Shown here: one piece after another, positions 1-52,416 of the stretch
How positions within the stretch are numbered: position 1 is the stretch's first letter
How the letters are laid out: every line of letters begins with the position of its first letter
Notes under the pieces: generated by a model
Told to the model about the DNA's origin: nothing
Database searches by the model: none
Seen by the model: only the letters and a program-made list of their open reading frames with translations
Program-made: the position numbers and the translations under genes
Origin: Bacteroidales bacterium
Lineage (GTDB): Bacteria; Bacteroidota; Bacteroidia; Bacteroidales; F082
DNA length: 52,416 nucleotides
NCBI GenBank assembly: GCA_016291135.1
Contig: JAEFAE010000016.1
Span: 1 to 52,416, forward strand
Reading direction: 5' to 3'

Positions 1-1409
1 CTGAGGACAACCCAAAGAATGCTGTGTTTATGCGTGACGATTTCAAGCCTGAATACATTGATATGCTCCGCAAAGACCAAGAACTGTTGGATGAAATGTG
101 GTTGGAATGGGAGTGCATTGACGATGATGACGACTCCAAGTTTGCGAAGTTTGAAGACCTGTTGAAGCACGAACTTTTCAAAAAAGACCGTAACCTCGAA
201 GGGAAGATAGTGGTGTTTTCCGAAGCTGTTGACACCATTGAATATCTGTCAAGGCGTATCAACCGAAAGGATGTTCTAGTGATTTCTGCCAAAAACCGAA
301 GCCAACTGTTCAAGACCATTCGCGAGAACTTCGATGCCAACTGGAAACTGCGAAAAGACGACTACAACATCATCTTAACCTCCGACGTGTTGGCTGAAGG
401 CGTGAACCTGCACCGTTCGAACATCATCATCAATTACGACACGCCTTGGAATGCAACGCGCTTAATGCAACGCATTGGTCGTGTGAATCGTATCGGCTCC
501 ACATCGGACACCATTTACAACTATGTGTTCTATCCCTCACGCCAAGGCAACAAGCAAATCAAGCTGAACCAAATCGCACTGAGTAAAATACAGACTTTTC
601 ACACTACTTTTGGAGAGGACAATCAGATTTATTCCACTGAAGAAATCATCGACCGCGACCTTGATAAACTCTTCTCAGAAGGTATCAAGCGTGAACAGGA
701 AGACCGCAATGTGGAGCTGCCTTTCTATGAGGAACTGCGAAGCCTTTATCAGCAGAGCCGTAAGGAATACAAACGCATTGAGCGGTTGTCGCTGCGCAGC
801 CGGACGGGGCGTGAACCACGCGAGGTGGAAGGTGTTACACTCTCCGGCGACACCTTAGTATTCCTCAAAACCAACTTCCGAAAGATGTTCTATTTGGTTA
901 ACGACGAACAGACACGGGAATTGTCGGTGTTGGATGCGCTCCACTATTTCAAGGCGCAACCAGAAGAGCAACCTGTTGCACGAATAGCACAACATCACGA
1001 CCATGTGGAGAAGGCTGTGAAACAGTTTCGAGTATCGAAAGAAGAGGAAATACACGAGGAAGAATCAAACCAAAACCAACGCAGCAATTTGGGCGCTCAG
1101 GTAACTACCGCTGTCAGTTTACTGAATAGCATGCTGCCTCATATAGAAGATGGCGATACGCGCTTGAAGATAATACAGCTGAAGGAATTGGCTGAACGAG
1201 GCACTATCACATACATCGCCAAGCGACTGCAACGCATTCAGAAAGACCTCCAACGGCAAGGCGGCAGCAAGGCCAAAATGGGCTTTGACGAAGCCTTGAA
1301 GCAGGTACTTGAAATGGCCAACCACTATAACGCCTATTATCGCGACACCCAACACGCTGAGGAAGAATCCGACGCAACCATCATTTTGTCAGAAAGTTTT
1401 GCCAAATAA
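1..1409 (+). CDS. Helicase C-terminal fragment (SF2/SNF2-like), truncated at the left edge
   Basis: The frame is open to the first base, so this is the C-terminal ~468 residues of a longer protein. A helicase C-terminal domain is clear: a TSDVLAEGVNLHRSN segment (nt ~378-422) and RLMQRIGRVNRIGS (nt ~460-501), matching SF2 motifs V and VI, with the arginine fingers in the QRIGRVNR box. The tail (nt ~600-1400) is charged and helical. Nine bases separate it from the methyltransferase gene, so the two are co-transcribed. Helicases of this type accompany Eco57I-like methyltransferases in restriction and other phage-defence loci. I infer DNA translocation for such a system; the missing N-terminus (possibly a phospholipase-D-like nuclease) would decide the type. 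Confidence 0.85.
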   Translation, partial: EDNPKNAVFMRDDFKPEYIDMLRKDQELLDEMWLEWECIDDDDDSKFAKFEDLLKHELFKKDRNLEGKIVVFSEAVDTIEYLSRRINRKDVLVISAKNRSQLFKTIRENFDANWKLRKDDYNIILTSDVLAEGVNLHRSNIIINYDTPWNATRLMQRIGRVNRIGSTSDTIYNYVFYPSRQGNKQIKLNQIALSKIQTFHTTFGEDNQIYSTEEIIDRDLDKLFSEGIKREQEDRNVELPFYEELRSLYQQSRKEYKRIERLSLRSRTGREPREVEGVTLSGDTLVFLKTNFRKMFYLVNDEQTRELSVLDALHYFKAQPEEQPVARIAQHHDHVEKAVKQFRVSKEEEIHEEESNQNQRSNLGAQVTTAVSLLNSMLPHIEDGDTRLKIIQLKELAERGTITYIAKRLQRIQKDLQRQGGSKAKMGFDEALKQVLEMANHYNAYYRDTQHAEEESDATIILSESFAK

Positions 1410-1418
1410 TCAAGTCCC

Positions 1419-4400
1419 ATGAACTATAAAGAAATCATCGAATCGAGATACAACCGTCAGAACTGGCAACTACTATTGCGCGATATCTTCGGCAGCAAAA
1501 TCAAGTTTTGGAGCACGCCTTCAATTGTCGCAACAAGCAGTGCATTTGCCAAACAAGCCTTGTGGTTGGGCACCATAACACTCAGCGATGAGCAAACTAT
1601 TGCCGTCTATGAGGTGGAACTAGCCGACAGCGTTGACATTGAGCGCAACCGTCGTGGCATACGCGATATGTTGCTCACTACATGGCGCAATAATGGCAAT
1701 GCAGGTGCTTTCATGTTCTGCTATCGCAAAAGCGAAAGTGTGCTGCGCTTTTCATACGTTAGCGAAGCGTGGAAGTTTGCTGAGGATGGAAGTTATCAGA
1801 AGGAGACCACCGATGCTCGACGGTTCACCTATCTGTTGGGTGAAGGTCACCGCAGTCGCACGGCTATCCAGCAATTTGAGAGATTGCGTGACAGTGGCCT
1901 TTCATTAAAGGATTTGACCAAAGCATTTTCCGTTGATGCTGTAAGTGACATGTTCTTCGATGGTTACAAGAAACAGTATGAAGACATTATTTTCTACATT
2001 ACTGGCAAGCGCATGGTGAAGGTGGCCAACAAGTGGGAAGAACGTCTTGAAGGCAAACCTTGTCAGCACATTATGCAACAATTCTCGCGCTTTCCGAATC
2101 CTGAAAAAGCGATTCGCGACTATGTGAAGAAACTAATGGGCCGACTCGTGTTCCTCCAGTTCCTGCAAAAGAAAGGTTGGCTGGGTGTCGGCATCCATGA
2201 CGAATGGGGAAGCGGTGATTCAGAGTTTATTCAAAACCTCTTTGCCCGATGTAATGACAAAGATCATTTTATCGACAAAGTGCTTGAACCACTTTTCAAT
2301 GACTTAAATTCAGAAAATGAAAAGAAGTTGCAGCAGTATCGCACTCCCTATCTGAATGGCGGTTTGTTTGAGCTAGAAGTTGCAGACGAAACGGACTTTG
2401 CGTTGCCTGAAAAATACATCAAATCGTTGCTCGACTTCTTTGCCTCCTACAACTTCACCATTGACGAGAATGACCCTGATGACGCAGAAGTCGGCGTTGA
2501 CCCTGAAATGTTGGGGCGCATCTTCGAGAACTTGCTTGAAGACAATAAGGATAAAGGTGCTTTCTATACGCCCAAGGAGATTGTCAGTTATATGTGCCGC
2601 GAAAGTCTCATTGCCTATTTGCAGACAGGTATTGAGGATGAGACGACAAAAGAGGCCATTCGCCAGTTTGTGACCACACACCAAGTTCAGGAGCATTTGC
2701 CAGAGAACACCGACCAATTATTGAAGGATGTCAAGATATGCGACCCCGCCATTGGCTCGGGAGCCTTCCCGATGGGCTTGCTGAAAGAGTTGTTCCTCTG
2801 CCGTACTGCCTTGGAAGGCATCAGCCAGCATCAAGCGGCTGAAATAAAAAAACATATCATTCAGCAGAATGTTTACGGCGTTGACATCGAGCGAGGTGCC
2901 GTTGACATTGCCCGTCTTCGTTTTTGGCTTTCTCTCATCGTTGATGAGGAAACGCCACAGGCACTGCCCAACCTTGACTTCAAGATTATGCAAGGAAACT
3001 CGCTTTTGGAGCAGTACAAGGGCGTTGATCTTTCCACGATGACGGAAAAGAAAGCAGATGACACAGGGATGCTCACCTTCTTCGACGACATGATTGACGT
3101 GAATCGCAAAGAACTTCGCGACATGCTTGTTCAATACTTCGACTGCACCGACCACATAGAAAAACAGAACCTTCGTGCATGTATCATCGACAACGTGAAT
3201 CAACAACTCCGAGAGCAACACATCAACATTAACTTCGGTGACCTCGACCTTTCGGGTAATGACCAGTTTTTTCTTTGGCATACTTGGTTCCATGATGTGT
3301 TTTCAAAGGGAGGGTTTGATATTGTTATTGGGAATCCGCCGTATTTTGTTTACCAAGAAAATCATGTAGGAGAAATACAGGAACTTAGGGGGATTAAAGA
3401 ATATAAAATTGCGTTTGGTGGTAAATTGAATGCATATAAATTGTTTATTGCAAATGCGATTAATCTGTTGAGCAGAAAAGATGGGATTATGTGCGTGATT
3501 TGCCAGAACTCATTATTAGCCGATAAACAGGCTACGAATTTGAGAAAGCATATTCTTGAACAAAACCAGTTTATTTCCATAGACTCTTATCCTGAGAGAG
3601 ACAGCAAGAAAAAGCGGGTTTTTGAGAGTGTAAAAATGAGTGTTTGCATTCCTATTGTACGGAAACGTAAAAGCAATGATTATTTCAGAGTATATATATG
3701 GGATGATAAAAACAAAACAACGGGACTTGAAACGAGATACAATTTCAACGAGATTCAGTCTATGGATTCTATAGAATATGCAATTCCAAGACTAAAGTCA
3801 GAATACATTCCTATAGTAATTAAGTTGATTAATAAGAGGGCTATTGGTTTGAAATGTTATGAGGGTGAACTTAATATGACATTCCACAAGAAGTATTTTA
3901 CTGGAAACCCAACAAGTCCAAAGATTTTAAAGGGTGCAGCTATTCAAAGGTACTTCTATACTTTACAGATGAGTCAAGGCGAAATAGAATACCTTGATGA
4001 GCTGAAGTATTTGAAAGACTTTGGAGCATCAGAAAAATCGAAACACCACAATTATCCTCGTATAGCTATGCAAGGGATGACTGGTGCAAATGATAAAATC
4101 CGTATTGTTATGTCGCTTGTGCCTCAAGGTTATTATTTGGCCAATTCATGCAATTATGTGTTTGCTCCTGAAGGATTTGATTTAGAGGCATTGCTCGGTA
4201 TCTTAAATTCAAGGCTAGTAAATTGGTTTTTTAGATGTTTTAGTACAAATAGTAATGTCAATGGATATGAAATAGATAATTTGCCTATACCTTATGTTAG
4301 CCAAGAAAAACAAGAAGCTATTAAAACCAAGGTGCTAAATGTAATGCATAAGAAGAACTTAAATCATTATGCTAACACTTCTACAGTAGAATCCGAAATT

Positions 4401-4466
4401 GACCGTTTGGTTTATCAACTTTACGGGCTTACTGAAGAGGAAATAACGGTGATAGAAAGATCATAA
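1419..4466 (+). CDS. Eco57I-type adenine-specific DNA methyltransferase (restriction-modification-like)
   Basis: A 1015-residue N6-adenine methyltransferase of the Eco57I/type IIG size class. The SAM-binding motif I CDPAIGSGAF starts at residue ~441, just after a FYTPKEIV segment typical of the family, and the catalytic motif IV NPPYF is at residue ~639. The N-terminal 400 residues resemble the helical/nuclease-like part of such enzymes, but I cannot confirm an active PD-(D/E)XK site. The last ~370 residues would hold the target-recognition region. Base composition drops to distinctly AT-rich at about nt 3300, right at motif IV, as if the recognition half had been exchanged. The stop overlaps the next start by one base (TAATG). 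Confidence 0.88.
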   Translation: MNYKEIIESRYNRQNWQLLLRDIFGSKIKFWSTPSIVATSSAFAKQALWLGTITLSDEQTIAVYEVELADSVDIERNRRGIRDMLLTTWRNNGNAGAFMFCYRKSESVLRFSYVSEAWKFAEDGSYQKETTDARRFTYLLGEGHRSRTAIQQFERLRDSGLSLKDLTKAFSVDAVSDMFFDGYKKQYEDIIFYITGKRMVKVANKWEERLEGKPCQHIMQQFSRFPNPEKAIRDYVKKLMGRLVFLQFLQKKGWLGVGIHDEWGSGDSEFIQNLFARCNDKDHFIDKVLEPLFNDLNSENEKKLQQYRTPYLNGGLFELEVADETDFALPEKYIKSLLDFFASYNFTIDENDPDDAEVGVDPEMLGRIFENLLEDNKDKGAFYTPKEIVSYMCRESLIAYLQTGIEDETTKEAIRQFVTTHQVQEHLPENTDQLLKDVKICDPAIGSGAFPMGLLKELFLCRTALEGISQHQAAEIKKHIIQQNVYGVDIERGAVDIARLRFWLSLIVDEETPQALPNLDFKIMQGNSLLEQYKGVDLSTMTEKKADDTGMLTFFDDMIDVNRKELRDMLVQYFDCTDHIEKQNLRACIIDNVNQQLREQHININFGDLDLSGNDQFFLWHTWFHDVFSKGGFDIVIGNPPYFVYQENHVGEIQELRGIKEYKIAFGGKLNAYKLFIANAINLLSRKDGIMCVICQNSLLADKQATNLRKHILEQNQFISIDSYPERDSKKKRVFESVKMSVCIPIVRKRKSNDYFRVYIWDDKNKTTGLETRYNFNEIQSMDSIEYAIPRLKSEYIPIVIKLINKRAIGLKCYEGELNMTFHKKYFTGNPTSPKILKGAAIQRYFYTLQMSQGEIEYLDELKYLKDFGASEKSKHHNYPRIAMQGMTGANDKIRIVMSLVPQGYYLANSCNYVFAPEGFDLEALLGILNSRLVNWFFRCFSTNSNVNGYEIDNLPIPYVSQEKQEAIKTKVLNVMHKKNLNHYANTSTVESEIDRLVYQLYGLTEEEITVIERS

Positions 4467-6325
4467 TGCGACCTGTTTTTAGTTATAGATCAGAAAGCCT
4501 CTTATGTCAGATAAAACTTGTATTTTTGCAAAAAATAAAACAAGCAAAAACCAGAGAAGTGGATACTTTAAAAGACTTATACATTTTTCTAGAAAAAAAG
4601 AATGATTCAAAACAAATAGAAACTATATTCCCTTGGGATTCTTTTTCATCTGACGAACAAGAAGTAGCAAGGTTTGAGATTCTCTCTTGGTGGAATTTGG
4701 AAAATGTCGTAAAAGATGACAATTGCCTAATTGATCAAAGTAAAGCCATCCCTTATTTTAAAAAAAGAATTGAAAGCACCAATAATTTATTTCTCAAGTA
4801 TAGATATAGCTACTTTTCTTTTTTGTTATCCAAGGATAATCGTTTTGCAAAAAATGCAATTGACGCGCTTATCCTTTGCATCAATAATCTGCTGCCAAAT
4901 AATAAAGAAGACTATCCTACTCAAGCGGTGAGAGCTATGGAAGTTTTACTATTGTTATCAAAACACATCAAATATAGGCAGGATGATGTTGAGACATTAT
5001 TATGGAATATATTAGATTCAGAGTATGGTTACAAAACAAAGTTGAGTTTTTTAGAGGAAGCAAAAAAGCAAAATTTTTTACCAGCTAAAATAGCAGAAAG
5101 AGCTTCTAAAAAATGCAAAGAACTATTAACTATCATCGGAAAACGATGGGACGAAAACTGTTGTGAAATTGGATTGTTTTATGCCAAAAAAATCCAAAAT
5201 GTAGGAAATGATTACAAGTCTTTTTTCAATGAGGCATTGGGAGACATAGAGATGGCTAAACTGATGGATGCTTCTGCCGACCCCAATAATATCTTTCCAC
5301 CTCATTATAATAATGACCGTTTAGAAAAAGCCATGTATTATTATAAGGAGGCTGGTGCTATGGATAAAATGAAAAAGGCTGAGAATCAATTTGTGTCAAA
5401 TAAAAAGAATCTGAAATATATTAGTTTTACTAGTAGTATAGAAACGAACAAAGAAGTGGTCGTGTATTTCAATAAATTGAAAGAAGAATTATTAGGAGGC
5501 AAGTTAAGTCTTCTGATGTGGAATTTGGTTTCACCCGTTCGATTTTTGTTTCCAAATACTCAAGTAGTAGATTCCTTTGTAGAAACACAAAAACCACCAA
5601 CATATTCTCTGGATTTTACGAATAAAATGAAGGATATTAATGGCAACACACTTGATAACAACTTTAATATTCAATCATTTTATTATTATGACACATGGCT
5701 GATGAACATAGTTCAAAATTATGTTCTGAAGGTAATTCTAACCGCTGTTCAGAAAAAGGTCATCACTTACTCAAAACTGAAATCTTGGTTCATTAGGTCA
5801 ACTTGTTTTGGAATTACTATAGATTATTATCGACCCAATGAGATAATTCCATCATCATGGTTCTTTCAGATAGACTATGCAATCAAAGCATTAATTATAC
5901 AATACCAGAGGTTCTCGAATAATTTGAATACGGATTGGCGTATTCCTATTGACACGTTATCTATTAGATTTGAAGGATTCGTTCGGCATATTGCGTCTGA
6001 ACTTGGTGGTCAAGTAACCAAATCTGACCGTAATGGAAATGTCACTGAAGCCTTATTAGATGATCTACTTCAAGAATCCTGCCTGTTGCGGGTGTTCAAT
6101 AATGATGACATTTATTTCTTTAAGTTTGTCCTTACTTCTAAAGGGCTTAATATTCGTAACAATGTGGCTCATTCATTTTATGTTCCACAAGATTATGAAA
6201 TATATAAAGCAACATTGGCGTTCCTTTGCATTTTAAGATTAGCCAAGTTTGACCCAGTCAAAACCAAGGAGATAAATAAGCGTGTAGTTTTCCAAAAGTC
6301 TAAGATAACAATAAGTGGTTCTTGA
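4466..6325 (+). CDS. DUF4209-like protein associated with the methyltransferase
   Basis: A 619-residue protein translationally coupled to the methyltransferase. I recognise no enzymatic motif. The C-terminal third carries a conserved-looking block ending in RNNVAHSF (residues ~563-570), which resembles the R-N-x-x-A-H motif of DUF4209 proteins; R-x4-6-H motifs are also typical of HEPN-type RNases, so an RNase role is possible but unproven. The first ~330 residues are helical and lysine-rich. Codon use is strongly AT-rich, unlike the core genes of this window and like the 3' part of the methyltransferase. From its place it is likely the effector or an accessory subunit of the helicase-methyltransferase system. 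Confidence 0.6.
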   Translation: MRPVFSYRSESLLCQIKLVFLQKIKQAKTREVDTLKDLYIFLEKKNDSKQIETIFPWDSFSSDEQEVARFEILSWWNLENVVKDDNCLIDQSKAIPYFKKRIESTNNLFLKYRYSYFSFLLSKDNRFAKNAIDALILCINNLLPNNKEDYPTQAVRAMEVLLLLSKHIKYRQDDVETLLWNILDSEYGYKTKLSFLEEAKKQNFLPAKIAERASKKCKELLTIIGKRWDENCCEIGLFYAKKIQNVGNDYKSFFNEALGDIEMAKLMDASADPNNIFPPHYNNDRLEKAMYYYKEAGAMDKMKKAENQFVSNKKNLKYISFTSSIETNKEVVVYFNKLKEELLGGKLSLLMWNLVSPVRFLFPNTQVVDSFVETQKPPTYSLDFTNKMKDINGNTLDNNFNIQSFYYYDTWLMNIVQNYVLKVILTAVQKKVITYSKLKSWFIRSTCFGITIDYYRPNEIIPSSWFFQIDYAIKALIIQYQRFSNNLNTDWRIPIDTLSIRFEGFVRHIASELGGQVTKSDRNGNVTEALLDDLLQESCLLRVFNNDDIYFFKFVLTSKGLNIRNNVAHSFYVPQDYEIYKATLAFLCILRLAKFDPVKTKEINKRVVFQKSKITISGS

Positions 6326-6473
6326 AATTTAGCCATAGTAGGATTAAAGGCTCCATCACCACCTCTTTCATGCCCATTTTCAGCTTCTCCAACTCCTTTT
6401 CTACCATTGTTACGGCAATCTCTTTGCACCATTCATGGGCATCGTCTTTGATATAGGGGCAGTTAGCAATCAT
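6300..6473 (-). CDS. Small protein (57 aa), coupled to the upstream small gene
   Basis: This short frame starts at an ATG that overlaps the stop of the gene before it as ATGA (6470-6473), the usual sign of translational coupling. The product begins MIANCPYIKDDAHEW and continues as a charged amphipathic helix with many Glu/Lys. It overlaps the 3' end of the convergent DUF4209-like gene by 26 bases. No family is recognised. It may be intact, or the remnant of a longer gene cut when the neighbouring island arrived, because its last residues (NFKNHLLLS) lie within the junction. Confidence 0.45.
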   Translation of the reverse strand: MIANCPYIKDDAHEWCKEIAVTMVEKELEKLKMGMKEVVMEPLILLWLNFKNHLLLS

Positions 6474-6871
6474 GTCTGCCGGACATCAAGAGTTTTCCTC
6501 AGTCCAGCAAGAACGGAATTGGCCATAATCACAAACACGATTCGGTCATAAACGCTTATTTGTGCAGGTCTTGGAGGATAATAAGGGTCGGTGACCATTT
6601 TGGATTGGTCAAAGCATTCCCCGATGCCTAACCAAGTATCGACCCCCGCTTTCTTTCGTTCTTTTTCTTCATCCGACCAAATGTCATTCTTTTCAATTTG
6701 ATGTTTGAACATTGCCTTGAAATAATCATACAATCGGTGTAGATCGTCTTTGGTGAAAGGCTTTATTTCAGGTTCGCATAATGCGGAGTAAAGTGAGGCC
6801 GTAACAGATATTACTCCTGGATGATTGTAGATTATCTCTGATTCGTATTTGGCTAGTTTTGATTTGTCCAT
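6470..6871 (-). CDS. Hypothetical protein (133 aa), divergent from the XRE regulator
   Basis: The start is set at 6871 (MDKSKLAKYESE), 19 bases below a good Bacteroidota -7 element (TATTTTTG, 6891-6898); a longer upstream frame would run backwards over the regulator gene and is not credible. The product is soluble, with an acidic/basic helical N-terminal half and a C-terminal hydrophobic helix (YDRIVFVIMANSVLAGL). No known domain is recognised. Transcription is divergent from the XRE-IrrE-PIN cassette across a shared palindromic control region, suggesting it belongs to the same regulated module. It overlaps the following 57-residue frame by four bases. Confidence 0.65.
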   Translation of the reverse strand: MDKSKLAKYESEIIYNHPGVISVTASLYSALCEPEIKPFTKDDLHRLYDYFKAMFKHQIEKNDIWSDEEKERKKAGVDTWLGIGECFDQSKMVTDPYYPPRPAQISVYDRIVFVIMANSVLAGLRKTLDVRQT

Positions 6872-6889
6872 GATGTTTGATTTATTTCT

Positions 6890-6898
6890 GCAAAAATA
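6890..6898 (-). promoter_or_regulatory. Bacteroidota -7 promoter element for the 6871 gene
   Basis: Reads TATTTTTGC on the minus strand, an exact match to the sigma-ABfr -7 consensus TAnnTTTG, 19 bases above the ATG at 6871. No convincing -33 TTTG lies at the usual spacing. Confidence 0.6.
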
Positions 6899-6907
6899 CA
6901 CAAATTC

Positions 6908-6953
6908 CGTGGCAAAATGTATAATTTTCAAAATATTTTGTAATTTTGCCACG
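6908..6953. promoter_or_regulatory. Palindromic operator overlapping divergent promoters
   Basis: Perfect 11-bp inverted repeat: CGTGGCAAAAT (6908-6918) and ATTTTGCCACG (6943-6953), separated by 24 AT-rich bases. The right arm overlaps the forward -7 element TAATTTTG (6941-6948) of the XRE gene, and the left arm lies upstream of the divergent promoter. This is where an autorepressing XRE protein would bind; the binding itself is inferred. Confidence 0.7.
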
Positions 6954-6979
6954 CAAAAAGAAGTTAAAAAAGGGTCAAA

Positions 6980-7315
6980 ATGAACACAATCACAGGCAGA
7001 AACCTGAAAGCATTGCGTGAGGCCAACGGCTATACGCAAGAGAAAATGGCTGAATATCTTGGTGTCGGGCGTTCGGCTTACGCCAACTATGAGGCAGGCG
7101 AGCGCGAAACGCCGTTGGAAGTGCTGCAAAAGGCGGCGGATTTGTTTGGCTGCGAATTGGCACTTCTCTTCGAGGAAGACGAAACGGCAGTCCGCAATAT
7201 GCTGGTCTGCGCTTTCCGCGCTGATGACCTTAGCGTTGACGATATGCGAGAAGTGGCCTCGTTCAAGAGTGTTGTGATGAATTATCTTAAGATGGAAAGG
7301 CTGTTGGAAAAATGA
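6980..7315 (+). CDS. XRE-family helix-turn-helix regulator
   Basis: A 111-residue protein with an N-terminal Cro/C1-type helix-turn-helix over residues ~5-60: LKALREANGYTQEKMAEYLG then GVGRSAYANYEAGERETPLE, followed by a short dimerisation tail. It overlaps the next gene by four bases (ATGA). With the ImmA/IrrE protease gene directly behind it, it fits the Xre-COG2856 arrangement, in which the protease cleaves or controls the repressor. The 11-bp inverted repeat over its promoter suggests autorepression. It probably acts as the antitoxin or regulator of the cassette that includes the PIN protein. Confidence 0.85.
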   Translation: MNTITGRNLKALREANGYTQEKMAEYLGVGRSAYANYEAGERETPLEVLQKAADLFGCELALLFEEDETAVRNMLVCAFRADDLSVDDMREVASFKSVVMNYLKMERLLEK

Positions 7316-8046
7316 AAAAACTGAACTTTGAAACGGCCGAAATCCTTGCAGGAAAGATGCGAAGCGAGTTACTGCGTGTTTCCGCAACGGAGCCGCTCAA
7401 TATGAAAACAGCCCTCCGTCAATTGAATGTGATGACGCTCTATCGTCCCTTGTCGGACAAATTGTTTGGATTGTCGCTATTGACACCAGACAAAAAGCAT
7501 CGTTTTATGTTGGTGAACAGCAATTCGAGACGGGGACGGCAACATTTCACCATTGCGCATGAGTTGTATCATTTGTATTACGATGAGAATCCCCAGCCGC
7601 ATTTCTGCGACAACTCAATCTATACCGATGCCGCTGAGAGGTCGGCCAACCTGTTCGCTTCCGCTTTGCTGATGCCTAAGGAGGGCTTGCTGAAAAACAT
7701 TCCATCCGATGAGATTGTCAGCAAAAGTGTCAGTATTGACACGTTGCTTCGGATGGAGCATCTTTATGGGGTTTCGCATCATACTTTGGTGGTGAGGCTG
7801 AAAGAATTGCATGTTATCAGTCCTGTGTCTGCTGACGCGCTGTTGTCGATTTCGGTTACGCAGGAGGCAACTTTGCGCGGATATGATGTCGAACTCTATT
7901 CAAAAGGAAACGAAGGATTGGTCATCGGTGATTTTGGCTCCAAGGCTCGTAAGTTATTCGACGAGGAAAGGATTTCCGAAGGTCATTATCTCGAACTGCT
8001 TAACCTAATCGGCTATGGCGAAAGTCAAAATCATACTGGATGCTGA
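7312..8046 (+). CDS. ImmA/IrrE family metalloprotease (COG2856)
   Basis: A 244-residue protein with the zinc-metallopeptidase motif HELYH inside HFTIAHELYHLYYDE (residues ~77-91), and the downstream ANLFASALLMPKE segment that is a signature of ImmA/IrrE-like proteins (residues ~110-122). Homologues cleave XRE repressors, as ImmA does to ImmR. The position directly behind an XRE gene (4-base overlap) fits this. Its 3' end overlaps the PIN gene by 32 bases, so the three are one transcript. The C-terminal ~70 residues are of unknown role. Confidence 0.88.
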   Translation: MKKLNFETAEILAGKMRSELLRVSATEPLNMKTALRQLNVMTLYRPLSDKLFGLSLLTPDKKHRFMLVNSNSRRGRQHFTIAHELYHLYYDENPQPHFCDNSIYTDAAERSANLFASALLMPKEGLLKNIPSDEIVSKSVSIDTLLRMEHLYGVSHHTLVVRLKELHVISPVSADALLSISVTQEATLRGYDVELYSKGNEGLVIGDFGSKARKLFDEERISEGHYLELLNLIGYGESQNHTGC

Positions 8047-8524
8047 CGTGTTGCTTCATTTCGCCAAGGCGGGACGGCTAAACATGTTGCCGGAAATATT
8101 GCCGGAATATGAACATGTCGTTTTGAGTACGGTATATGATGAGATCGGATCCATTCAAAACCAGTTGGACAACCAAATCTTTTTTCTGAAAAACATTTCA
8201 AAGGAGATGTTCAACCCGACAGGGGAGATGATGGTCGAGTATGCCAGGCTTTTGCAGATTTTTGGCAAAGGGGAGAGCGCTTGTATGGCCTATTGCCGTT
8301 ATACTAACAATGTCATCGGCAGCAGCAATCTGAAAGACATTAAGGAGTATTGTGAAAAACAGCAAATCACTTATCTGACTACGATTGACTTCCTTTATTA
8401 TGGAATAAAGCGAGGAAAGATGTCGGTTGAAGAATGTGAGCAATTTGTCAAGGATGTGGTGGCAAAAGGAAGCAAGCTGCCAACGGTGGATTTTGGAAAG
8501 TATTTGCCTAATTCACTAATTTAA
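8015..8524 (+). CDS. PIN-domain-like protein (putative RNase toxin)
   Basis: A 169-residue protein beginning VKIILDADVLLHFAKAG, which has the first conserved acidic residue of PIN nucleases (LDAD) near the N-terminus. Further candidates are VYDEIGS (residues ~42-48) and GKGESACMAY (residues ~87-96), the usual E-containing helix of PIN folds. It overlaps the protease gene by 32 bases. PIN proteins linked to Xre and COG2856 genes are known in Bacteroidota as toxin-like units. I infer an RNase held in check by the XRE/IrrE pair. The fold call rests on motif spacing and is less certain than the neighbours. Confidence 0.7.
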   Translation: MAKVKIILDADVLLHFAKAGRLNMLPEILPEYEHVVLSTVYDEIGSIQNQLDNQIFFLKNISKEMFNPTGEMMVEYARLLQIFGKGESACMAYCRYTNNVIGSSNLKDIKEYCEKQQITYLTTIDFLYYGIKRGKMSVEECEQFVKDVVAKGSKLPTVDFGKYLPNSLI

Positions 8525-8525
8525 A

Positions 8526-8873
8526 TTGGAAAGGGCGAAGAAAAGGGCGGATAAAATTGCCTATAGTCAGATGCATCTGGTATTCGAACTGATAGCTTCG
8601 ATGAACGCAGATGAGCCTGATAAACCGACCATAAAAACCAAAAATCGGAATCGAAATGAAGAAAATCGGCGACAAATCATCGATTTTATCGCCGATAACG
8701 GGATTTCAGACACAAAATCCATTTCGAAAGCCATCGGACGCAAGCCCTCGAGAACCCGCGACTACCTCAAACAACTCGTGGATATGGCTGGATTTTGCGG
8801 GCCAACTGCCATATCAAAAAACAGCCAACTGTCACATCAAAAATCGGCCAACTGTCACATCAAAATTTGTTGA
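8526..8873 (+). CDS. Winged-helix protein or displaced C-terminal domain (115 aa, TTG start)
   Basis: The frame starts with TTG one base after the PIN stop. Residues ~48-90 read ENRRQIIDFIADNG then DTKSISKAIGRKPSRTRDYL, a typical winged helix-turn-helix of the kind found at the C-terminus of Bacteroidota Fic and ATPase proteins. The last ~25 residues come from a 23-bp tandem repeat and look non-native (repeated QLSHQ/NCHIK). There is no upstream ATG, so this may be a truncated domain rather than an independent gene. A 38-bp piece of its coding sequence recurs at 10275, beyond the ATPase gene. Confidence 0.5.
   Translation: MERAKKRADKIAYSQMHLVFELIASMNADEPDKPTIKTKNRNRNEENRRQIIDFIADNGISDTKSISKAIGRKPSRTRDYLKQLVDMAGFCGPTAISKNSQLSHQKSANCHIKIC
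8661..8698. repeat. 38-bp direct repeat, copy 1
   Basis: Identical over 38 bp to 10275-10312, starting GAAAATCGGCGAC. The unit is itself an imperfect palindrome: ATCGGCGA (8665-8672) pairs with TCGCCGAT (8689-8696), with further pairing inside. It lies within the winged-helix coding sequence and encodes ENRRQIIDFIADN. Confidence 0.9.
8801..8869. repeat. Three tandem 23-bp repeats
   Basis: Units begin at 8801, 8824 and 8847, each starting GCCAACTGYCAYATCAAAAA or close to it. The period of 23 shifts the reading frame at each unit, so the 3' end of the overlapping frame is unlikely to be conserved protein. The array ends just before the promoter of the ATPase gene. Confidence 0.9.
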
Positions 8874-8878
8874 ATTAG

Positions 8879-8907
8879 TTGATTTCCAGAAAAAAATTGT
8901 ATCTTTG
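8879..8907 (+). promoter_or_regulatory. Promoter of the DUF4143-type ATPase gene
   Basis: TTG (8879-8881), an 18-base spacer, then TATCTTTG (8900-8907), a good match to the Bacteroidota -33/-7 pair. The ATG follows 24 bases later at 8932. Confidence 0.7.
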
Positions 8908-8931
8908 CCGCGATAAAATAAACGCGAAATA

Positions 8932-10245
8932 ATGAAAGAATACAAAAAACGTATTGCAGACCAAATGCTTACCGATAAGTTGGAGTCGTCGGGGGCAGTT
9001 TTGGTAGAGGGGCCAAAGTATTGCGGCAAAACCACTTTGGCTAAGCAACAGGCTGGTAGCATTCTGTCGATGGCGGACCCCGACACGCTGAGCCAGAATC
9101 TTGCCCTTGCACGCACGAACATTTCGCGGCTTCTTTCTGGTGCTACACCTAGACTGATTGATGAATGGCAGATTGCACCCCAGTTTTGGGATGCGGTAAG
9201 AAACGAGGTGGACAAACGGGAAGACGATGGGCAGTTTATCCTTACTGGCTCTGCCGTTCCGCCTAAACCGAAAAAGGACGCGGATGGGAATCTGATTGAG
9301 GAGGAGCAGATTCACCATTCCGGCACAGGAAGAATTTCACGACTGAAACTACGCACAATGACTTTGTGGGAGTCGGAAGATTCGACGGGTATGGTAAGCC
9401 TCGGAAAACTGTTTGAGCATGCGGATTCAATCGACGGGGAAAGTCATATTGACCTTGAACGGCTCGCGTATCTTACCTGTCGTGGCGGTTGGCCGAAAGC
9501 CGTGCTGAAAAAGAGCGAGAAAGCCGCGCTAGCACAGGCGTTCAATTATTTCGATGCTGTTGTCGGTAACGATATCAAGAGGGTTGATGATGTGGATAGG
9601 GATGAGGAGTTGGCCAAGCGTATTATGCGATCGTATGCCCGAAACCAAGCCAGTCAGGCAACGGCAGGAACCATTTTGGCCGACATCAAGGCCAATGGCG
9701 ACGAGCAGATGTCGGAGAATACCATCTATAGCTATGTGAAGGCATTGAAGGAGATATTCGTCATAGAAGACTCGGTGGCATGGAATCCCAACCTGCGGAG
9801 TAAGACGGCTATCAGGACTTCTGACACCCGTTATTTTATTGATCCGTCTATTGCCACCGCTGCTTTGGGCATGGGTCCTAAGGATTTGATTAACGATATG
9901 GAGACTTTTGGCCTTATCTTCGAAACCCTTGCCGTAAGGGATTTGCGGGTCTATGCGGAATCGCTTGACGGAAAAGTTTACCATTACCGCGACAAGAACA
10001 ATCTGGAGTGCGATGCCGTGGTGCATCTGCGCAATGGCTCTTATGGTCTGATTGAAATCAAGATAGGTGGAACCGACCTCATCAATGGTGGTGCTGCAAG
10101 TCTGAAATTGCTTTCGGACAAGATAGATACCACCAAGATGAAAAAGCCGTCGTTTCAGATGGTGTTGACGGGCATTGGCGACTATGCATACAAACGTCCT
10201 GAAGATGGAGTGCTTGTGGTTCCGATTGGTTGCTTAAAGAATTGA
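8932..10245 (+). CDS. AAA_14/DUF4143 ATP-binding protein
   Basis: A 437-residue protein of the common archaeo-bacterial AAA_14 + DUF4143 family. The Walker A motif GPKYCGKTT starts at residue ~28. A Walker B/sensor region follows as RLIDEWQ and then FILTGSA (residues ~65-105). The C-terminus contains CDAVVHLRNGSYGLIEIKIG (residues ~361-380), the D...E-x-K arrangement of a PD-(D/E)XK nuclease-like fold that this family usually carries. The cellular role of the family is not settled. It has its own promoter at 8879-8907. The gene sits between two 38-bp direct repeats, which suggests a mobile or recombined cassette. Confidence 0.88.
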   Translation: MKEYKKRIADQMLTDKLESSGAVLVEGPKYCGKTTLAKQQAGSILSMADPDTLSQNLALARTNISRLLSGATPRLIDEWQIAPQFWDAVRNEVDKREDDGQFILTGSAVPPKPKKDADGNLIEEEQIHHSGTGRISRLKLRTMTLWESEDSTGMVSLGKLFEHADSIDGESHIDLERLAYLTCRGGWPKAVLKKSEKAALAQAFNYFDAVVGNDIKRVDDVDRDEELAKRIMRSYARNQASQATAGTILADIKANGDEQMSENTIYSYVKALKEIFVIEDSVAWNPNLRSKTAIRTSDTRYFIDPSIATAALGMGPKDLINDMETFGLIFETLAVRDLRVYAESLDGKVYHYRDKNNLECDAVVHLRNGSYGLIEIKIGGTDLINGGAASLKLLSDKIDTTKMKKPSFQMVLTGIGDYAYKRPEDGVLVVPIGCLKN

Positions 10246-10274
10246 GACAAAAAGCAAACCAAAATCGAAACAAA

Positions 10275-10312
10275 GAAAATCGGCGACAAATCATCGATTT
10301 TATCGCCGATAA
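10275..10312. repeat. 38-bp direct repeat, copy 2, with winged-helix gene remnant
   Basis: Exact second copy of 8661-8698. The surrounding frame (10258-10341) encodes NQNRNKENRRQIIDFIADN and then stops shortly after, so it is a short copy of the winged-helix coding sequence, not a free repeat. It ends at the 3' end of the Na/Pi gene and, read on the minus strand, its hairpin is followed by TTTC and could also help terminate that gene. Confidence 0.85.
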
Positions 10313-10320
10313 TATGAATC

Positions 10321-11997
10321 TTATGCGAAACTCCTAATACTCTTCCCCACATTGATGAAATGGTCCGCCACACGCTCGGCGTTTTGTGCCAGTGAGATGT
10401 ATTCGGCCCCAACTTGCGGGGTGCATTGTCCCGCCACAAGCCGCTTGATGTGTTGGGATTCCATGGTCTCTGTAAAGCTATCAATCTGTTCCTCAATCTG
10501 ATAGGCGTATTCGAGGGCTGTGAAGTCGAGATCGTGGTAAGCTTTCATGACTTCGTGGTAAAGTGCCGTGATCTTCCGCGCCATCTCTTTGATTTCCAGC
10601 ACGGCAGGCGCAGAGAACGTTTCATTTTGGGTTTGCAGGCTTTCCGCATATTCCACGATGTTTTCGGCATAGTCACCGATGCGTTCCAGGTCGCTCACAC
10701 TTTTCACGCTGCAACTGAGGTACTTACTATCCGTTTCGTTGAGTCGCTTGGCAGAGAGTGCAGCCACATAACGGGTCAACTCACTGTTTAGGAAGTTGAG
10801 CTCGTTTTCCGTCTTCTTAAACTTTTCCGAATCGCTGAAATCCAATGTGGTAACGATATGGATGGCACGGCAGAAGTTATCGTGTGCCAACTTACCCATG
10901 TTTTCGACTTCGGCCTTTAACTGCCTGACCGCCAAGGCGGGGGTCACCAACATCGAGTCGTCAAGGAAATGAAGATGAAAGCGGTCGTCGCGAAGCTCAT
11001 CGCCATGGTCTGGAATGAGGCGGCACACCAAGCGAACCAGGCCATTGGTCAGCGGAAGGGCGACCAAGGTGGTGCAGACATTGAAAACGGTATGGAACAT
11101 GGCCAGCTGCACCTGCGGGGCATGTGGAAACATGGCCTCAAACATCCTCCCGAAGCCCCAATCCCCTTGGGTGAAAAGGTGAAGAAGCAAGGCGATAAGC
11201 AAAAACAGCACCACCCCCATCACATTGAAAAACAAATGGATGAGAGCCGTACGTTTGGCGTTTCGGCCACTGGTCATACCCGCCAAGATTGCCACCACGC
11301 ATGAACCGATGTTGGAACCCATCGTGAGGAAGATGCCTTGGTCGAGCGAAAGCAGTCCCGCCACCACCATGGTGATGGCGATGGACGTCAGCACCGATGA
11401 CGACTGGATGATGGCCGTGAGCAAAGCGCCGATGAACACGATCAGCAAGGGATTCCGGATGGTGGCCAGAAACCGTTTCACCGAATCCAAGGCGGCGAAT
11501 TCATCCATGGCGCCCGACATGATGCCGAGACCGACAAACAGCAGGCCGAAACCCGCTAGGATGCTACCGGTCTGTTTCCACTTCTCGCGCTTCGAGAACA
11601 TCATCACGAAGGCTCCGATGCCAGCCAAGGCCGAGAAGAGTACTGTCGTGGAGATGCCGTGGCCGCCAAACATGCCCAAGGCCACCAGTTGAGCCGTGAC
11701 CGTGGTACCGATGTTGGCACCATAGATGACCGTTGCGGCCTGCGCGAGCGACATGATGCCCACGTTCACGAAGCCGATGACCATCACCGTCACCGCGCCG
11801 GAGCTTTGAATGGCGGCCGTACCCACCGTGCCGATGCCCACGCCGAGCCACTTGCTATTCCCCATCTTGGCAAACAGCCGTCTCAAGCCCGCACTGCTGG
11901 CACTTTCAAGACTGGTACTCAACATCTTACAGGCAACCAAAAACACCCCGATGCCTGCGATTAGGGTTAAAATTGCGATCACGATATGCATAGGCAT
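10321..11997 (-). CDS. Na/Pi cotransporter family protein with PhoU-like C-terminus
   Basis: A 558-residue inner-membrane protein. The N-terminal ~330 residues hold about eight hydrophobic segments with the paired QSSGAVT and QSSSVLTS signatures (residues ~65 and ~198) of the Na/Pi-cotransporter (NptA/YjbB) family. The C-terminal ~200 residues form helical PhoU-like repeats (LERIGDYAENI, NAERVADHFINVGK). It exports or imports phosphate coupled to sodium. The ATG at 11997 was chosen; an in-frame ATG two codons later is possible. A hairpin with a T-tract ends six bases upstream of the start, and the preceding small gene overlaps the start by 19 bases in another frame. Confidence 0.9.
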   Translation of the reverse strand: MPMHIVIAILTLIAGIGVFLVACKMLSTSLESASSAGLRRLFAKMGNSKWLGVGIGTVGTAAIQSSGAVTVMVIGFVNVGIMSLAQAATVIYGANIGTTVTAQLVALGMFGGHGISTTVLFSALAGIGAFVMMFSKREKWKQTGSILAGFGLLFVGLGIMSGAMDEFAALDSVKRFLATIRNPLLIVFIGALLTAIIQSSSVLTSIAITMVVAGLLSLDQGIFLTMGSNIGSCVVAILAGMTSGRNAKRTALIHLFFNVMGVVLFLLIALLLHLFTQGDWGFGRMFEAMFPHAPQVQLAMFHTVFNVCTTLVALPLTNGLVRLVCRLIPDHGDELRDDRFHLHFLDDSMLVTPALAVRQLKAEVENMGKLAHDNFCRAIHIVTTLDFSDSEKFKKTENELNFLNSELTRYVAALSAKRLNETDSKYLSCSVKSVSDLERIGDYAENIVEYAESLQTQNETFSAPAVLEIKEMARKITALYHEVMKAYHDLDFTALEYAYQIEEQIDSFTETMESQHIKRLVAGQCTPQVGAEYISLAQNAERVADHFINVGKSIRSFA

Positions 11998-12458
11998 AGA
12001 TTTGAAAAAGCGGCCAACGACAACGCATCGACCGCTTTCGTTAGGAAGAAAAAAATTGAGTTATCGGATAAAAAAAGATGGTCCGAACCGAAGTCCAAAC
12101 CATCTTTTATGTTTTTCGTGATGCCATAGTTATGGCTATCTGACAAGCTTTTCCTTGGGGCATAACGCCTCACCTGTCCAAGAAGCAGCGCTGCCGAGCA
12201 TAGATTTTCATCTTGTTCTTCACCTATGGAGGTATTTGGGCAATAGTCGCATCGGCATTGCAAACCCTCCAATGGATCGTTGGGCACGAAATCCAAATCT
12301 TCGTCATCGTCAAACCCATCATCGAACGACATATTGGAGAGAATTTCGGTTTGTTCCATGACGCACAAATCCTCTTGGTCCGTGCAAGTAAGGTCAAGAA
12401 GGAACAGACCCATTAGGATGAGGGCGACGACAGAAACATATTTTCTGAAAAAGTCCAT
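11979..12458 (-). CDS. Small acidic single-span membrane protein, copy A (paralogue of 22603-23043)
   Basis: A 159-residue frame from the ATG at 12458 (MDFFRKYV). It has an N-terminal membrane span (RKYVSVVALILMGLFLLDL), a very acidic stretch (DDGFDDDEDLDF), a Cys-rich part, and then LLLGQVRRYAPRK and NYGITKNIKDG. A second gene in this window (22603-23043) has the same order: RKY + hydrophobic span, acidic stretch, LLRGQTRRYSPR, SLNY. No known family is recognised. An intrinsic-terminator-like hairpin (12071-12108) lies inside the frame before the stop, so the last ~40 residues may not be made from most transcripts. The frame ends overlapping the Na/Pi start. Confidence 0.6.
   Translation of the reverse strand: MDFFRKYVSVVALILMGLFLLDLTCTDQEDLCVMEQTEILSNMSFDDGFDDDEDLDFVPNDPLEGLQCRCDYCPNTSIGEEQDENLCSAALLLGQVRRYAPRKSLSDSHNYGITKNIKDGLDFGSDHLFLSDNSIFFFLTKAVDALSLAAFSNLCLCIS
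12004..12038 (-). terminator. Weak hairpin with T-tract directly upstream of the Na/Pi start
   Basis: On the minus strand AAAGCGG (12038-12032) pairs with CCGCTTT (12013-12007), with a loop of about 18 bases and a run of five T. It ends six bases before the ATG at 11997. It could act as an attenuator or simply affect ribosome access; only the pairing is seen. Confidence 0.4.
12071..12108 (-). terminator. Intrinsic terminator inside the copy A small-gene frame
   Basis: On the minus strand AAAAGATGGT pairs with ACCATCTTTT, with further wobble pairing inside and an ACTTCGGT (UUCG) loop, followed by a run of T. It stands ~75 bases above the Na/Pi start and before any stop codon of the small-gene frame. 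Confidence 0.75.
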
Positions 12459-12478
12459 GATGGCGAAGCCGAAATTCC

Positions 12479-12486
12479 CAAGTATA
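12479..12486 (-). promoter_or_regulatory. Probable -7 element for the copy A small gene
   Basis: TATACTTG on the minus strand, one mismatch from TAnnTTTG, 20 bases before the ATG at 12458. No clear -33 box. Confidence 0.35.
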
Positions 12487-12562
12487 ACGGACAAGAGGTG
12501 GTATTATTGTTTTTTCCTCGAACCAATTTACAGCCATGGAAGTTTCTTGACTGCCGATGACC

Positions 12563-13420
12563 CTATTCTTCTGACAACCCAACCAGATTCTTCCTATATT
12601 CCACAGGGCTTTTCCCAAGGTGTTTCTTAACGTATTTGCAAAAGAAACTGACATCGGGGAAATCCAGTTTGAAGGCGATTTCTTTTATGGTAAGGTCGGT
12701 CTGGAGTAGGTAATATTTGATGTGGCTGACGGTACTCTCTGTAATCCAATCCATCGCTGTACGCCCGGTTTTTTCCTTACATACAGCGCTCAAATATTTT
12801 GGAGTGACCAACAACTGTTCGGCGTAAGCCCTGACTTCACGCTCAGTGTTGGCAGGACGGCTAAGCAGGGACATGAAACGCTGGAACAGACGGTCTTTTT
12901 GCGAGGTCTCGCTTGTCGTTTGGCCAACAATTTCATTTTCAAGTGCATGAAGAAGTTCAACAGCTACCGCTTGTGAAGTAAGTCTGAGGATACGCTGGCG
13001 ATAAGGATTGTCGCTGTCCTCCATGTAAACCATCAAAAGATTAAAGTATGCCAGAAAAAGCTTGCTTTGGAACTCAGTGGCGTGAACAACTGGGTTTTGC
13101 CTTAAAAAGAACAGTTTTTTCCACCAATTGGGGTCGATTTGAAAAACACCTGGCAATGTCTCGTCATAAATCGACTCGCCGGCACTAATCACCTTACCTT
13201 GCAAGTCAGGCGTACGCATATACATGCCAATGATGTTGCGGGGTGTACATATAACGATGTCACCCTCCCCTACGTGGTACATTTCTCCCTCTACGGAAAA
13301 CTGCATTGCGCCTCTCTCACAATAGAACGCGAGGAAGGAACTCAACATGGTTTCTGACGTAATATTGACCTCATCGATATTATCAGAAATGACGAGGTCG
13401 TTGAACGATTTCAGCATTTT
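12563..13420 (-). CDS. AraC-family transcriptional regulator
   Basis: The C-terminal ~100 residues form the two helix-turn-helix AraC domain, ending LTIKEIAFKLDFPDVSFFCK and then KKHLGKSPVEYRK. The N-terminal part is a cupin-like sensor with MQFSVEGEMYHVGEGDIVIC. The start MLKSFNDLV at 13420 gives 285 residues, the usual length of this Bacteroidota subfamily; an ATG at 13561 in the same frame would add 47 residues that run almost to the divergent promoter, and I consider it less likely. The target is unknown; it is divergent from a glycosyltransferase-thioesterase pair and upstream of the small acidic protein and Na/Pi genes. Confidence 0.88.
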   Translation of the reverse strand, partial: KMLKSFNDLVISDNIDEVNITSETMLSSFLAFYCERGAMQFSVEGEMYHVGEGDIVICTPRNIIGMYMRTPDLQGKVISAGESIYDETLPGVFQIDPNWWKKLFFLRQNPVVHATEFQSKLFLAYFNLLMVYMEDSDNPYRQRILRLTSQAVAVELLHALENEIVGQTTSETSQKDRLFQRFMSLLSRPANTEREVRAYAEQLLVTPKYLSAVCKEKTGRTAMDWITESTVSHIKYYLLQTDLTIKEIAFKLDFPDVSFFCKYVKKHLGKSPVEYRKNLVGLSEE

Positions 13421-13562
13421 GGTCAATTTTTCTGCAAAGAAACAATCTATTTCGGTACGCTTTAGGGTAAATAACTCCTTTTTTGTTTCCAATATTTCCC
13501 TTAATGCTTTTTTTGACCGCAAGAAAGGTGATTTAGACAAAGTTGTTTCATCCCATTGCATC

Positions 13563-13570
13563 TACTTTTG
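13563..13570 (+). promoter_or_regulatory. -7 promoter element for the glycosyltransferase gene
   Basis: TACTTTTG, an exact match to TAnnTTTG, 25 bases before the ATG at 13596; a TTG at 13543-13545 lies 17 bases upstream as a possible -33 box. Confidence 0.6.
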
Positions 13571-13595
13571 CGCCATGTAATCAGTAAAAGGAGCC

Positions 13596-14780
13596 ATGAA
13601 AGTAGGACTTTTCATCGATACATGGTACCCTATGGTGGACGGGGTGATCAAAGTGGTGGACAATTATGCCCGTCGATTGGTGCAGTATTGCGAGGTGATG
13701 GTGTTCTGTCCAGAGGCCAAAGGTTTTGATCGCGAGGAGGATGCGAAGCTGCCGTACCAGGTCGTGCGATGCTCATCGCTGCCGCTCATCACAAGCGATT
13801 ACGACCTTCCCACATCCGTCTTAGACCCACGATTCGAAGCACAGCTTATCAAGAGCGGCATCGACATCATCCATATCCATTCTCCCTTTTCGGTAGGGAT
13901 GGCGGGAGTCCTGTATGCCAAAATACACAAGCTTCCCGTGATCGCCACCCTGCATTCGCAGTACAAGCAGGATTTTGAGAAGATGCTCAAGTTCAAGTTA
14001 GCCTCGAACATGGCGCTGAACACCATCATGCGTGTGTTCAACGCCTGCGACGAATGCTGGGCTGTGAATGAGGGTATCAAAGACCTCTATGTCAATGAAT
14101 ACGGCCTGACCGCTCCCTGCAAGGTACGCCTCAACGCCACCGATCACCATCCTGTTTCCGATGCCGTTGCCGCCGCCCGGATTGTCAACGAGACCTACGG
14201 CATCTCAGCCGACACTACGGTCTTCCTATTTGTGGGAAGAATCAATTTCATCAAGAACATCGACTTCATCGTTCGCGCTTTAGCGAAAGCCAAGGCGATG
14301 GGCCTGAAGAACTTCAAGATGTTGTTTGCCGGCAAGGGACAGGATGAGGAGAAACTCGCCGCTCTGGTGCGAGAACAGGGTCTGACCGATGAAGTGGTCC
14401 TATGCGGCCTGACCGGCAAAGAGATGCTGGAGAACCTCTATTCCCGTGCCAAGCTTTTCCTGTTCCCGTCGCTCTACGATGCCAACTCATTGGTACAGAT
14501 TGAAGCGGCTTGCCAGGGTACACCCACCGTTTTCTTGGAAGGCGCCCGTACGGCTGCCACCGTCACGCCTGGCGTCAATGGTTATGTTTGCCCTCCTGAT
14601 GAGGACAGTTATGCAAGGATGATCCTAGACATCCTGGCCGACCCAGAAACTTACGAACGGGTCTCCGCTGCCGCCCGCCGTGACCTTTACCTCAACTGGG
14701 ACGATGTCGTGCGGGACGTTTACGATGACTACAACACTTTCGTTGCAGCGAGACATCAAAGGTCTGTTTCACATTCCTAA
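13596..14780 (+). CDS. GT4-family glycosyltransferase (diacylglycerol glycosyltransferase-like)
   Basis: A 394-residue GT-B fold enzyme. The N-terminus (GLFIDTWYPMVDGVIKVVDN) is the acceptor-side motif seen in glycolipid-forming GT4 enzymes, with IIHIHSPFSVGMAG behind it. The C-terminal nucleotide-sugar domain has FVGRINFIKNIDFIVRA (residues ~211-227) and FPSLYDANSLVQIEAAC (residues ~289-305), the position of the family E-x7-E motif. It transfers a hexose from a nucleotide sugar; a diacylglycerol-type lipid acceptor is likely from resemblance but not certain. It is followed after 15 bases by an acyl-ACP thioesterase, so both probably serve lipid metabolism in one transcript. Confidence 0.82.
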   Translation: MKVGLFIDTWYPMVDGVIKVVDNYARRLVQYCEVMVFCPEAKGFDREEDAKLPYQVVRCSSLPLITSDYDLPTSVLDPRFEAQLIKSGIDIIHIHSPFSVGMAGVLYAKIHKLPVIATLHSQYKQDFEKMLKFKLASNMALNTIMRVFNACDECWAVNEGIKDLYVNEYGLTAPCKVRLNATDHHPVSDAVAAARIVNETYGISADTTVFLFVGRINFIKNIDFIVRALAKAKAMGLKNFKMLFAGKGQDEEKLAALVREQGLTDEVVLCGLTGKEMLENLYSRAKLFLFPSLYDANSLVQIEAACQGTPTVFLEGARTAATVTPGVNGYVCPPDEDSYARMILDILADPETYERVSAAARRDLYLNWDDVVRDVYDDYNTFVAARHQRSVSHS

Positions 14781-14795
14781 TACTATTATTTCGCT

Positions 14796-15500
14796 ATGTA
14801 TAGTTTACAATATAAAGTAACCACCAGCACCTGCGACAGCGAGGGCAAACTCAAACTGTTTTCCGCCCTTCAGATGATGCAGGACTGCTCGGAGATGTGG
14901 CTTGAAAGCGAGCCGAAGGTGAAAGAATACTTTGCCCGCGAGAACATGGCGCAACTGCTGGCCTCAAGGCAGGTGGAGATCATGCGCGTGCCTAACTTCA
15001 AGGAGGAACTTACCGTAACCACTTCGGTGTATGGCATGAAGCCCATGTTCGGCTTCCGAAACACTTTTATCTATGATGCCGATGGCAAGGCTTGCTACCG
15101 CACTTGGAGCATGGGCGCCTTTGTCGACAAGGCCAACGGTAAACTGAAACGCGTGGACGATGCCGCGGCCAACTCGCTGCTCATCGAACCACAGTTAGAG
15201 ATGAACTACAAAGACCGACGTATCATCCTGCCGAAAGAAGGAGGCAAGACCTTCGCACCCATCCAGGTGATGCGGGCCGACATCGACTACAACCGCCATG
15301 TCAACAACGCCAACTACATCCGCATGGCCATGGAACTGTTGCCCGAGGATTTCGTCGTGAAAGGGCTTCGCGTGGAATACCGAGTGGCCGCCAAACTAGG
15401 CGACTGCCTCACTCCTACCCTTTTCCAAATCGAAAACGGTTTCATCATCGAGCTTGCCATCGGGAACGAGGCGAGTGCTCTTGTGGAGTTTACGAAATGA
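14796..15500 (+). CDS. Acyl-ACP thioesterase (FatA/FatB-like double hotdog)
   Basis: A 234-residue double-hotdog thioesterase. The N-terminal domain starts YKVTTSTCDSEGKLKLFSAL, typical of acyl-ACP thioesterases of gut bacteria. The second domain carries DIDYNRHVNNANYIRMA (residues ~164-180), with the Asn and His of the catalytic site. It hydrolyses acyl-ACP to free fatty acid and holo-ACP in the cytoplasm. It lies 15 bases behind the glycosyltransferase. Free fatty acids released here are possible substrates for the ligase at 19071-20588 or the FakAB system at the right edge; that link is inference. Confidence 0.88.
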   Translation: MYSLQYKVTTSTCDSEGKLKLFSALQMMQDCSEMWLESEPKVKEYFARENMAQLLASRQVEIMRVPNFKEELTVTTSVYGMKPMFGFRNTFIYDADGKACYRTWSMGAFVDKANGKLKRVDDAAANSLLIEPQLEMNYKDRRIILPKEGGKTFAPIQVMRADIDYNRHVNNANYIRMAMELLPEDFVVKGLRVEYRVAAKLGDCLTPTLFQIENGFIIELAIGNEASALVEFTK

Positions 15501-15512
15501 ATGAGTTTTTTG

Positions 15513-15520
15513 TATTTTTG
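15513..15520 (+). promoter_or_regulatory. -7 promoter element for the BspA-like gene
   Basis: TATTTTTG, matching TAnnTTTG, 39 bases before the ATG at 15560. Confidence 0.6.
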
Positions 15521-15559
15521 CCGCCAAACTGAAATACAACTAAAACAAACTCATTTGTC

Positions 15560-17581
15560 ATGAAAAGATTTCTACATCTGGCTTTGCTACTCTTCGTATT
15601 AGCAGGCTTTGCCAAGGCACAAGGACCTCAATCCACCGCCAACTGGTTCGGATACATCTTACCTCCCAGCCCGGCAGCTAGCAAGTATGTCACTTTTACC
15701 ATGCAAGATTTAGGGTCAGTGTCCATCGCATCGGACGAGATTCCTCATGTGACGACAGCCACCTTTGCCGACGGTTATGTGTGGAGTGTGAATGACGTCT
15801 ACGGCTTTTGCCTTTACAGGTGGAGATTTGATGCTGCCAACAATCGTATTGAAGACCCTGAACTGATGGTTGAAGACGTTCCTTATTTCAATGATATGGC
15901 CTACAATCCTGCCGACGGATTGATTTATGTCATTACAGGAGGTCACCTGAAAAGCTTCAATCCGGCCACCCCTAACAATTTGCAAGACCATGGAGTTATT
16001 GAAAACGATGGCTTCAATTTGGCTATAGACATGGATGGAAACGCTTATATCATAAGTACCTATGGAAATTTCTGCTCGTTGGATCTTTCCAATGCACAGA
16101 TGACCGTGATCAGCCCGATTGACTTGCCGTTGAAAATGTCTTTTGACATGCTGACAGGAGAATTGTTTGGCGTTTATATGGGCAATTTGTATCAGATCAA
16201 CCCCAATACCGGAGCCTATACCTCGTTGGGAACACTCCATGCTGGAGGCAGCACCTACGATCCGACCTGCCTGTTCATGACCTATGGTTCCAATCCCACG
16301 GAATTCACCGTAGGCGACTTGAACTATCGCGTCAACGACGACCAGGTATCCGTAACGGTTACAGGCCATGTCAACGGTTATAATGCCACGGGAGAGTTGA
16401 TCATCCCGGAATCGGTGCGTTACGGAGGGAAAAACTATGCCGTGACCACCATTGGCGAAGTTGCCTTCTTGTATTGCTTCTATTTGACGAACCTTTCCCT
16501 TCCCAATTCAGTAACCACCATCGAAGCGAGTGCCTTCGCCTATTGCCAAGGTTTTACGGGCGATTTGGTGATTCCCAACTCCGTGACCACGGTCGGGTAT
16601 GGCGCCTTCCAGATTTGCCCTGGTTTTGATGGTGATCTGATCATAGGAAGCGGTGTTACTGAAATCGGCGATTATGCCTTCAATTCCTGTGACGGCATGA
16701 AGGGCACCCTGCACATCCCGAGCAACGTACAATCGCTTGGCGGAAACTCCTTCGGATACTGTGCCTTTAGCGGCATCGTCGTGGATCCCGAGAACCCCAC
16801 ATATGACTCCAGAAACGACTGCAATGCCATCATCGAAACGAGCACCAACGAACTGCTTACAGGCTGCAAGAATACGGTTATTCCCAATACCGTCACGGCC
16901 ATTGGCGTCAACGCATTCAAGGGCATCACGGGGATGACATCGATCGAAATCCCGAATTCGGTGGTTTCCATTAGAGACAATGCCTTTGCTTTTTGCTTCG
17001 ATTTGACGGGCGATTTGGTGATTCCGAATTCAGTAGAAACCATTGGAGAGAGCGCCTTCTTCCAGTGCGAAGGATTGGACGGGAAACTGGTTATAGGCGA
17101 ATCCGTTACCTACATCGGCGACATGGCCTTCAGAAAGTGTTCGCATATTGCCGAGACCGTGTCTCTGGCCCCCACACCTCCTACTCTTGCAAACGATTTG
17201 GGAGGCATGGTATTCGCCGAGTATGGCATACCCGTGCTTACCGTTCCTTGCGGATGCGTGGAAGCCTATCGAAACTCCAATTGGTACGACCCCTATGGAT
17301 TGAATGGTTTCAATGAGATCATTGAAGACTGCAGCTCGGTTGCGGAAGCCGGCAACATGGACATAACGGTTTATCCCAACCCGACCCACGGCAAGGTAAC
17401 CATCGAGGCTGAGGGCATCCAAGGCATCCGCATCTTCAATATGCTTGGAGAAATCGTCTTCGAAGGCTCCGTGGATGACGAGGTCTTTGAATATGACTTC
17501 AGCCAACAAAAAGCCGGCATGTACTTCATCAAAGTCGAGACAGCGAAGGGCATTGAGACCAGGAAGGTAACGGTAAGGTAA
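15560..17581 (+). CDS. Secreted BspA-like leucine-rich repeat protein with T9SS sorting domain
   Basis: A 673-residue protein in four parts. There is a signal peptide (MKRFLHLALLLFVLAGFAKA), then a ~210-residue region with spaced repeats such as YNPADGLIYVITGGHLKSFN that suggests a beta-propeller. BspA-type LRR_5 repeats follow (residues ~280-540), each with a VTTIGESAFxxCxxL-like core and LxIPNSV. The end is a type IX C-terminal sorting domain (VYPNPTHGKVTIEAEGI ... GMYFIKVETAKG). It is exported across the outer membrane by T9SS and anchored or released outside. BspA repeats mediate binding to host or microbial surfaces. A strong terminator follows at 17611-17650. Confidence 0.88.
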   Translation: MKRFLHLALLLFVLAGFAKAQGPQSTANWFGYILPPSPAASKYVTFTMQDLGSVSIASDEIPHVTTATFADGYVWSVNDVYGFCLYRWRFDAANNRIEDPELMVEDVPYFNDMAYNPADGLIYVITGGHLKSFNPATPNNLQDHGVIENDGFNLAIDMDGNAYIISTYGNFCSLDLSNAQMTVISPIDLPLKMSFDMLTGELFGVYMGNLYQINPNTGAYTSLGTLHAGGSTYDPTCLFMTYGSNPTEFTVGDLNYRVNDDQVSVTVTGHVNGYNATGELIIPESVRYGGKNYAVTTIGEVAFLYCFYLTNLSLPNSVTTIEASAFAYCQGFTGDLVIPNSVTTVGYGAFQICPGFDGDLIIGSGVTEIGDYAFNSCDGMKGTLHIPSNVQSLGGNSFGYCAFSGIVVDPENPTYDSRNDCNAIIETSTNELLTGCKNTVIPNTVTAIGVNAFKGITGMTSIEIPNSVVSIRDNAFAFCFDLTGDLVIPNSVETIGESAFFQCEGLDGKLVIGESVTYIGDMAFRKCSHIAETVSLAPTPPTLANDLGGMVFAEYGIPVLTVPCGCVEAYRNSNWYDPYGLNGFNEIIEDCSSVAEAGNMDITVYPNPTHGKVTIEAEGIQGIRIFNMLGEIVFEGSVDDEVFEYDFSQQKAGMYFIKVETAKGIETRKVTVR

Positions 17582-17610
17582 TCAACAATCTTTTAAAAAA
17601 AAGTCCAAAA

Positions 17611-17650
17611 CAGAGAGCCGTTGTCTGTTTCAAGCAACGGCTCTCTGTTT
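17611..17650 (+). terminator. Intrinsic terminator behind the BspA-like gene
   Basis: Perfect 13-bp stem: CAGAGAGCCGTTG (17611-17623) and CAACGGCTCTCTG (17635-17647), followed by TTTCTT. It sits between two convergent genes. Confidence 0.85.
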
Positions 17651-17700
17651 CTTGAAAGAGCTGATTTCGGCTGAAAGTTTGGCAACGTTCAGAGCAGCTT

Positions 17701-18822
17701 TTACGGTTTAATGGCCCTCTTGTAAGCACGTCGCCGCATGAATGGCGTTGTCTTGTAATCGCCGAAAAGCGACTGCACCTTGTAGTTCTCCTCCAACTGG
17801 GGATTCATGATGATGGTGTCGATGCCCCGCTTGATGCAGTTCTCGTGCAAGTACTTGAACAACAGTACCGGGATGCCGCATTGCTGATACTCGGGCATCA
17901 CACCCATGATCAAGGCCTCCAGGGTGTCGTTCTTCTTCAGGGCCTTCAGGATGTTGAGGAAGCCAAACGGGAACAAACGTCCATTGGATTTCTTCACTGC
18001 TTTGGACAGCGATGGCACGCAAAAGACGAACCCGATCGGCTTGTCGTCGGCATTGACGGCCAGGGCGACGAAGTCCTTGTCCAAAATGGGGACGTAGGTC
18101 TTCAGGTAAGCGTCAATCTGCTTGTCGGTCAAAGGCGAAAAGCCATTCAGCGGCGCAAAGGCCTCGTTATACATGTGGAAAATCTCCCTCCCATAACGGC
18201 TTCCCATCTCTTTCATGCTGTGGGGCTGCACCACATGCACCTTGAAGCGCTCCTCAATCAGGTTGGCGAACTGAAACATGGATGGCAGCTCTTTGCTCAC
18301 CTCCAGCGTCCGTTGCGTCCAGTCCACATCCTTCGTGAAGCCGAGACGTTCCAGCATCTCACCGTAATAGGGATAGTTATAGAGGCAGGTGAAGGGGCTG
18401 AGGTGCTCATAGCCTTCTACCAAGAGGCCTTCCTTGTCCATGTCGGTGAATCCCCATGGGCCACGCATCTCAGTGCGACCATGCTGTCGGCCCCAGTCGG
18501 CAACAGCGTCCATCAAAGCACGCAACACCGCCTCGTCCTCGATGAAATCGAGCCAGCCGAAACGGACGATGTTTTCCGCATCATCGGCCTTGTGGTTGAT
18601 GATGGCAGCCACGCGTCCTACGATCTCCTTGCCACGGTAGGCTAAAAAGCAATCCGCCTCGCAGAAGTCGTAGGCTCCATTTTTCTCGGGGTTGAAGGTG
18701 TCATATTCGTCGCCTTCCAAGGCGGGTACCCAATTGGGACAATTCTTATATAAATGGAGTGGGAAAGTCACAAACTTTTTCAGCTGCTTGTGACTTTCCA
18801 CCTTTTCAATTCGTATGCTCAT
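17701..18822 (-). CDS. GNAT-fold acyltransferase-like protein (373 aa), ligase-ACP operon
   Basis: A 373-residue protein with a GNAT-like C-terminal half (LEALIMGVMPEYQQCGIPVLL, residues ~297-317, in the place of the acyl-CoA-binding loop) and a conserved N-terminal half (FPLHLYKNCPNWVPAL; RGPWGFTDMDKEGLLVEGY). It is a clear paralogue of 47362-48483, which has the same length and the same blocks. It lies 2 bases behind an acyl carrier protein gene, which itself follows an AMP-forming ligase by 3 bases. I infer an acyl-ACP-dependent N- or O-acyltransferase; the acceptor is unknown. Confidence 0.75.
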   Translation of the reverse strand: MSIRIEKVESHKQLKKFVTFPLHLYKNCPNWVPALEGDEYDTFNPEKNGAYDFCEADCFLAYRGKEIVGRVAAIINHKADDAENIVRFGWLDFIEDEAVLRALMDAVADWGRQHGRTEMRGPWGFTDMDKEGLLVEGYEHLSPFTCLYNYPYYGEMLERLGFTKDVDWTQRTLEVSKELPSMFQFANLIEERFKVHVVQPHSMKEMGSRYGREIFHMYNEAFAPLNGFSPLTDKQIDAYLKTYVPILDKDFVALAVNADDKPIGFVFCVPSLSKAVKKSNGRLFPFGFLNILKALKKNDTLEALIMGVMPEYQQCGIPVLLFKYLHENCIKRGIDTIIMNPQLEENYKVQSLFGDYKTTPFMRRRAYKRAIKP

Positions 18823-18824
18823 GA

Positions 18825-19067
18825 TTAAAGTGTTGTATTCGCGCTGATAAAATCAATGACTTCGCCCACCGTGGTGAACTTGGGGTTGCCTTCGAACTTG
18901 AAAGCGAACTTGTTTTCGATGGCGAGGCTGAGCAGCAAGATGGTCAGCGAGTCCAACCCCACGTCACGGACCAGTTGCGAGTCCTCGTTGACGGTGCTGA
19001 AATCGGCGGATGGCTTGATGAGCTTCAGGATCTCCTTCAGCTCGTTGAATATTTTCTCTCTTTCCAT
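18825..19067 (-). CDS. Dedicated acyl carrier protein
   Basis: An 80-residue acidic four-helix protein with the phosphopantetheine attachment serine in VGLDSLT (residue ~40), where DSL is the canonical motif. It is not the usual housekeeping ACP: the sequence is divergent (AIENKFAFKFEGNPKFTTVG), and it is placed between an acyl ligase (3 bases upstream) and a GNAT-like protein (2 bases downstream). It probably carries the acyl group from ligase to acyltransferase. Confidence 0.88.
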   Translation of the reverse strand: MEREKIFNELKEILKLIKPSADFSTVNEDSQLVRDVGLDSLTILLLSLAIENKFAFKFEGNPKFTTVGEVIDFISANTTL

Positions 19068-19070
19068 GGC

Positions 19071-20588
19071 TTATTGGTTTCTTGAGACTTTCATGGCACC
19101 CGTGCGCTTAAAGTCTTCTTTACGAACAGTGATTTTGCTTACTTGATGGGTCGTGGGCAAGGTCGCATTCACTTTGCCGACCAGCTCCTTGAAATAGGCT
19201 TCCACTTCCTCCCAGGGGCCATTGCCGAACTCCTCCATGCGGGGCAGAATCTCGATGGCAATCACCTGGCGGCCGTCCAACTCGTCTTCCTTGACGAGGC
19301 AGTCGCGGAGCTTGGGGTCTTTGTAGAACGGCTCTTCGATGCTCTCGGGGCTGACATTCTCGCCGTTGGAGAGGATGATGAGGTTCTTGATGCGGCCAAC
19401 GATGTACATATAGCCCTCTTCGTCGAAGCGCATGAGGTCGCCCGTCTTGATCCATCCATCCTCGGTCAAGGTTTCGGCGGTCTTTTCCGGATCGCCGTAG
19501 TAACCGAGAAATACGTTGTCGCCACGGAACCACAACTCGCCATCGACCACTTTGGCCTCCTGTTCGGGATAGAGCTTGCCAACCGAGGTTGGACGCGACT
19601 TCACGTCGATATTGCCCGTGGTGAGGTTGGCGCCTTCGGTCATGCCATAGCCTGCAAAGAGCTGAATGCCCAATTCGTCAAACTCTCCAATCAATTTCGG
19701 AGGAACATTGGCGGCCCCTGAGATGATGAAGCCCAGTTGTCCACCCAGGAAAGGTTTTCCGTATAATTTAACCAGACCCAGCAGAATCTCGCAGATGCCG
19801 GGTACGGCCACAAGGCAGGTAGGACGGATGACCGGGAACTTGGAGACCGTCTCTTTGGTGTTGCCGGCAGAGAACCAGGCGCCGCCTTCCATCAGCACGG
19901 ACAAGGTACTGCGAACGAGTCCAAACACATGGCTCAAGGGCAACACGCAGGCATAACGATGATGACCGAGTTGGCTCCCTGGGGCATAGACCCCGTTCAA
20001 GGCGCCACGCAACAAGGCACGATGAGGCAGGATGGCCCCTTTGGGTGCACCCGTGGTACCACCCGTGAAGAAGATGGCGGCAGGGTCGTCTTTATCGACG
20101 GTAGCCACCGGGGCGCTATGGTCCGCACAATCGGTGATGGCAATCGCCTTGCAAGGCACACCTTTCACGGCCTCAGCGAAGTCCTTGCCGTATGCCAATA
20201 CTTTTACGCCAAACTTCATGCAGCAGCCCACAACGGCTTGAGGAGGCAGTTGCGAAGGCAGGTTGATGGCCACATAACCCGCCGAAGTGACGGCAAGAAA
20301 CATCTCAACCGCTTCAACGGTAGTGTTGTCCAAAATAGCCACCTTATCACCCTTTTGCAAACCCAATTCATTCAACAAGGCACGCTTACGGGCCACGATC
20401 TCGCAGGTTTGCTTATAGCTGATGGTATTCACGGTATCGGACAGGCAAGGCAGTTCGGACCACTTCTGTTCGATCCAAGTTACAAATTCAGGAAAGGTAG
20501 GGATAAACTTCAATTGTGCAAGTTCCTCGGCGGGAAGCATGCTTGGAAAATACGATTTGTTGGTAATAATTGATTGATTATTAGACAT
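19071..20588 (-). CDS. AMP-forming acyl ligase (fatty acyl-CoA/ACP synthetase)
   Basis: A 505-residue ANL-superfamily enzyme starting MSNNQSIITNKSYFP at 20588; an in-frame start further up would add a low-quality segment and was rejected. The P-loop IFFTGGTTGAPKGAILPH (residues ~160-178), the GYGMTEGA motif and the hinge/C-terminal GRIKNLIILSNGENVSPE mark adenylate formation from a carboxylic acid and ATP. A following ACP gene suggests that the acyl group is loaded on the carrier, as in fatty acyl-AMP ligases, rather than only on CoA. The final residue region KVSRNQ lacks the usual GK, but has GAMKVSRNQ near the catalytic Lys position. Confidence 0.88.
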   Translation of the reverse strand: MSNNQSIITNKSYFPSMLPAEELAQLKFIPTFPEFVTWIEQKWSELPCLSDTVNTISYKQTCEIVARKRALLNELGLQKGDKVAILDNTTVEAVEMFLAVTSAGYVAINLPSQLPPQAVVGCCMKFGVKVLAYGKDFAEAVKGVPCKAIAITDCADHSAPVATVDKDDPAAIFFTGGTTGAPKGAILPHRALLRGALNGVYAPGSQLGHHRYACVLPLSHVFGLVRSTLSVLMEGGAWFSAGNTKETVSKFPVIRPTCLVAVPGICEILLGLVKLYGKPFLGGQLGFIISGAANVPPKLIGEFDELGIQLFAGYGMTEGANLTTGNIDVKSRPTSVGKLYPEQEAKVVDGELWFRGDNVFLGYYGDPEKTAETLTEDGWIKTGDLMRFDEEGYMYIVGRIKNLIILSNGENVSPESIEEPFYKDPKLRDCLVKEDELDGRQVIAIEILPRMEEFGNGPWEEVEAYFKELVGKVNATLPTTHQVSKITVRKEDFKRTGAMKVSRNQ

Positions 20589-20753
20589 AAAAATAAAATT
20601 AAACGGGTCATTTTTTGATGGATAAAAATACAAAAATGTTCTGAATAAAAACACTTGACTTAGCGATCCCTTCAACAAAAACCACATCGTTCTAAGATTG
20701 AGGCATTTACAACCATTCATTGGATAATCTATAAATAAAAGAATTCTTTTTAT

Positions 20754-20761
20754 TATCTTTG
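20754..20761 (+). promoter_or_regulatory. -7 promoter element for the ClbS/DfsB gene
   Basis: TATCTTTG, exact match to TAnnTTTG, 48 bases before the ATG at 20810. The remaining AT-rich stretch (20589-20753) separates it from the divergent ligase gene; no clear minus-strand promoter was found there. Confidence 0.55.
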
Positions 20762-20809
20762 TGCCACACGATACGATTTCAACAAATTGTTCACAAAAGT
20801 CATCATAAC

Positions 20810-21352
20810 ATGTCCAATCCCACCAACAAACAGGAGTTGCTCGATGCCATGGCTGACAGCTATGCCAAACTGAATGAACAGATCGCCAAAATGAGCGAAG
20901 AAGCCGTCTCGGCACCTTTCGACTTTGCTGCCGACCCGAAGAAATGTGGTGTGCGCTGGCAATACGACCGATGCCTTCGCGACCTTTTGATCCACCTCTA
21001 CGAGTGGCAGGTGCTGATGCGTGAGTTTGTGAAGAACCTCCGCGAAGGTCACCCTCGCGACTACCTGCCCGACGCGTACCGCAAGAACTACCACGAGATG
21101 GACAAGATGCTGGTGGAAAAGCACCAGAGTACGCCTTTGGAGGAAGCCAAACGCCTGCTGCACGAGACCCATGAGGAGATGCTCCGTCTCGCCGAGCGCT
21201 TCACCGAAGCGGAACTCTTCACCAAAGGCTATTACAAAAACACTTACACCACCGACATGGCCGCCTACTTCGTGAGCGTCACCTCAAGTCCTTATGGGCA
21301 GGCGGTGAAACTTCTGAAGACACATCAGAAAAACTTTAAAAGGGCGAATTAA
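20810..21352 (+). CDS. ClbS/DfsB family four-helix-bundle protein
   Basis: The start [10 protein letters not shown] at 20810 gives 180 residues, the usual length of this family; a longer frame upstream would include the promoter. Recognisable blocks are [30 protein letters not shown] and [17 protein letters not shown], with [13 protein letters not shown] at the end. The family (DUF1706) includes ClbS, the colibactin self-resistance hydrolase, but most members have no proven role. It is divergent from the ligase-ACP-GNAT operon and followed by DUF1905. Confidence 0.82.
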
Positions 21353-21372
21353 ACACATTAAACGGATTATTT

Positions 21373-21654
21373 ATGGCCGCCGCTGAACAATATGAATTTG
21401 ATGCCATCATCCTACAAAACGAGGATATGGATGCTGCATACGTGGAGGTGCCTTTCGACATCAAGGCAATCTTCGGAAAAGGACGATTGGCGGTCCATGC
21501 CACTTTCAACGACGTGCCTTACGACGGACAGATCGTCAAGATGGGGACACCTTGTTTCATTATCGGCCTTCGGAAGGACATCCGCAAACAGATTGGCAAA
21601 AGTTTTGGTGACACGGTGCACGTGACATTTTACGAAAAGTTGAAATCGATATGA
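21373..21654 (+). CDS. DUF1905 domain protein
   Basis: A 93-residue protein with the DUF1905 pattern: [36 protein letters not shown] and [19 protein letters not shown]. The family is small and its function is not established; it is often found fused to or near YdeI-like proteins. It starts 20 bases behind the ClbS/DfsB gene and overlaps the next short frame as ATGA, so it is within one transcript. Confidence 0.85.
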
Positions 21655-21776
21655 AAAAACTGAAAGAAGGAAACTGCTGGAAAGCCTGTTTTGACCAAAA
21701 ACGCAACAAGTACTTGGGCCGTATCGTTTGCACCAACCGAGAAGGACAGACGCGTGAACTCTATGAAAGAATATGA
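21651..21776 (+). CDS. Short protein (41 aa), possibly the first half of a frameshifted gene
   Basis: The ATG overlaps the DUF1905 stop (ATGA). The product is [20 protein letters not shown] then [19 protein letters not shown], a basic, folded-looking segment that stops at 21776. A second frame (21763-21846) continues directly and ends exactly at the next start, so the two together look like one ~65-residue gene broken by a one-base shift. No family is recognised. Confidence 0.45.
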
Positions 21777-21846
21777 CGACAGCTATACCGAAAGTGACTG
21801 GCATGAAGCGTACAAATCGTTGACTCAAAAAAAAAGACCATCATAA
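21763..21846 (+). pseudogene. Second half of the possibly frameshifted small gene
   Basis: Frame [20 protein letters not shown] continuing to TQKKRPS with stop at 21844-21846, immediately before the ATG at 21847. It is shifted by one base from the 41-residue frame. It could also be an independent 27-residue peptide. Its tight abutment to the reductase gene suggests translation across this point. Confidence 0.35.
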
Positions 21847-22494
21847 ATGAAAAAGATCATCATCATCGACGGAGGCCCCCGCGCTACCTTCAACACCGCC
21901 TCCATGCTCAAGAAATTCGCTGAAGGAGCCGGTTCCGTCAGCAACGAAATCGAAGTGAAAACGGTGCGCCTCTATGCCCTCGACTACAAAGGCTGCATGT
22001 CGTGCATGGCCTGTAAAATCAAGGGCAAAGCCTCGCAGGTGTGCAAATACAAGGATGCCTTGACCCCTGTTTTGGAGGAAATTGCGCAAGCCGATGGCCT
22101 GGTGTTGGGTTCCCCGATCTACTTTGGCGATGTGACAGGTCAGATGCGGACCTTCCTTGAACGTCTGGCTTTCCCGTGGCTTTCCTACAACGACTATAGC
22201 ATGACGGCTCCAAAGAAGATGCCCGTGGTGCTGATGGAGACCATGAACGGATTGCCCAAACGAAACAACAGCCAAGGATATGGCTCGATGGAATTCTGCA
22301 TCACCAGAGCCCTCGGTCAGCCTGAACACATCAATGCCTATAACACCTACCAAGTCAAGGATTACGAGCGCTTTGAGTTGGGAGGCTTTTCGGAAGAAGC
22401 CAAACGCCAGTATCGCGAGGAGCACTGGGAAGAGGACCTGCAAAAGGCTTTCGACGCCGGCCGACGGATGGCGGAAACGATCCTAAAGGCGTGA
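21847..22494 (+). CDS. Flavodoxin-like NAD(P)H-dependent FMN reductase
   Basis: A 215-residue flavodoxin-fold oxidoreductase. The N-terminus KKIIIIDGGPRATFNTASML is the FMN phosphate loop. A Cys-rich segment CMSCMACKIKGKASQVCKYK (residues ~42-61) matches the iron-sulphur flavoprotein-like subgroup, followed by ADGLVLGSPIYFGDVTGQM, the second flavin contact. It probably reduces quinones or other small acceptors. It starts directly behind the small broken gene and ends the DfsB-DUF1905 transcript. Confidence 0.85.
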   Translation: MKKIIIIDGGPRATFNTASMLKKFAEGAGSVSNEIEVKTVRLYALDYKGCMSCMACKIKGKASQVCKYKDALTPVLEEIAQADGLVLGSPIYFGDVTGQMRTFLERLAFPWLSYNDYSMTAPKKMPVVLMETMNGLPKRNNSQGYGSMEFCITRALGQPEHINAYNTYQVKDYERFELGGFSEEAKRQYREEHWEEDLQKAFDAGRRMAETILKA

Positions 22495-22602
22495 TGAGCT
22501 TTGCCATCGCACAAGCATTGTAAAACCCATTTTGCACTGCTACGAAACAATAAAAAACCAAATAAAACGTTATCTATATCAAAAAGGACATTTTTTGCCC
22601 TC

Positions 22603-23043
22603 ATGTTTGAAGCCATTCGTAAATACAGTTCTATTTTGATGCTCATCTTGATGAGCATGGTTTTGGTTTGCATGGTCGCCGATGAATATGGCGATGCCCA
22701 ACAATTGGTCAAGCAAACCACAGCCACTTCAGGGATGGAAGTTATTGCCGATGACTTCGACTGTGATGAGGATGACGAGGATGGGATGGTCTCCGTGTCG
22801 TTCGACGACAGCAAAAGCGCAGCCATCACCCTGCCTGTTATAGCAGGGCAAAAGTCAGCCAAAAGCAAGTGTTCCAAGGCTTTATTGCGAGGCCAGACAA
22901 GGCGTTACTCGCCCCGAAACAACCTTCCTAACAGCCTTAACTATGTCACTTTGAGCGCTATGAAAAGTGGTGTGGATTCGTTCCACGCCACTTTTTTTGT
23001 TCCATACTACCCTATTATTAACCAAACTCATTATCAACAATGA
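22603..23043 (+). CDS. Small acidic single-span membrane protein, copy B (paralogue of 11979-12458)
   Basis: A 146-residue frame starting MFEAIRKYSSILMLI. It has a hydrophobic span, a strongly acidic stretch (DDFDCDEDDEDG, residues ~50-61), then SKCSKALLRGQTRRYSPRNN and a SLNY end. The same order is found in 11979-12458 (CSAALLLGQVRRYAPRK; SHNY), so both belong to one unrecognised family. A strong hairpin-T-tract terminator (22967-22998) lies within the frame, encoding KSGVDSFHATFF, and the frame ends as ATGA at the start of the next gene (23040). Either transcription usually stops before the stop codon, or the C-terminus is not a real part of the protein. Confidence 0.6.
   Translation: MFEAIRKYSSILMLILMSMVLVCMVADEYGDAQQLVKQTTATSGMEVIADDFDCDEDDEDGMVSVSFDDSKSAAITLPVIAGQKSAKSKCSKALLRGQTRRYSPRNNLPNSLNYVTLSAMKSGVDSFHATFFVPYYPIINQTHYQQ
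22967..22998 (+). terminator. Intrinsic terminator inside the copy B small-gene frame
   Basis: GTGGTGTGGA (22967-22976) pairs with TTCCACGCCAC (22981-22991) around a TTCG loop, followed by seven T. It lies 42 bases before the next start codon, before any stop of the frame it interrupts. Confidence 0.8.
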
Positions 23044-23489
23044 AAAATCTAAGCATCATCGCCATCATCATGGCAATGGCCTTCTTTGGAACTGCATGCA
23101 CAAAAGAAGGGCCTAATGGAGGAAACAACTCCAACTATCCTGAAATCAACACCTTTGTAGAGACTTACTTCTCTCAAACGAGCATCAAGGAAGTGAGACT
23201 TGACGATGACCTGGACGAAATTGACGTGAAACTTGCCGACAAAACCGAGATCACTTTCTTCCTCAACTATGAATGGAAAAAGATCGACTGTGAACACAGC
23301 CGGAAATACACCGCTGTTCCCACAGCGCTCGTCCCAGCCCCAATCACCGAATACGTAACCACGAACCATCCCAACAACCACATCGACAATATCGAGAAAC
23401 TCAGCAACGGTGGTTGGAACATCGAACTGGACAACGAACGCGAGATCTATTTCGACCAGAACTTCAATGTCGTTGGACAACGCCAATAG
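23040..23489 (+). CDS. PepSY-like (DUF2874) lipoprotein
   Basis: A 149-residue lipoprotein: signal peptide with lipobox FFGTAC at residues ~14-19. The body has the DUF2874/BLIP-like pattern, IKEVRLDDDLDEIDVKLADK and IEKLSNGGWNIELDNEREIY, ending in VVGQRQ. These small periplasmic or outer-membrane proteins are common in Bacteroidales, with unproven function. The start overlaps the preceding small gene stop by four bases, while a terminator lies in between, so expression may depend on readthrough or an unseen promoter. Confidence 0.8.
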   Translation: MKNLSIIAIIMAMAFFGTACTKEGPNGGNNSNYPEINTFVETYFSQTSIKEVRLDDDLDEIDVKLADKTEITFFLNYEWKKIDCEHSRKYTAVPTALVPAPITEYVTTNHPNNHIDNIEKLSNGGWNIELDNEREIYFDQNFNVVGQRQ

Positions 23490-23519
23490 AAATCAGCAAC
23501 CAAAATCTTCATAACGAGG

Positions 23520-23553
23520 AACGCGGCCTGGACCTTCCAGGTCGCGTTTCATT
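23520..23553 (+). terminator. Intrinsic terminator behind the PepSY-like gene
   Basis: AACGCGGCCTGGA (23520-23532) pairs with TTCCAGGTCGCGTT (23535-23548) with one bulge, followed by TCATTTTT. It separates two convergent genes and probably works for both. Confidence 0.75.
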
Positions 23554-23578
23554 TTTCCAGCCAAAAACCGACAACCGC

Positions 23579-24853
23579 TTAATCGACGTTGGGAATACGA
23601 TTCGAGAACAGGGAAAACACCGCACCATAGTGTTCGAATCCTTTTTCAGTGATCTGAATCCGATCTCCTTTTTGTCGCAGAAAACCCTTGCCAAAACAAA
23701 AATCGAGTTGCTCGCGATAGGTTTGACTGGCATCTTGCTTAAGCAATGAAGACAAAACCGAAATGGAGAAAGCTCCTGAGTAGGCCGCAATGGCAATATA
23801 TTTTGCAGCGATTTCATTTTCGGGCAACAGGTAGGTGTATTCTTCCTCAAAGGAACGACGGTGGAGCAGCGCATTGTGCAGGCCGTTTTTCCCCACGTTA
23901 TAGGACACACCTTTCCTGTTCATGCTTTGCGCGGAGATGCCAAATCCCTTGTACGGGGCACCCTCCTTCATGCGATGGCGGATATAGGATGAAACACCCA
24001 TGTCGTGATCATTGACAGAAAAGGTGTTCTGTCCGAAAGGGGCTTGATAACCCAATGCCGCAAGTCCTCTATGGTATTGGGAATAGTGTTCAAACAAGGT
24101 GTGTTTCGATGGCAAATCCTTGTTGGCGATCCAGTTGGTCCGCAACTCGTATAGGGTAACTTGTTGCGGTTTCAGCTTTTCGATCAGGGCAAGATCGTTT
24201 TCAATCGTAGCGGCGTTCTGTCCCTTCAATCCGTACATGAAATCAAGATTCACCTTGCCGATTCCGCAACCCCATGCCACAGAGAGCCATTCCTGCATCC
24301 GTTGTGCCACGACACCACGTCTGTTGACCTTGTCCAAAACCGAATCGCTCGCCGTTTGCACGCCCAACGACAATCTGCGGATGCCACCATTCGCGATGGC
24401 CTTCACTTTGTTTTTAGAGAGTGTGTCGAACGAGGCTTCGATGCTCGGCTCAAAGTCAGCGGTAAGTTCAAGTCCGGATAGCACCTCCTTGTATCCGTTC
24501 ATCAACAATGAGAAATTGTCATCAGACAAGGCCGTCGGCGTTCCGCCACCGATATCAAAACCCTGAAGGACCAGGCCGGGATGCTGTTGCTCAAATCGCT
24601 TTATGTCTGAAATAACAGCATGTATATAGCTGTTTTGCACTTTTTCATCCGGGCAAAGCATTCGGGTATATTCACAAAAAGCGCACAGTTGCTTGCAGAA
24701 AGGAATGTGGACGTAAAACGACAGGCATCGCTCATCGTCGAAAGGGAGCGCCCCCGCTACCCGATACCGTGCCCAATCCGTTGGGTCGAGCGGATAGGAC
24801 GTGTTCCAACGGGGATCGTTTTTCCTTGACTCATATAGCTCAGAAACCGTCAT
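23579..24853 (-). CDS. HemN/HemW-like radical SAM protein
   Basis: A 424-residue radical SAM enzyme with the cluster motif CKQLCAFC (residues ~52-59, C-x3-C-x2-C), YVHIPFC before it and GGGTPTALSDDNFS (residues ~102-115), which are signatures of the HemN group. True coproporphyrinogen oxidase function is not assured: sequences of HemW and ChuW type share these motifs. It is the last gene of a four-gene operon with tcdA, a macro-like protein and a second radical SAM enzyme (8 bases upstream), so a role in that unknown pathway is likely rather than haem synthesis. Confidence 0.8.
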   Translation of the reverse strand: MTVSELYESRKNDPRWNTSYPLDPTDWARYRVAGALPFDDERCLSFYVHIPFCKQLCAFCEYTRMLCPDEKVQNSYIHAVISDIKRFEQQHPGLVLQGFDIGGGTPTALSDDNFSLLMNGYKEVLSGLELTADFEPSIEASFDTLSKNKVKAIANGGIRRLSLGVQTASDSVLDKVNRRGVVAQRMQEWLSVAWGCGIGKVNLDFMYGLKGQNAATIENDLALIEKLKPQQVTLYELRTNWIANKDLPSKHTLFEHYSQYHRGLAALGYQAPFGQNTFSVNDHDMGVSSYIRHRMKEGAPYKGFGISAQSMNRKGVSYNVGKNGLHNALLHRRSFEEEYTYLLPENEIAAKYIAIAAYSGAFSISVLSSLLKQDASQTYREQLDFCFGKGFLRQKGDRIQITEKGFEHYGAVFSLFSNRIPNVD

Positions 24854-24861
24854 GCCCTGTC

Positions 24862-25743
24862 CTAATAAATGATGTTGTTTTCGTGAAAACCCTGGCGCAA
24901 GTATGCCCCATCGTACACCAATGACGACTCACAATACTGGGGATTGGCATAATTGCGCATATAAATCTCCAAGATCCTGAGATCTTTATTGTAGAGATAA
25001 TTGGAACATTTGCAGTCGCTACCCCTGTTCATGGATTTCGTGAAATGAACGTGCGGAATACGCTCTAAATGAATCGCTTCCAAATCGACGAAGTGCTCCC
25101 GGCAATAGTCATTGACTTTCATCAGGGCCACAAAACCAATACGAGGGATGCCAAGATCTAGGGTAAAGTCAAGCATCTTACGTGCTTCTTCTGCATGGTC
25201 GATGTACCCTTTGATGAGGTTGCAGCTGGAGTTCAACTTTTGCAAGTCGATGCCCTCAAAGTCGAAAGCGCTTTCAGGTATCCGACAACCATACAATTCA
25301 GATAAGGTATCCGTATCGTAATGATGCAGCGACATCGAAATGCTATCCCATCGCGGGTGTCGCATCAATTCCTGTGACTGCGGGAGCAGTCCGTTGGTGT
25401 TCAAATGCACGTGAAGGTCAGCATAGTCCGGCTCACTCATTTTGAGAAGGATCCGCTCCACCAAATCCGGAACCACCGAAGGCTCCCCTCCTGTGATGTT
25501 CACGCGGTTTACACGGATACCCGATGCGAGCAGCAACCCGATGATCTCAAACAACTTGGGAACATTGAATGGCGTATTGGGAACGGATGCACCCGCGTTA
25601 CTACAGAACAAGCAATGCGCATTGCAACCTTGGGTCACTTTAACAAAAAGGTTCACTGAAGGCTCAACAGGTTGCCCAGGCTCGTCAAGGCAATTGCAAC
25701 CAACGCGCTTGATCTTTATTGCATCGCGAAAACCATCCATCAA
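24862..25743 (-). CDS. Radical SAM protein (MoaA/PqqE-like core)
   Basis: A 293-residue enzyme with the radical SAM motif CNAHCLFC (residues ~39-46) and NITGGEPSVVPDLVERIL (residues ~82-99), the SAM-binding GGEP. A second Cys group (DCKCSNY ... YCESS, residues ~246-275) may hold an auxiliary cluster. Substrate is unknown. It sits 8 bases downstream of the macro-like protein gene and 8 bases upstream of the HemN-like gene. The pair of radical SAM enzymes plus a macro-like protein is not an arrangement I recognise. Confidence 0.8.
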   Translation of the reverse strand: MMDGFRDAIKIKRVGCNCLDEPGQPVEPSVNLFVKVTQGCNAHCLFCSNAGASVPNTPFNVPKLFEIIGLLLASGIRVNRVNITGGEPSVVPDLVERILLKMSEPDYADLHVHLNTNGLLPQSQELMRHPRWDSISMSLHHYDTDTLSELYGCRIPESAFDFEGIDLQKLNSSCNLIKGYIDHAEEARKMLDFTLDLGIPRIGFVALMKVNDYCREHFVDLEAIHLERIPHVHFTKSMNRGSDCKCSNYLYNKDLRILEIYMRNYANPQYCESSLVYDGAYLRQGFHENNIIY

Positions 25744-25751
25744 CTGTTTCC

Positions 25752-27206
25752 TTATATGCTACGGATTCTTTGCAAAAACCGCGACCTGTCGGCAAGCAGG
25801 TCGAACTCCATGATTCCATGCCCCTGCTTGAAGATCGGCTTGTTATCATCACCTACCGGAACATAACAATCCTGTATCCATTGATAGTTCCCATTCGAAC
25901 ATTCCCGCTCAAGAATAGGTTCTACAAGTTGCATTTCATAAAGCGTCCGATGGGCATTGGGTCCCTTCCCTTCGCCACACGATTGAACGAATAGCGGTTG
26001 TCCCGAACAGTGATCCACATAATACTTGTCCAACACATACACCGGGGCCGTTCCTGTTCTTTTTGGGAAAAACACTTCCGGATGGCAAGGACCATCCTGA
26101 ACGAAGTCTTCGCGTATCACACGCTTCAGTCCAAGCGCTTCAACCTTCGCTTCATGTTCGGTAAACATCTTTTGCTCCAGCAGGGCATTGCTCATGTATC
26201 CGTTTTCCTGAATCTCATCCCACACGAGCTCCACCCCTCTTTTAAAAAAGACAAGTGGATAATGGAAAGAGTCATTCATGTAACGATTGTCACCACAATT
26301 GAACCTACCCGTGGCAATGGCAAACAAATCAGACATCAAATCGTCTGCCTTGGTATAATGCACGATGTCGTTAAGCAGTGCCGCAAGCCTTAGCAGCTTG
26401 GTCTTTTCTCTCCTACTATAGATGAATTCCAAAGGGTTGCTTTTGTTCGAAACGGTTAAACCATCCACCATCTCGATCAGCGCATCAAAATCCAAGTAAC
26501 CATTGGCTGAAAACAACGCCGTTTCATTGCTTCGAATCTGGCATTCAATCGCTTTGCAAATCTCTGAACCAATGGTGCCTCTTCTGACATACGACTTGAC
26601 CGCCTCGTCGAAATCCTTCATGAATGCATCGATCTCGGTATAATGGTTTTGACCGTTCAAGGTGATGGCGATATCCGCCAAGGTTCGGACTTGTCCTTGC
26701 TGGTAAAGCCTGACACTTGCCCTGCGCGAGATCCCAGGGAAAGGCTCTTTACGCTTATCACGGCGTTGTTCCTCCAAGATCTTGGCAAAGGACTCGGGCA
26801 AACAAACATTGTCCAGCTCCAAAGCCGCATCAAAGAGCGTTGCCATTTCTTCATCCTTGAAACCCGCAATGCCACAGCCGATACGCGTGACGTAGAAAAA
26901 CAGTTCCTCATGTTCCTCGGCAAAGGCGATGAATTGGTCAACATAAGGCTGGATGGTCTCGAGCCCGCCTTGCATGGTGGGAATCGCATAGCTTTGACCT
27001 TGCAGCCCGACTCCCTGCCCCCAAATGGCGCCAAACTTGTCAACGGCCACCCGGGCAGCGCCACCGCCGTGACGGCCTTGAAGGTTGCTTCCGAAAACGA
27101 AAACCTCATCAGGCTTTAATGAGGCAATGGCATTGGGAGTGTATTGCGGTCGCCCAATACCATGATAGACGCTATGATTGTTTGAATCGTGCATAAGCGA
27201 AATCAT
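25752..27206 (-). CDS. A1S_2505/macro-like domain protein with unknown C-terminal part
   Basis: A 484-residue protein. Residues ~30-150 resemble the A1S_2505 phage-type domain: EVFVFGSNLQGRHGGGAARV, then GLQGQSYAIPTM and VTRIGCGIAGFKDEEMATLF, the last like the ligand loop of macro (ADP-ribose-binding) folds. The middle (~170-320) and C-terminal parts (residues ~330-484, with HPEVFFPKRTGTAPVYVLDK and CVPVGDDN-like segments) match nothing I know. The start at 27206 overlaps the tcdA stop (ATGA); a second ATG four codons later is possible. I infer a nucleotide- or ADP-ribose-linked role in the operon. Confidence 0.65.
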   Translation of the reverse strand: MISLMHDSNNHSVYHGIGRPQYTPNAIASLKPDEVFVFGSNLQGRHGGGAARVAVDKFGAIWGQGVGLQGQSYAIPTMQGGLETIQPYVDQFIAFAEEHEELFFYVTRIGCGIAGFKDEEMATLFDAALELDNVCLPESFAKILEEQRRDKRKEPFPGISRRASVRLYQQGQVRTLADIAITLNGQNHYTEIDAFMKDFDEAVKSYVRRGTIGSEICKAIECQIRSNETALFSANGYLDFDALIEMVDGLTVSNKSNPLEFIYSRREKTKLLRLAALLNDIVHYTKADDLMSDLFAIATGRFNCGDNRYMNDSFHYPLVFFKRGVELVWDEIQENGYMSNALLEQKMFTEHEAKVEALGLKRVIREDFVQDGPCHPEVFFPKRTGTAPVYVLDKYYVDHCSGQPLFVQSCGEGKGPNAHRTLYEMQLVEPILERECSNGNYQWIQDCYVPVGDDNKPIFKQGHGIMEFDLLADRSRFLQRIRSI

Positions 27207-28009
27207 TTACCGTTAACATATAGGTCATTCATCACCAATCCGGCAAGCGTGAAGCCGAAGATGGCCGTGATATGGGCCGAGGTGCCATTGATTTGGGCCT
27301 TCGACGAACACCATTCGTGATTGACGAGGTCGGGATTGCCAGCAGCGATGATGGCCTTGGGACACATACAAGCGCTTGTGCCACAGGTACTTGCACCACC
27401 TTTGTTAGGCAACACCTCGGGCGAAAACACGCAGAGGAACTTCTTCTTCGGGAAGGTTTTCGCTTTTCTGAGGCGCTTGCGCATCATACTGGCCAACGGA
27501 CAACCGTTCACCTCCCAGAACTCGGCCACCTGTATCTTGGTCGGATCCATTTTGAGTGCGGCACCCATGGCCGAGAACAGCTTGCCCGGACATTCGGTGG
27601 CGTGCAGGATAAGATGTATCTTGTCCTTGAGACTGTCGATGGCGTCGATGATGTAGTCGTAGGTCTCGAGTTGGAACATCTCCGCATTCTCGGCGGAATA
27701 GATCTCCTGAACCGCATTGATCTCCGCCTTCGGATTGATCTCCAAAAGACGTTCTTTCAGCACCTCCACCTTGACCTGTCCCACGGTTTTGGTGGTGGCT
27801 TGCAACTGCCGGTTGACATTGGTGATGCACACGCGGTCGCTGTCCACAATGGTGAGGTGACTGATGCCGCTGCGCACCAGGCTCTCGGCACACCAACTGC
27901 CCACGCCCCCTACGCCAAAGATGATGACACGCTTGTTCAAAACACGCTCCATCGTCTCTTCGCCCAAAAGCAGGTTCAAACGGTTGAATATGGGGTTTTG
28001 TGCACTCAT
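27203..28009 (-). CDS. tcdA: tRNA threonylcarbamoyladenosine dehydratase TcdA
   Basis: The start MSAQNPIFNRLNLLLG at 28009 lies 19 bases below a -7 element (28028-28035), giving 268 residues, the family length. E1-like ATP binding is shown by VIIFGVGGVGSWCAESLVRS (residues ~27-46) and VDSDRVCITNVNRQ, and the C-terminal GGASTCGTSACMCPK carries the cysteines. TcdA (CsdL/YgdL) converts t6A to cyclic ct6A at tRNA position 37, using ATP. It usually stands alone or beside csd genes; here it leads an operon with a macro-like protein and two radical SAM genes. Confidence 0.88.
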   Translation of the reverse strand: MSAQNPIFNRLNLLLGEETMERVLNKRVIIFGVGGVGSWCAESLVRSGISHLTIVDSDRVCITNVNRQLQATTKTVGQVKVEVLKERLLEINPKAEINAVQEIYSAENAEMFQLETYDYIIDAIDSLKDKIHLILHATECPGKLFSAMGAALKMDPTKIQVAEFWEVNGCPLASMMRKRLRKAKTFPKKKFLCVFSPEVLPNKGGASTCGTSACMCPKAIIAAGNPDLVNHEWCSSKAQINGTSAHITAIFGFTLAGLVMNDLYVNGK

Positions 28010-28027
28010 AATTGGCTTATCGAATTG

Positions 28028-28035
28028 CAAAGATA
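28028..28035 (-). promoter_or_regulatory. -7 promoter element of the tcdA operon
   Basis: TATCTTTG on the minus strand, exact TAnnTTTG, 18-19 bases above the tcdA ATG at 28009. It decides that start over an in-frame ATG at 28030. Confidence 0.65.
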
Positions 28036-28103
28036 GTGGTTTTAGGCAAATGATCTCTTTTCGTGCTATTTAAAACTACTGAAGGTGCTGAAATAATTAT
28101 TCC

Positions 28104-28111
28104 TATATTTG
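28104..28111 (+). promoter_or_regulatory. -7 promoter element for the iminopeptidase gene
   Basis: TATATTTG, exact TAnnTTTG, 29 bases before the ATG at 28141. Confidence 0.65.
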
Positions 28112-28140
28112 CAAAACCATCATTAAAAAAACATGCTACT

Positions 28141-29037
28141 ATGAAACAACACCCCATCCGTGAAGGATACATGCCCTACCTTGGCTATCAGACCTATTAC
28201 CGTATCGTCGGCGAACCTTCAACCAAACCCGCACTCCTCTGTCTGCATGGCGGACCAGGCAGCACACACAACTATTTTGAGGTATTGGACCGCATCGCCG
28301 ACACGGGCCGTCAAGTGATCTCGTACGACCAAATCGGCTGCGGCAACTCCTATCTCGACGGTCATCCCGAATTGTGGACGCAAGAGACGTGGATCAACGA
28401 GCTTATCGCACTGCGCGAGCATCTTCATCTCGACCAAGTCCATCTTCTTGGCCAGTCGTGGGGTGCCATGCAGGCCATCGCCTATATCATCGACTGCCAG
28501 CCCACAGGCATCAAGTCCGTGATTCTCTCATCGGGCCATGCCTCGAGTTCGCTCTGGGCCAGCGAGCAGCACCGCCTCATCAAATACATGTCGGAAACGG
28601 ACCAGGAAGCCATCCGTCACGCCGAGGCCACCGGCAAGTGGGACGACCCTGACTACCTCCTTGCCAACGAGCATTATTATGAGCGCTACGTCATCAGCGT
28701 GGATGAGAACTCGCCCGAGTGCCTACGCCGTCCCAAACGCGCGGGCAACGAGGCTTACCTCTACGGATGGGGCCCCAACGAGTACCAGCCCTTGGGCGAC
28801 CTGGCCGATTTCGAATATACCGACCGCCTCCATCAGATCAAACAGCCCTGCCTGATTTGCAGCGGAACACGCGACATCTGCACCCCCGTGGTAGCGGCAT
28901 CGCTCTATGAGAACATCCCAAACAGCCGTTGGGAGGTCTTCAAAGGAGCACGTCACACCTGCTTCGTCGAACAGAACGACAAGTACTGCGCCATCTTGGA
29001 GCGTTGGTTGGAGGAAACCGATTCCCTCACCGACTAA
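28141..29037 (+). CDS. Proline iminopeptidase-family alpha/beta hydrolase
   Basis: A 298-residue alpha/beta hydrolase from the ATG at 28141 (MKQHPIREGYMPY); a longer frame runs over the promoter. The oxyanion segment LLCLHGGPGSTHNYFE (residues ~34-49) and the nucleophile elbow LLGQSWGAMQAIAY (residues ~102-115, GQSWG with Ser) are the proline iminopeptidase pattern; DICTPVV near residue ~246 and GARHTCF near ~273 place the Asp and His. It removes N-terminal proline or similar residues from short peptides in the cytoplasm. It stands as a single gene with its own promoter. Confidence 0.88.
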   Translation: MKQHPIREGYMPYLGYQTYYRIVGEPSTKPALLCLHGGPGSTHNYFEVLDRIADTGRQVISYDQIGCGNSYLDGHPELWTQETWINELIALREHLHLDQVHLLGQSWGAMQAIAYIIDCQPTGIKSVILSSGHASSSLWASEQHRLIKYMSETDQEAIRHAEATGKWDDPDYLLANEHYYERYVISVDENSPECLRRPKRAGNEAYLYGWGPNEYQPLGDLADFEYTDRLHQIKQPCLICSGTRDICTPVVAASLYENIPNSRWEVFKGARHTCFVEQNDKYCAILERWLEETDSLTD

Positions 29038-29110
29038 GGCAAGACAGCGACTTTTATCCTTGTAGCTTCGTTATTGGATAACGATGGCATCAACGTTCAT
29101 TCTTTTTTAC

Positions 29111-29118
29111 TATTTTTG
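29111..29118 (+). promoter_or_regulatory. -7 promoter element for the DUF362 lipoprotein gene
   Basis: TATTTTTG, exact TAnnTTTG, 22 bases before the ATG at 29140. Confidence 0.65.
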
Positions 29119-29139
29119 CAGTCCTTTGCTATCCAATCA

Positions 29140-30165
29140 ATGAAGCATCTTTTTATCACCCTCCTGTGCGCCATGGCCTTTGCCGCCTGCACGACCAACC
29201 AACCTGATGACAATCTAAACAAAACAGATATGGAAAACACCGCTAAAGTCTATCTCACCCGCGAAATCAGCCCCGAAGCGCTGGTGCGGATCTACAAGGC
29301 GCTGGGCGTGGAAGCCACTGGCCGCGTGGCCGTGAAAATCTCGACCGGCGAAGGCAGCAACCCGAACTACCTGAAACCTGAACTCATCAAAGACCTGGTA
29401 CACGAGGTGGAAGGCACCATCGTGGAATGCAACACCGCCTATGGCAACGGCCCAGGCGACGAAAAAGACGAACGCAACAACTCGGCAGTGCACTGGGAGG
29501 TGATCCGTCGGCATGGTTTCACCGACTATTTCCCCGTCGACATCATGGACGAATACGACGAGATCCGCATCCCCGTGAAGGACCAATCGCACATCAAATA
29601 CGACATCGTGGGCGGCCATATTGCCAACTACGACTTCATGATCGCCCTCAACCACTTCAAGGGCCATCCCATGGGCGGCTATGGCGGTGCGCTGAAAAAC
29701 CTCAGCATCGGTTGCGCCAGCAGCAACGGCAAGGCTTACATCCACTCTTCAGGAAAGATGGAGAAACTCGACATGGCCAAGCTCTGGACCCCCGAGTACA
29801 TCGGCGACCAGGACGGCTTCCTCGAGAGCATGGCAGCGGCAGCCCAGGCCGTGGTGAACTACTTCAACCGGCAACAAGGCATCATCTTCATCAACGTGAT
29901 GAACAATATGTCGATCGACTGCGACTGTGTAGATCATCCCGCCCCCGTGAAGCTTGAAGACTACGGCATCCTCGCCTCCACCGACCCCGTGGCCCTCGAC
30001 CAGGCCTGTGTCGACATCATCAACAACCAGCAGGTGACCGCTACCAACGATCCCACCGACCTGCTCTCCCGCATCGACAAGCAACACGGCACCCACACCA
30101 TCGATCATGCCGAAGCCATCGGGCTGGGCACCAGGAAATACACCATCGTCAACATCGACAAGTGA
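29140..30165 (+). CDS. DUF362 domain lipoprotein
   Basis: A 341-residue protein starting MKHLFITLLCAMAFAACTTN, a signal peptide with lipobox (FAAC). The body is a DUF362 domain, with GRVAVKISTGEGSNPNYLKP (residues ~61-80), IALNHFKGHPMGGYGGALKN (residues ~167-186) and ILASTDPVALDQACVDIINN near the end. DUF362 proteins are often ferredoxin-linked, but no CxxCxxC cluster motif is visible here. Function is unknown. An M16 protease gene follows after 26 bases, so the two may be co-expressed. Confidence 0.82.
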   Translation: MKHLFITLLCAMAFAACTTNQPDDNLNKTDMENTAKVYLTREISPEALVRIYKALGVEATGRVAVKISTGEGSNPNYLKPELIKDLVHEVEGTIVECNTAYGNGPGDEKDERNNSAVHWEVIRRHGFTDYFPVDIMDEYDEIRIPVKDQSHIKYDIVGGHIANYDFMIALNHFKGHPMGGYGGALKNLSIGCASSNGKAYIHSSGKMEKLDMAKLWTPEYIGDQDGFLESMAAAAQAVVNYFNRQQGIIFINVMNNMSIDCDCVDHPAPVKLEDYGILASTDPVALDQACVDIINNQQVTATNDPTDLLSRIDKQHGTHTIDHAEAIGLGTRKYTIVNIDK

Positions 30166-30191
30166 TCATTCAACACAACAAAATCAATACA

Positions 30192-33131
30192 ATGAACAAA
30201 AAACAATGCTTTCGCCCATTGGTGACGATCCTCCTCTCGCTGATGATCCTCCAATGCGCCACTTTCACTTCCTGCAAGAAGCAGCAAGTCAAGTATCCTT
30301 ACGAGACCGTCAAAGGCGATCTCAGTGAAGCCCGGATCTACACCCTCGACAACGGCCTGACGGTCTACTTGAGCGTCAACAAGGAAGAGCCCCGTATCCA
30401 GACCTACATCGCGGTACGCACCGGCTCGAAGAACGACCCCGCCGAGACCACCGGCCTCGCCCACTACCTCGAACACCTGATGTTCAAGGGTACCACCCAC
30501 TTCGGCACCACCGACTACGAAGCCGAGAAGCCCTTCCTCGACGACATCGAGGCCCGGTATGAGAAATACCGCACCCTCACCGACCCCGAGGAACGCCGCG
30601 TCGCCTACCACGAGATCGACTCTGTGAGCCAGCTGGCCGCCCAGTATTTCATCCCCAACGAGTACGACAAGCTCATGTCGGTCATCGGCGCGGAAGGCAC
30701 CAACGCCTACACCTCGAACGACGTGACCTGCTACACCGAAGACATCCCTTCCAACGAGATCGAGAACTGGGCCAAGATCCAGGCCGACCGTTTCCAGAAC
30801 ATGGTCATCCGCGGCTTCCACACCGAACTCGAGGCCGTGTACGAGGAGTATAACATCGGCATCGCACAAGACAGCCGCAAAGTGTGGGAAGCCTTGAGCG
30901 CCATGCTCTTCCCCACCCACCCCTATGGCACACAGACCACCATCGGCACCCAAGAACACCTGAAGAACCCCAGCATCACCAACATCAAGAACTACTTCAA
31001 CAAGTGGTACCGCCCGAACAACGTGGCCATCTGCATGGCTGGCGACTTCAACCCCGATGAGGTCATCGCCATCATCGACAAGTACTTTGGCCCATGGCAG
31101 CCCGGCGACGATGTGAAACAGCCTGAGTTCCCCGCCATGGCACCCATCAGCAGCCCCCGCGACACCTCCGTCTACGGCCTGGAGGCTGAGAACCTGATGC
31201 TCGGCTGGCGCTTCGACCGCGGCAACTCCATGCAGATCGACACCCTCGACATCATCGGCTCGATGCTGAGCAACGGCACCGCCGGCCTCATCGACCTGGA
31301 TATCAACCAACAGATGCAGATGCTGTACGCCTTTGCCGGCTCAGAGACCTTACGCGACTATACCAGCTTCATCATGGGTGGCTCGCCCCGTCCCGGCCAA
31401 AGCCTCGAAGAAGCCCAAGCCCTGCTGCTGGCCGAGATCGAAAAGCTGAAAGCCGGCGACTTCTCCGACGACCTGCTGCCTTCCGTTGTCAACAACGCCA
31501 AACTCAACTACTACAACTCCCTGGAAAGCAACATGGCACGCGCCAACATGTTCGTCAACACCTACATCAACGAGATCCCCTGGCAACAAAGCGTCGGCTA
31601 TCTCGACCGCATCTCGAAACTCACCAAACAAGACATCATCGACTTCGCCAACCGCCATTTCAACGACAACTACGTGGTGGTGTACAAACGCCAAGGGGTG
31701 GATGAAAACCAGAAGAAGATCGACAAGCCCGCCATCACCCCCATCCCGGCCAACCGCGACCTGGTGAGCGACTTCGTCAAGGAAGTCCAGAACACCGAGG
31801 TCCAGCCCATCGAGCCTCGTTTCATCGACTTCCAGAAAGACCTCACCTTCGGCAATACCGAGGCAGGCTTGCCCTATATCTATGTACAGAATAAGGAGAA
31901 CGGTCGCTTCAACCTGTCGTTCCGTTATGACTTCGGTCAAGAAACCGACCTTCGCTACGACCTGGCCTCCCAGTACATCGAATACCTGGGCACCGACCAG
32001 CTCAGCAACGAGGAGATCAAGCAGCAGTTCTATAAGCTCGCCTGCGACTACTACATCTATGCCGGACCGCGCAGCATCACCATCAACCTCCGTGGCTTGA
32101 GCGAGAACATGCCCCAAGCCCTGGCACTGATGGAGAACGTGATGCAGAACGCACAAGCCGACCCGATGGTCGCCCAGATGTGCATCCAGCAGCTGATGAA
32201 GGCCCGTATGGATGCCAAGCTGAACCAACGCAGCAACTTCAGCGCCTTGGTGGATTACGGCGTCTATGGCCCGTACAACCCCTCGCGCAACATCCTCTCT
32301 CTGGAGCAGCTGATGAAGCAAGATCCCCAGGAACTTCTCGACCTGCTGAAGAACCTCAAGAACTACAAGCACACCGTGTTATATTATGGCCCGATGACTG
32401 CCGAGGAGATGGCCAAGGCCGTTACGGAGAACCATCCCACCGTGGCCGAGTTGCAAGACGCCCCTGAAGGCAAGCACTACGAGATGCAACCCACTCCCGA
32501 GAACGAGATCCTCATCGCACCTTACGATGCCAAGAACATCTACATGCGCATGATCCACAACGAAAGCCGCGATTGGAATCCCGAAGAGGCTGCCGTCAAG
32601 GCCCTGTTCAACGAATACTACGGCGGCGGCATGAACACCATCGTGTTCCAGGAGATGCGCGAAGCCCGTGGCTTGGCCTACAACGCCTTCGCCGCTTACA
32701 TGGAGCCGAGCTACAAGGATCAGAAGGAATACTTCTTCACCCACATCATCACCCAGAACGACAAGATGATGGATGCGGTCACCCATTTCCTGGAGATCCT
32801 CAACGAGATGCCTCAGAGCGAGCAGGCCTTCGGCATCGCCAAAGACGCCCTCACCAAACGCCTGGCCAGCCAGCGCACCACCAAGTTCAGCCTCATCAAC
32901 GCCTGGCTGAGCGCCCAGCAGAAAGGCATCGACTACGACCTCAACGAACAGATCTACAAGGCCCTGCCCAACCTCACCCTGCAAGACATCGTGAAGTTCG
33001 AACAGGAGCAGATGGCCAACAAGCCCTACCGCTACGTCATCCTCGGCAACGAGAAGGAACTCGACATGAAGGCCCTCGGACAGATGGGCACAATCAAGCG
33101 CCTCTCCACCGAGGAGATCTTCGGTTATTGA
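30192..33131 (+). CDS. M16-family zinc metalloprotease, double-domain, exported
   Basis: The start MNKKQCFRPLVTILLS at 30192 gives 979 residues with a signal-like hydrophobic segment ending at FTSCKK, suggesting a lipoprotein. The zinc motif HYLEH (H-x-x-E-H) lies in TGLAHYLEHLMFKGTTHFG (residues ~87-105), with the third ligand Glu in ELEAVYEEYN (~214-223). A second, catalytically inactive M16 half follows (~560-979), as usual for pitrilysin-like pairs. It degrades short peptides in the periplasm. Codons are strongly GC-ending, typical for high expression. A perfect terminator closes it at 33155-33190. Confidence 0.9.
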   Translation: MNKKQCFRPLVTILLSLMILQCATFTSCKKQQVKYPYETVKGDLSEARIYTLDNGLTVYLSVNKEEPRIQTYIAVRTGSKNDPAETTGLAHYLEHLMFKGTTHFGTTDYEAEKPFLDDIEARYEKYRTLTDPEERRVAYHEIDSVSQLAAQYFIPNEYDKLMSVIGAEGTNAYTSNDVTCYTEDIPSNEIENWAKIQADRFQNMVIRGFHTELEAVYEEYNIGIAQDSRKVWEALSAMLFPTHPYGTQTTIGTQEHLKNPSITNIKNYFNKWYRPNNVAICMAGDFNPDEVIAIIDKYFGPWQPGDDVKQPEFPAMAPISSPRDTSVYGLEAENLMLGWRFDRGNSMQIDTLDIIGSMLSNGTAGLIDLDINQQMQMLYAFAGSETLRDYTSFIMGGSPRPGQSLEEAQALLLAEIEKLKAGDFSDDLLPSVVNNAKLNYYNSLESNMARANMFVNTYINEIPWQQSVGYLDRISKLTKQDIIDFANRHFNDNYVVVYKRQGVDENQKKIDKPAITPIPANRDLVSDFVKEVQNTEVQPIEPRFIDFQKDLTFGNTEAGLPYIYVQNKENGRFNLSFRYDFGQETDLRYDLASQYIEYLGTDQLSNEEIKQQFYKLACDYYIYAGPRSITINLRGLSENMPQALALMENVMQNAQADPMVAQMCIQQLMKARMDAKLNQRSNFSALVDYGVYGPYNPSRNILSLEQLMKQDPQELLDLLKNLKNYKHTVLYYGPMTAEEMAKAVTENHPTVAELQDAPEGKHYEMQPTPENEILIAPYDAKNIYMRMIHNESRDWNPEEAAVKALFNEYYGGGMNTIVFQEMREARGLAYNAFAAYMEPSYKDQKEYFFTHIITQNDKMMDAVTHFLEILNEMPQSEQAFGIAKDALTKRLASQRTTKFSLINAWLSAQQKGIDYDLNEQIYKALPNLTLQDIVKFEQEQMANKPYRYVILGNEKELDMKALGQMGTIKRLSTEEIFGY

Positions 33132-33154
33132 TCGGACCTCCGATCGACAAACAA

Positions 33155-33190
33155 AACGAGGGTGAAATTCCATTTCACCCTCGTTTTTTA
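33155..33190. terminator. Bidirectional intrinsic terminator
   Basis: Perfect 14-bp stem: AACGAGGGTGAAAT (33155-33168) and ATTTCACCCTCGTT (33172-33185), then a T run (33184-33189); the opposite strand has AAAA before the stem. It closes both the M16 gene and the convergent barrel gene. Confidence 0.85.
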
Positions 33191-33245
33191 TGTGCTGTTT
33201 CGGTGCCTGGCTTTCAGGCGCGCACCTTGGTTGTTGGAGGCTGTC

Positions 33246-35900
33246 TTACTCCAGGCTGTCGCCCGTCTCCGTGTCGCCCTCCTTGGCGGTCTGCTCCAGC
33301 TCCATCTTTCCGAAGCGGAAGGTAACGCCGGCAGAGATGTAACGGCTGTTGAGCATCTTGCGGGTGCTGTCGGTGATGTAATACGGGTTGGTGTTGGTCG
33401 ATCCGGAACCGATGCGCGCGCCCCAGTTGAAGAGGTCCTGGACGTTGACATACACCGACAGGCGACGGTTGAAGAAGTCGCTACGGGCGCCGATGTTCAG
33501 GAAGTAGCGCGCCTTACGCTCGCTCATCAGGCTGATGGTGGGCGAATTGTAACCGGCAGCCACCGTCAGCATGTACTGGTCGAAGATCTTGGTCCAGGCA
33601 TTCACACGGACGCTCCACGACCACTTGTCGTTCTGGTCGGTCTGGTGGTTGAGGTTGCCGAACTCGTCCACACGGTCGTACTCCATCCGGTAGCCGTAGT
33701 CGTAGACGTTGGCGAAGAGCCGTACGTTGAAGAAACCCGTGGGACGGTAGGTCATGTTGAGCGAGGTGCCGTAACGCCACGACGTTCCCATGTTGTAGGG
33801 CATCGAATAGCTGATGATGCGTTCCAGGTAGTCGTCGTATTCGGCATCGGTGAGCGAGCTGACCTCGTTGGTGCTCAGCCGTCCGTAGGCCTCCACGCCG
33901 ACGTTGCCGAAACGGTCGAAGAACTTCTGCCATCCGGCTTCCATGCTGTGGGTGTAGGAATTCTTAAGGCCGTCGGGATTGCCGGTGAAATAGTTGTTCT
34001 CGCCGTAGCGGCGGAACGAGCTGTACTGGTCCTCACGGGCGTGCGACATGCGCATCGAGTAGTTGAGCTTCAAGTTGTGCATGTCCTCGGTGCGGTACGT
34101 CAAGTGCAGTGAAGGACGGAACATGAGGAAATACAAGGTGCTGTCATCGGCGAAAGGCATGTAACTGTCATAGAGATAGTTGACCCGATCCGTACCAACG
34201 CCCATGCCCGTGCTGAGGGTAAAGCCGCCCCAACGATGGGTCCAGTTGACATCCGCGTTGACACTCGCATCATCCCCGATGAAATGATAGGTACGCAAGG
34301 TATCCATCACCATACCGTCGATATCGTTGTAACGGTGGTAGTCGTTGTTGTCGTACCCGACGTCCGCACGCAGACCGTAGCTCATCTCGCCATCCTCGCT
34401 ATAAGGACGGTTGTAACGGGCATCGAGGCTGACGCCACCGCTCCGCATGTTGGAGAGCAGGTAGCGGTGCTCGTCGAGGTCGGTATAGACGTCGTACAGA
34501 CGGTTGTACCATTGTTCGCTGGCGTTGTTGTTGAACCTCGTGTTCAAGCCAATGCGGAGGTTGTGGCCCTTCTCGTCGAACTTCTTGGTATAGTCGGCAC
34601 CCAGGTGGCTGAAGATGTTCCTGGAGTCGGTGGCGCTGTTGGTGGAGTCGACAAACACTTCCGAAAACATCGGCACGGAGTCGAGATAATAATAGGTCTG
34701 GGACTGCGAACGGATCGAGCTGTTGTCGCCCCAGTTCATGAAACCGCCTCCGTCGATGGAGATCTCGCTGGTGCTGTCGATCTCATAGTTGAGGTTCAGG
34801 AACATGTTGGCACTCTTGCCTAGGTTGACGTCGTTTTGGAACACCTCACTATAATAGGTGGTGTCGTAGGTGCCTTCCACGGCGCCGTCGCGACGGCGCC
34901 AAGCGAAGTCTTCGTTCGAATTCTCACGCTTGCTGTAGCGTCCCGAAGCAAAGAGGTTGACACTCAGACGGTCCTTCTTCCACATGTAGCTGACCCAAGG
35001 CGACACGAAAGGCTGGTTGGAGCCGTTGACGCCGAAGCTGACGAACTGGTTGCTCTTGATGTGGGCCGAGGTGACGATGTTGATCACCGCCTCTGCCTCG
35101 GTGGCGTATTTGGCCGAAGGGTTGGTGATGGTTTCCACGCGGGCGAGGGCGTTGGCCGGCAGCGTCTGCAGGTAGGTCTTGAGGTTCTCCTCGGTCAGCT
35201 TCGAAGGCTTGTCGTTGATCCAGATCTCCACGCTGGAGACGCCACGGAGCGTGATGTTGCCTTCCACGTCGACCTCCACACCCGGTGCGTTCTGCAAGGC
35301 GTCCTCGGTGGTACCCGTCTGGATGGAGGGGTCTTCGCTGACGTTGTAGACCAGCTTCTCGCCGTCCATGGCATAGAGTGGCTTCTCGGCCGTGACGGTA
35401 ACCTCGTTCAGGGAGGTGACGCCTTGTTTGATGCGCAAGACGCCCAGGTCGGTGTTGTTGGTCACGCTGAACGGCAGGCTGAAGGTCTCATAGCCGATGG
35501 CAGACACCCTGAGCAGGAAACCGCCCTGGGGCACGCCGACGATCTCGAACAAACCGTCCATATTGCTGACCGAACCCTTCACAAACGATTGGTCAACCGT
35601 ATCCAACACGGCCACATTGACGAAAGGAAGGTACTCGCCGGTACCGGCATCGCGCAAGATGCCCGCCACGGTGAAGGTATCCCCTTCGCGCACCTTTTTC
35701 TTGGGTTTTACGTTGGTGGTAGGCTGGTTCTGTCCCCACTGACGGTCACCACCCATGGGCGGACGTCGTCCGCCGGGGTAGCCACCGCCCCATCCGCCGC
35801 CACCGGGATGACGTCCCCCGGGAGGTTGGGCGATGCACAATGCGGTTGAGAGAACCAATATGAGCGCAAACAGCGCCCTGAGCAGGAATCCTTTTTTCAT
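33246..35900 (-). CDS. TonB-receptor-like outer-membrane beta-barrel protein with CarboxypepD_reg domain
   Basis: The start MKKGFLLRALFALILV at 35900 gives 884 residues with a signal peptide ending CIAQ. A glycine-proline-rich linker (GGGGWGGGYPGGRRPPMGG) comes first. A CarboxypepD_reg-like domain follows (residues ~75-160, VAGILRDAGTGEYLPFVNVA), then a plug-like domain with EVTVTAEKPLYAMDGEKLVY and TLRGVSSVEIWINDKP. The rest is a large barrel ending in FRFGKMELEQTAK. It belongs to the Bacteroidota outer membrane beta-barrel family related to TonB receptors, with unknown ligand. A -7 element stands at 35921-35928. Confidence 0.85.
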   Translation of the reverse strand: MKKGFLLRALFALILVLSTALCIAQPPGGRHPGGGGWGGGYPGGRRPPMGGDRQWGQNQPTTNVKPKKKVREGDTFTVAGILRDAGTGEYLPFVNVAVLDTVDQSFVKGSVSNMDGLFEIVGVPQGGFLLRVSAIGYETFSLPFSVTNNTDLGVLRIKQGVTSLNEVTVTAEKPLYAMDGEKLVYNVSEDPSIQTGTTEDALQNAPGVEVDVEGNITLRGVSSVEIWINDKPSKLTEENLKTYLQTLPANALARVETITNPSAKYATEAEAVINIVTSAHIKSNQFVSFGVNGSNQPFVSPWVSYMWKKDRLSVNLFASGRYSKRENSNEDFAWRRRDGAVEGTYDTTYYSEVFQNDVNLGKSANMFLNLNYEIDSTSEISIDGGGFMNWGDNSSIRSQSQTYYYLDSVPMFSEVFVDSTNSATDSRNIFSHLGADYTKKFDEKGHNLRIGLNTRFNNNASEQWYNRLYDVYTDLDEHRYLLSNMRSGGVSLDARYNRPYSEDGEMSYGLRADVGYDNNDYHRYNDIDGMVMDTLRTYHFIGDDASVNADVNWTHRWGGFTLSTGMGVGTDRVNYLYDSYMPFADDSTLYFLMFRPSLHLTYRTEDMHNLKLNYSMRMSHAREDQYSSFRRYGENNYFTGNPDGLKNSYTHSMEAGWQKFFDRFGNVGVEAYGRLSTNEVSSLTDAEYDDYLERIISYSMPYNMGTSWRYGTSLNMTYRPTGFFNVRLFANVYDYGYRMEYDRVDEFGNLNHQTDQNDKWSWSVRVNAWTKIFDQYMLTVAAGYNSPTISLMSERKARYFLNIGARSDFFNRRLSVYVNVQDLFNWGARIGSGSTNTNPYYITDSTRKMLNSRYISAGVTFRFGKMELEQTAKEGDTETGDSLE

Positions 35901-35920
35901 ATCTTGGACAAATTTGGTCG

Positions 35921-35928
35921 CAAAAATA
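35921..35928 (-). promoter_or_regulatory. -7 promoter element for the barrel gene
   Basis: TATTTTTG on the minus strand, exact TAnnTTTG, 20 bases above the ATG at 35900; it fixes that start. Confidence 0.6.
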
Positions 35929-36044
35929 ACAAAAACACACCTACTTTTATAGAAAACAATGGCTAAAAAGGAAAAAAAGCGGGATGAAACGCTTCCCCGT
36001 CCGGTTGACAAATCTTCAAATGTATGCAAAATCAAAAAAAAGTG

Positions 36045-36052
36045 TATCTTTG
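36045..36052 (+). promoter_or_regulatory. -7 promoter element for the small barrel gene
   Basis: TATCTTTG, exact TAnnTTTG, 49 bases before the ATG at 36102, leaving an AT-rich 5' leader. Confidence 0.65.
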
Positions 36053-36101
36053 CAGCACGAAAACGAAAACTAACCAATCAATTCATTAAACAAACAACAT
36101 C

Positions 36102-36734
36102 ATGAAAAGATTCATCGCTATCGTGGCTTTCGTAGCCGCCATGTTTGTTGCCGGCAATGCCCAGGCACAACTCAGCGTCCGTTTCGGTTATGCACCTGAG
36201 ACGTCTACCAGCAAGTACAACTCTGCAACCACTTCTCAAAACTACAACGGTTTCTTCGTTGGTGTCCACAACAACTTCATGTTGAAGAGCGGACTCGGCC
36301 TCACCCTTGGCGTCCAAGGACGTATGAATATGAGGACTGAGAAAGAAACCATCGCAACGGTTACCAACACAACAAAGGATCGCCAGATTCTCATTGATGT
36401 GCCGGTCGCACTGAACTACACCATCGCTTTTGGTCCGAACGTGAAGGTCACTCCTTTTGTCGGTCCCATGGTAAGCTTTGGACTCTCTGGAAAGACCGTT
36501 GCTTCTCAGCATGGCGGCATCACCAACATCGACCTTGAAGAAACGTTCGATTGGTATGGCGACGATGCCATGCTGAAGCGCCTCAACCTCTCCGTCATGG
36601 GTGGTGTCAACCTCAAGTACATCCGCATGAACCTCTTTGCCGGCTACCAGATGGGCCTGCTCGACATCGACACGTTCAACGATACCACCACCAAGACCAG
36701 TGGTTTCTTCGTTGGCCTCGGCTACGACCTTTAA
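36102..36734 (+). CDS. Small outer-membrane beta-barrel protein (porin-family, OmpX-like)
   Basis: A 210-residue protein with a signal peptide (MKRFIAIVAFVAAMFVAGNA) and a predicted eight-strand barrel: alternating strands such as LSVRFGYAPETST, NGFFVGVHNNFM, LGLTLGVQGRM and FFVGLGYDL, ending in a Leu after an aromatic pattern. This is the common Bacteroidales outer membrane beta-barrel/PorT-like set with no proven ligand. It has its own promoter and a strong shared terminator at 36794-36829. Confidence 0.82.
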   Translation: MKRFIAIVAFVAAMFVAGNAQAQLSVRFGYAPETSTSKYNSATTSQNYNGFFVGVHNNFMLKSGLGLTLGVQGRMNMRTEKETIATVTNTTKDRQILIDVPVALNYTIAFGPNVKVTPFVGPMVSFGLSGKTVASQHGGITNIDLEETFDWYGDDAMLKRLNLSVMGGVNLKYIRMNLFAGYQMGLLDIDTFNDTTTKTSGFFVGLGYDL

Positions 36735-36793
36735 TTGAAACAATCATAACCGCCAAGACGCCTTCGCTCAAACGAGGGTTTACAAGGGCGGAC

Positions 36794-36829
36794 AAAAAAA
36801 TGAGAGGCCTTGCGGCCTCTCATTTTTTT
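36794..36829. terminator. Bidirectional intrinsic terminator
   Basis: TGAGAGGCC (36801-36809) and GGCCTCTCA (36814-36822) around a TTGC loop, with A7 before and T7 after, so it can stop transcripts from both the small barrel gene and the convergent lipoprotein gene. Confidence 0.9.
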
Positions 36830-36851
36830 GTGTCCCATCCGGGCTTCGTCC

Positions 36852-37355
36852 TTATTTGAACTTGACGGAAGCGACCAGCGGAGCAAAGTAGGCCTCGTAT
36901 TCAGCCGCCTTGTTCTTGGTGTACTGGAGGGAGCCGCTCACCGCGTTGCCATTGCCATCGAGGACGATGAAGGCGTCTCTGGTGAAGTCGCCGTTGGTGG
37001 TGCGCATGGTCATCACCTTGTCCTTGACCTTGGGATCCTCGCAGGTCTCACCGTTGTTCTTGTACATGTAAGCCAGGTTCTCAGCATACTTCTTGAGTTG
37101 GCTTACCTCGGGTGCCATGTCGCTGAAGGAAGCGTCCAGCTGGGCTTCGGTGTCGTCGGTTCTGGCATTGAGGAAGCCGGTCGACCAGGTCACCTCCATG
37201 TCACCAGGATACTGGATCGAGAAGTTTTCGTTTTCATAGGTCACGAAGGTCTCCGGGATCTTCACGTTCTCGGTTTTCGTTTCGGTTCCCTTTCCCTTGC
37301 AGGACGCAAAGACCACCAACAGGGCGGCCATTGCCACGAATAAGTACTTTTTCAT
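36852..37355 (-). CDS. Hypothetical lipoprotein (167 aa)
   Basis: The start MKKYLFVAMAALLVVFASC at 37355 gives a signal peptide with lipobox VFASC and 167 residues; a frame starting 15 codons earlier would cross the promoter leader. The body resembles small Bacteroidales lipoproteins: FVTYENENFSIQYPGDMEVT and MTMRTTNGDFTRDAFIVLDG. No family is recognised. A full promoter (TTG, 20-base spacer, TACCTTTG) lies at 37398-37428, so it is an individually regulated gene. Confidence 0.75.
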   Translation of the reverse strand: MKKYLFVAMAALLVVFASCKGKGTETKTENVKIPETFVTYENENFSIQYPGDMEVTWSTGFLNARTDDTEAQLDASFSDMAPEVSQLKKYAENLAYMYKNNGETCEDPKVKDKVMTMRTTNGDFTRDAFIVLDGNGNAVSGSLQYTKNKAAEYEAYFAPLVASVKFK

Positions 37356-37397
37356 CTTTTGATAGTTTAGTGATACATAAAAGTTGTTTTCGAAGCA

Positions 37398-37428
37398 CAA
37401 AGGTAACGGATTCCGATTCTTGACGCAA
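37398..37428 (-). promoter_or_regulatory. Promoter of the 37355 lipoprotein gene
   Basis: Minus strand TTG (37428-37426), a 20-base spacer, then TACCTTTG (37405-37398): a good sigma-ABfr promoter, 43 bases above the ATG. Confidence 0.7.
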
Positions 37429-37486
37429 GTATTTTTTTTACTTTTTCTTCATGAAGAATTCTCTTTTATTATTGTTTTTTTCTTCT

Positions 37487-37494
37487 TAATTTTG
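37487..37494 (+). promoter_or_regulatory. -7 promoter element for the beta-1,2-glucan synthase-like gene
   Basis: TAATTTTG, exact TAnnTTTG, 17 bases before the ATG at 37511. Confidence 0.6.
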
Positions 37495-37510
37495 CCTTTT
37501 TACATCATTC

Positions 37511-40500
37511 ATGGCTATGAAAAGCACGTACTCCATCTTCAAAGACAGCGTCAAAACCATCACCGAATACTACATGCTGCTGGTCGAAGAGACTAAGTCT
37601 CAACGTCTTGTGGGCAGTACCAACGAATGGGTTCTTGACAACTATTATATGATCAGCGAACAGGAGAAAGTCCTGAAAGTGGACCTGCTGAGCAAGAGCT
37701 TCCGCAAGCTGGAAGGCGAACGCATGAAACAGCTCGAGGAAGTGCTCCGCGAGTTCCTCTCCAAGAGCCACTACCAGGTCGACAAGGACCTGTTCTTCCA
37801 CTTCCTCCAACAGGTGCAGGAAGCGCGCCAGGACTACTTCACCTATCCCGAGGTGTGCGCCCTGCTGCCGCTGATGAAATGCATCCTGCTCAAGGAGTTG
37901 GCCGGACTCTGCCGCCAGATGACCGCCGACGGGGCGTACCACTACTCTCCCACCGACAAGGCCCTGGCCGACATGGAGAAACTCAACGACGCAGCGTTGC
38001 AGAACCTGACCATGATGAACCTCTTCAATTCGTTGAAGAAGATGACCAAGCTGCCCATGTCCGAGATGATCGACAGCATCAGCTATTCCGAGAAGATGCT
38101 CAAGGAGGAGAAGGCCGACATGTACGACCAGATGTACGACCGCACCAAGGACGACTACCGGGCAAAGATCACACGGCTGAGCAAGAAACGCAAGGTCAAG
38201 GAACACGAGCTGGTGAAGGAGCTGGTGGCCAAGGCCGACGAAAAGGGCGAGCATGTAGGCTGGCAGCTCTTCCCTCCGAAGAAATGGAACGCCCGCGCCC
38301 ATTGGTATGTGTGGATCGTAGTGCTGGCCTCGCTGGGGCTGGCCCTGGGTTTTGCCACGTGGGCGACCTCCGGGCGGGGATTCAACTGGGTCTCCATCGT
38401 GCTCACCGTCCTGATGTGGGTGCCGATGAGCCAGATCGTCATCGACCTCTTCAACCAGTTGCTCTACCGCATCCATAAGCCCGTCAACACCTTCAAGATC
38501 AAGTTCAAGGACGGCTTGATCCCGAAAGAATACGCTACCATGGTCATCATGCCGACCATCCTCAAGAACAAGGCACGCACCGTGGAGCTGCTGGAACAAC
38601 TGGAGATCTACTACCTCTCCAACATCAACCGCGCTAGCGACGGACAACGTCTCGAGAGCCGTCCGCAGAACCTCTACTACACCCTCATCGGCGACGCCGC
38701 GGCAGGCCCCAACGAGGACATGCCCTGGGACGACGAGGTGGTGGAGGCCGGCCTCGCCAAGGTGAAGGAGCTCAACGCCAAATACGGGGCGCCGATCTTC
38801 AACTTCGTGTATCGCCGTCGCGCCTGGAGCGACGGCGAGAACTGCTGGCTCGGCCATGAGCGCAAGCGCGGCGCCATCCTGCATTTCAACGACCTGCTGC
38901 TGGGCAACACCTCGGAGGCCGACAAGCAGAAGCGTTTCCGCTGCGAGACCATCAGCCAGTGGCGCGAACGCCAAGCCGACCAGACCGGCACCACGGAATG
39001 CCCCATCACCTTCATCATCACCCTCGACACCGACACCGAGCTGGTGCTCTACTCGGCCCAGAAGCTCATCGGCGCCATGGCGCATCCGCTGAACCGCGCC
39101 CAGCTGTCACCCGACGGACGTCGGGTGAATGCCGGCTACGGCATCATGCAACCCCGTGTCAACGTCGACGTGGAAGTCACCAACAAGAGCCGCTACGCCC
39201 AGCTGTTCGCCGGCCTCGGCGGCCTCGACGTCTATACCACCGCCTCCTTCGAGCTCTATCAGGACATCTTCAACGAAGGCAGCTTCTGCGGCAAGGGCAT
39301 CTACGACCTGCGGGTCTTCCAGCAGGTGCTCCGGGGCACCTTCCCCGAGAACCTCATCCTCAGCCACGACCTCATCGAGGGCTGCCACATCCGCTGCGGC
39401 CTGATCAACGACCTGGAGCTGTTCGACGACAACCCGTCCAACTACATCGACGACGCCAAGCGTCACCACCGCTGGACCCGCGGCGACTGGCAGATCATCG
39501 ACTGGCTGAAGAACACCGTGCGCAACGAGAAGGGCGAGAAGGTGAAGAACCAGGTGAACACCATCGGCCGCTGGAAGATCTTCGACAACCTGCGGCGTTC
39601 CGTGCTGAGCCTCGCCCTGCTGGTGGTGCTCTTCGTCGGGTTCAGCGGCCTGATCTGGGCCCATCCCGCCTGGTTCCTGCTCGTGGCCCTGGTGGCCGTG
39701 GCGAGCCCCATCGTCTTCTTCATCCTCGGACAGATCACCAAACTGCCCTCCTTCGGCAAACGATACCACTACTACGCCACCTTGATGCGCGGCTTCCAGG
39801 TGATCATCTACCGTTCGTTCGTGCAGTTCGCCCTGCTTCCCAAGGAGGCTTGGATGTACACCGACGCCCTGATCCGTGCCTGCTACCGGATGTGGTTCAG
39901 CCACAAGAACCTGCTCAACTGGATCACCAGCGACGAGGCCGCCAAGAGCACCAAGGGCACCCTCGGCGACTACATCGGCAAGTTCTGGTTCAACTACGTG
40001 GCCTCCGCCATCCTCGCCGGGCTGTATTTCCTCTGGGGACAGGGAAGCACCATCGACCTCATCGCCTTGCTGTTCTGCGTGGTATCTTGGTGTGGCGCGC
40101 CTTTCCTCATGTTCTGGCTGGGCAAGAAGTTCCCCCAAGACAAGAAGAGCCTCAACGCCAAGGAGACCGAGGAGATCAAGCAGCTGGCCCAGGAGACCTG
40201 GCATTTCTTCGACAGCCAGATCACGGCCGACACCCATTACCTCATCCCCGACAACTACCAGCTCAACCGCGACAAGAAAGCGGACTACAAGACCTCGCCG
40301 ACCAACATCGGCTATTCACTCACTTCCATCATCTCCGCCGCCCAACTCGGATTCATCACGCATCAAGCCGCGGTGGAACGTCTGGAACACATCATCGGGA
40401 CCGTGGAGAAGCTTCCCAAGTGGAACGGCCATCTCTTCAACTGGTACCACATCGAGACGCTCAAGGCGCTGCCCAACTACTTCGTCTCCACCTGCGACAG

Positions 40501-43500
40501 CGGCAACTTCGTGGCTTGCCTCTACACCTTGAAAGGGTATCTGTTGGAAGCCAGAAGCAAGGAGACCGAAGTCGGGAACCTGATCGAACGGGTGCAGAAG
40601 CTGATCGAGAAGACCGACTTCTCGAAGCTGTACAACCCCGAGCTCGACGTGTTCAGCATCGGCTACGACTACGGCGCCCATGCCCTCCTGCCCTACCATT
40701 ACAACAACTTCGCCTCCGAGGCCCGTTTGACGAGCTTCCTCACCATCGCCCAGGGCGACGCGCCCTACAAGCACTGGTTCTGCCTCGACAAGACACTGGT
40801 GCAGTACAAGGGCTACAAGGGCGTGGCCTCGTGGTACGGCACGCTCTTCGAGTACTGCATGCCGTTGATCTTCCTGCCCACCTACAAGCACACCCTGATG
40901 GACGAGACCTACAGCTTCGCCGTCCGGGCCCAGCGCGCCTTCATCAAGAACGTCAACCCGATGCTGCCCTGGGGTATCTCCGAGACAGCATACAACGAAC
41001 TCGACGATGCGCAAAACTATAAGTATCATGCCTTTGGCGTTCCTTACCTCAAGTTCCAGAACACCACCCCCGACCGCATCGTCATCTCGCCCTACAGCTC
41101 GCTGCTGGCCATCAGCATCAACGACCGCGCGGTCTACGACAACCTGCAGCGCTTCAAGTGCCTCAACATGAACGACGACATGGGCTTCTACGAGAGCTAC
41201 GACGAAGACGACCACGTGCCGGTATATGCCCACTACGCGCACCATCAGGGCATGATCCTCGCCTCGCTGGCCAACTACCTCGACGGCCACTGCCTGCAGC
41301 ACTTCTTCATGCAGGAACCCATCTTCAAGTCGATGGAGACCCTGTTGAAGGAAAAGGCACAGGTACAGCCTTATATAGACCTCAAGGTCACGCAATACAA
41401 ACGCTATCAATACTCCAAGGTACAGACTGAGAGCGACGCCCGCGACTACGACGGCATCGCCACCGTGCCCGAGATCGGCGTGGTCAGCAACGGAAGCTAC
41501 ACCGTCCTGCTCAACGACCGCGGCTCGGGATTCTCGCGCTACCGCAACATCCTCATCAACCGCTACCGCAAGATCACGGCCGACCACCACGGCACCTATC
41601 TCTATATACGCAACCTGCGCAACGACAAGCTCTGGAGCAACACCTACTCGCCGCTCGACGTGATGCCTTCGCAATACCGGGTCAGCTTCGCCTCCGACAA
41701 GGTGAGCTACCTCCGCGTGGACGACGAGATCGAGACCAAGACGGAGATCACCGTGCTGAAGGACCACTTCGCCGAGATCCGCCGTTACACCTTCACCAAC
41801 AACGGCAGCCAGGACGTCGACCTCGAACTCACCAGCTATGGCGAGGTGGTGATGGCCCCGCGCGAGACGGACGCCTCGCACCGTATCTTCAACAGCATGA
41901 AGATCACCAGCGAATACGACAGCGAACACGAGGCCCTCATCTTCAGCAAGCCCGCCGGCGACGACGGATACAGCCAGCTCTTCGTGCTGCACAAGCTCTT
42001 CGTGGGCTACGCGGACTTCAACCACAACGACCCCGACCTCGACGTGCAGTATGAGACCTCGAGGGTCAAGTTCCTGGGCCGCGGCGGCAGCAACCGTCAC
42101 GCCTACGTCATCGACAACCACCGCACGCTGAGCAACACGGTGGGCACCACCCTCGACCCGATCATGAGCATGCGCCGCCGCATCCATGTGCCCGCTGGCG
42201 ACACGGTGGCGGCCTTCCTCATCACCGGATTCGCCAAGGCTCGCGAACAGCTCATCCAGCTGGTGGAACAATACCGCAACGCCATCGACATCGAGGATGC
42301 CTTCAAGAAAGCCTCCGTATACAACAACATGCGCACAGGCATGTCACTGCTCAAGGGTGCGCAGATGCGGCTCTACAACAGCATCTCGAAATACATCCTC
42401 CAGACGGCCACCTTCGGCAACCACCGTCAGGAGCTGCTGGCCAAGAACACGCTCTCGCAGAGCGGCCTCTGGCGCTTCGGCATCAGCGGCGACCTGGCCA
42501 TCGTCCTCATGGAGATCGACGACATCAACCGCTCCGGCTTCGCCAAGGAGATGCTCCGCGCCTTCGAATATTACAAGGTGCATGGCATGGTGCTCGACCT
42601 GGTCTTCATCAACGACGTGCCGGGCGACGACCACGACGGCCTCACCCACTTCATCCGCAACATGGCCAACACCGAACATTTGTGGGCCAACCACGAGCAG
42701 GCGGGCAAGGTGTTCATCCTCAACGGCAACGAGATCACCGACGAGGAACGCACCCTGCTGCGCACGGTGGCACGCATCGACTTCAACAACCACGAGCGTA
42801 TCGAACAGCAGCTGCAAGACCTCGAGGCGGCCAACCAACAGTATCAGGACAAGGTGGAATACCCGGTCATGAAACCCGCCGCCCAGTTCCGTGTGTGGAG
42901 CAGCCTCGACTTCTACAACCAATACGGCGGCTTCGACAACGGCGGTCGCGACTACGTGGTCACCAACACCAACACCCCGATGCCGTGGATCAACGTCATC
43001 GCCAACCCGCGCTTCGGCTGCATCGTCAGCTCCACCATGGCCGGCTTCTCGTTCGCCTTCAACGCCCAGCAGTTCAAGCTCACGGGCTGGAGCAACGACA
43101 TCGTCCGCGACAACGCCTCCGAAATGCTCCTCATCGACAAGCAGCAGTTCATCCCGGCCACAGCACGCCACGGGCAAGGCTACTCGGCCTTCGACGCACA
43201 ATACGACGAATATAACGTCAAGGTCCGTGTCTTCGTCGCCAAGGAACGCCTCGAGAAATACTACCAGATCAAGATCGAAAACAAGACCGACGCCCCCAAG
43301 GACCTGGAGCTCGACATGGTGTACAAGCTCGTGCTGGGCACCACCGAAGAGAAGACGGCCCGTTACCTCTACTCCGAATGGGACGAGGCCACGCACAGCA
43401 TCTACGTCCGCAACGTCTATCACGAGCTGTTCCGCGACACGAGGGTGCAGCTCACCGCCGTGGGCGAGGGCATCACGGGCGACCAGTTCGACTATTCGCT

Positions 43501-45166
43501 GAAATACCCGAACCGCAAGCGTCTGGGACTCAAGGTACAGGTGCCGGCCCATACCGAGAAGGCCCTCGCCTTCGTCATCGCCGTGCTCGAGAAGCCCGAA
43601 GACCAGCCGAGGACGTACAACAAGGCCATGATCGACGCGGAATACGACGAGGTGGTCCGTTTCTGGGAAGACCGGCTCACCGACATCCAGGTGGAGACGC
43701 CCGACCGCGCCTTCAACTACATGCTGAACCGCTGGTACCTCTACCAGGTGTATTCGTCGAGGCTCTTCGCCCGCGCCGGCTTCTACCAGGTGGGTGGCGC
43801 CACGGGCTTCCGCGACCAGCTGCAGGACGTGATGAGCGTCCTCTACAGCGACCCGGCCTACGCCCGTCGTCAGATCCTAGACCACGCCGCGCACCAGTTC
43901 AGCGAGGGCGACGTCCTCCACTGGTGGCATGAGCGACTGCATCTGGGTGCCCGCACCACCTTCAGCGACGACTACCTCTGGCTCGTCTATGTCACCTACC
44001 AGTACATCGAAGTCACCGGCGACTGGGGTATCCTCAGCGAACAGGTGCCCTATTGCCAGGCCGAACAGCTGGGCCACAACGAGACCGAGCGCTGCGTGCA
44101 TTACTCGGTGCCGACCCCGAACGCAGACGGAAGCCAGCAGGCGGGGTTCACCTATACCACGCTATACGAACACATGCGCCGCGCCATCGACCGCTCCAAG
44201 AGCCGCATTGGCGCCCATGGCCTGCCGCTGATGGGCTGTGGCGACTGGAACGACGGCATGAGCCGTGTAGGCGCCAAGGGCAAGGGCGAGAGCGTCTGGG
44301 TGGCCTTCTTCCTCTGCGACCTGCTGCCCAAGATGGAACGTCTCACGCAGCGGATGCCCGACGCCGACCTCAACTACTGCGAGGAACTTTCGCAGTTCCG
44401 CAGCCGTCTGGTGAAGGCCCTGCAAGACAACGCCTGGGACGGCTTCTGGTTCCTCCGCGCCTTCTTCGACAACGGCAACCCGATGGGTTCGCTCAACAAC
44501 ACGGAATGCCAGATCGACCTCATCTCGCAGGCATGGAGCATCCTCACCGACGTGGCCACGCCGGAGCAGAAGGCCTCCATCTTCCGCGAGACAGACGGCC
44601 GTCTCGTCAACCGCGAGCACGAGATCATCCAGCTGCTGACGCCGGCCTTCAAGCATTCCGCCGACAACCCGGGTTACATCATGCAGTATCCCGTGGGCAT
44701 CCGCGAGAACGGCGGCCAGTACACACATGGCGCCATGTGGTATATCATGGCCCAGCTCAAGGAGGGACGCAAAGACATGGCGTATTTCCTGTATTCGCTC
44801 ATCAACCCGATCCACCGCACCCAGTCGCTGGCCGACGTGCTCAAATACAAGGTGGAGCCGTATTGCATCGCGGCCGACATCTACAGCAACCCGCAGCATC
44901 CTGGCCGTGGCGGATGGACCTGGTATACCGGATCGGCCTCTTGGGCGTACAAGACAGGTATCGAGAACATCCTCGGCTTCCACAAGGAAGGCGACACGCT
45001 GACGGTCACACCGCATGTGCCATCGGAATGGAACGAGTTCACGCTCCGCTACCGCTTCGGCCGCAGCACGTATGTGTTACGGTACCAGCGTCCTGCGGAC
45101 GGCGAATCAGCCAGCACCGTCGTCCCATTGGTCGACGACGGTCAAACGCATGAGGTTCAAATTTAA
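37511..45166 (+). CDS. Cyclic beta-1,2-glucan synthase-like protein (GT84 + GH94)
   Basis: A 2551-residue, multi-domain membrane enzyme. After a helical N-terminus there are hydrophobic spans at residues ~262-282 and ~290-312 and another set at ~695-800. Between them is a GT84-type transferase with LDTDTELVLYSAQKL (residues ~504-518, DxD) and HHRWTRGDWQIIDWL (~651-665, the RW motif). The following region (~930-1260) is glycoamylase-like, and the C-terminal ~1200 residues are GH94: GGATGFRDQLQDVMSVLY, LHWWHERLHLGARTTFSDD and MGCGDWNDGMSRVGAKGKGE, with the catalytic Asp of GDWNDGM. Such enzymes polymerise glucose from UDP-Glc, cyclise and trim the chain. GC-rich codons stand out from its neighbours. 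Confidence 0.88.
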   Translation: MAMKSTYSIFKDSVKTITEYYMLLVEETKSQRLVGSTNEWVLDNYYMISEQEKVLKVDLLSKSFRKLEGERMKQLEEVLREFLSKSHYQVDKDLFFHFLQQVQEARQDYFTYPEVCALLPLMKCILLKELAGLCRQMTADGAYHYSPTDKALADMEKLNDAALQNLTMMNLFNSLKKMTKLPMSEMIDSISYSEKMLKEEKADMYDQMYDRTKDDYRAKITRLSKKRKVKEHELVKELVAKADEKGEHVGWQLFPPKKWNARAHWYVWIVVLASLGLALGFATWATSGRGFNWVSIVLTVLMWVPMSQIVIDLFNQLLYRIHKPVNTFKIKFKDGLIPKEYATMVIMPTILKNKARTVELLEQLEIYYLSNINRASDGQRLESRPQNLYYTLIGDAAAGPNEDMPWDDEVVEAGLAKVKELNAKYGAPIFNFVYRRRAWSDGENCWLGHERKRGAILHFNDLLLGNTSEADKQKRFRCETISQWRERQADQTGTTECPITFIITLDTDTELVLYSAQKLIGAMAHPLNRAQLSPDGRRVNAGYGIMQPRVNVDVEVTNKSRYAQLFAGLGGLDVYTTASFELYQDIFNEGSFCGKGIYDLRVFQQVLRGTFPENLILSHDLIEGCHIRCGLINDLELFDDNPSNYIDDAKRHHRWTRGDWQIIDWLKNTVRNEKGEKVKNQVNTIGRWKIFDNLRRSVLSLALLVVLFVGFSGLIWAHPAWFLLVALVAVASPIVFFILGQITKLPSFGKRYHYYATLMRGFQVIIYRSFVQFALLPKEAWMYTDALIRACYRMWFSHKNLLNWITSDEAAKSTKGTLGDYIGKFWFNYVASAILAGLYFLWGQGSTIDLIALLFCVVSWCGAPFLMFWLGKKFPQDKKSLNAKETEEIKQLAQETWHFFDSQITADTHYLIPDNYQLNRDKKADYKTSPTNIGYSLTSIISAAQLGFITHQAAVERLEHIIGTVEKLPKWNGHLFNWYHIETLKALPNYFVSTCDSGNFVACLYTLKGYLLEARSKETEVGNLIERVQKLIEKTDFSKLYNPELDVFSIGYDYGAHALLPYHYNNFASEARLTSFLTIAQGDAPYKHWFCLDKTLVQYKGYKGVASWYGTLFEYCMPLIFLPTYKHTLMDETYSFAVRAQRAFIKNVNPMLPWGISETAYNELDDAQNYKYHAFGVPYLKFQNTTPDRIVISPYSSLLAISINDRAVYDNLQRFKCLNMNDDMGFYESYDEDDHVPVYAHYAHHQGMILASLANYLDGHCLQHFFMQEPIFKSMETLLKEKAQVQPYIDLKVTQYKRYQYSKVQTESDARDYDGIATVPEIGVVSNGSYTVLLNDRGSGFSRYRNILINRYRKITADHHGTYLYIRNLRNDKLWSNTYSPLDVMPSQYRVSFASDKVSYLRVDDEIETKTEITVLKDHFAEIRRYTFTNNGSQDVDLELTSYGEVVMAPRETDASHRIFNSMKITSEYDSEHEALIFSKPAGDDGYSQLFVLHKLFVGYADFNHNDPDLDVQYETSRVKFLGRGGSNRHAYVIDNHRTLSNTVGTTLDPIMSMRRRIHVPAGDTVAAFLITGFAKAREQLIQLVEQYRNAIDIEDAFKKASVYNNMRTGMSLLKGAQMRLYNSISKYILQTATFGNHRQELLAKNTLSQSGLWRFGISGDLAIVLMEIDDINRSGFAKEMLRAFEYYKVHGMVLDLVFINDVPGDDHDGLTHFIRNMANTEHLWANHEQAGKVFILNGNEITDEERTLLRTVARIDFNNHERIEQQLQDLEAANQQYQDKVEYPVMKPAAQFRVWSSLDFYNQYGGFDNGGRDYVVTNTNTPMPWINVIANPRFGCIVSSTMAGFSFAFNAQQFKLTGWSNDIVRDNASEMLLIDKQQFIPATARHGQGYSAFDAQYDEYNVKVRVFVAKERLEKYYQIKIENKTDAPKDLELDMVYKLVLGTTEEKTARYLYSEWDEATHSIYVRNVYHELFRDTRVQLTAVGEGITGDQFDYSLKYPNRKRLGLKVQVPAHTEKALAFVIAVLEKPEDQPRTYNKAMIDAEYDEVVRFWEDRLTDIQVETPDRAFNYMLNRWYLYQVYSSRLFARAGFYQVGGATGFRDQLQDVMSVLYSDPAYARRQILDHAAHQFSEGDVLHWWHERLHLGARTTFSDDYLWLVYVTYQYIEVTGDWGILSEQVPYCQAEQLGHNETERCVHYSVPTPNADGSQQAGFTYTTLYEHMRRAIDRSKSRIGAHGLPLMGCGDWNDGMSRVGAKGKGESVWVAFFLCDLLPKMERLTQRMPDADLNYCEELSQFRSRLVKALQDNAWDGFWFLRAFFDNGNPMGSLNNTECQIDLISQAWSILTDVATPEQKASIFRETDGRLVNREHEIIQLLTPAFKHSADNPGYIMQYPVGIRENGGQYTHGAMWYIMAQLKEGRKDMAYFLYSLINPIHRTQSLADVLKYKVEPYCIAADIYSNPQHPGRGGWTWYTGSASWAYKTGIENILGFHKEGDTLTVTPHVPSEWNEFTLRYRFGRSTYVLRYQRPADGESASTVVPLVDDGQTHEVQI

Positions 45167-45167
45167 A

Positions 45168-45481
45168 GGCACCCCTGCGGGGTGCCTTGTCGGTAGCCCA
45201 GGGTTGACCAACGGGAAACCCTGGGATCATGATAACGGATAAATGATTATTTTTTTTCATTATTCCACATTTCCAGGGGTTCCACCCCTGGCTACCGATA
45301 TCAAACCCCTACGGGGTTCCGTATCGCATCACGCCCCTGTTAGGGGGCGCCCTGTCGGTAACACATCCCGTAGGGGTGTCCTGTCGGTAGCCCACGGTGC
45401 CAACCGTGGGAAATCGGAACGATTTTCGGAAACGCACCCCGTAGGGGTGCCCTATCGGTAGCCCACGGCGTCAGCCGTGGG
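45168..45481. repeat. REP-like palindromic repeat cluster (five units)
   Basis: Intergenic region of 327 bases (45167-45493) without a gene. Five copies of one unit are present: a GC hairpin of CCCCGTAGGGG type, the spacer GGGGTGYCCTRTCGGTAGCC, and usually a second hairpin CCCACGG-n-CCGTGGG. Units lie at 45168-45225 (+), 45273-45318 (inverted), 45332-45360 (+, second hairpin lost), 45364-45410 (+) and 45434-45481 (+). Mixed orientation and spacing argue against CRISPR; the form is that of REP/BIME elements mobilised by RAYT-type transposases. No such transposase gene is in this window. The first hairpin may also terminate the preceding gene. Confidence 0.85.
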
Positions 45482-45493
45482 AATGTGATGAAA

Positions 45494-46015
45494 TCACATT
45501 TGATAGGTGTTGATCACCCCGATGGCCTCTTCGAGGATCATCTTCACCAACACCCCGTCGGACATACGGTACATCAGATCCACCGAATTGTATCCGCCCC
45601 GCGGCACCTTGCCCTTGGCCTTGATGACCACATGACGGAACCCGTCGGCCTCTTCCACCGTCGTCTCCGCGTTGTTGTCGATGGCAGCCTGTTCCCAGTT
45701 GCCAGCGATGCAGTTCAGCAGCGTAGCCCTTTGCATCCGCACCAGCTTCACCTTGTCCGCATCCAGCTCCGCCTTCTTGCCGTTCAGGTTCATCTTCACC
45801 TTATTGCCTTCCACGATGAAATACTCCCCTTCGGGCTCGCTGTAAGTCATCGTGAGCTGGTCTTTGCCGTCGAAGGTGAGATGCCCCGCCTTGTTCGTGG
45901 TCTTGCCCGATATCTTCATGTGTCGGGTCTGCGTGAAATCCGTGTCGAGAGGCTGCTGTGCCCACACCGTCGCCGCAAACAACAGGGCGGCGGCAAACAT
46001 TACCATCCTTTTCAT
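45494..46015 (-). CDS. LolA-like outer-membrane carrier protein
   Basis: A 173-residue periplasmic protein with signal peptide (MKRMVMFAAALLFAATVWAQ). The body has the LolA half-barrel pattern: FTQTRHMKISGK, AGHLTFDGKDQLTMTYSEP (residues ~42-60) and GEYFIVEGNKVKMNL. LolA itself ferries lipoproteins to the outer membrane; relatives beside lipid-synthesis and MMPL genes (aryl polyene or flexirubin clusters) are thought to carry lipids. The start overlaps the ACP stop (ATGA), so this is the last gene of the seven-gene operon. Being next to ACP, PlsX and an exporter, a lipid-carrying role is likely. Confidence 0.8.
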   Translation of the reverse strand: MKRMVMFAAALLFAATVWAQQPLDTDFTQTRHMKISGKTTNKAGHLTFDGKDQLTMTYSEPEGEYFIVEGNKVKMNLNGKKAELDADKVKLVRMQRATLLNCIAGNWEQAAIDNNAETTVEEADGFRHVVIKAKGKVPRGGYNSVDLMYRMSDGVLVKMILEEAIGVINTYQM

Positions 46016-46239
46016 TGCTTCAGAGAATCCAAAAAGTTACACACGTCGCCCACGGTCTCGAACTTCGCCAGTTCCTGATCGGGGATCACAATACCATAGC
46101 CGTCTTCCAGGCGCATCAACAGCTGGAGGATGTCCACCGAATCCGCACCCAGGTCTTTCTTGATCTGCGCATCCATGGTGACCCGCTCGGGAGCCACCCT
46201 CAGCTGACGCGCCAAAATTTCCTTTACCTGTTCAAACAT
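46012..46239 (-). CDS. Dedicated acyl carrier protein (second copy)
   Basis: A 75-residue acidic protein with the attachment serine in GADSVDILQLLMRLED (residues ~31-46), the DSV variant of the ACP motif. It is divergent from the usual AcpP sequence and from the other ACP here (18825-19067). It is placed between plsX (via an 80-base gap with tandem repeats) and a LolA-like gene with a four-base overlap. It is likely to receive acyl groups from PlsX and donate them to the GNAT-like protein. Confidence 0.88.
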   Translation of the reverse strand: MFEQVKEILARQLRVAPERVTMDAQIKKDLGADSVDILQLLMRLEDGYGIVIPDQELAKFETVGDVCNFLDSLKQ

Positions 46240-46262
46240 GTTTATTATCGATTGATCTATTT

Positions 46263-46322
46263 TTCAGACTTCTTTTTCTATCTTCAGATTTCTTTTTCTA
46301 TCATCAGACTTCTTGTTTCTAA
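46263..46322. repeat. Three tandem 20-bp repeats between plsX and acp
   Basis: Units of 20 bp at 46263, 46283 and 46303, each close to TTCAGACTTCTTTTTCTATC. On the coding (minus) strand they form an A/G-rich leader just before the ACP gene and overlap the plsX stop. They may set spacing or mRNA structure between the two genes. Confidence 0.8.
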
Positions 46323-47338
46323 TATTCATAATGCTCATAACGCATGATGATCTCCTCCATCTTCGAGGACAACGCGCTCACTTCCATGCGGTAGGCCTGT
46401 TCGATGCATTTCTCCACGGCGACGGCTTTGCTGGAGCCGTGGCCTTTGACCACCGTCTTCGAGGTCCCGAGCAGCACGCTTCCCCCGTAGTTCTGGTAGT
46501 TCATGAATGCCTTCTCCTCGGCGAACATCCGCTTCATCAGCAAGGCACCCAGCTTGTAGATGCCACGCGAGTAGATGTCCTTCTTCAGCTTCTTCAACAG
46601 CTCCAAGGCCGTCCCTTCGGTCGTCTTCACCAACACATTGCCCGAGAAGCCGTCACACACCACCACGTCATAACGCCCCGACAGCAGGTCACGGCTCTCC
46701 ATGTTGCCCACGAAATTGATTTCGGGCGTCTCACTTAGCAAAATGTATGCCTTTTGTCTGATCTCATCCCCTTTTTCTGCTTCCTTGCCTACATTCAGCA
46801 GGGCGACACGCGGCGTCGCGATGCCATAGACCTGTTCCATGTAGAGGCTGGCCATGATGGCGAACTGTCGCAGATGCTCCGGGGTCACCTCCACGTTGGC
46901 GCCGCTGTCGCAGATGCCCACGAGGCCGCCGTCCATGGTCGGCAGGATGGGACAGAATGCAGGACGGATCACCCCTTTCACCCTACCGATGCGGGTGAGG
47001 GCGGCAGCCACCAGGGCGCCCGTCGATCCCGTGCTCACCATGGCGTTGAGGTCGTCGCGGTCGCGCAACAGGCGCACCGCCTTGATCATCGAGCTCTCCT
47101 TCTTCAGGCGGATCACGTCGATGGGACGTTCGTCGCAGCCGATCACCTCCGGGGCATGGACGATCTCCAGACGTGCCGCGTCGTAGGCCTTCCCTTTCAA
47201 GGCGTTTTGCAGCGTCGCCTCGTCGCCGGTCAGGATCACATAGAGGTCAGGGAGCTTGTCCAGCGCCATCAGGGCGCCGTCTACGTTGGCTTTCGGGCTG
47301 TGGTCGCCCCCAAAACAATCGATGAGGATGTGGATCAT
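46319..47338 (-). CDS. plsX: Phosphate acyltransferase PlsX
   Basis: A 339-residue enzyme with the N-terminal DCFGGDHSPKANVDGAL (family DxxGGD motif), MVSTGSTGALVAAALTRIGR (residues ~99-118), RPAFCPILPTMDG and CDGFSGNVLVKTTEGTAL (residues ~229-246). PlsX interconverts acyl-ACP and acyl-phosphate in the cytoplasm. Here it sits with FakA/FakB, which make acyl-phosphate from fatty acids, and with a dedicated ACP, so the direction acyl-phosphate to acyl-ACP is plausible. Some Bacteroidales have another plsX beside rpmF and fabH; that locus is not in this window, so this may be a second, specialised copy. Confidence 0.9.
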   Translation of the reverse strand: MIHILIDCFGGDHSPKANVDGALMALDKLPDLYVILTGDEATLQNALKGKAYDAARLEIVHAPEVIGCDERPIDVIRLKKESSMIKAVRLLRDRDDLNAMVSTGSTGALVAAALTRIGRVKGVIRPAFCPILPTMDGGLVGICDSGANVEVTPEHLRQFAIMASLYMEQVYGIATPRVALLNVGKEAEKGDEIRQKAYILLSETPEINFVGNMESRDLLSGRYDVVVCDGFSGNVLVKTTEGTALELLKKLKKDIYSRGIYKLGALLMKRMFAEEKAFMNYQNYGGSVLLGTSKTVVKGHGSSKAVAVEKCIEQAYRMEVSALSSKMEEIIMRYEHYEY

Positions 47339-47361
47339 GGTTAGCTATTAATTCAATATGA

Positions 47362-48483
47362 TTAGGTTAATTGTTTCACATAACAACGATACCGTTTCAC
47401 CTTCTGTTCGTCGAAACGTTTCCATTGGTTTTGGATGGCATAGTTGTCCTCCAGGTTGAGGTTGGTGTCTGCATACAGGACACCCGGACGCTGAAGCATT
47501 TTCATCAGGTTGGCCGACACGATGACGCTGACGCCCCGGTTCAGCCACTCGGGATCCACGCCGATCAGGCACAGGTCGATCACCGAGGGACGCTTCAAGG
47601 CCTTCAGCAGACGCAACAAGGCCAAGGGCGTCAGGCGACCGCCGGAGGGACGCACCGCGTCGGCGATGCCCGGGAACGCCAGGCCGAAACAGACCATCTT
47701 GTCATTCTCGTCCAAGATCACCGCCACGTTCTTCACATCGACCACCATCCTGAAGTTGTCGATCATCATCTTCTTCATCCCTTCCGTGAAAGGCACCGTG
47801 CCATAGAGCAGCTCATACGACTTGTCGAGCAGCTCGAAGATGCCGTCTGCATAGCGTTTGATGAAATCGTTGGTGTTGCGCGCCGGCCCCAGGTGGAGGT
47901 TATAGCGTTTCATCACGAAGTCGGCCAGGTGGTCCAGCTCCCCGTTGTAGTCTTTAGGGACACGGATATGACTCCCCGTCCAATCCACCTCCTTTTGATA
48001 GCCCAAGGCCTCCATGAAGGTCGGGTAATATGGATGGTTGTAGCTCTCTTCGAAGGTCGCCGGGGTGTCGAAGCCTTCGATGAGCATCCCCTCGCGTTCG
48101 AGGTCGGAGAAGCCCAGGGGACCCACCACCTTCTCCATGCCGATCGAACGCGCCCAGTCTTCCACCGCCTGGAACAACGCCCGGGCCACTTCCAGGTCCT
48201 CGACGACGTCGAACCGGGTGAAACGCACCTGCTTTTCCCCATTTTTCTCGTTGGACGCCTTCTGCAGGATGCCCGAAATGCGGCCGGCCATCACGCCGTC
48301 GCGATACGCATTGAAATACACCGCCTCGCAACAGTCGTTATAGACATAGCTTTGCTTGAAGATCTTACGTTCGTCCATGGACAAGGGCGGTGCGAAATAC
48401 GGATTCCCCTTGTAGAGCCGCAACGGGAACTCGATGAATTCCTTCTGCTGTTTTCTGGTGGTTACGCTTTCTACTGTAATCAT
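47362..48483 (-). CDS. GNAT-fold acyltransferase-like protein (373 aa), FakAB-PlsX operon
   Basis: Paralogue of 17701-18822, equal in length. Shared blocks are FPLRLYKGNPYFAPPL (residues ~19-34), CCEAVYFNAYRDG, VVGPLGFSDLEREGMLIEGF (residues ~119-138), YNHPYYPTFMEALGYQKEVDW and a C-terminal GNAT motif region, CLIGVDPEWLNRGVSVIVS (~303-321). It is 24 bases upstream of plsX and 36 downstream of the DegV gene, so in the same operon. I infer transfer of an acyl group from ACP or acyl-phosphate to an amine or hydroxyl acceptor. Confidence 0.75.
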   Translation of the reverse strand: MITVESVTTRKQQKEFIEFPLRLYKGNPYFAPPLSMDERKIFKQSYVYNDCCEAVYFNAYRDGVMAGRISGILQKASNEKNGEKQVRFTRFDVVEDLEVARALFQAVEDWARSIGMEKVVGPLGFSDLEREGMLIEGFDTPATFEESYNHPYYPTFMEALGYQKEVDWTGSHIRVPKDYNGELDHLADFVMKRYNLHLGPARNTNDFIKRYADGIFELLDKSYELLYGTVPFTEGMKKMMIDNFRMVVDVKNVAVILDENDKMVCFGLAFPGIADAVRPSGGRLTPLALLRLLKALKRPSVIDLCLIGVDPEWLNRGVSVIVSANLMKMLQRPGVLYADTNLNLEDNYAIQNQWKRFDEQKVKRYRCYVKQLT

Positions 48484-48519
48484 GACATGATGGTTTAGGT
48501 GATAGCCCGACAGGATACG

Positions 48520-49389
48520 TTAACGGTGTTTTGCGTGGAAACAGATGCCGAGTCCGTTGGGGCCACAGTGGCTGCCGATGGTGGGATTCACCACGGTGGT
48601 CAGCACGCGGAGGTCCTGTCCGAACTTCTCCTTCAGCTGCCGTTCCGCCTCGGCCGCGATCTCCGGACAGTCCGAGTGGCCGATGACCACACGGTGCGCC
48701 TTGACGTCCTCGCCGAGCTCCTCAACATACTGCACCAGGCGCGCGATGGCCTTGGCGCGGCCCTTCTCCTTGCCGATCGACACCATCTTGCCTTCGTCGT
48801 TCAGGTAGATGATGGGACGGATGCCGATGAGGCCGCCCATGGTGGCCGCCAGCCCGCTCACACGACCGCTGCGGCGGAAGAACTTCAGGTCGTCGGCGAA
48901 GAAATACATCGGGAACTTCGGCACCTCCACCTTGGCCCATTCGACGATCTCCTCGGCTGTCTTGCCCGCCTTGTACAGATCGGCGGCTTCCAACACCACA
49001 TTGAGCGACAAGGCCGTGATGCCTAGGGTATCCACCTCGTGGAACTTCCGCTCCGGATACTTCGCCTTGAGCTTCTCCACCGCCTGGTTCATGATGGTGA
49101 ACGTATTGGAAGTCCCCGAGGAGAAATGCACATAAAGGATGTCGTTCCCCGCAGCGAACTCCGGTTCAAAATACTGCAGATACGCCTCTTCGCTCATGGC
49201 ACTGGTCGTCGGCATGGTGCCGGCACGCAGCATCTCGTAGAACGCATGGGCGTCGAATTCCTGAAAATCAATATATGGGTAAACAACCTGTTCCCCCACA
49301 GTATACGGCATACTGATCAATTTGATGCCATATTCGGCACACTCCTTGGGAGTGATGTCGCAATCCGTATCGGTAAAAAATGTCAACAT
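48520..49389 (-). CDS. fakB: DegV-family fatty-acid-binding protein (FakB)
   Basis: A 289-residue DegV-fold protein: FFTDTDCDITPKECAEYGI at the N-terminus, MPTTSAMSEEAYLQYFE (residues ~59-75), HFSSGTSNTFTIM (~88-100, SSGTS fatty-acid carboxylate loop), FFRRSGRVSGLAATMGG (~170-186) and HSDCPE. FakB binds a free fatty acid and presents it to FakA for phosphorylation. The start overlaps the FakA stop by seven bases, so the pair is co-translated. The system is described mainly in Firmicutes; here it lies in a Bacteroidales-type genome. Confidence 0.88.
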   Translation of the reverse strand: MLTFFTDTDCDITPKECAEYGIKLISMPYTVGEQVVYPYIDFQEFDAHAFYEMLRAGTMPTTSAMSEEAYLQYFEPEFAAGNDILYVHFSSGTSNTFTIMNQAVEKLKAKYPERKFHEVDTLGITALSLNVVLEAADLYKAGKTAEEIVEWAKVEVPKFPMYFFADDLKFFRRSGRVSGLAATMGGLIGIRPIIYLNDEGKMVSIGKEKGRAKAIARLVQYVEELGEDVKAHRVVIGHSDCPEIAAEAERQLKEKFGQDLRVLTTVVNPTIGSHCGPNGLGICFHAKHR

Positions 49390-51026
49390 AAAACCAAAAT
49401 ATAATCATAGATCGGCTGTCCGCCGTTGTTCAACATAATCTCAAGCATCGGATACGTCTTTGCCAGTGTCTCGACCAGGGCTTGTGCCTCCTCGGCAGGG
49501 ACCCTTTCCCCGTAAAACACCACCATTACGTCTCGTTCAGCGGCGCCCAGACGCGCCACCAGGTCTTGGACGGCATGGCTCCGGTTGGGTGAGTCAGAGA
49601 GCATCCGCTTCCCGCTGTAGCCCACAAAGTCGCCCTTACGCACCGTCACGTTGTCGCCCTCCGCGTCGCGGATGGCGGTGGACACCATGCCGGTGACCAC
49701 CGACTGCATGACCTCGTTCACCCCTTGGATCACCTCCTCTACCGCACTCAAGGAACGGTCCACCGAAGCCACGCCGTAGTAGCCCTCCCCTAGGGTGGCC
49801 GAAGGCATCACATGCACCTCCGCCCCTTTGTACAGGGAGGCAGCCTGTTCCGCTGCCATGCGGATGTTCGGGTTGTTCGGAAACACCAGGATATGCTGGG
49901 CGTGAAGCTGCCTGAAGGCTGCAACGAACTCCTGGGTGGAGGGATTCATGGTCTGACCACCCTCGATCACCACGTCGGCACCGCTCTCCTCGAACCGTTG
50001 CTTCATCCCCGTACCCATCGCCACGGTCACGACACCGTAACGTTGTTGGGGTCGGCTGAACGAGGCCTCGCCTTCCTCCTTCTTCCATTCGTTGTGCTGG
50101 AGCGACATGTTCTCGATCTTGAGAGTGAGAAACTCCCCATAGCGTTGCATCTCGTTGAGGATCACGCCTGGGGTGAAGGTGTGGACATGTACCTTCACGA
50201 TGGTGCCCTCACGGAAGGCCACCACCGATTCGCCCACACGGTTCAGGTAGTCGATGATCACCTGCTCGTCGAAGGTGTCAGGATCCACCTTGGACCGCAT
50301 CAGACGCAACAGGAACTCCGTGCAATAGCCGAATTCGAGGGTGCTGTCCTCCGTGAACCTGCCCAGGTCGACCGTAGGAGCCGCCGGTGCAGCAACGGTC
50401 AACGGCTCCTCGTCACACACTTGGCCACACAAGGCCGCGTCCATGCCACGGAACACGCAGCACAGGCCTGCGCCGCCACTGTCAACGACGCCAGCGTCTT
50501 TCAGCACCTGCAGCAGCTCGGGGGTGTGGTCCAACGAGGCCTGCATCGCCGGCAAGAGGGTCTCGAAATAGCGGTTCAGGTCTGAGGAGGCATCCGCTCC
50601 GGCTACGCCTTCGCGGAGCACCGTCAACATGGTCCCCTCCACCGGCACCGGCACCGACTTATAGGCCTCGGACACAGCCTCATTCATGGCTCGGGCAAAG
50701 GTCTCCGTGTCGGCGACGACGACCCCTTTCAGTCCTTTCGCCAATCCGGCAAAGATCCTTGAGAGGATCACCCCGGAGTTGCCTCGGGCACCCAGCAACA
50801 TGCCCGACGAAGCCGCCGCGGCGATCTCGGAGAGCGTCCCCAGGTGGTCTTGGACGGCGGTGCAACCCGCCTTCATGGTCATATACATATTATCGCCCGT
50901 GTCACCGTCCGGGATGGGAAACACATTCAGGTCGTTGATCGTAGCCTTTTCTTTTCCTAAAACGGCCGCCCCTTGACGAAGCATGGCGGCAAAAGTCACA
51001 CTGTCTAGTTCCGTTGTTCTTTCCAT
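49383..51026 (-). CDS. fakA: Fatty-acid kinase FakA (DhaL/DAK2 domain)
   Basis: A 547-residue kinase. The N-terminal DhaL domain has INDLNVFPIPDGDTGDNMY (residues ~26-44), the Asp cluster that binds Mg-ATP, and MLLGARGNSGVILSRIFAG (~75-93). The rest is the middle and C-terminal FakA domains, with HVHTFTPGVILNEM (residues ~277-290) and VVFYGERVPAEEAQAL near the end. It phosphorylates FakB-bound fatty acid to acyl-phosphate, the substrate of PlsX two genes downstream. It overlaps the MMPL gene by 22 bases and the FakB gene by seven. Confidence 0.9.
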   Translation of the reverse strand: MERTTELDSVTFAAMLRQGAAVLGKEKATINDLNVFPIPDGDTGDNMYMTMKAGCTAVQDHLGTLSEIAAAASSGMLLGARGNSGVILSRIFAGLAKGLKGVVVADTETFARAMNEAVSEAYKSVPVPVEGTMLTVLREGVAGADASSDLNRYFETLLPAMQASLDHTPELLQVLKDAGVVDSGGAGLCCVFRGMDAALCGQVCDEEPLTVAAPAAPTVDLGRFTEDSTLEFGYCTEFLLRLMRSKVDPDTFDEQVIIDYLNRVGESVVAFREGTIVKVHVHTFTPGVILNEMQRYGEFLTLKIENMSLQHNEWKKEEGEASFSRPQQRYGVVTVAMGTGMKQRFEESGADVVIEGGQTMNPSTQEFVAAFRQLHAQHILVFPNNPNIRMAAEQAASLYKGAEVHVMPSATLGEGYYGVASVDRSLSAVEEVIQGVNEVMQSVVTGMVSTAIRDAEGDNVTVRKGDFVGYSGKRMLSDSPNRSHAVQDLVARLGAAERDVMVVFYGERVPAEEAQALVETLAKTYPMLEIMLNNGGQPIYDYILVLC

Positions 51027-52416
51027 GGTTTTTTCGACATTACACGACGCTTGTATGCGGGGATCTTCAGCAGCTGTCTGAACACGAACGGCTGAAGAGA
51101 ATAAGAGATCAAGATGGTCGAGAGCATTCCGATCAGGGTGCTGAGCCCGATGGAACGGATGGCGGGATGCACGGCAAACAGCAGGGAGGCGATGACGATG
51201 ATCAGGATGAGCGCAGAGAAGAAGATGGCCACCTTATGCCAGGTGAGCATGTCGCGGCTGCCCGTCCGTGCCTCAGAGAGCAGCCCTTCCGTGATGAAGA
51301 TGCTGTAGTCCACCCCGATGCCGAAGATAAAGGTGGAGATGATGATGTTGATCAGGTTGAATTCCAGGCCGATCAGCGCCATGTAGCCCTGCACCATGAA
51401 CCAGCTGAGGACCATGGGCAGGAAGGAAAGCAGGGCCGTCAGCAGGTTGCGGAAGGAGATCAGCAGGATCACCAGCACAAACAGCGACGAGATCCACACC
51501 GCGATGTTGAAGTCGTCGTGGATGACCTCCACCATGTCCTTGCAGTAATAGAAGGGGTCAAGCACGAAGGTCTTGGGGTTGGCGATGGCCGCGGCGATCA
51601 CCGCGTCCTTGTCGTCGGGATGCATCGAGACGTCGGTGAACACCATGTATTGTCCGTCGGCGTTGCACTCGATGAAGTTGCCCAACAGGTTTTCCGGCAC
51701 CACGCCGCTCTCATAGAGCGATGCCGGCTCGTATTCGTTATCGAGAAGGTATTGGAAATCGGCGAATAGGTCCGGGTCGAGCTCCAGTTTGGCAGCCTGT
51801 TCACGTACCATGGACATCGTGGCCGCCTTTCGATCGTCCGTCCAGAAAGCGTTCCAGGCGGCGATGCGTGCCTCCTGCTCCGTTTCGGTGACAAACAGGC
51901 TGGGTATCATATCGTTATAGCCATGGACAATGCCCTGTTCCCTCAGGGTGTCCAAACAGACCATCAGCGAACGGTCGGCCTCCAGCGCCTCGTCGAGCTC
52001 AGTGGAGACGGTGGCGAAATACTGATGCACGAAGCCGTCGTTGTGCTTCTCGTTGAACAGTGCCTCGCTCTCCAGCTCGTCGGCCGAGTTGTAGTCCAGA
52101 TGCCTCAAGTCACTGTCGAAATGCACCTTCGGTGCGAAGACGATGCCCACCACGATGAGGACTCCCATCAAGGCAATGAACCATTTCCTTCGGTCGAACG
52201 GCAGGGCGTTGACACGACGGATCATCCTGAATACTAGATGGTTGGGATCCGCCTTGCGCTCTGGCAGGAAATGTGGCAGAAAGACCAAGGCGAAGAACGT
52301 GCTCCCCAGCAAGGCCAGCGAGGCGAAGATGCCGAAGTCACGCAAGAGGTCGCTTTCGGTGAACAGAAGGCTACAGAAGGCGCCCACGGTGGTGATGCAT
52401 CCCAGGAACACCGGGG
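51005..52416 (-). CDS. MMPL-type RND transporter, C-terminal part, truncated at the right edge
   Basis: About 470 residues up to the end of the window; the frame is open to the last base and no true start is present. Hydrophobic spans occur at residues ~1-17, 26-45, 79-98, then after a ~190-residue loop at ~300-320, 326-345, 352-372, 401-421 and 433-453. The FGIGVDYSIFITEG segment (~370-384) is the MMPL/RND signature. Half of the ~800-residue protein is missing. MMPL proteins next to ACP and LolA-like genes are typical of aryl polyene, flexirubin and related lipid clusters, where they are thought to export the lipid. It leads the seven-gene operon. Confidence 0.82.
   Translation of the reverse strand, partial: PVFLGCITTVGAFCSLLFTESDLLRDFGIFASLALLGSTFFALVFLPHFLPERKADPNHLVFRMIRRVNALPFDRRKWFIALMGVLIVVGIVFAPKVHFDSDLRHLDYNSADELESEALFNEKHNDGFVHQYFATVSTELDEALEADRSLMVCLDTLREQGIVHGYNDMIPSLFVTETEQEARIAAWNAFWTDDRKAATMSMVREQAAKLELDPDLFADFQYLLDNEYEPASLYESGVVPENLLGNFIECNADGQYMVFTDVSMHPDDKDAVIAAAIANPKTFVLDPFYYCKDMVEVIHDDFNIAVWISSLFVLVILLISFRNLLTALLSFLPMVLSWFMVQGYMALIGLEFNLINIIISTFIFGIGVDYSIFITEGLLSEARTGSRDMLTWHKVAIFFSALILIIVIASLLFAVHPAIRSIGLSTLIGMLSTILISYSLQPFVFRQLLKIPAYKRRVMSKKPWKEQRN

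Follow-up and report, generated by a model that had tools for sequence, protein, structure and literature searches.

The window (the whole 52,416-nucleotide stretch of Bacteroidales DNA analysed here; its own genome, G000, is 83% complete) ends in a minus-strand operon that consists of a five-gene cassette (FakA, FakB, GNAT, PlsX and ACP) and a two-gene export pair (MMPL and LolA-like). Judged from gene families, the cassette may turn scavenged fatty acid, through acyl-phosphate and acyl-ACP, into an N-acylated long-chain base of the ceramide type, which the flanking pair would export; we hold this reading with about even confidence. The same evenly balanced judgement applies jointly to the whole explanation, including the proposal that the five genes form a transferable cassette. 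The genes of the operon, and those of a second set in the window, are listed below.

51005..52414, minus strand: MMPL/RND-type transporter, export pair member 1 (PF03176, 66 bits)
49383..51026, minus strand: FakA, fatty-acid kinase catalytic subunit of the YloV type (TIGR03599, 515 bits)
48520..49389, minus strand: FakB, fatty-acid binding subunit of the DegV family (PF02645, 198 bits)
47362..48483, minus strand: CerS/YghO-family N-acyltransferase ('GNAT'), clade A (YghO homology, fold and tree)
46319..47338, minus strand: PlsX, acyl-phosphate:ACP acyltransferase, operon-specific clade (TIGR00182, 332 bits)
46012..46239, minus strand: cassette acyl carrier protein (ACP), DSV at 33 (PF00550, 55 bits; TIGR00517, 79 bits)
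45494..46015, minus strand: LolA-like periplasmic carrier, export pair member 2 (LolA fold; curated sequence cut-offs missed)
19071..20915 (ORF as called), minus strand: module B AMP-forming acyl ligase (PF00501, 186 bits)
18825..19067, minus strand: module B acyl carrier protein (PF00550, 23.6 bits, cut-off 20.8)
17701..18822, minus strand: second CerS/YghO-family N-acyltransferase, clade B (30% identity to YghO, 154 bits; tree)

The operon at 45494–52414 has the gene content and order given in the preliminary description: MMPL, FakA, FakB, GNAT, PlsX, ACP and LolA-like. We refer to its FakA-FakB-GNAT-PlsX-ACP part as module A. The MMPL gene is cut by the contig end, so that the window encodes only the C-terminal 469 aa, compared with about 826 aa in complete homologues; complete copies are found at loci L034–L036 and L090.

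The GNAT had been described as a GNAT-like enzyme with its acceptor left open. It is indeed a GNAT, but not an anonymous acyltransferase: sequence comparison places it in the bacterial ceramide synthase (CerS, bCerS, Aca, YghO) family. The protein is homologous to YghO over its full length (29% identity, 144 bits, E 4e-44), its AF2 model (pLDDT 92.2) has a tandem-GNAT fold, and its clade A has an SH-aLRT value of 100 in the family tree; a clade C homologue is 27.6% identical to YghO (E 2e-38). No Pfam or NCBIfam entry matches the window protein, whose family has 6126 matches. Excerpts of PMC9386255 give yghO as the E. coli orthologue of CC_1154, which encodes the ceramide N-acyltransferase of Caulobacter; both are the gene 'aca', which is required for dihydroceramide. 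The link between the window GNAT and CC_1154 runs through YghO and the orthology stated there. At the E. coli locus that we examined, yghO adjoins SPT (NF047599, 600 bits, cut-off 500), ACP, epimerase/dehydratase and AMP ligase genes, and a Sphingomonas SPT cluster also contains a GNAT-family member. Family membership thus suggests an acceptor, which, at only 29% identity to YghO, may have changed.

In FakA, the Dak2, FakA-like_M and FakA-like_C domains all score above Pfam cut-offs, and the TIGR03599 score exceeds its cut-off of 396. The protein matches solved structures 7w7h, a kinase related to dihydroxyacetone kinase (337 bits), and 8vip, Fatty Acid Kinase A (150 bits), and carries DGDTGDNM at 40 and VHVHT at 279, which we take to be FakA motifs. 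FakB matches 25 solved DegV/FakB-type sequences at E <= 1e-3 and contains TTS, SSGTSNT, RSGR and HCGP, presumably FakB motifs. Both fall below NCBIfam equivalog cut-offs (FakA_VfrB, 416/975 bits; FakB1, 95/350 bits) in models that we assume were built on staphylococcal-type proteins, and are therefore filed as FakA/YloV- and DegV-family proteins. PlsX exceeds its equivalog cut-off (243 bits) and belongs to an operon-specific clade (SH-aLRT 100). It is the only PlsX detected in the window's genome; Bacteroidales carriers have one PlsX each where seen, with no second copy detected.

Loci were found by searching with the GNAT, and neighbours were then counted at assessable loci. The cassette occurs in two phyla, in gut and rumen Bacteroidales and in Clostridia. 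Among the latter, which include the cultured Eubacterium ruminantium, the gene set FakA-FakB-GNAT-PlsX-ACP recurs without MMPL or LolA. FakA accompanies the GNAT at 37/39 Bacteroidales and 22/27 other loci, FakB at 35/39 and 24/27, PlsX at 40/40 and 22/27, and ACP at 39/40 and 15/27. Of the 36 non-Bacteroidales loci found, the majority belong to Clostridia, which, together with the trees, is consistent with the earlier remark that FakAB is known mainly from Firmicutes. In one Clostridial family, FakA or FakB adjoins the GNAT at 10/10 hand-picked loci (nine A-type and one 49% copy), and neither was seen beside any of ten inspected loci with other GNATs. The arrangement also varies: several Clostridial GNAT copies have no neighbouring PlsX and ACP, and three loci (L183, L188 and L191) combine GNAT and ACP without FakAB.

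The MMPL-LolA pair is a separable unit. MMPL is present at 26/34 assessable Bacteroidales loci vs 0/22 elsewhere, and a same-strand LolA at 26/40 vs 0/25. In Bacteroidales, the cassette sits between mmpl and lolA; at the same site in the relative G007, mmpl and lolA are adjacent and exactly the five cassette genes are missing. In G016 and G021, other DNA intervenes between MMPL and FakA. The seven genes proposed earlier as one unit therefore resolve into two: five genes keep company across two phyla, whereas MMPL and LolA were seen at Bacteroidales loci only among those assessed. The carrier adopts a LolA fold and lies below the curated sequence cut-offs (PF03548, 21.9/23.6 bits; TIGR00547, 19.3/112 bits; LolA2_flexi, 56.5/125 bits), and is for this reason called 'LolA-like'.

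The second gene set in the window, module B (17701–20915), resembles module A in having one carrier and one N-acyltransferase, but uses an AMP ligase instead of FakAB-PlsX; no AMP-forming acyl-ACP synthetase lies beside the ACP in module A. Relatives of the module B ligase are about 500 aa long, so its true start is probably near 20600. Module B adjoins MMPL-LolA in G007 and module A in G012. Bacteroidales GNAT paralogues of clade C, often encoded in the same genomes as module A, lie in dihydroceramide-type GNAT-SPT-KdsR operons, in which SPT and a reductase stand beside the GNAT; beside one of these (L043), no FakAB, PlsX or ACP was seen. L227, a close relative with 93% DNA identity to window positions 14790–16584, carries such a C-GNAT-SPT-KdsR block just before a thioesterase gene, and the block has no match in the window. 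The SPT-neighbouring L050 is placed outside clade C.

Based on the named families, FakA would phosphorylate FakB-held fatty acid to acyl-phosphate, PlsX would move the acyl group to the cassette ACP, and the CerS-family enzyme would combine acyl-ACP with an amine. PlsX is taken to run towards ACP because no PlsY that could consume acyl-phosphate turned up (0/8 same-genus carriers and 0/8 further Bacteroidales carriers). Genome content suggests that the amine would be sphinganine or 3-ketosphinganine, made by SPT (and KdsR) from genes at other sites in the genome, and gene order predicts that, in Bacteroidales, MMPL and the LolA-like protein carry the product out of the inner membrane. The gene content fits the previously outlined route from FakAB through acyl-phosphate, PlsX, ACP and GNAT to export, to which a long-chain base is now added as the suggested acceptor. 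More tentatively, and with slightly less than even confidence, we propose that the cassette is portable and feeds ceramide-type N-acylation from acyl-phosphate, with FakAB and a dedicated PlsX taking the place of the AMP ligase by which other systems charge the sphingolipid ACP. Moving between two kinds of host, it would supply single-membrane Clostridia with the ceramide synthase that their SPT-KdsR pairs lack, and in double-membrane Bacteroidales it would have come to lie between an mmpl and a lolA gene predicted to carry the sphingolipid towards the outer membrane.

Only among same-genus Bacteroidales genomes does SPT co-occur significantly with module A (7/8 genomes with module A vs 4/16 without; p = 0.008); SPT is also present in 6/8 further Bacteroidales carriers. 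In the Clostridial family, where SPT is common anyway, it is found in 37/40 A-type genomes vs 50/63 without the A enzyme (p = 0.096, not significant). The A enzyme is the sole GNAT-family member detected in 39/40 of these A-type genomes, with the split gene in G140 and in G146 counted once. In clade-A Clostridia, a KdsR-like gene lies at most 326 bases from SPT at 10/13 fetched SPT loci, and all 13 stretches lack a GNAT-family ORF. SPT was not found in the window's incomplete genome, which has two SPT-like matches (a glycine C-acetyltransferase above its cut-off and a relative below every cut-off), in the sister genome G073, in G074, or in 19/32 non-Bacteroidales GNAT carriers, including E. 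ruminantium and Treponema; the other 13 have a match at 500–549 bits, below the cut-off of 640. The SPT label is scattered across the clade-A tree. These absences, and the separation of clade A from the mostly SPT-linked clade C, favour the same chemistry on an acceptor other than a cell-made sphingoid base, either a long-chain base taken up from outside or some other amine (an amino acid, an amino alcohol or a lipid amine). We consider this unlikely, though by no means negligible, given the CerS family identity of the window GNAT, the SPT counts in same-genus and Clostridial-family carriers, and the position of the A enzyme as sole family member in the latter.

A further explanation is general fatty-acid salvage, with FakAB and PlsX supplying acyl-ACP for ordinary phospholipids and GNAT, MMPL and LolA as passengers with unrelated roles. 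FakAB-PlsX has that role in Firmicutes in the literature excerpts consulted, a PlsC-like gene occupies the expected GNAT position in G026 (Bacteroidales, other family), and the operon PlsX is the only one found in Bacteroidales carriers. We regard salvage as improbable, since no PlsY was found in those carriers to use acyl-phosphate, PlsX was not detected in 16 same-genus genomes without the operon, two or more PlsX copies occur in 16/32 non-Bacteroidales carriers, and the GNAT-found loci keep FakA, FakB and PlsX across two phyla. Less probable still, and the most far-reaching variant of the portable-cassette proposal, is direct use of acyl-phosphate from FakA-FakB by the CerS relative, with PlsX and ACP merely balancing the pool. 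Four of nine inspected A-type loci in the Clostridial family have FakA or FakB without PlsX (one, L265, near a contig end), and PlsX is absent downstream at 5/27 assessable non-Bacteroidales loci, two of which (L188 and L191) also lack FakAB. However, genome searches for three of those five turned up a PlsX elsewhere in G054 and G065, though not in G063; the tandem-GNAT structures named with a bound donor in fold searches carry CoA thioesters; and PlsX is next door at every assessable Bacteroidales locus. A pigment locus of the aryl-polyene or flexirubin type, with an MMPL and LolA exporter of its own, is suggested by the LolA2_flexi match and by the lolA2 genes that excerpts of PMC11885536 describe in flexirubin loci, but that match is below its cut-off. 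The ketosynthases anticipated beyond MMPL were not among the four upstream genes of L036, the one complete copy scanned there (SecG, an unknown protein, LptE and a sigma-54 activator), and the family scan found no ketosynthase or polyene gene in these or in one upstream gene of L035. To our knowledge, FakAB, PlsX and a CerS relative are not part of such loci, and this origin seems very improbable.

Compared with known systems, the preferred ceramide-type reading has its closest counterpart in the Rhodobacterial sphingolipid cluster (AasR, AcpR, Spt, CerR and CerS; Caulobacter CC_1165-1162 and CC_1154; E. coli with yghO). As far as the excerpts of PMC9386255 and PMC11324152 describe it, this cluster shares with module A a dedicated ACP, the means of loading free fatty acid onto it, and an N-acyltransferase of the CerS family. 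Charging relies on one AMP-forming ligase there and on FakA, FakB and PlsX here; the Rhodobacterial charged ACP was shown, in the excerpted work, to feed SPT, whereas the module A ACP stands beside the N-acyltransferase. SPT and reductase belong to that cluster but not to this operon, and the export genes proposed for it in the same excerpts are LptC2/F2/G2, compared with MMPL and LolA-like here. Module A is best read as a variant, fed by acyl-phosphate, of the AMP-ligase/ACP supply in Proteobacterial sphingolipid clusters. The Firmicutes FakAB-PlsX pathway likewise leads from free fatty acid to acyl-ACP, but in the excerpts available supports glycerolipid synthesis via PlsY as well as the elongation of fatty acids; module A differs in its separate PlsX clade, its CerS-relative partner and the lack of a detected PlsY in Bacteroidales carriers. 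LolA2/LolB2 of flexirubin loci (PMC11885536, in excerpt) offer a parallel, in that a protein with the LolA fold may serve a single lipid pathway there too, although no pigment genes were seen here.

Sphingolipids produced by gut bacteria have effects on the host. The mechanism of sphingolipid travel from inner to outer membrane is described as not known in an excerpt of PMC11324152, and part of PMC11087976 states that neither a flippase nor a transporter had been identified. If correct, our reading would reveal a second way to charge the sphingolipid acyl chain, needing no AMP ligase, and would make MMPL and the LolA-like protein a testable sphingolipid export pair. For Clostridia whose SPT and KdsR genes have no ceramide synthase gene next to them, it would also point to one, and it would give a likely function to a large GNAT family.

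The GNAT enzyme of the operon can be assigned to the CerS/YghO family of N-acyltransferases. A search with the window protein scored 7999 candidates, of which 6126 counted as matches, and in direct comparison the protein aligns with Escherichia coli YghO over its full length (29% identity, E 4e-44). When plasmid records were searched by tblastn, a Bacteroidales GNAT paralogue found YghO (27.6% identity over 99% of the query), and family members were also detected in Sphingomonas and Roseomonas. PMC9386255 gives yghO and CC_1154 as the N-acyltransferase gene required for dihydroceramide, and CC_1154 is likewise named CerS in PMC11324152. The spt cluster including yghO is present in E. coli BL21(DE3), a laboratory strain (PMC9386255). 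The E. coli yghO locus has the order lptF, lptG, serine palmitoyltransferase (SPT), ACP, epimerase/dehydratase, fatty acyl-AMP ligase and yghO, and its SPT clears the NCBIfam cut-off (600 bits vs 500). An ACP and an SPT that is also above cut-off (833 vs 670 bits) are found about 6 kb from the family member in Sphingomonas. Several Bacteroidales paralogues are located within GNAT-SPT-KdsR operons; in one of these (locus L043), the SPT matches NF047600 with 662 bits (cut-off 640) and the best match of the reductase is KdsR (324 bits, below the cut-off of 400). In a quick tree of 70 rows, built without bootstrap, the operon enzymes (clade A), the enzymes of module B (clade B) and those of the GNAT-SPT-KdsR operons (clade C) form separate clades with SH-aLRT values of 100, 99 and 100, respectively, and one SPT-neighbouring row, L050, falls outside clade C. 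A sequence search of solved structures returned nothing useful, and no ceramide synthase appeared by name among the best 50 matches listed for each fold search, which is no evidence of absence.

Named genomes were scanned for related loci, and the best 80 of 187, with 58–88% identity to the window GNAT, comprise 44 from Bacteroidales and 36 others, chiefly Clostridia. Among these 36 are a Treponema, a record titled Syntrophobacterales and Eubacterium ruminantium ATCC 17233, which is a cultured strain.

Genes adjoining GNAT on the same strand in the best 80 of 187 loci, counted only where a locus has enough sequence (Bacteroidales; others)
FakB: 35/39; 24/27
FakA: 37/39; 22/27
PlsX: 40/40; 22/27
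ACP: 39/40; 15/27
All four core genes: 32/37; 9/20
MMPL: 26/34; 0/22
LolA: 26/40; 0/25

The preliminary description had treated seven genes as one set. FakA, FakB, PlsX and ACP indeed accompany GNAT in two phyla, but the export pair does not follow them in the assessable loci outside Bacteroidales, and both of its genes are also missing from the locus of Treponema, a double-membrane organism. Within Bacteroidales, MMPL and FakA are separated by other DNA in two genomes (G016 and G021), and the LolA-like gene of several further members lies directly past ACP on the opposite strand. Genome G012 has the order module B, LolA-ACP-PlsX-GNAT-FakB-FakA-MMPL and a reductase gene, and its shared flanks align with those of G007 at 78–82%, with 4970 bases at the five-gene site in G012 vs 64 bases in G007. 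Because the G007 flanks match without the five genes, mmpl-lolA is a separate unit and the cassette was gained or lost as one piece; its genes arrived or left together, and the change may have run in either direction. In one Clostridial family, FakA or FakB adjoins GNAT in all ten hand-picked loci (nine A-type and one 49% copy) and in none of ten inspected loci with other GNAT types. PlsX or ACP is missing beside some Clostridial GNAT copies, and FakAB is missing in three non-Bacteroidales loci.

Individual copies show further variation. FakA of G019 is in two pieces (L038 5631–7183), reflecting either a true frameshift or an assembly error. A TetR-type regulator (TetR_C_8 above cut-off) immediately precedes FakA in a Clostridial locus (L159 6787–7413), with look-alikes, judged by eye, in other Clostridial copies. 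Past ACP, E. ruminantium (L178 13790–14452) and a Lachnospiraceae genome (L171 7412–8173) encode membrane-type proteins that look similar by eye; the L171 protein scores 24.5 bits against PAP2 (cut-off 27.2), the L178 protein has no family match, and a head-group enzyme is possible.

Other features of the window
1419–4466, + strand: Eco57I-type restriction-modification methylase, close to the left contig end
17701–20915, − strand: module B, a second CerS-family module of AMP ligase, ACP and clade B GNAT
37511–45166, + strand: 2551-aa GH94-domain protein, cyclic-glucan-synthase-like, also beside the operon in L122, L123, L138, L140 and L143
45167–45490: convergent intergenic stretch with palindromic repeats in a row, judged by eye
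45435–45481, − strand: one repeat copy within that stretch, matching Rfam RF01687 (Acido-Lenti-1) at 38.1 bits (gathering 37)

Module B adjoins the seven-gene operon in G012 (L034) and mmpl-lolA in G007 (L090). An aryl polyene or flexirubin locus, raised by a LolA2_flexi match, was judged unlikely: the match scores below cut-off, and no ketosynthases lie upstream in the one complete copy scanned.

The operon PlsX could in principle be a housekeeping enzyme. Outside Bacteroidales, PlsY is present in 30 of 32 carriers, and 16 of the 32 have two or more PlsX. The Bacteroidales carriers argue against a housekeeping role: PlsY was detected in none of the eight same-genus carriers and none of eight further ones. 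Among 24 genomes of the genus, PlsX occurs in seven, each an operon carrier, and the contig of the eighth carrier ends short of the gene. Operon PlsX proteins moreover form a single clade spanning both phyla, in a quick tree without bootstrap whose comparison set holds only four non-operon Clostridial and seven other Bacteroidales PlsX. Since PlsX is present and PlsY was not detected, the sole apparent use of acyl-phosphate in Bacteroidales carriers would be the charging of ACP. A variant operon split over two contigs of G026 (L106 and L107) encodes FakA, FakB, a 458-aa PlsC-like acyltransferase in place of GNAT, PlsX and ACP.

A sphingoid acceptor is suggested by the distribution of SPT. At 60% identity or more, SPT is found in 7/8 same-genus carriers vs 4/16 non-carriers (Fisher p = 0.008, treating related genomes as independent events). 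It is present in six of eight further Bacteroidales carriers (620–667 bits, five above the cut-off of 640) and in 13 of 32 non-Bacteroidales carriers, where scores of 500–549 bits are under the cut-off and other family members reach about 350. In 10 of these 13 Clostridial loci, SPT has a KdsR-like reductase gene no more than 326 bases away; no GNAT-family ORF is seen in any of the 13 stretches retrieved. The 103 genomes of one Clostridial family divide into 40 with the A enzyme (the only GNAT-family member detected in 39, with gene pieces in G140 and G146 counted once), 32 with another member and 31 with none detected, 11 genomes absent from the list of GNAT matches being scored as lacking one. 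SPT, called at 56% identity or more, occurs in 37/40, 26/32 and 24/31 of these, or 87/103 in all, and sphingolipid genes seem common in this gut lineage. Because SPT is so common there, its association with the A enzyme is not significant (p = 0.096); co-occurrence, significant only in the Bacteroidales genus, was therefore rejected as proof of the acceptor.

Many carriers appear to lack SPT. It was not found in 19 of the 32 non-Bacteroidales carriers, including E. ruminantium and Treponema, in the sister genomes G073 and G074, or in the window's own genome, where the two matches are a glycine C-acetyltransferase above cut-off and a relative under every cut-off. In the close relative G072 (L227 7413–10610), GNAT(C)-SPT-KdsR directly precedes an acyl-ACP thioesterase gene; the corresponding window site (13596–14790, before the thioesterase gene at 14796–15500) has no match to this block and is occupied by a glycosyltransferase gene instead. 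Because SPT was not found in many carriers, GNAT is replaced in G026, and PlsX/ACP or FakAB is missing beside some copies, we can only infer the acceptor; some carriers may use a base taken up from outside or a different amine.

We retain as our committed reading the originally proposed route from fatty acid through acyl-phosphate and ACP to GNAT and export, with GNAT now placed in the CerS family and the export pair separable. Judging from what is known of these families, FakB would deliver a fatty acid, FakA would phosphorylate it, PlsX would transfer the acyl group onto the cassette ACP, and the CerS-family enzyme would N-acylate a long-chain base; in Bacteroidales, MMPL and the LolA-like carrier would take the product outward. 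ACP charging resembles that by the AasR-AcpR system of Rhodobacteria, which has been shown to supply SPT, but an AMP ligase does there what a kinase and a phosphate acyltransferase would do here. Module B of the same window represents the AMP-ligase version of the design. Among the papers listed in literature searches, which covered few subscription papers, none was seen to connect FakAB-PlsX to sphingolipid synthesis. The FakAB-PlsX and CerS halves are each known, and joining them is apparently new, as far as we are aware.
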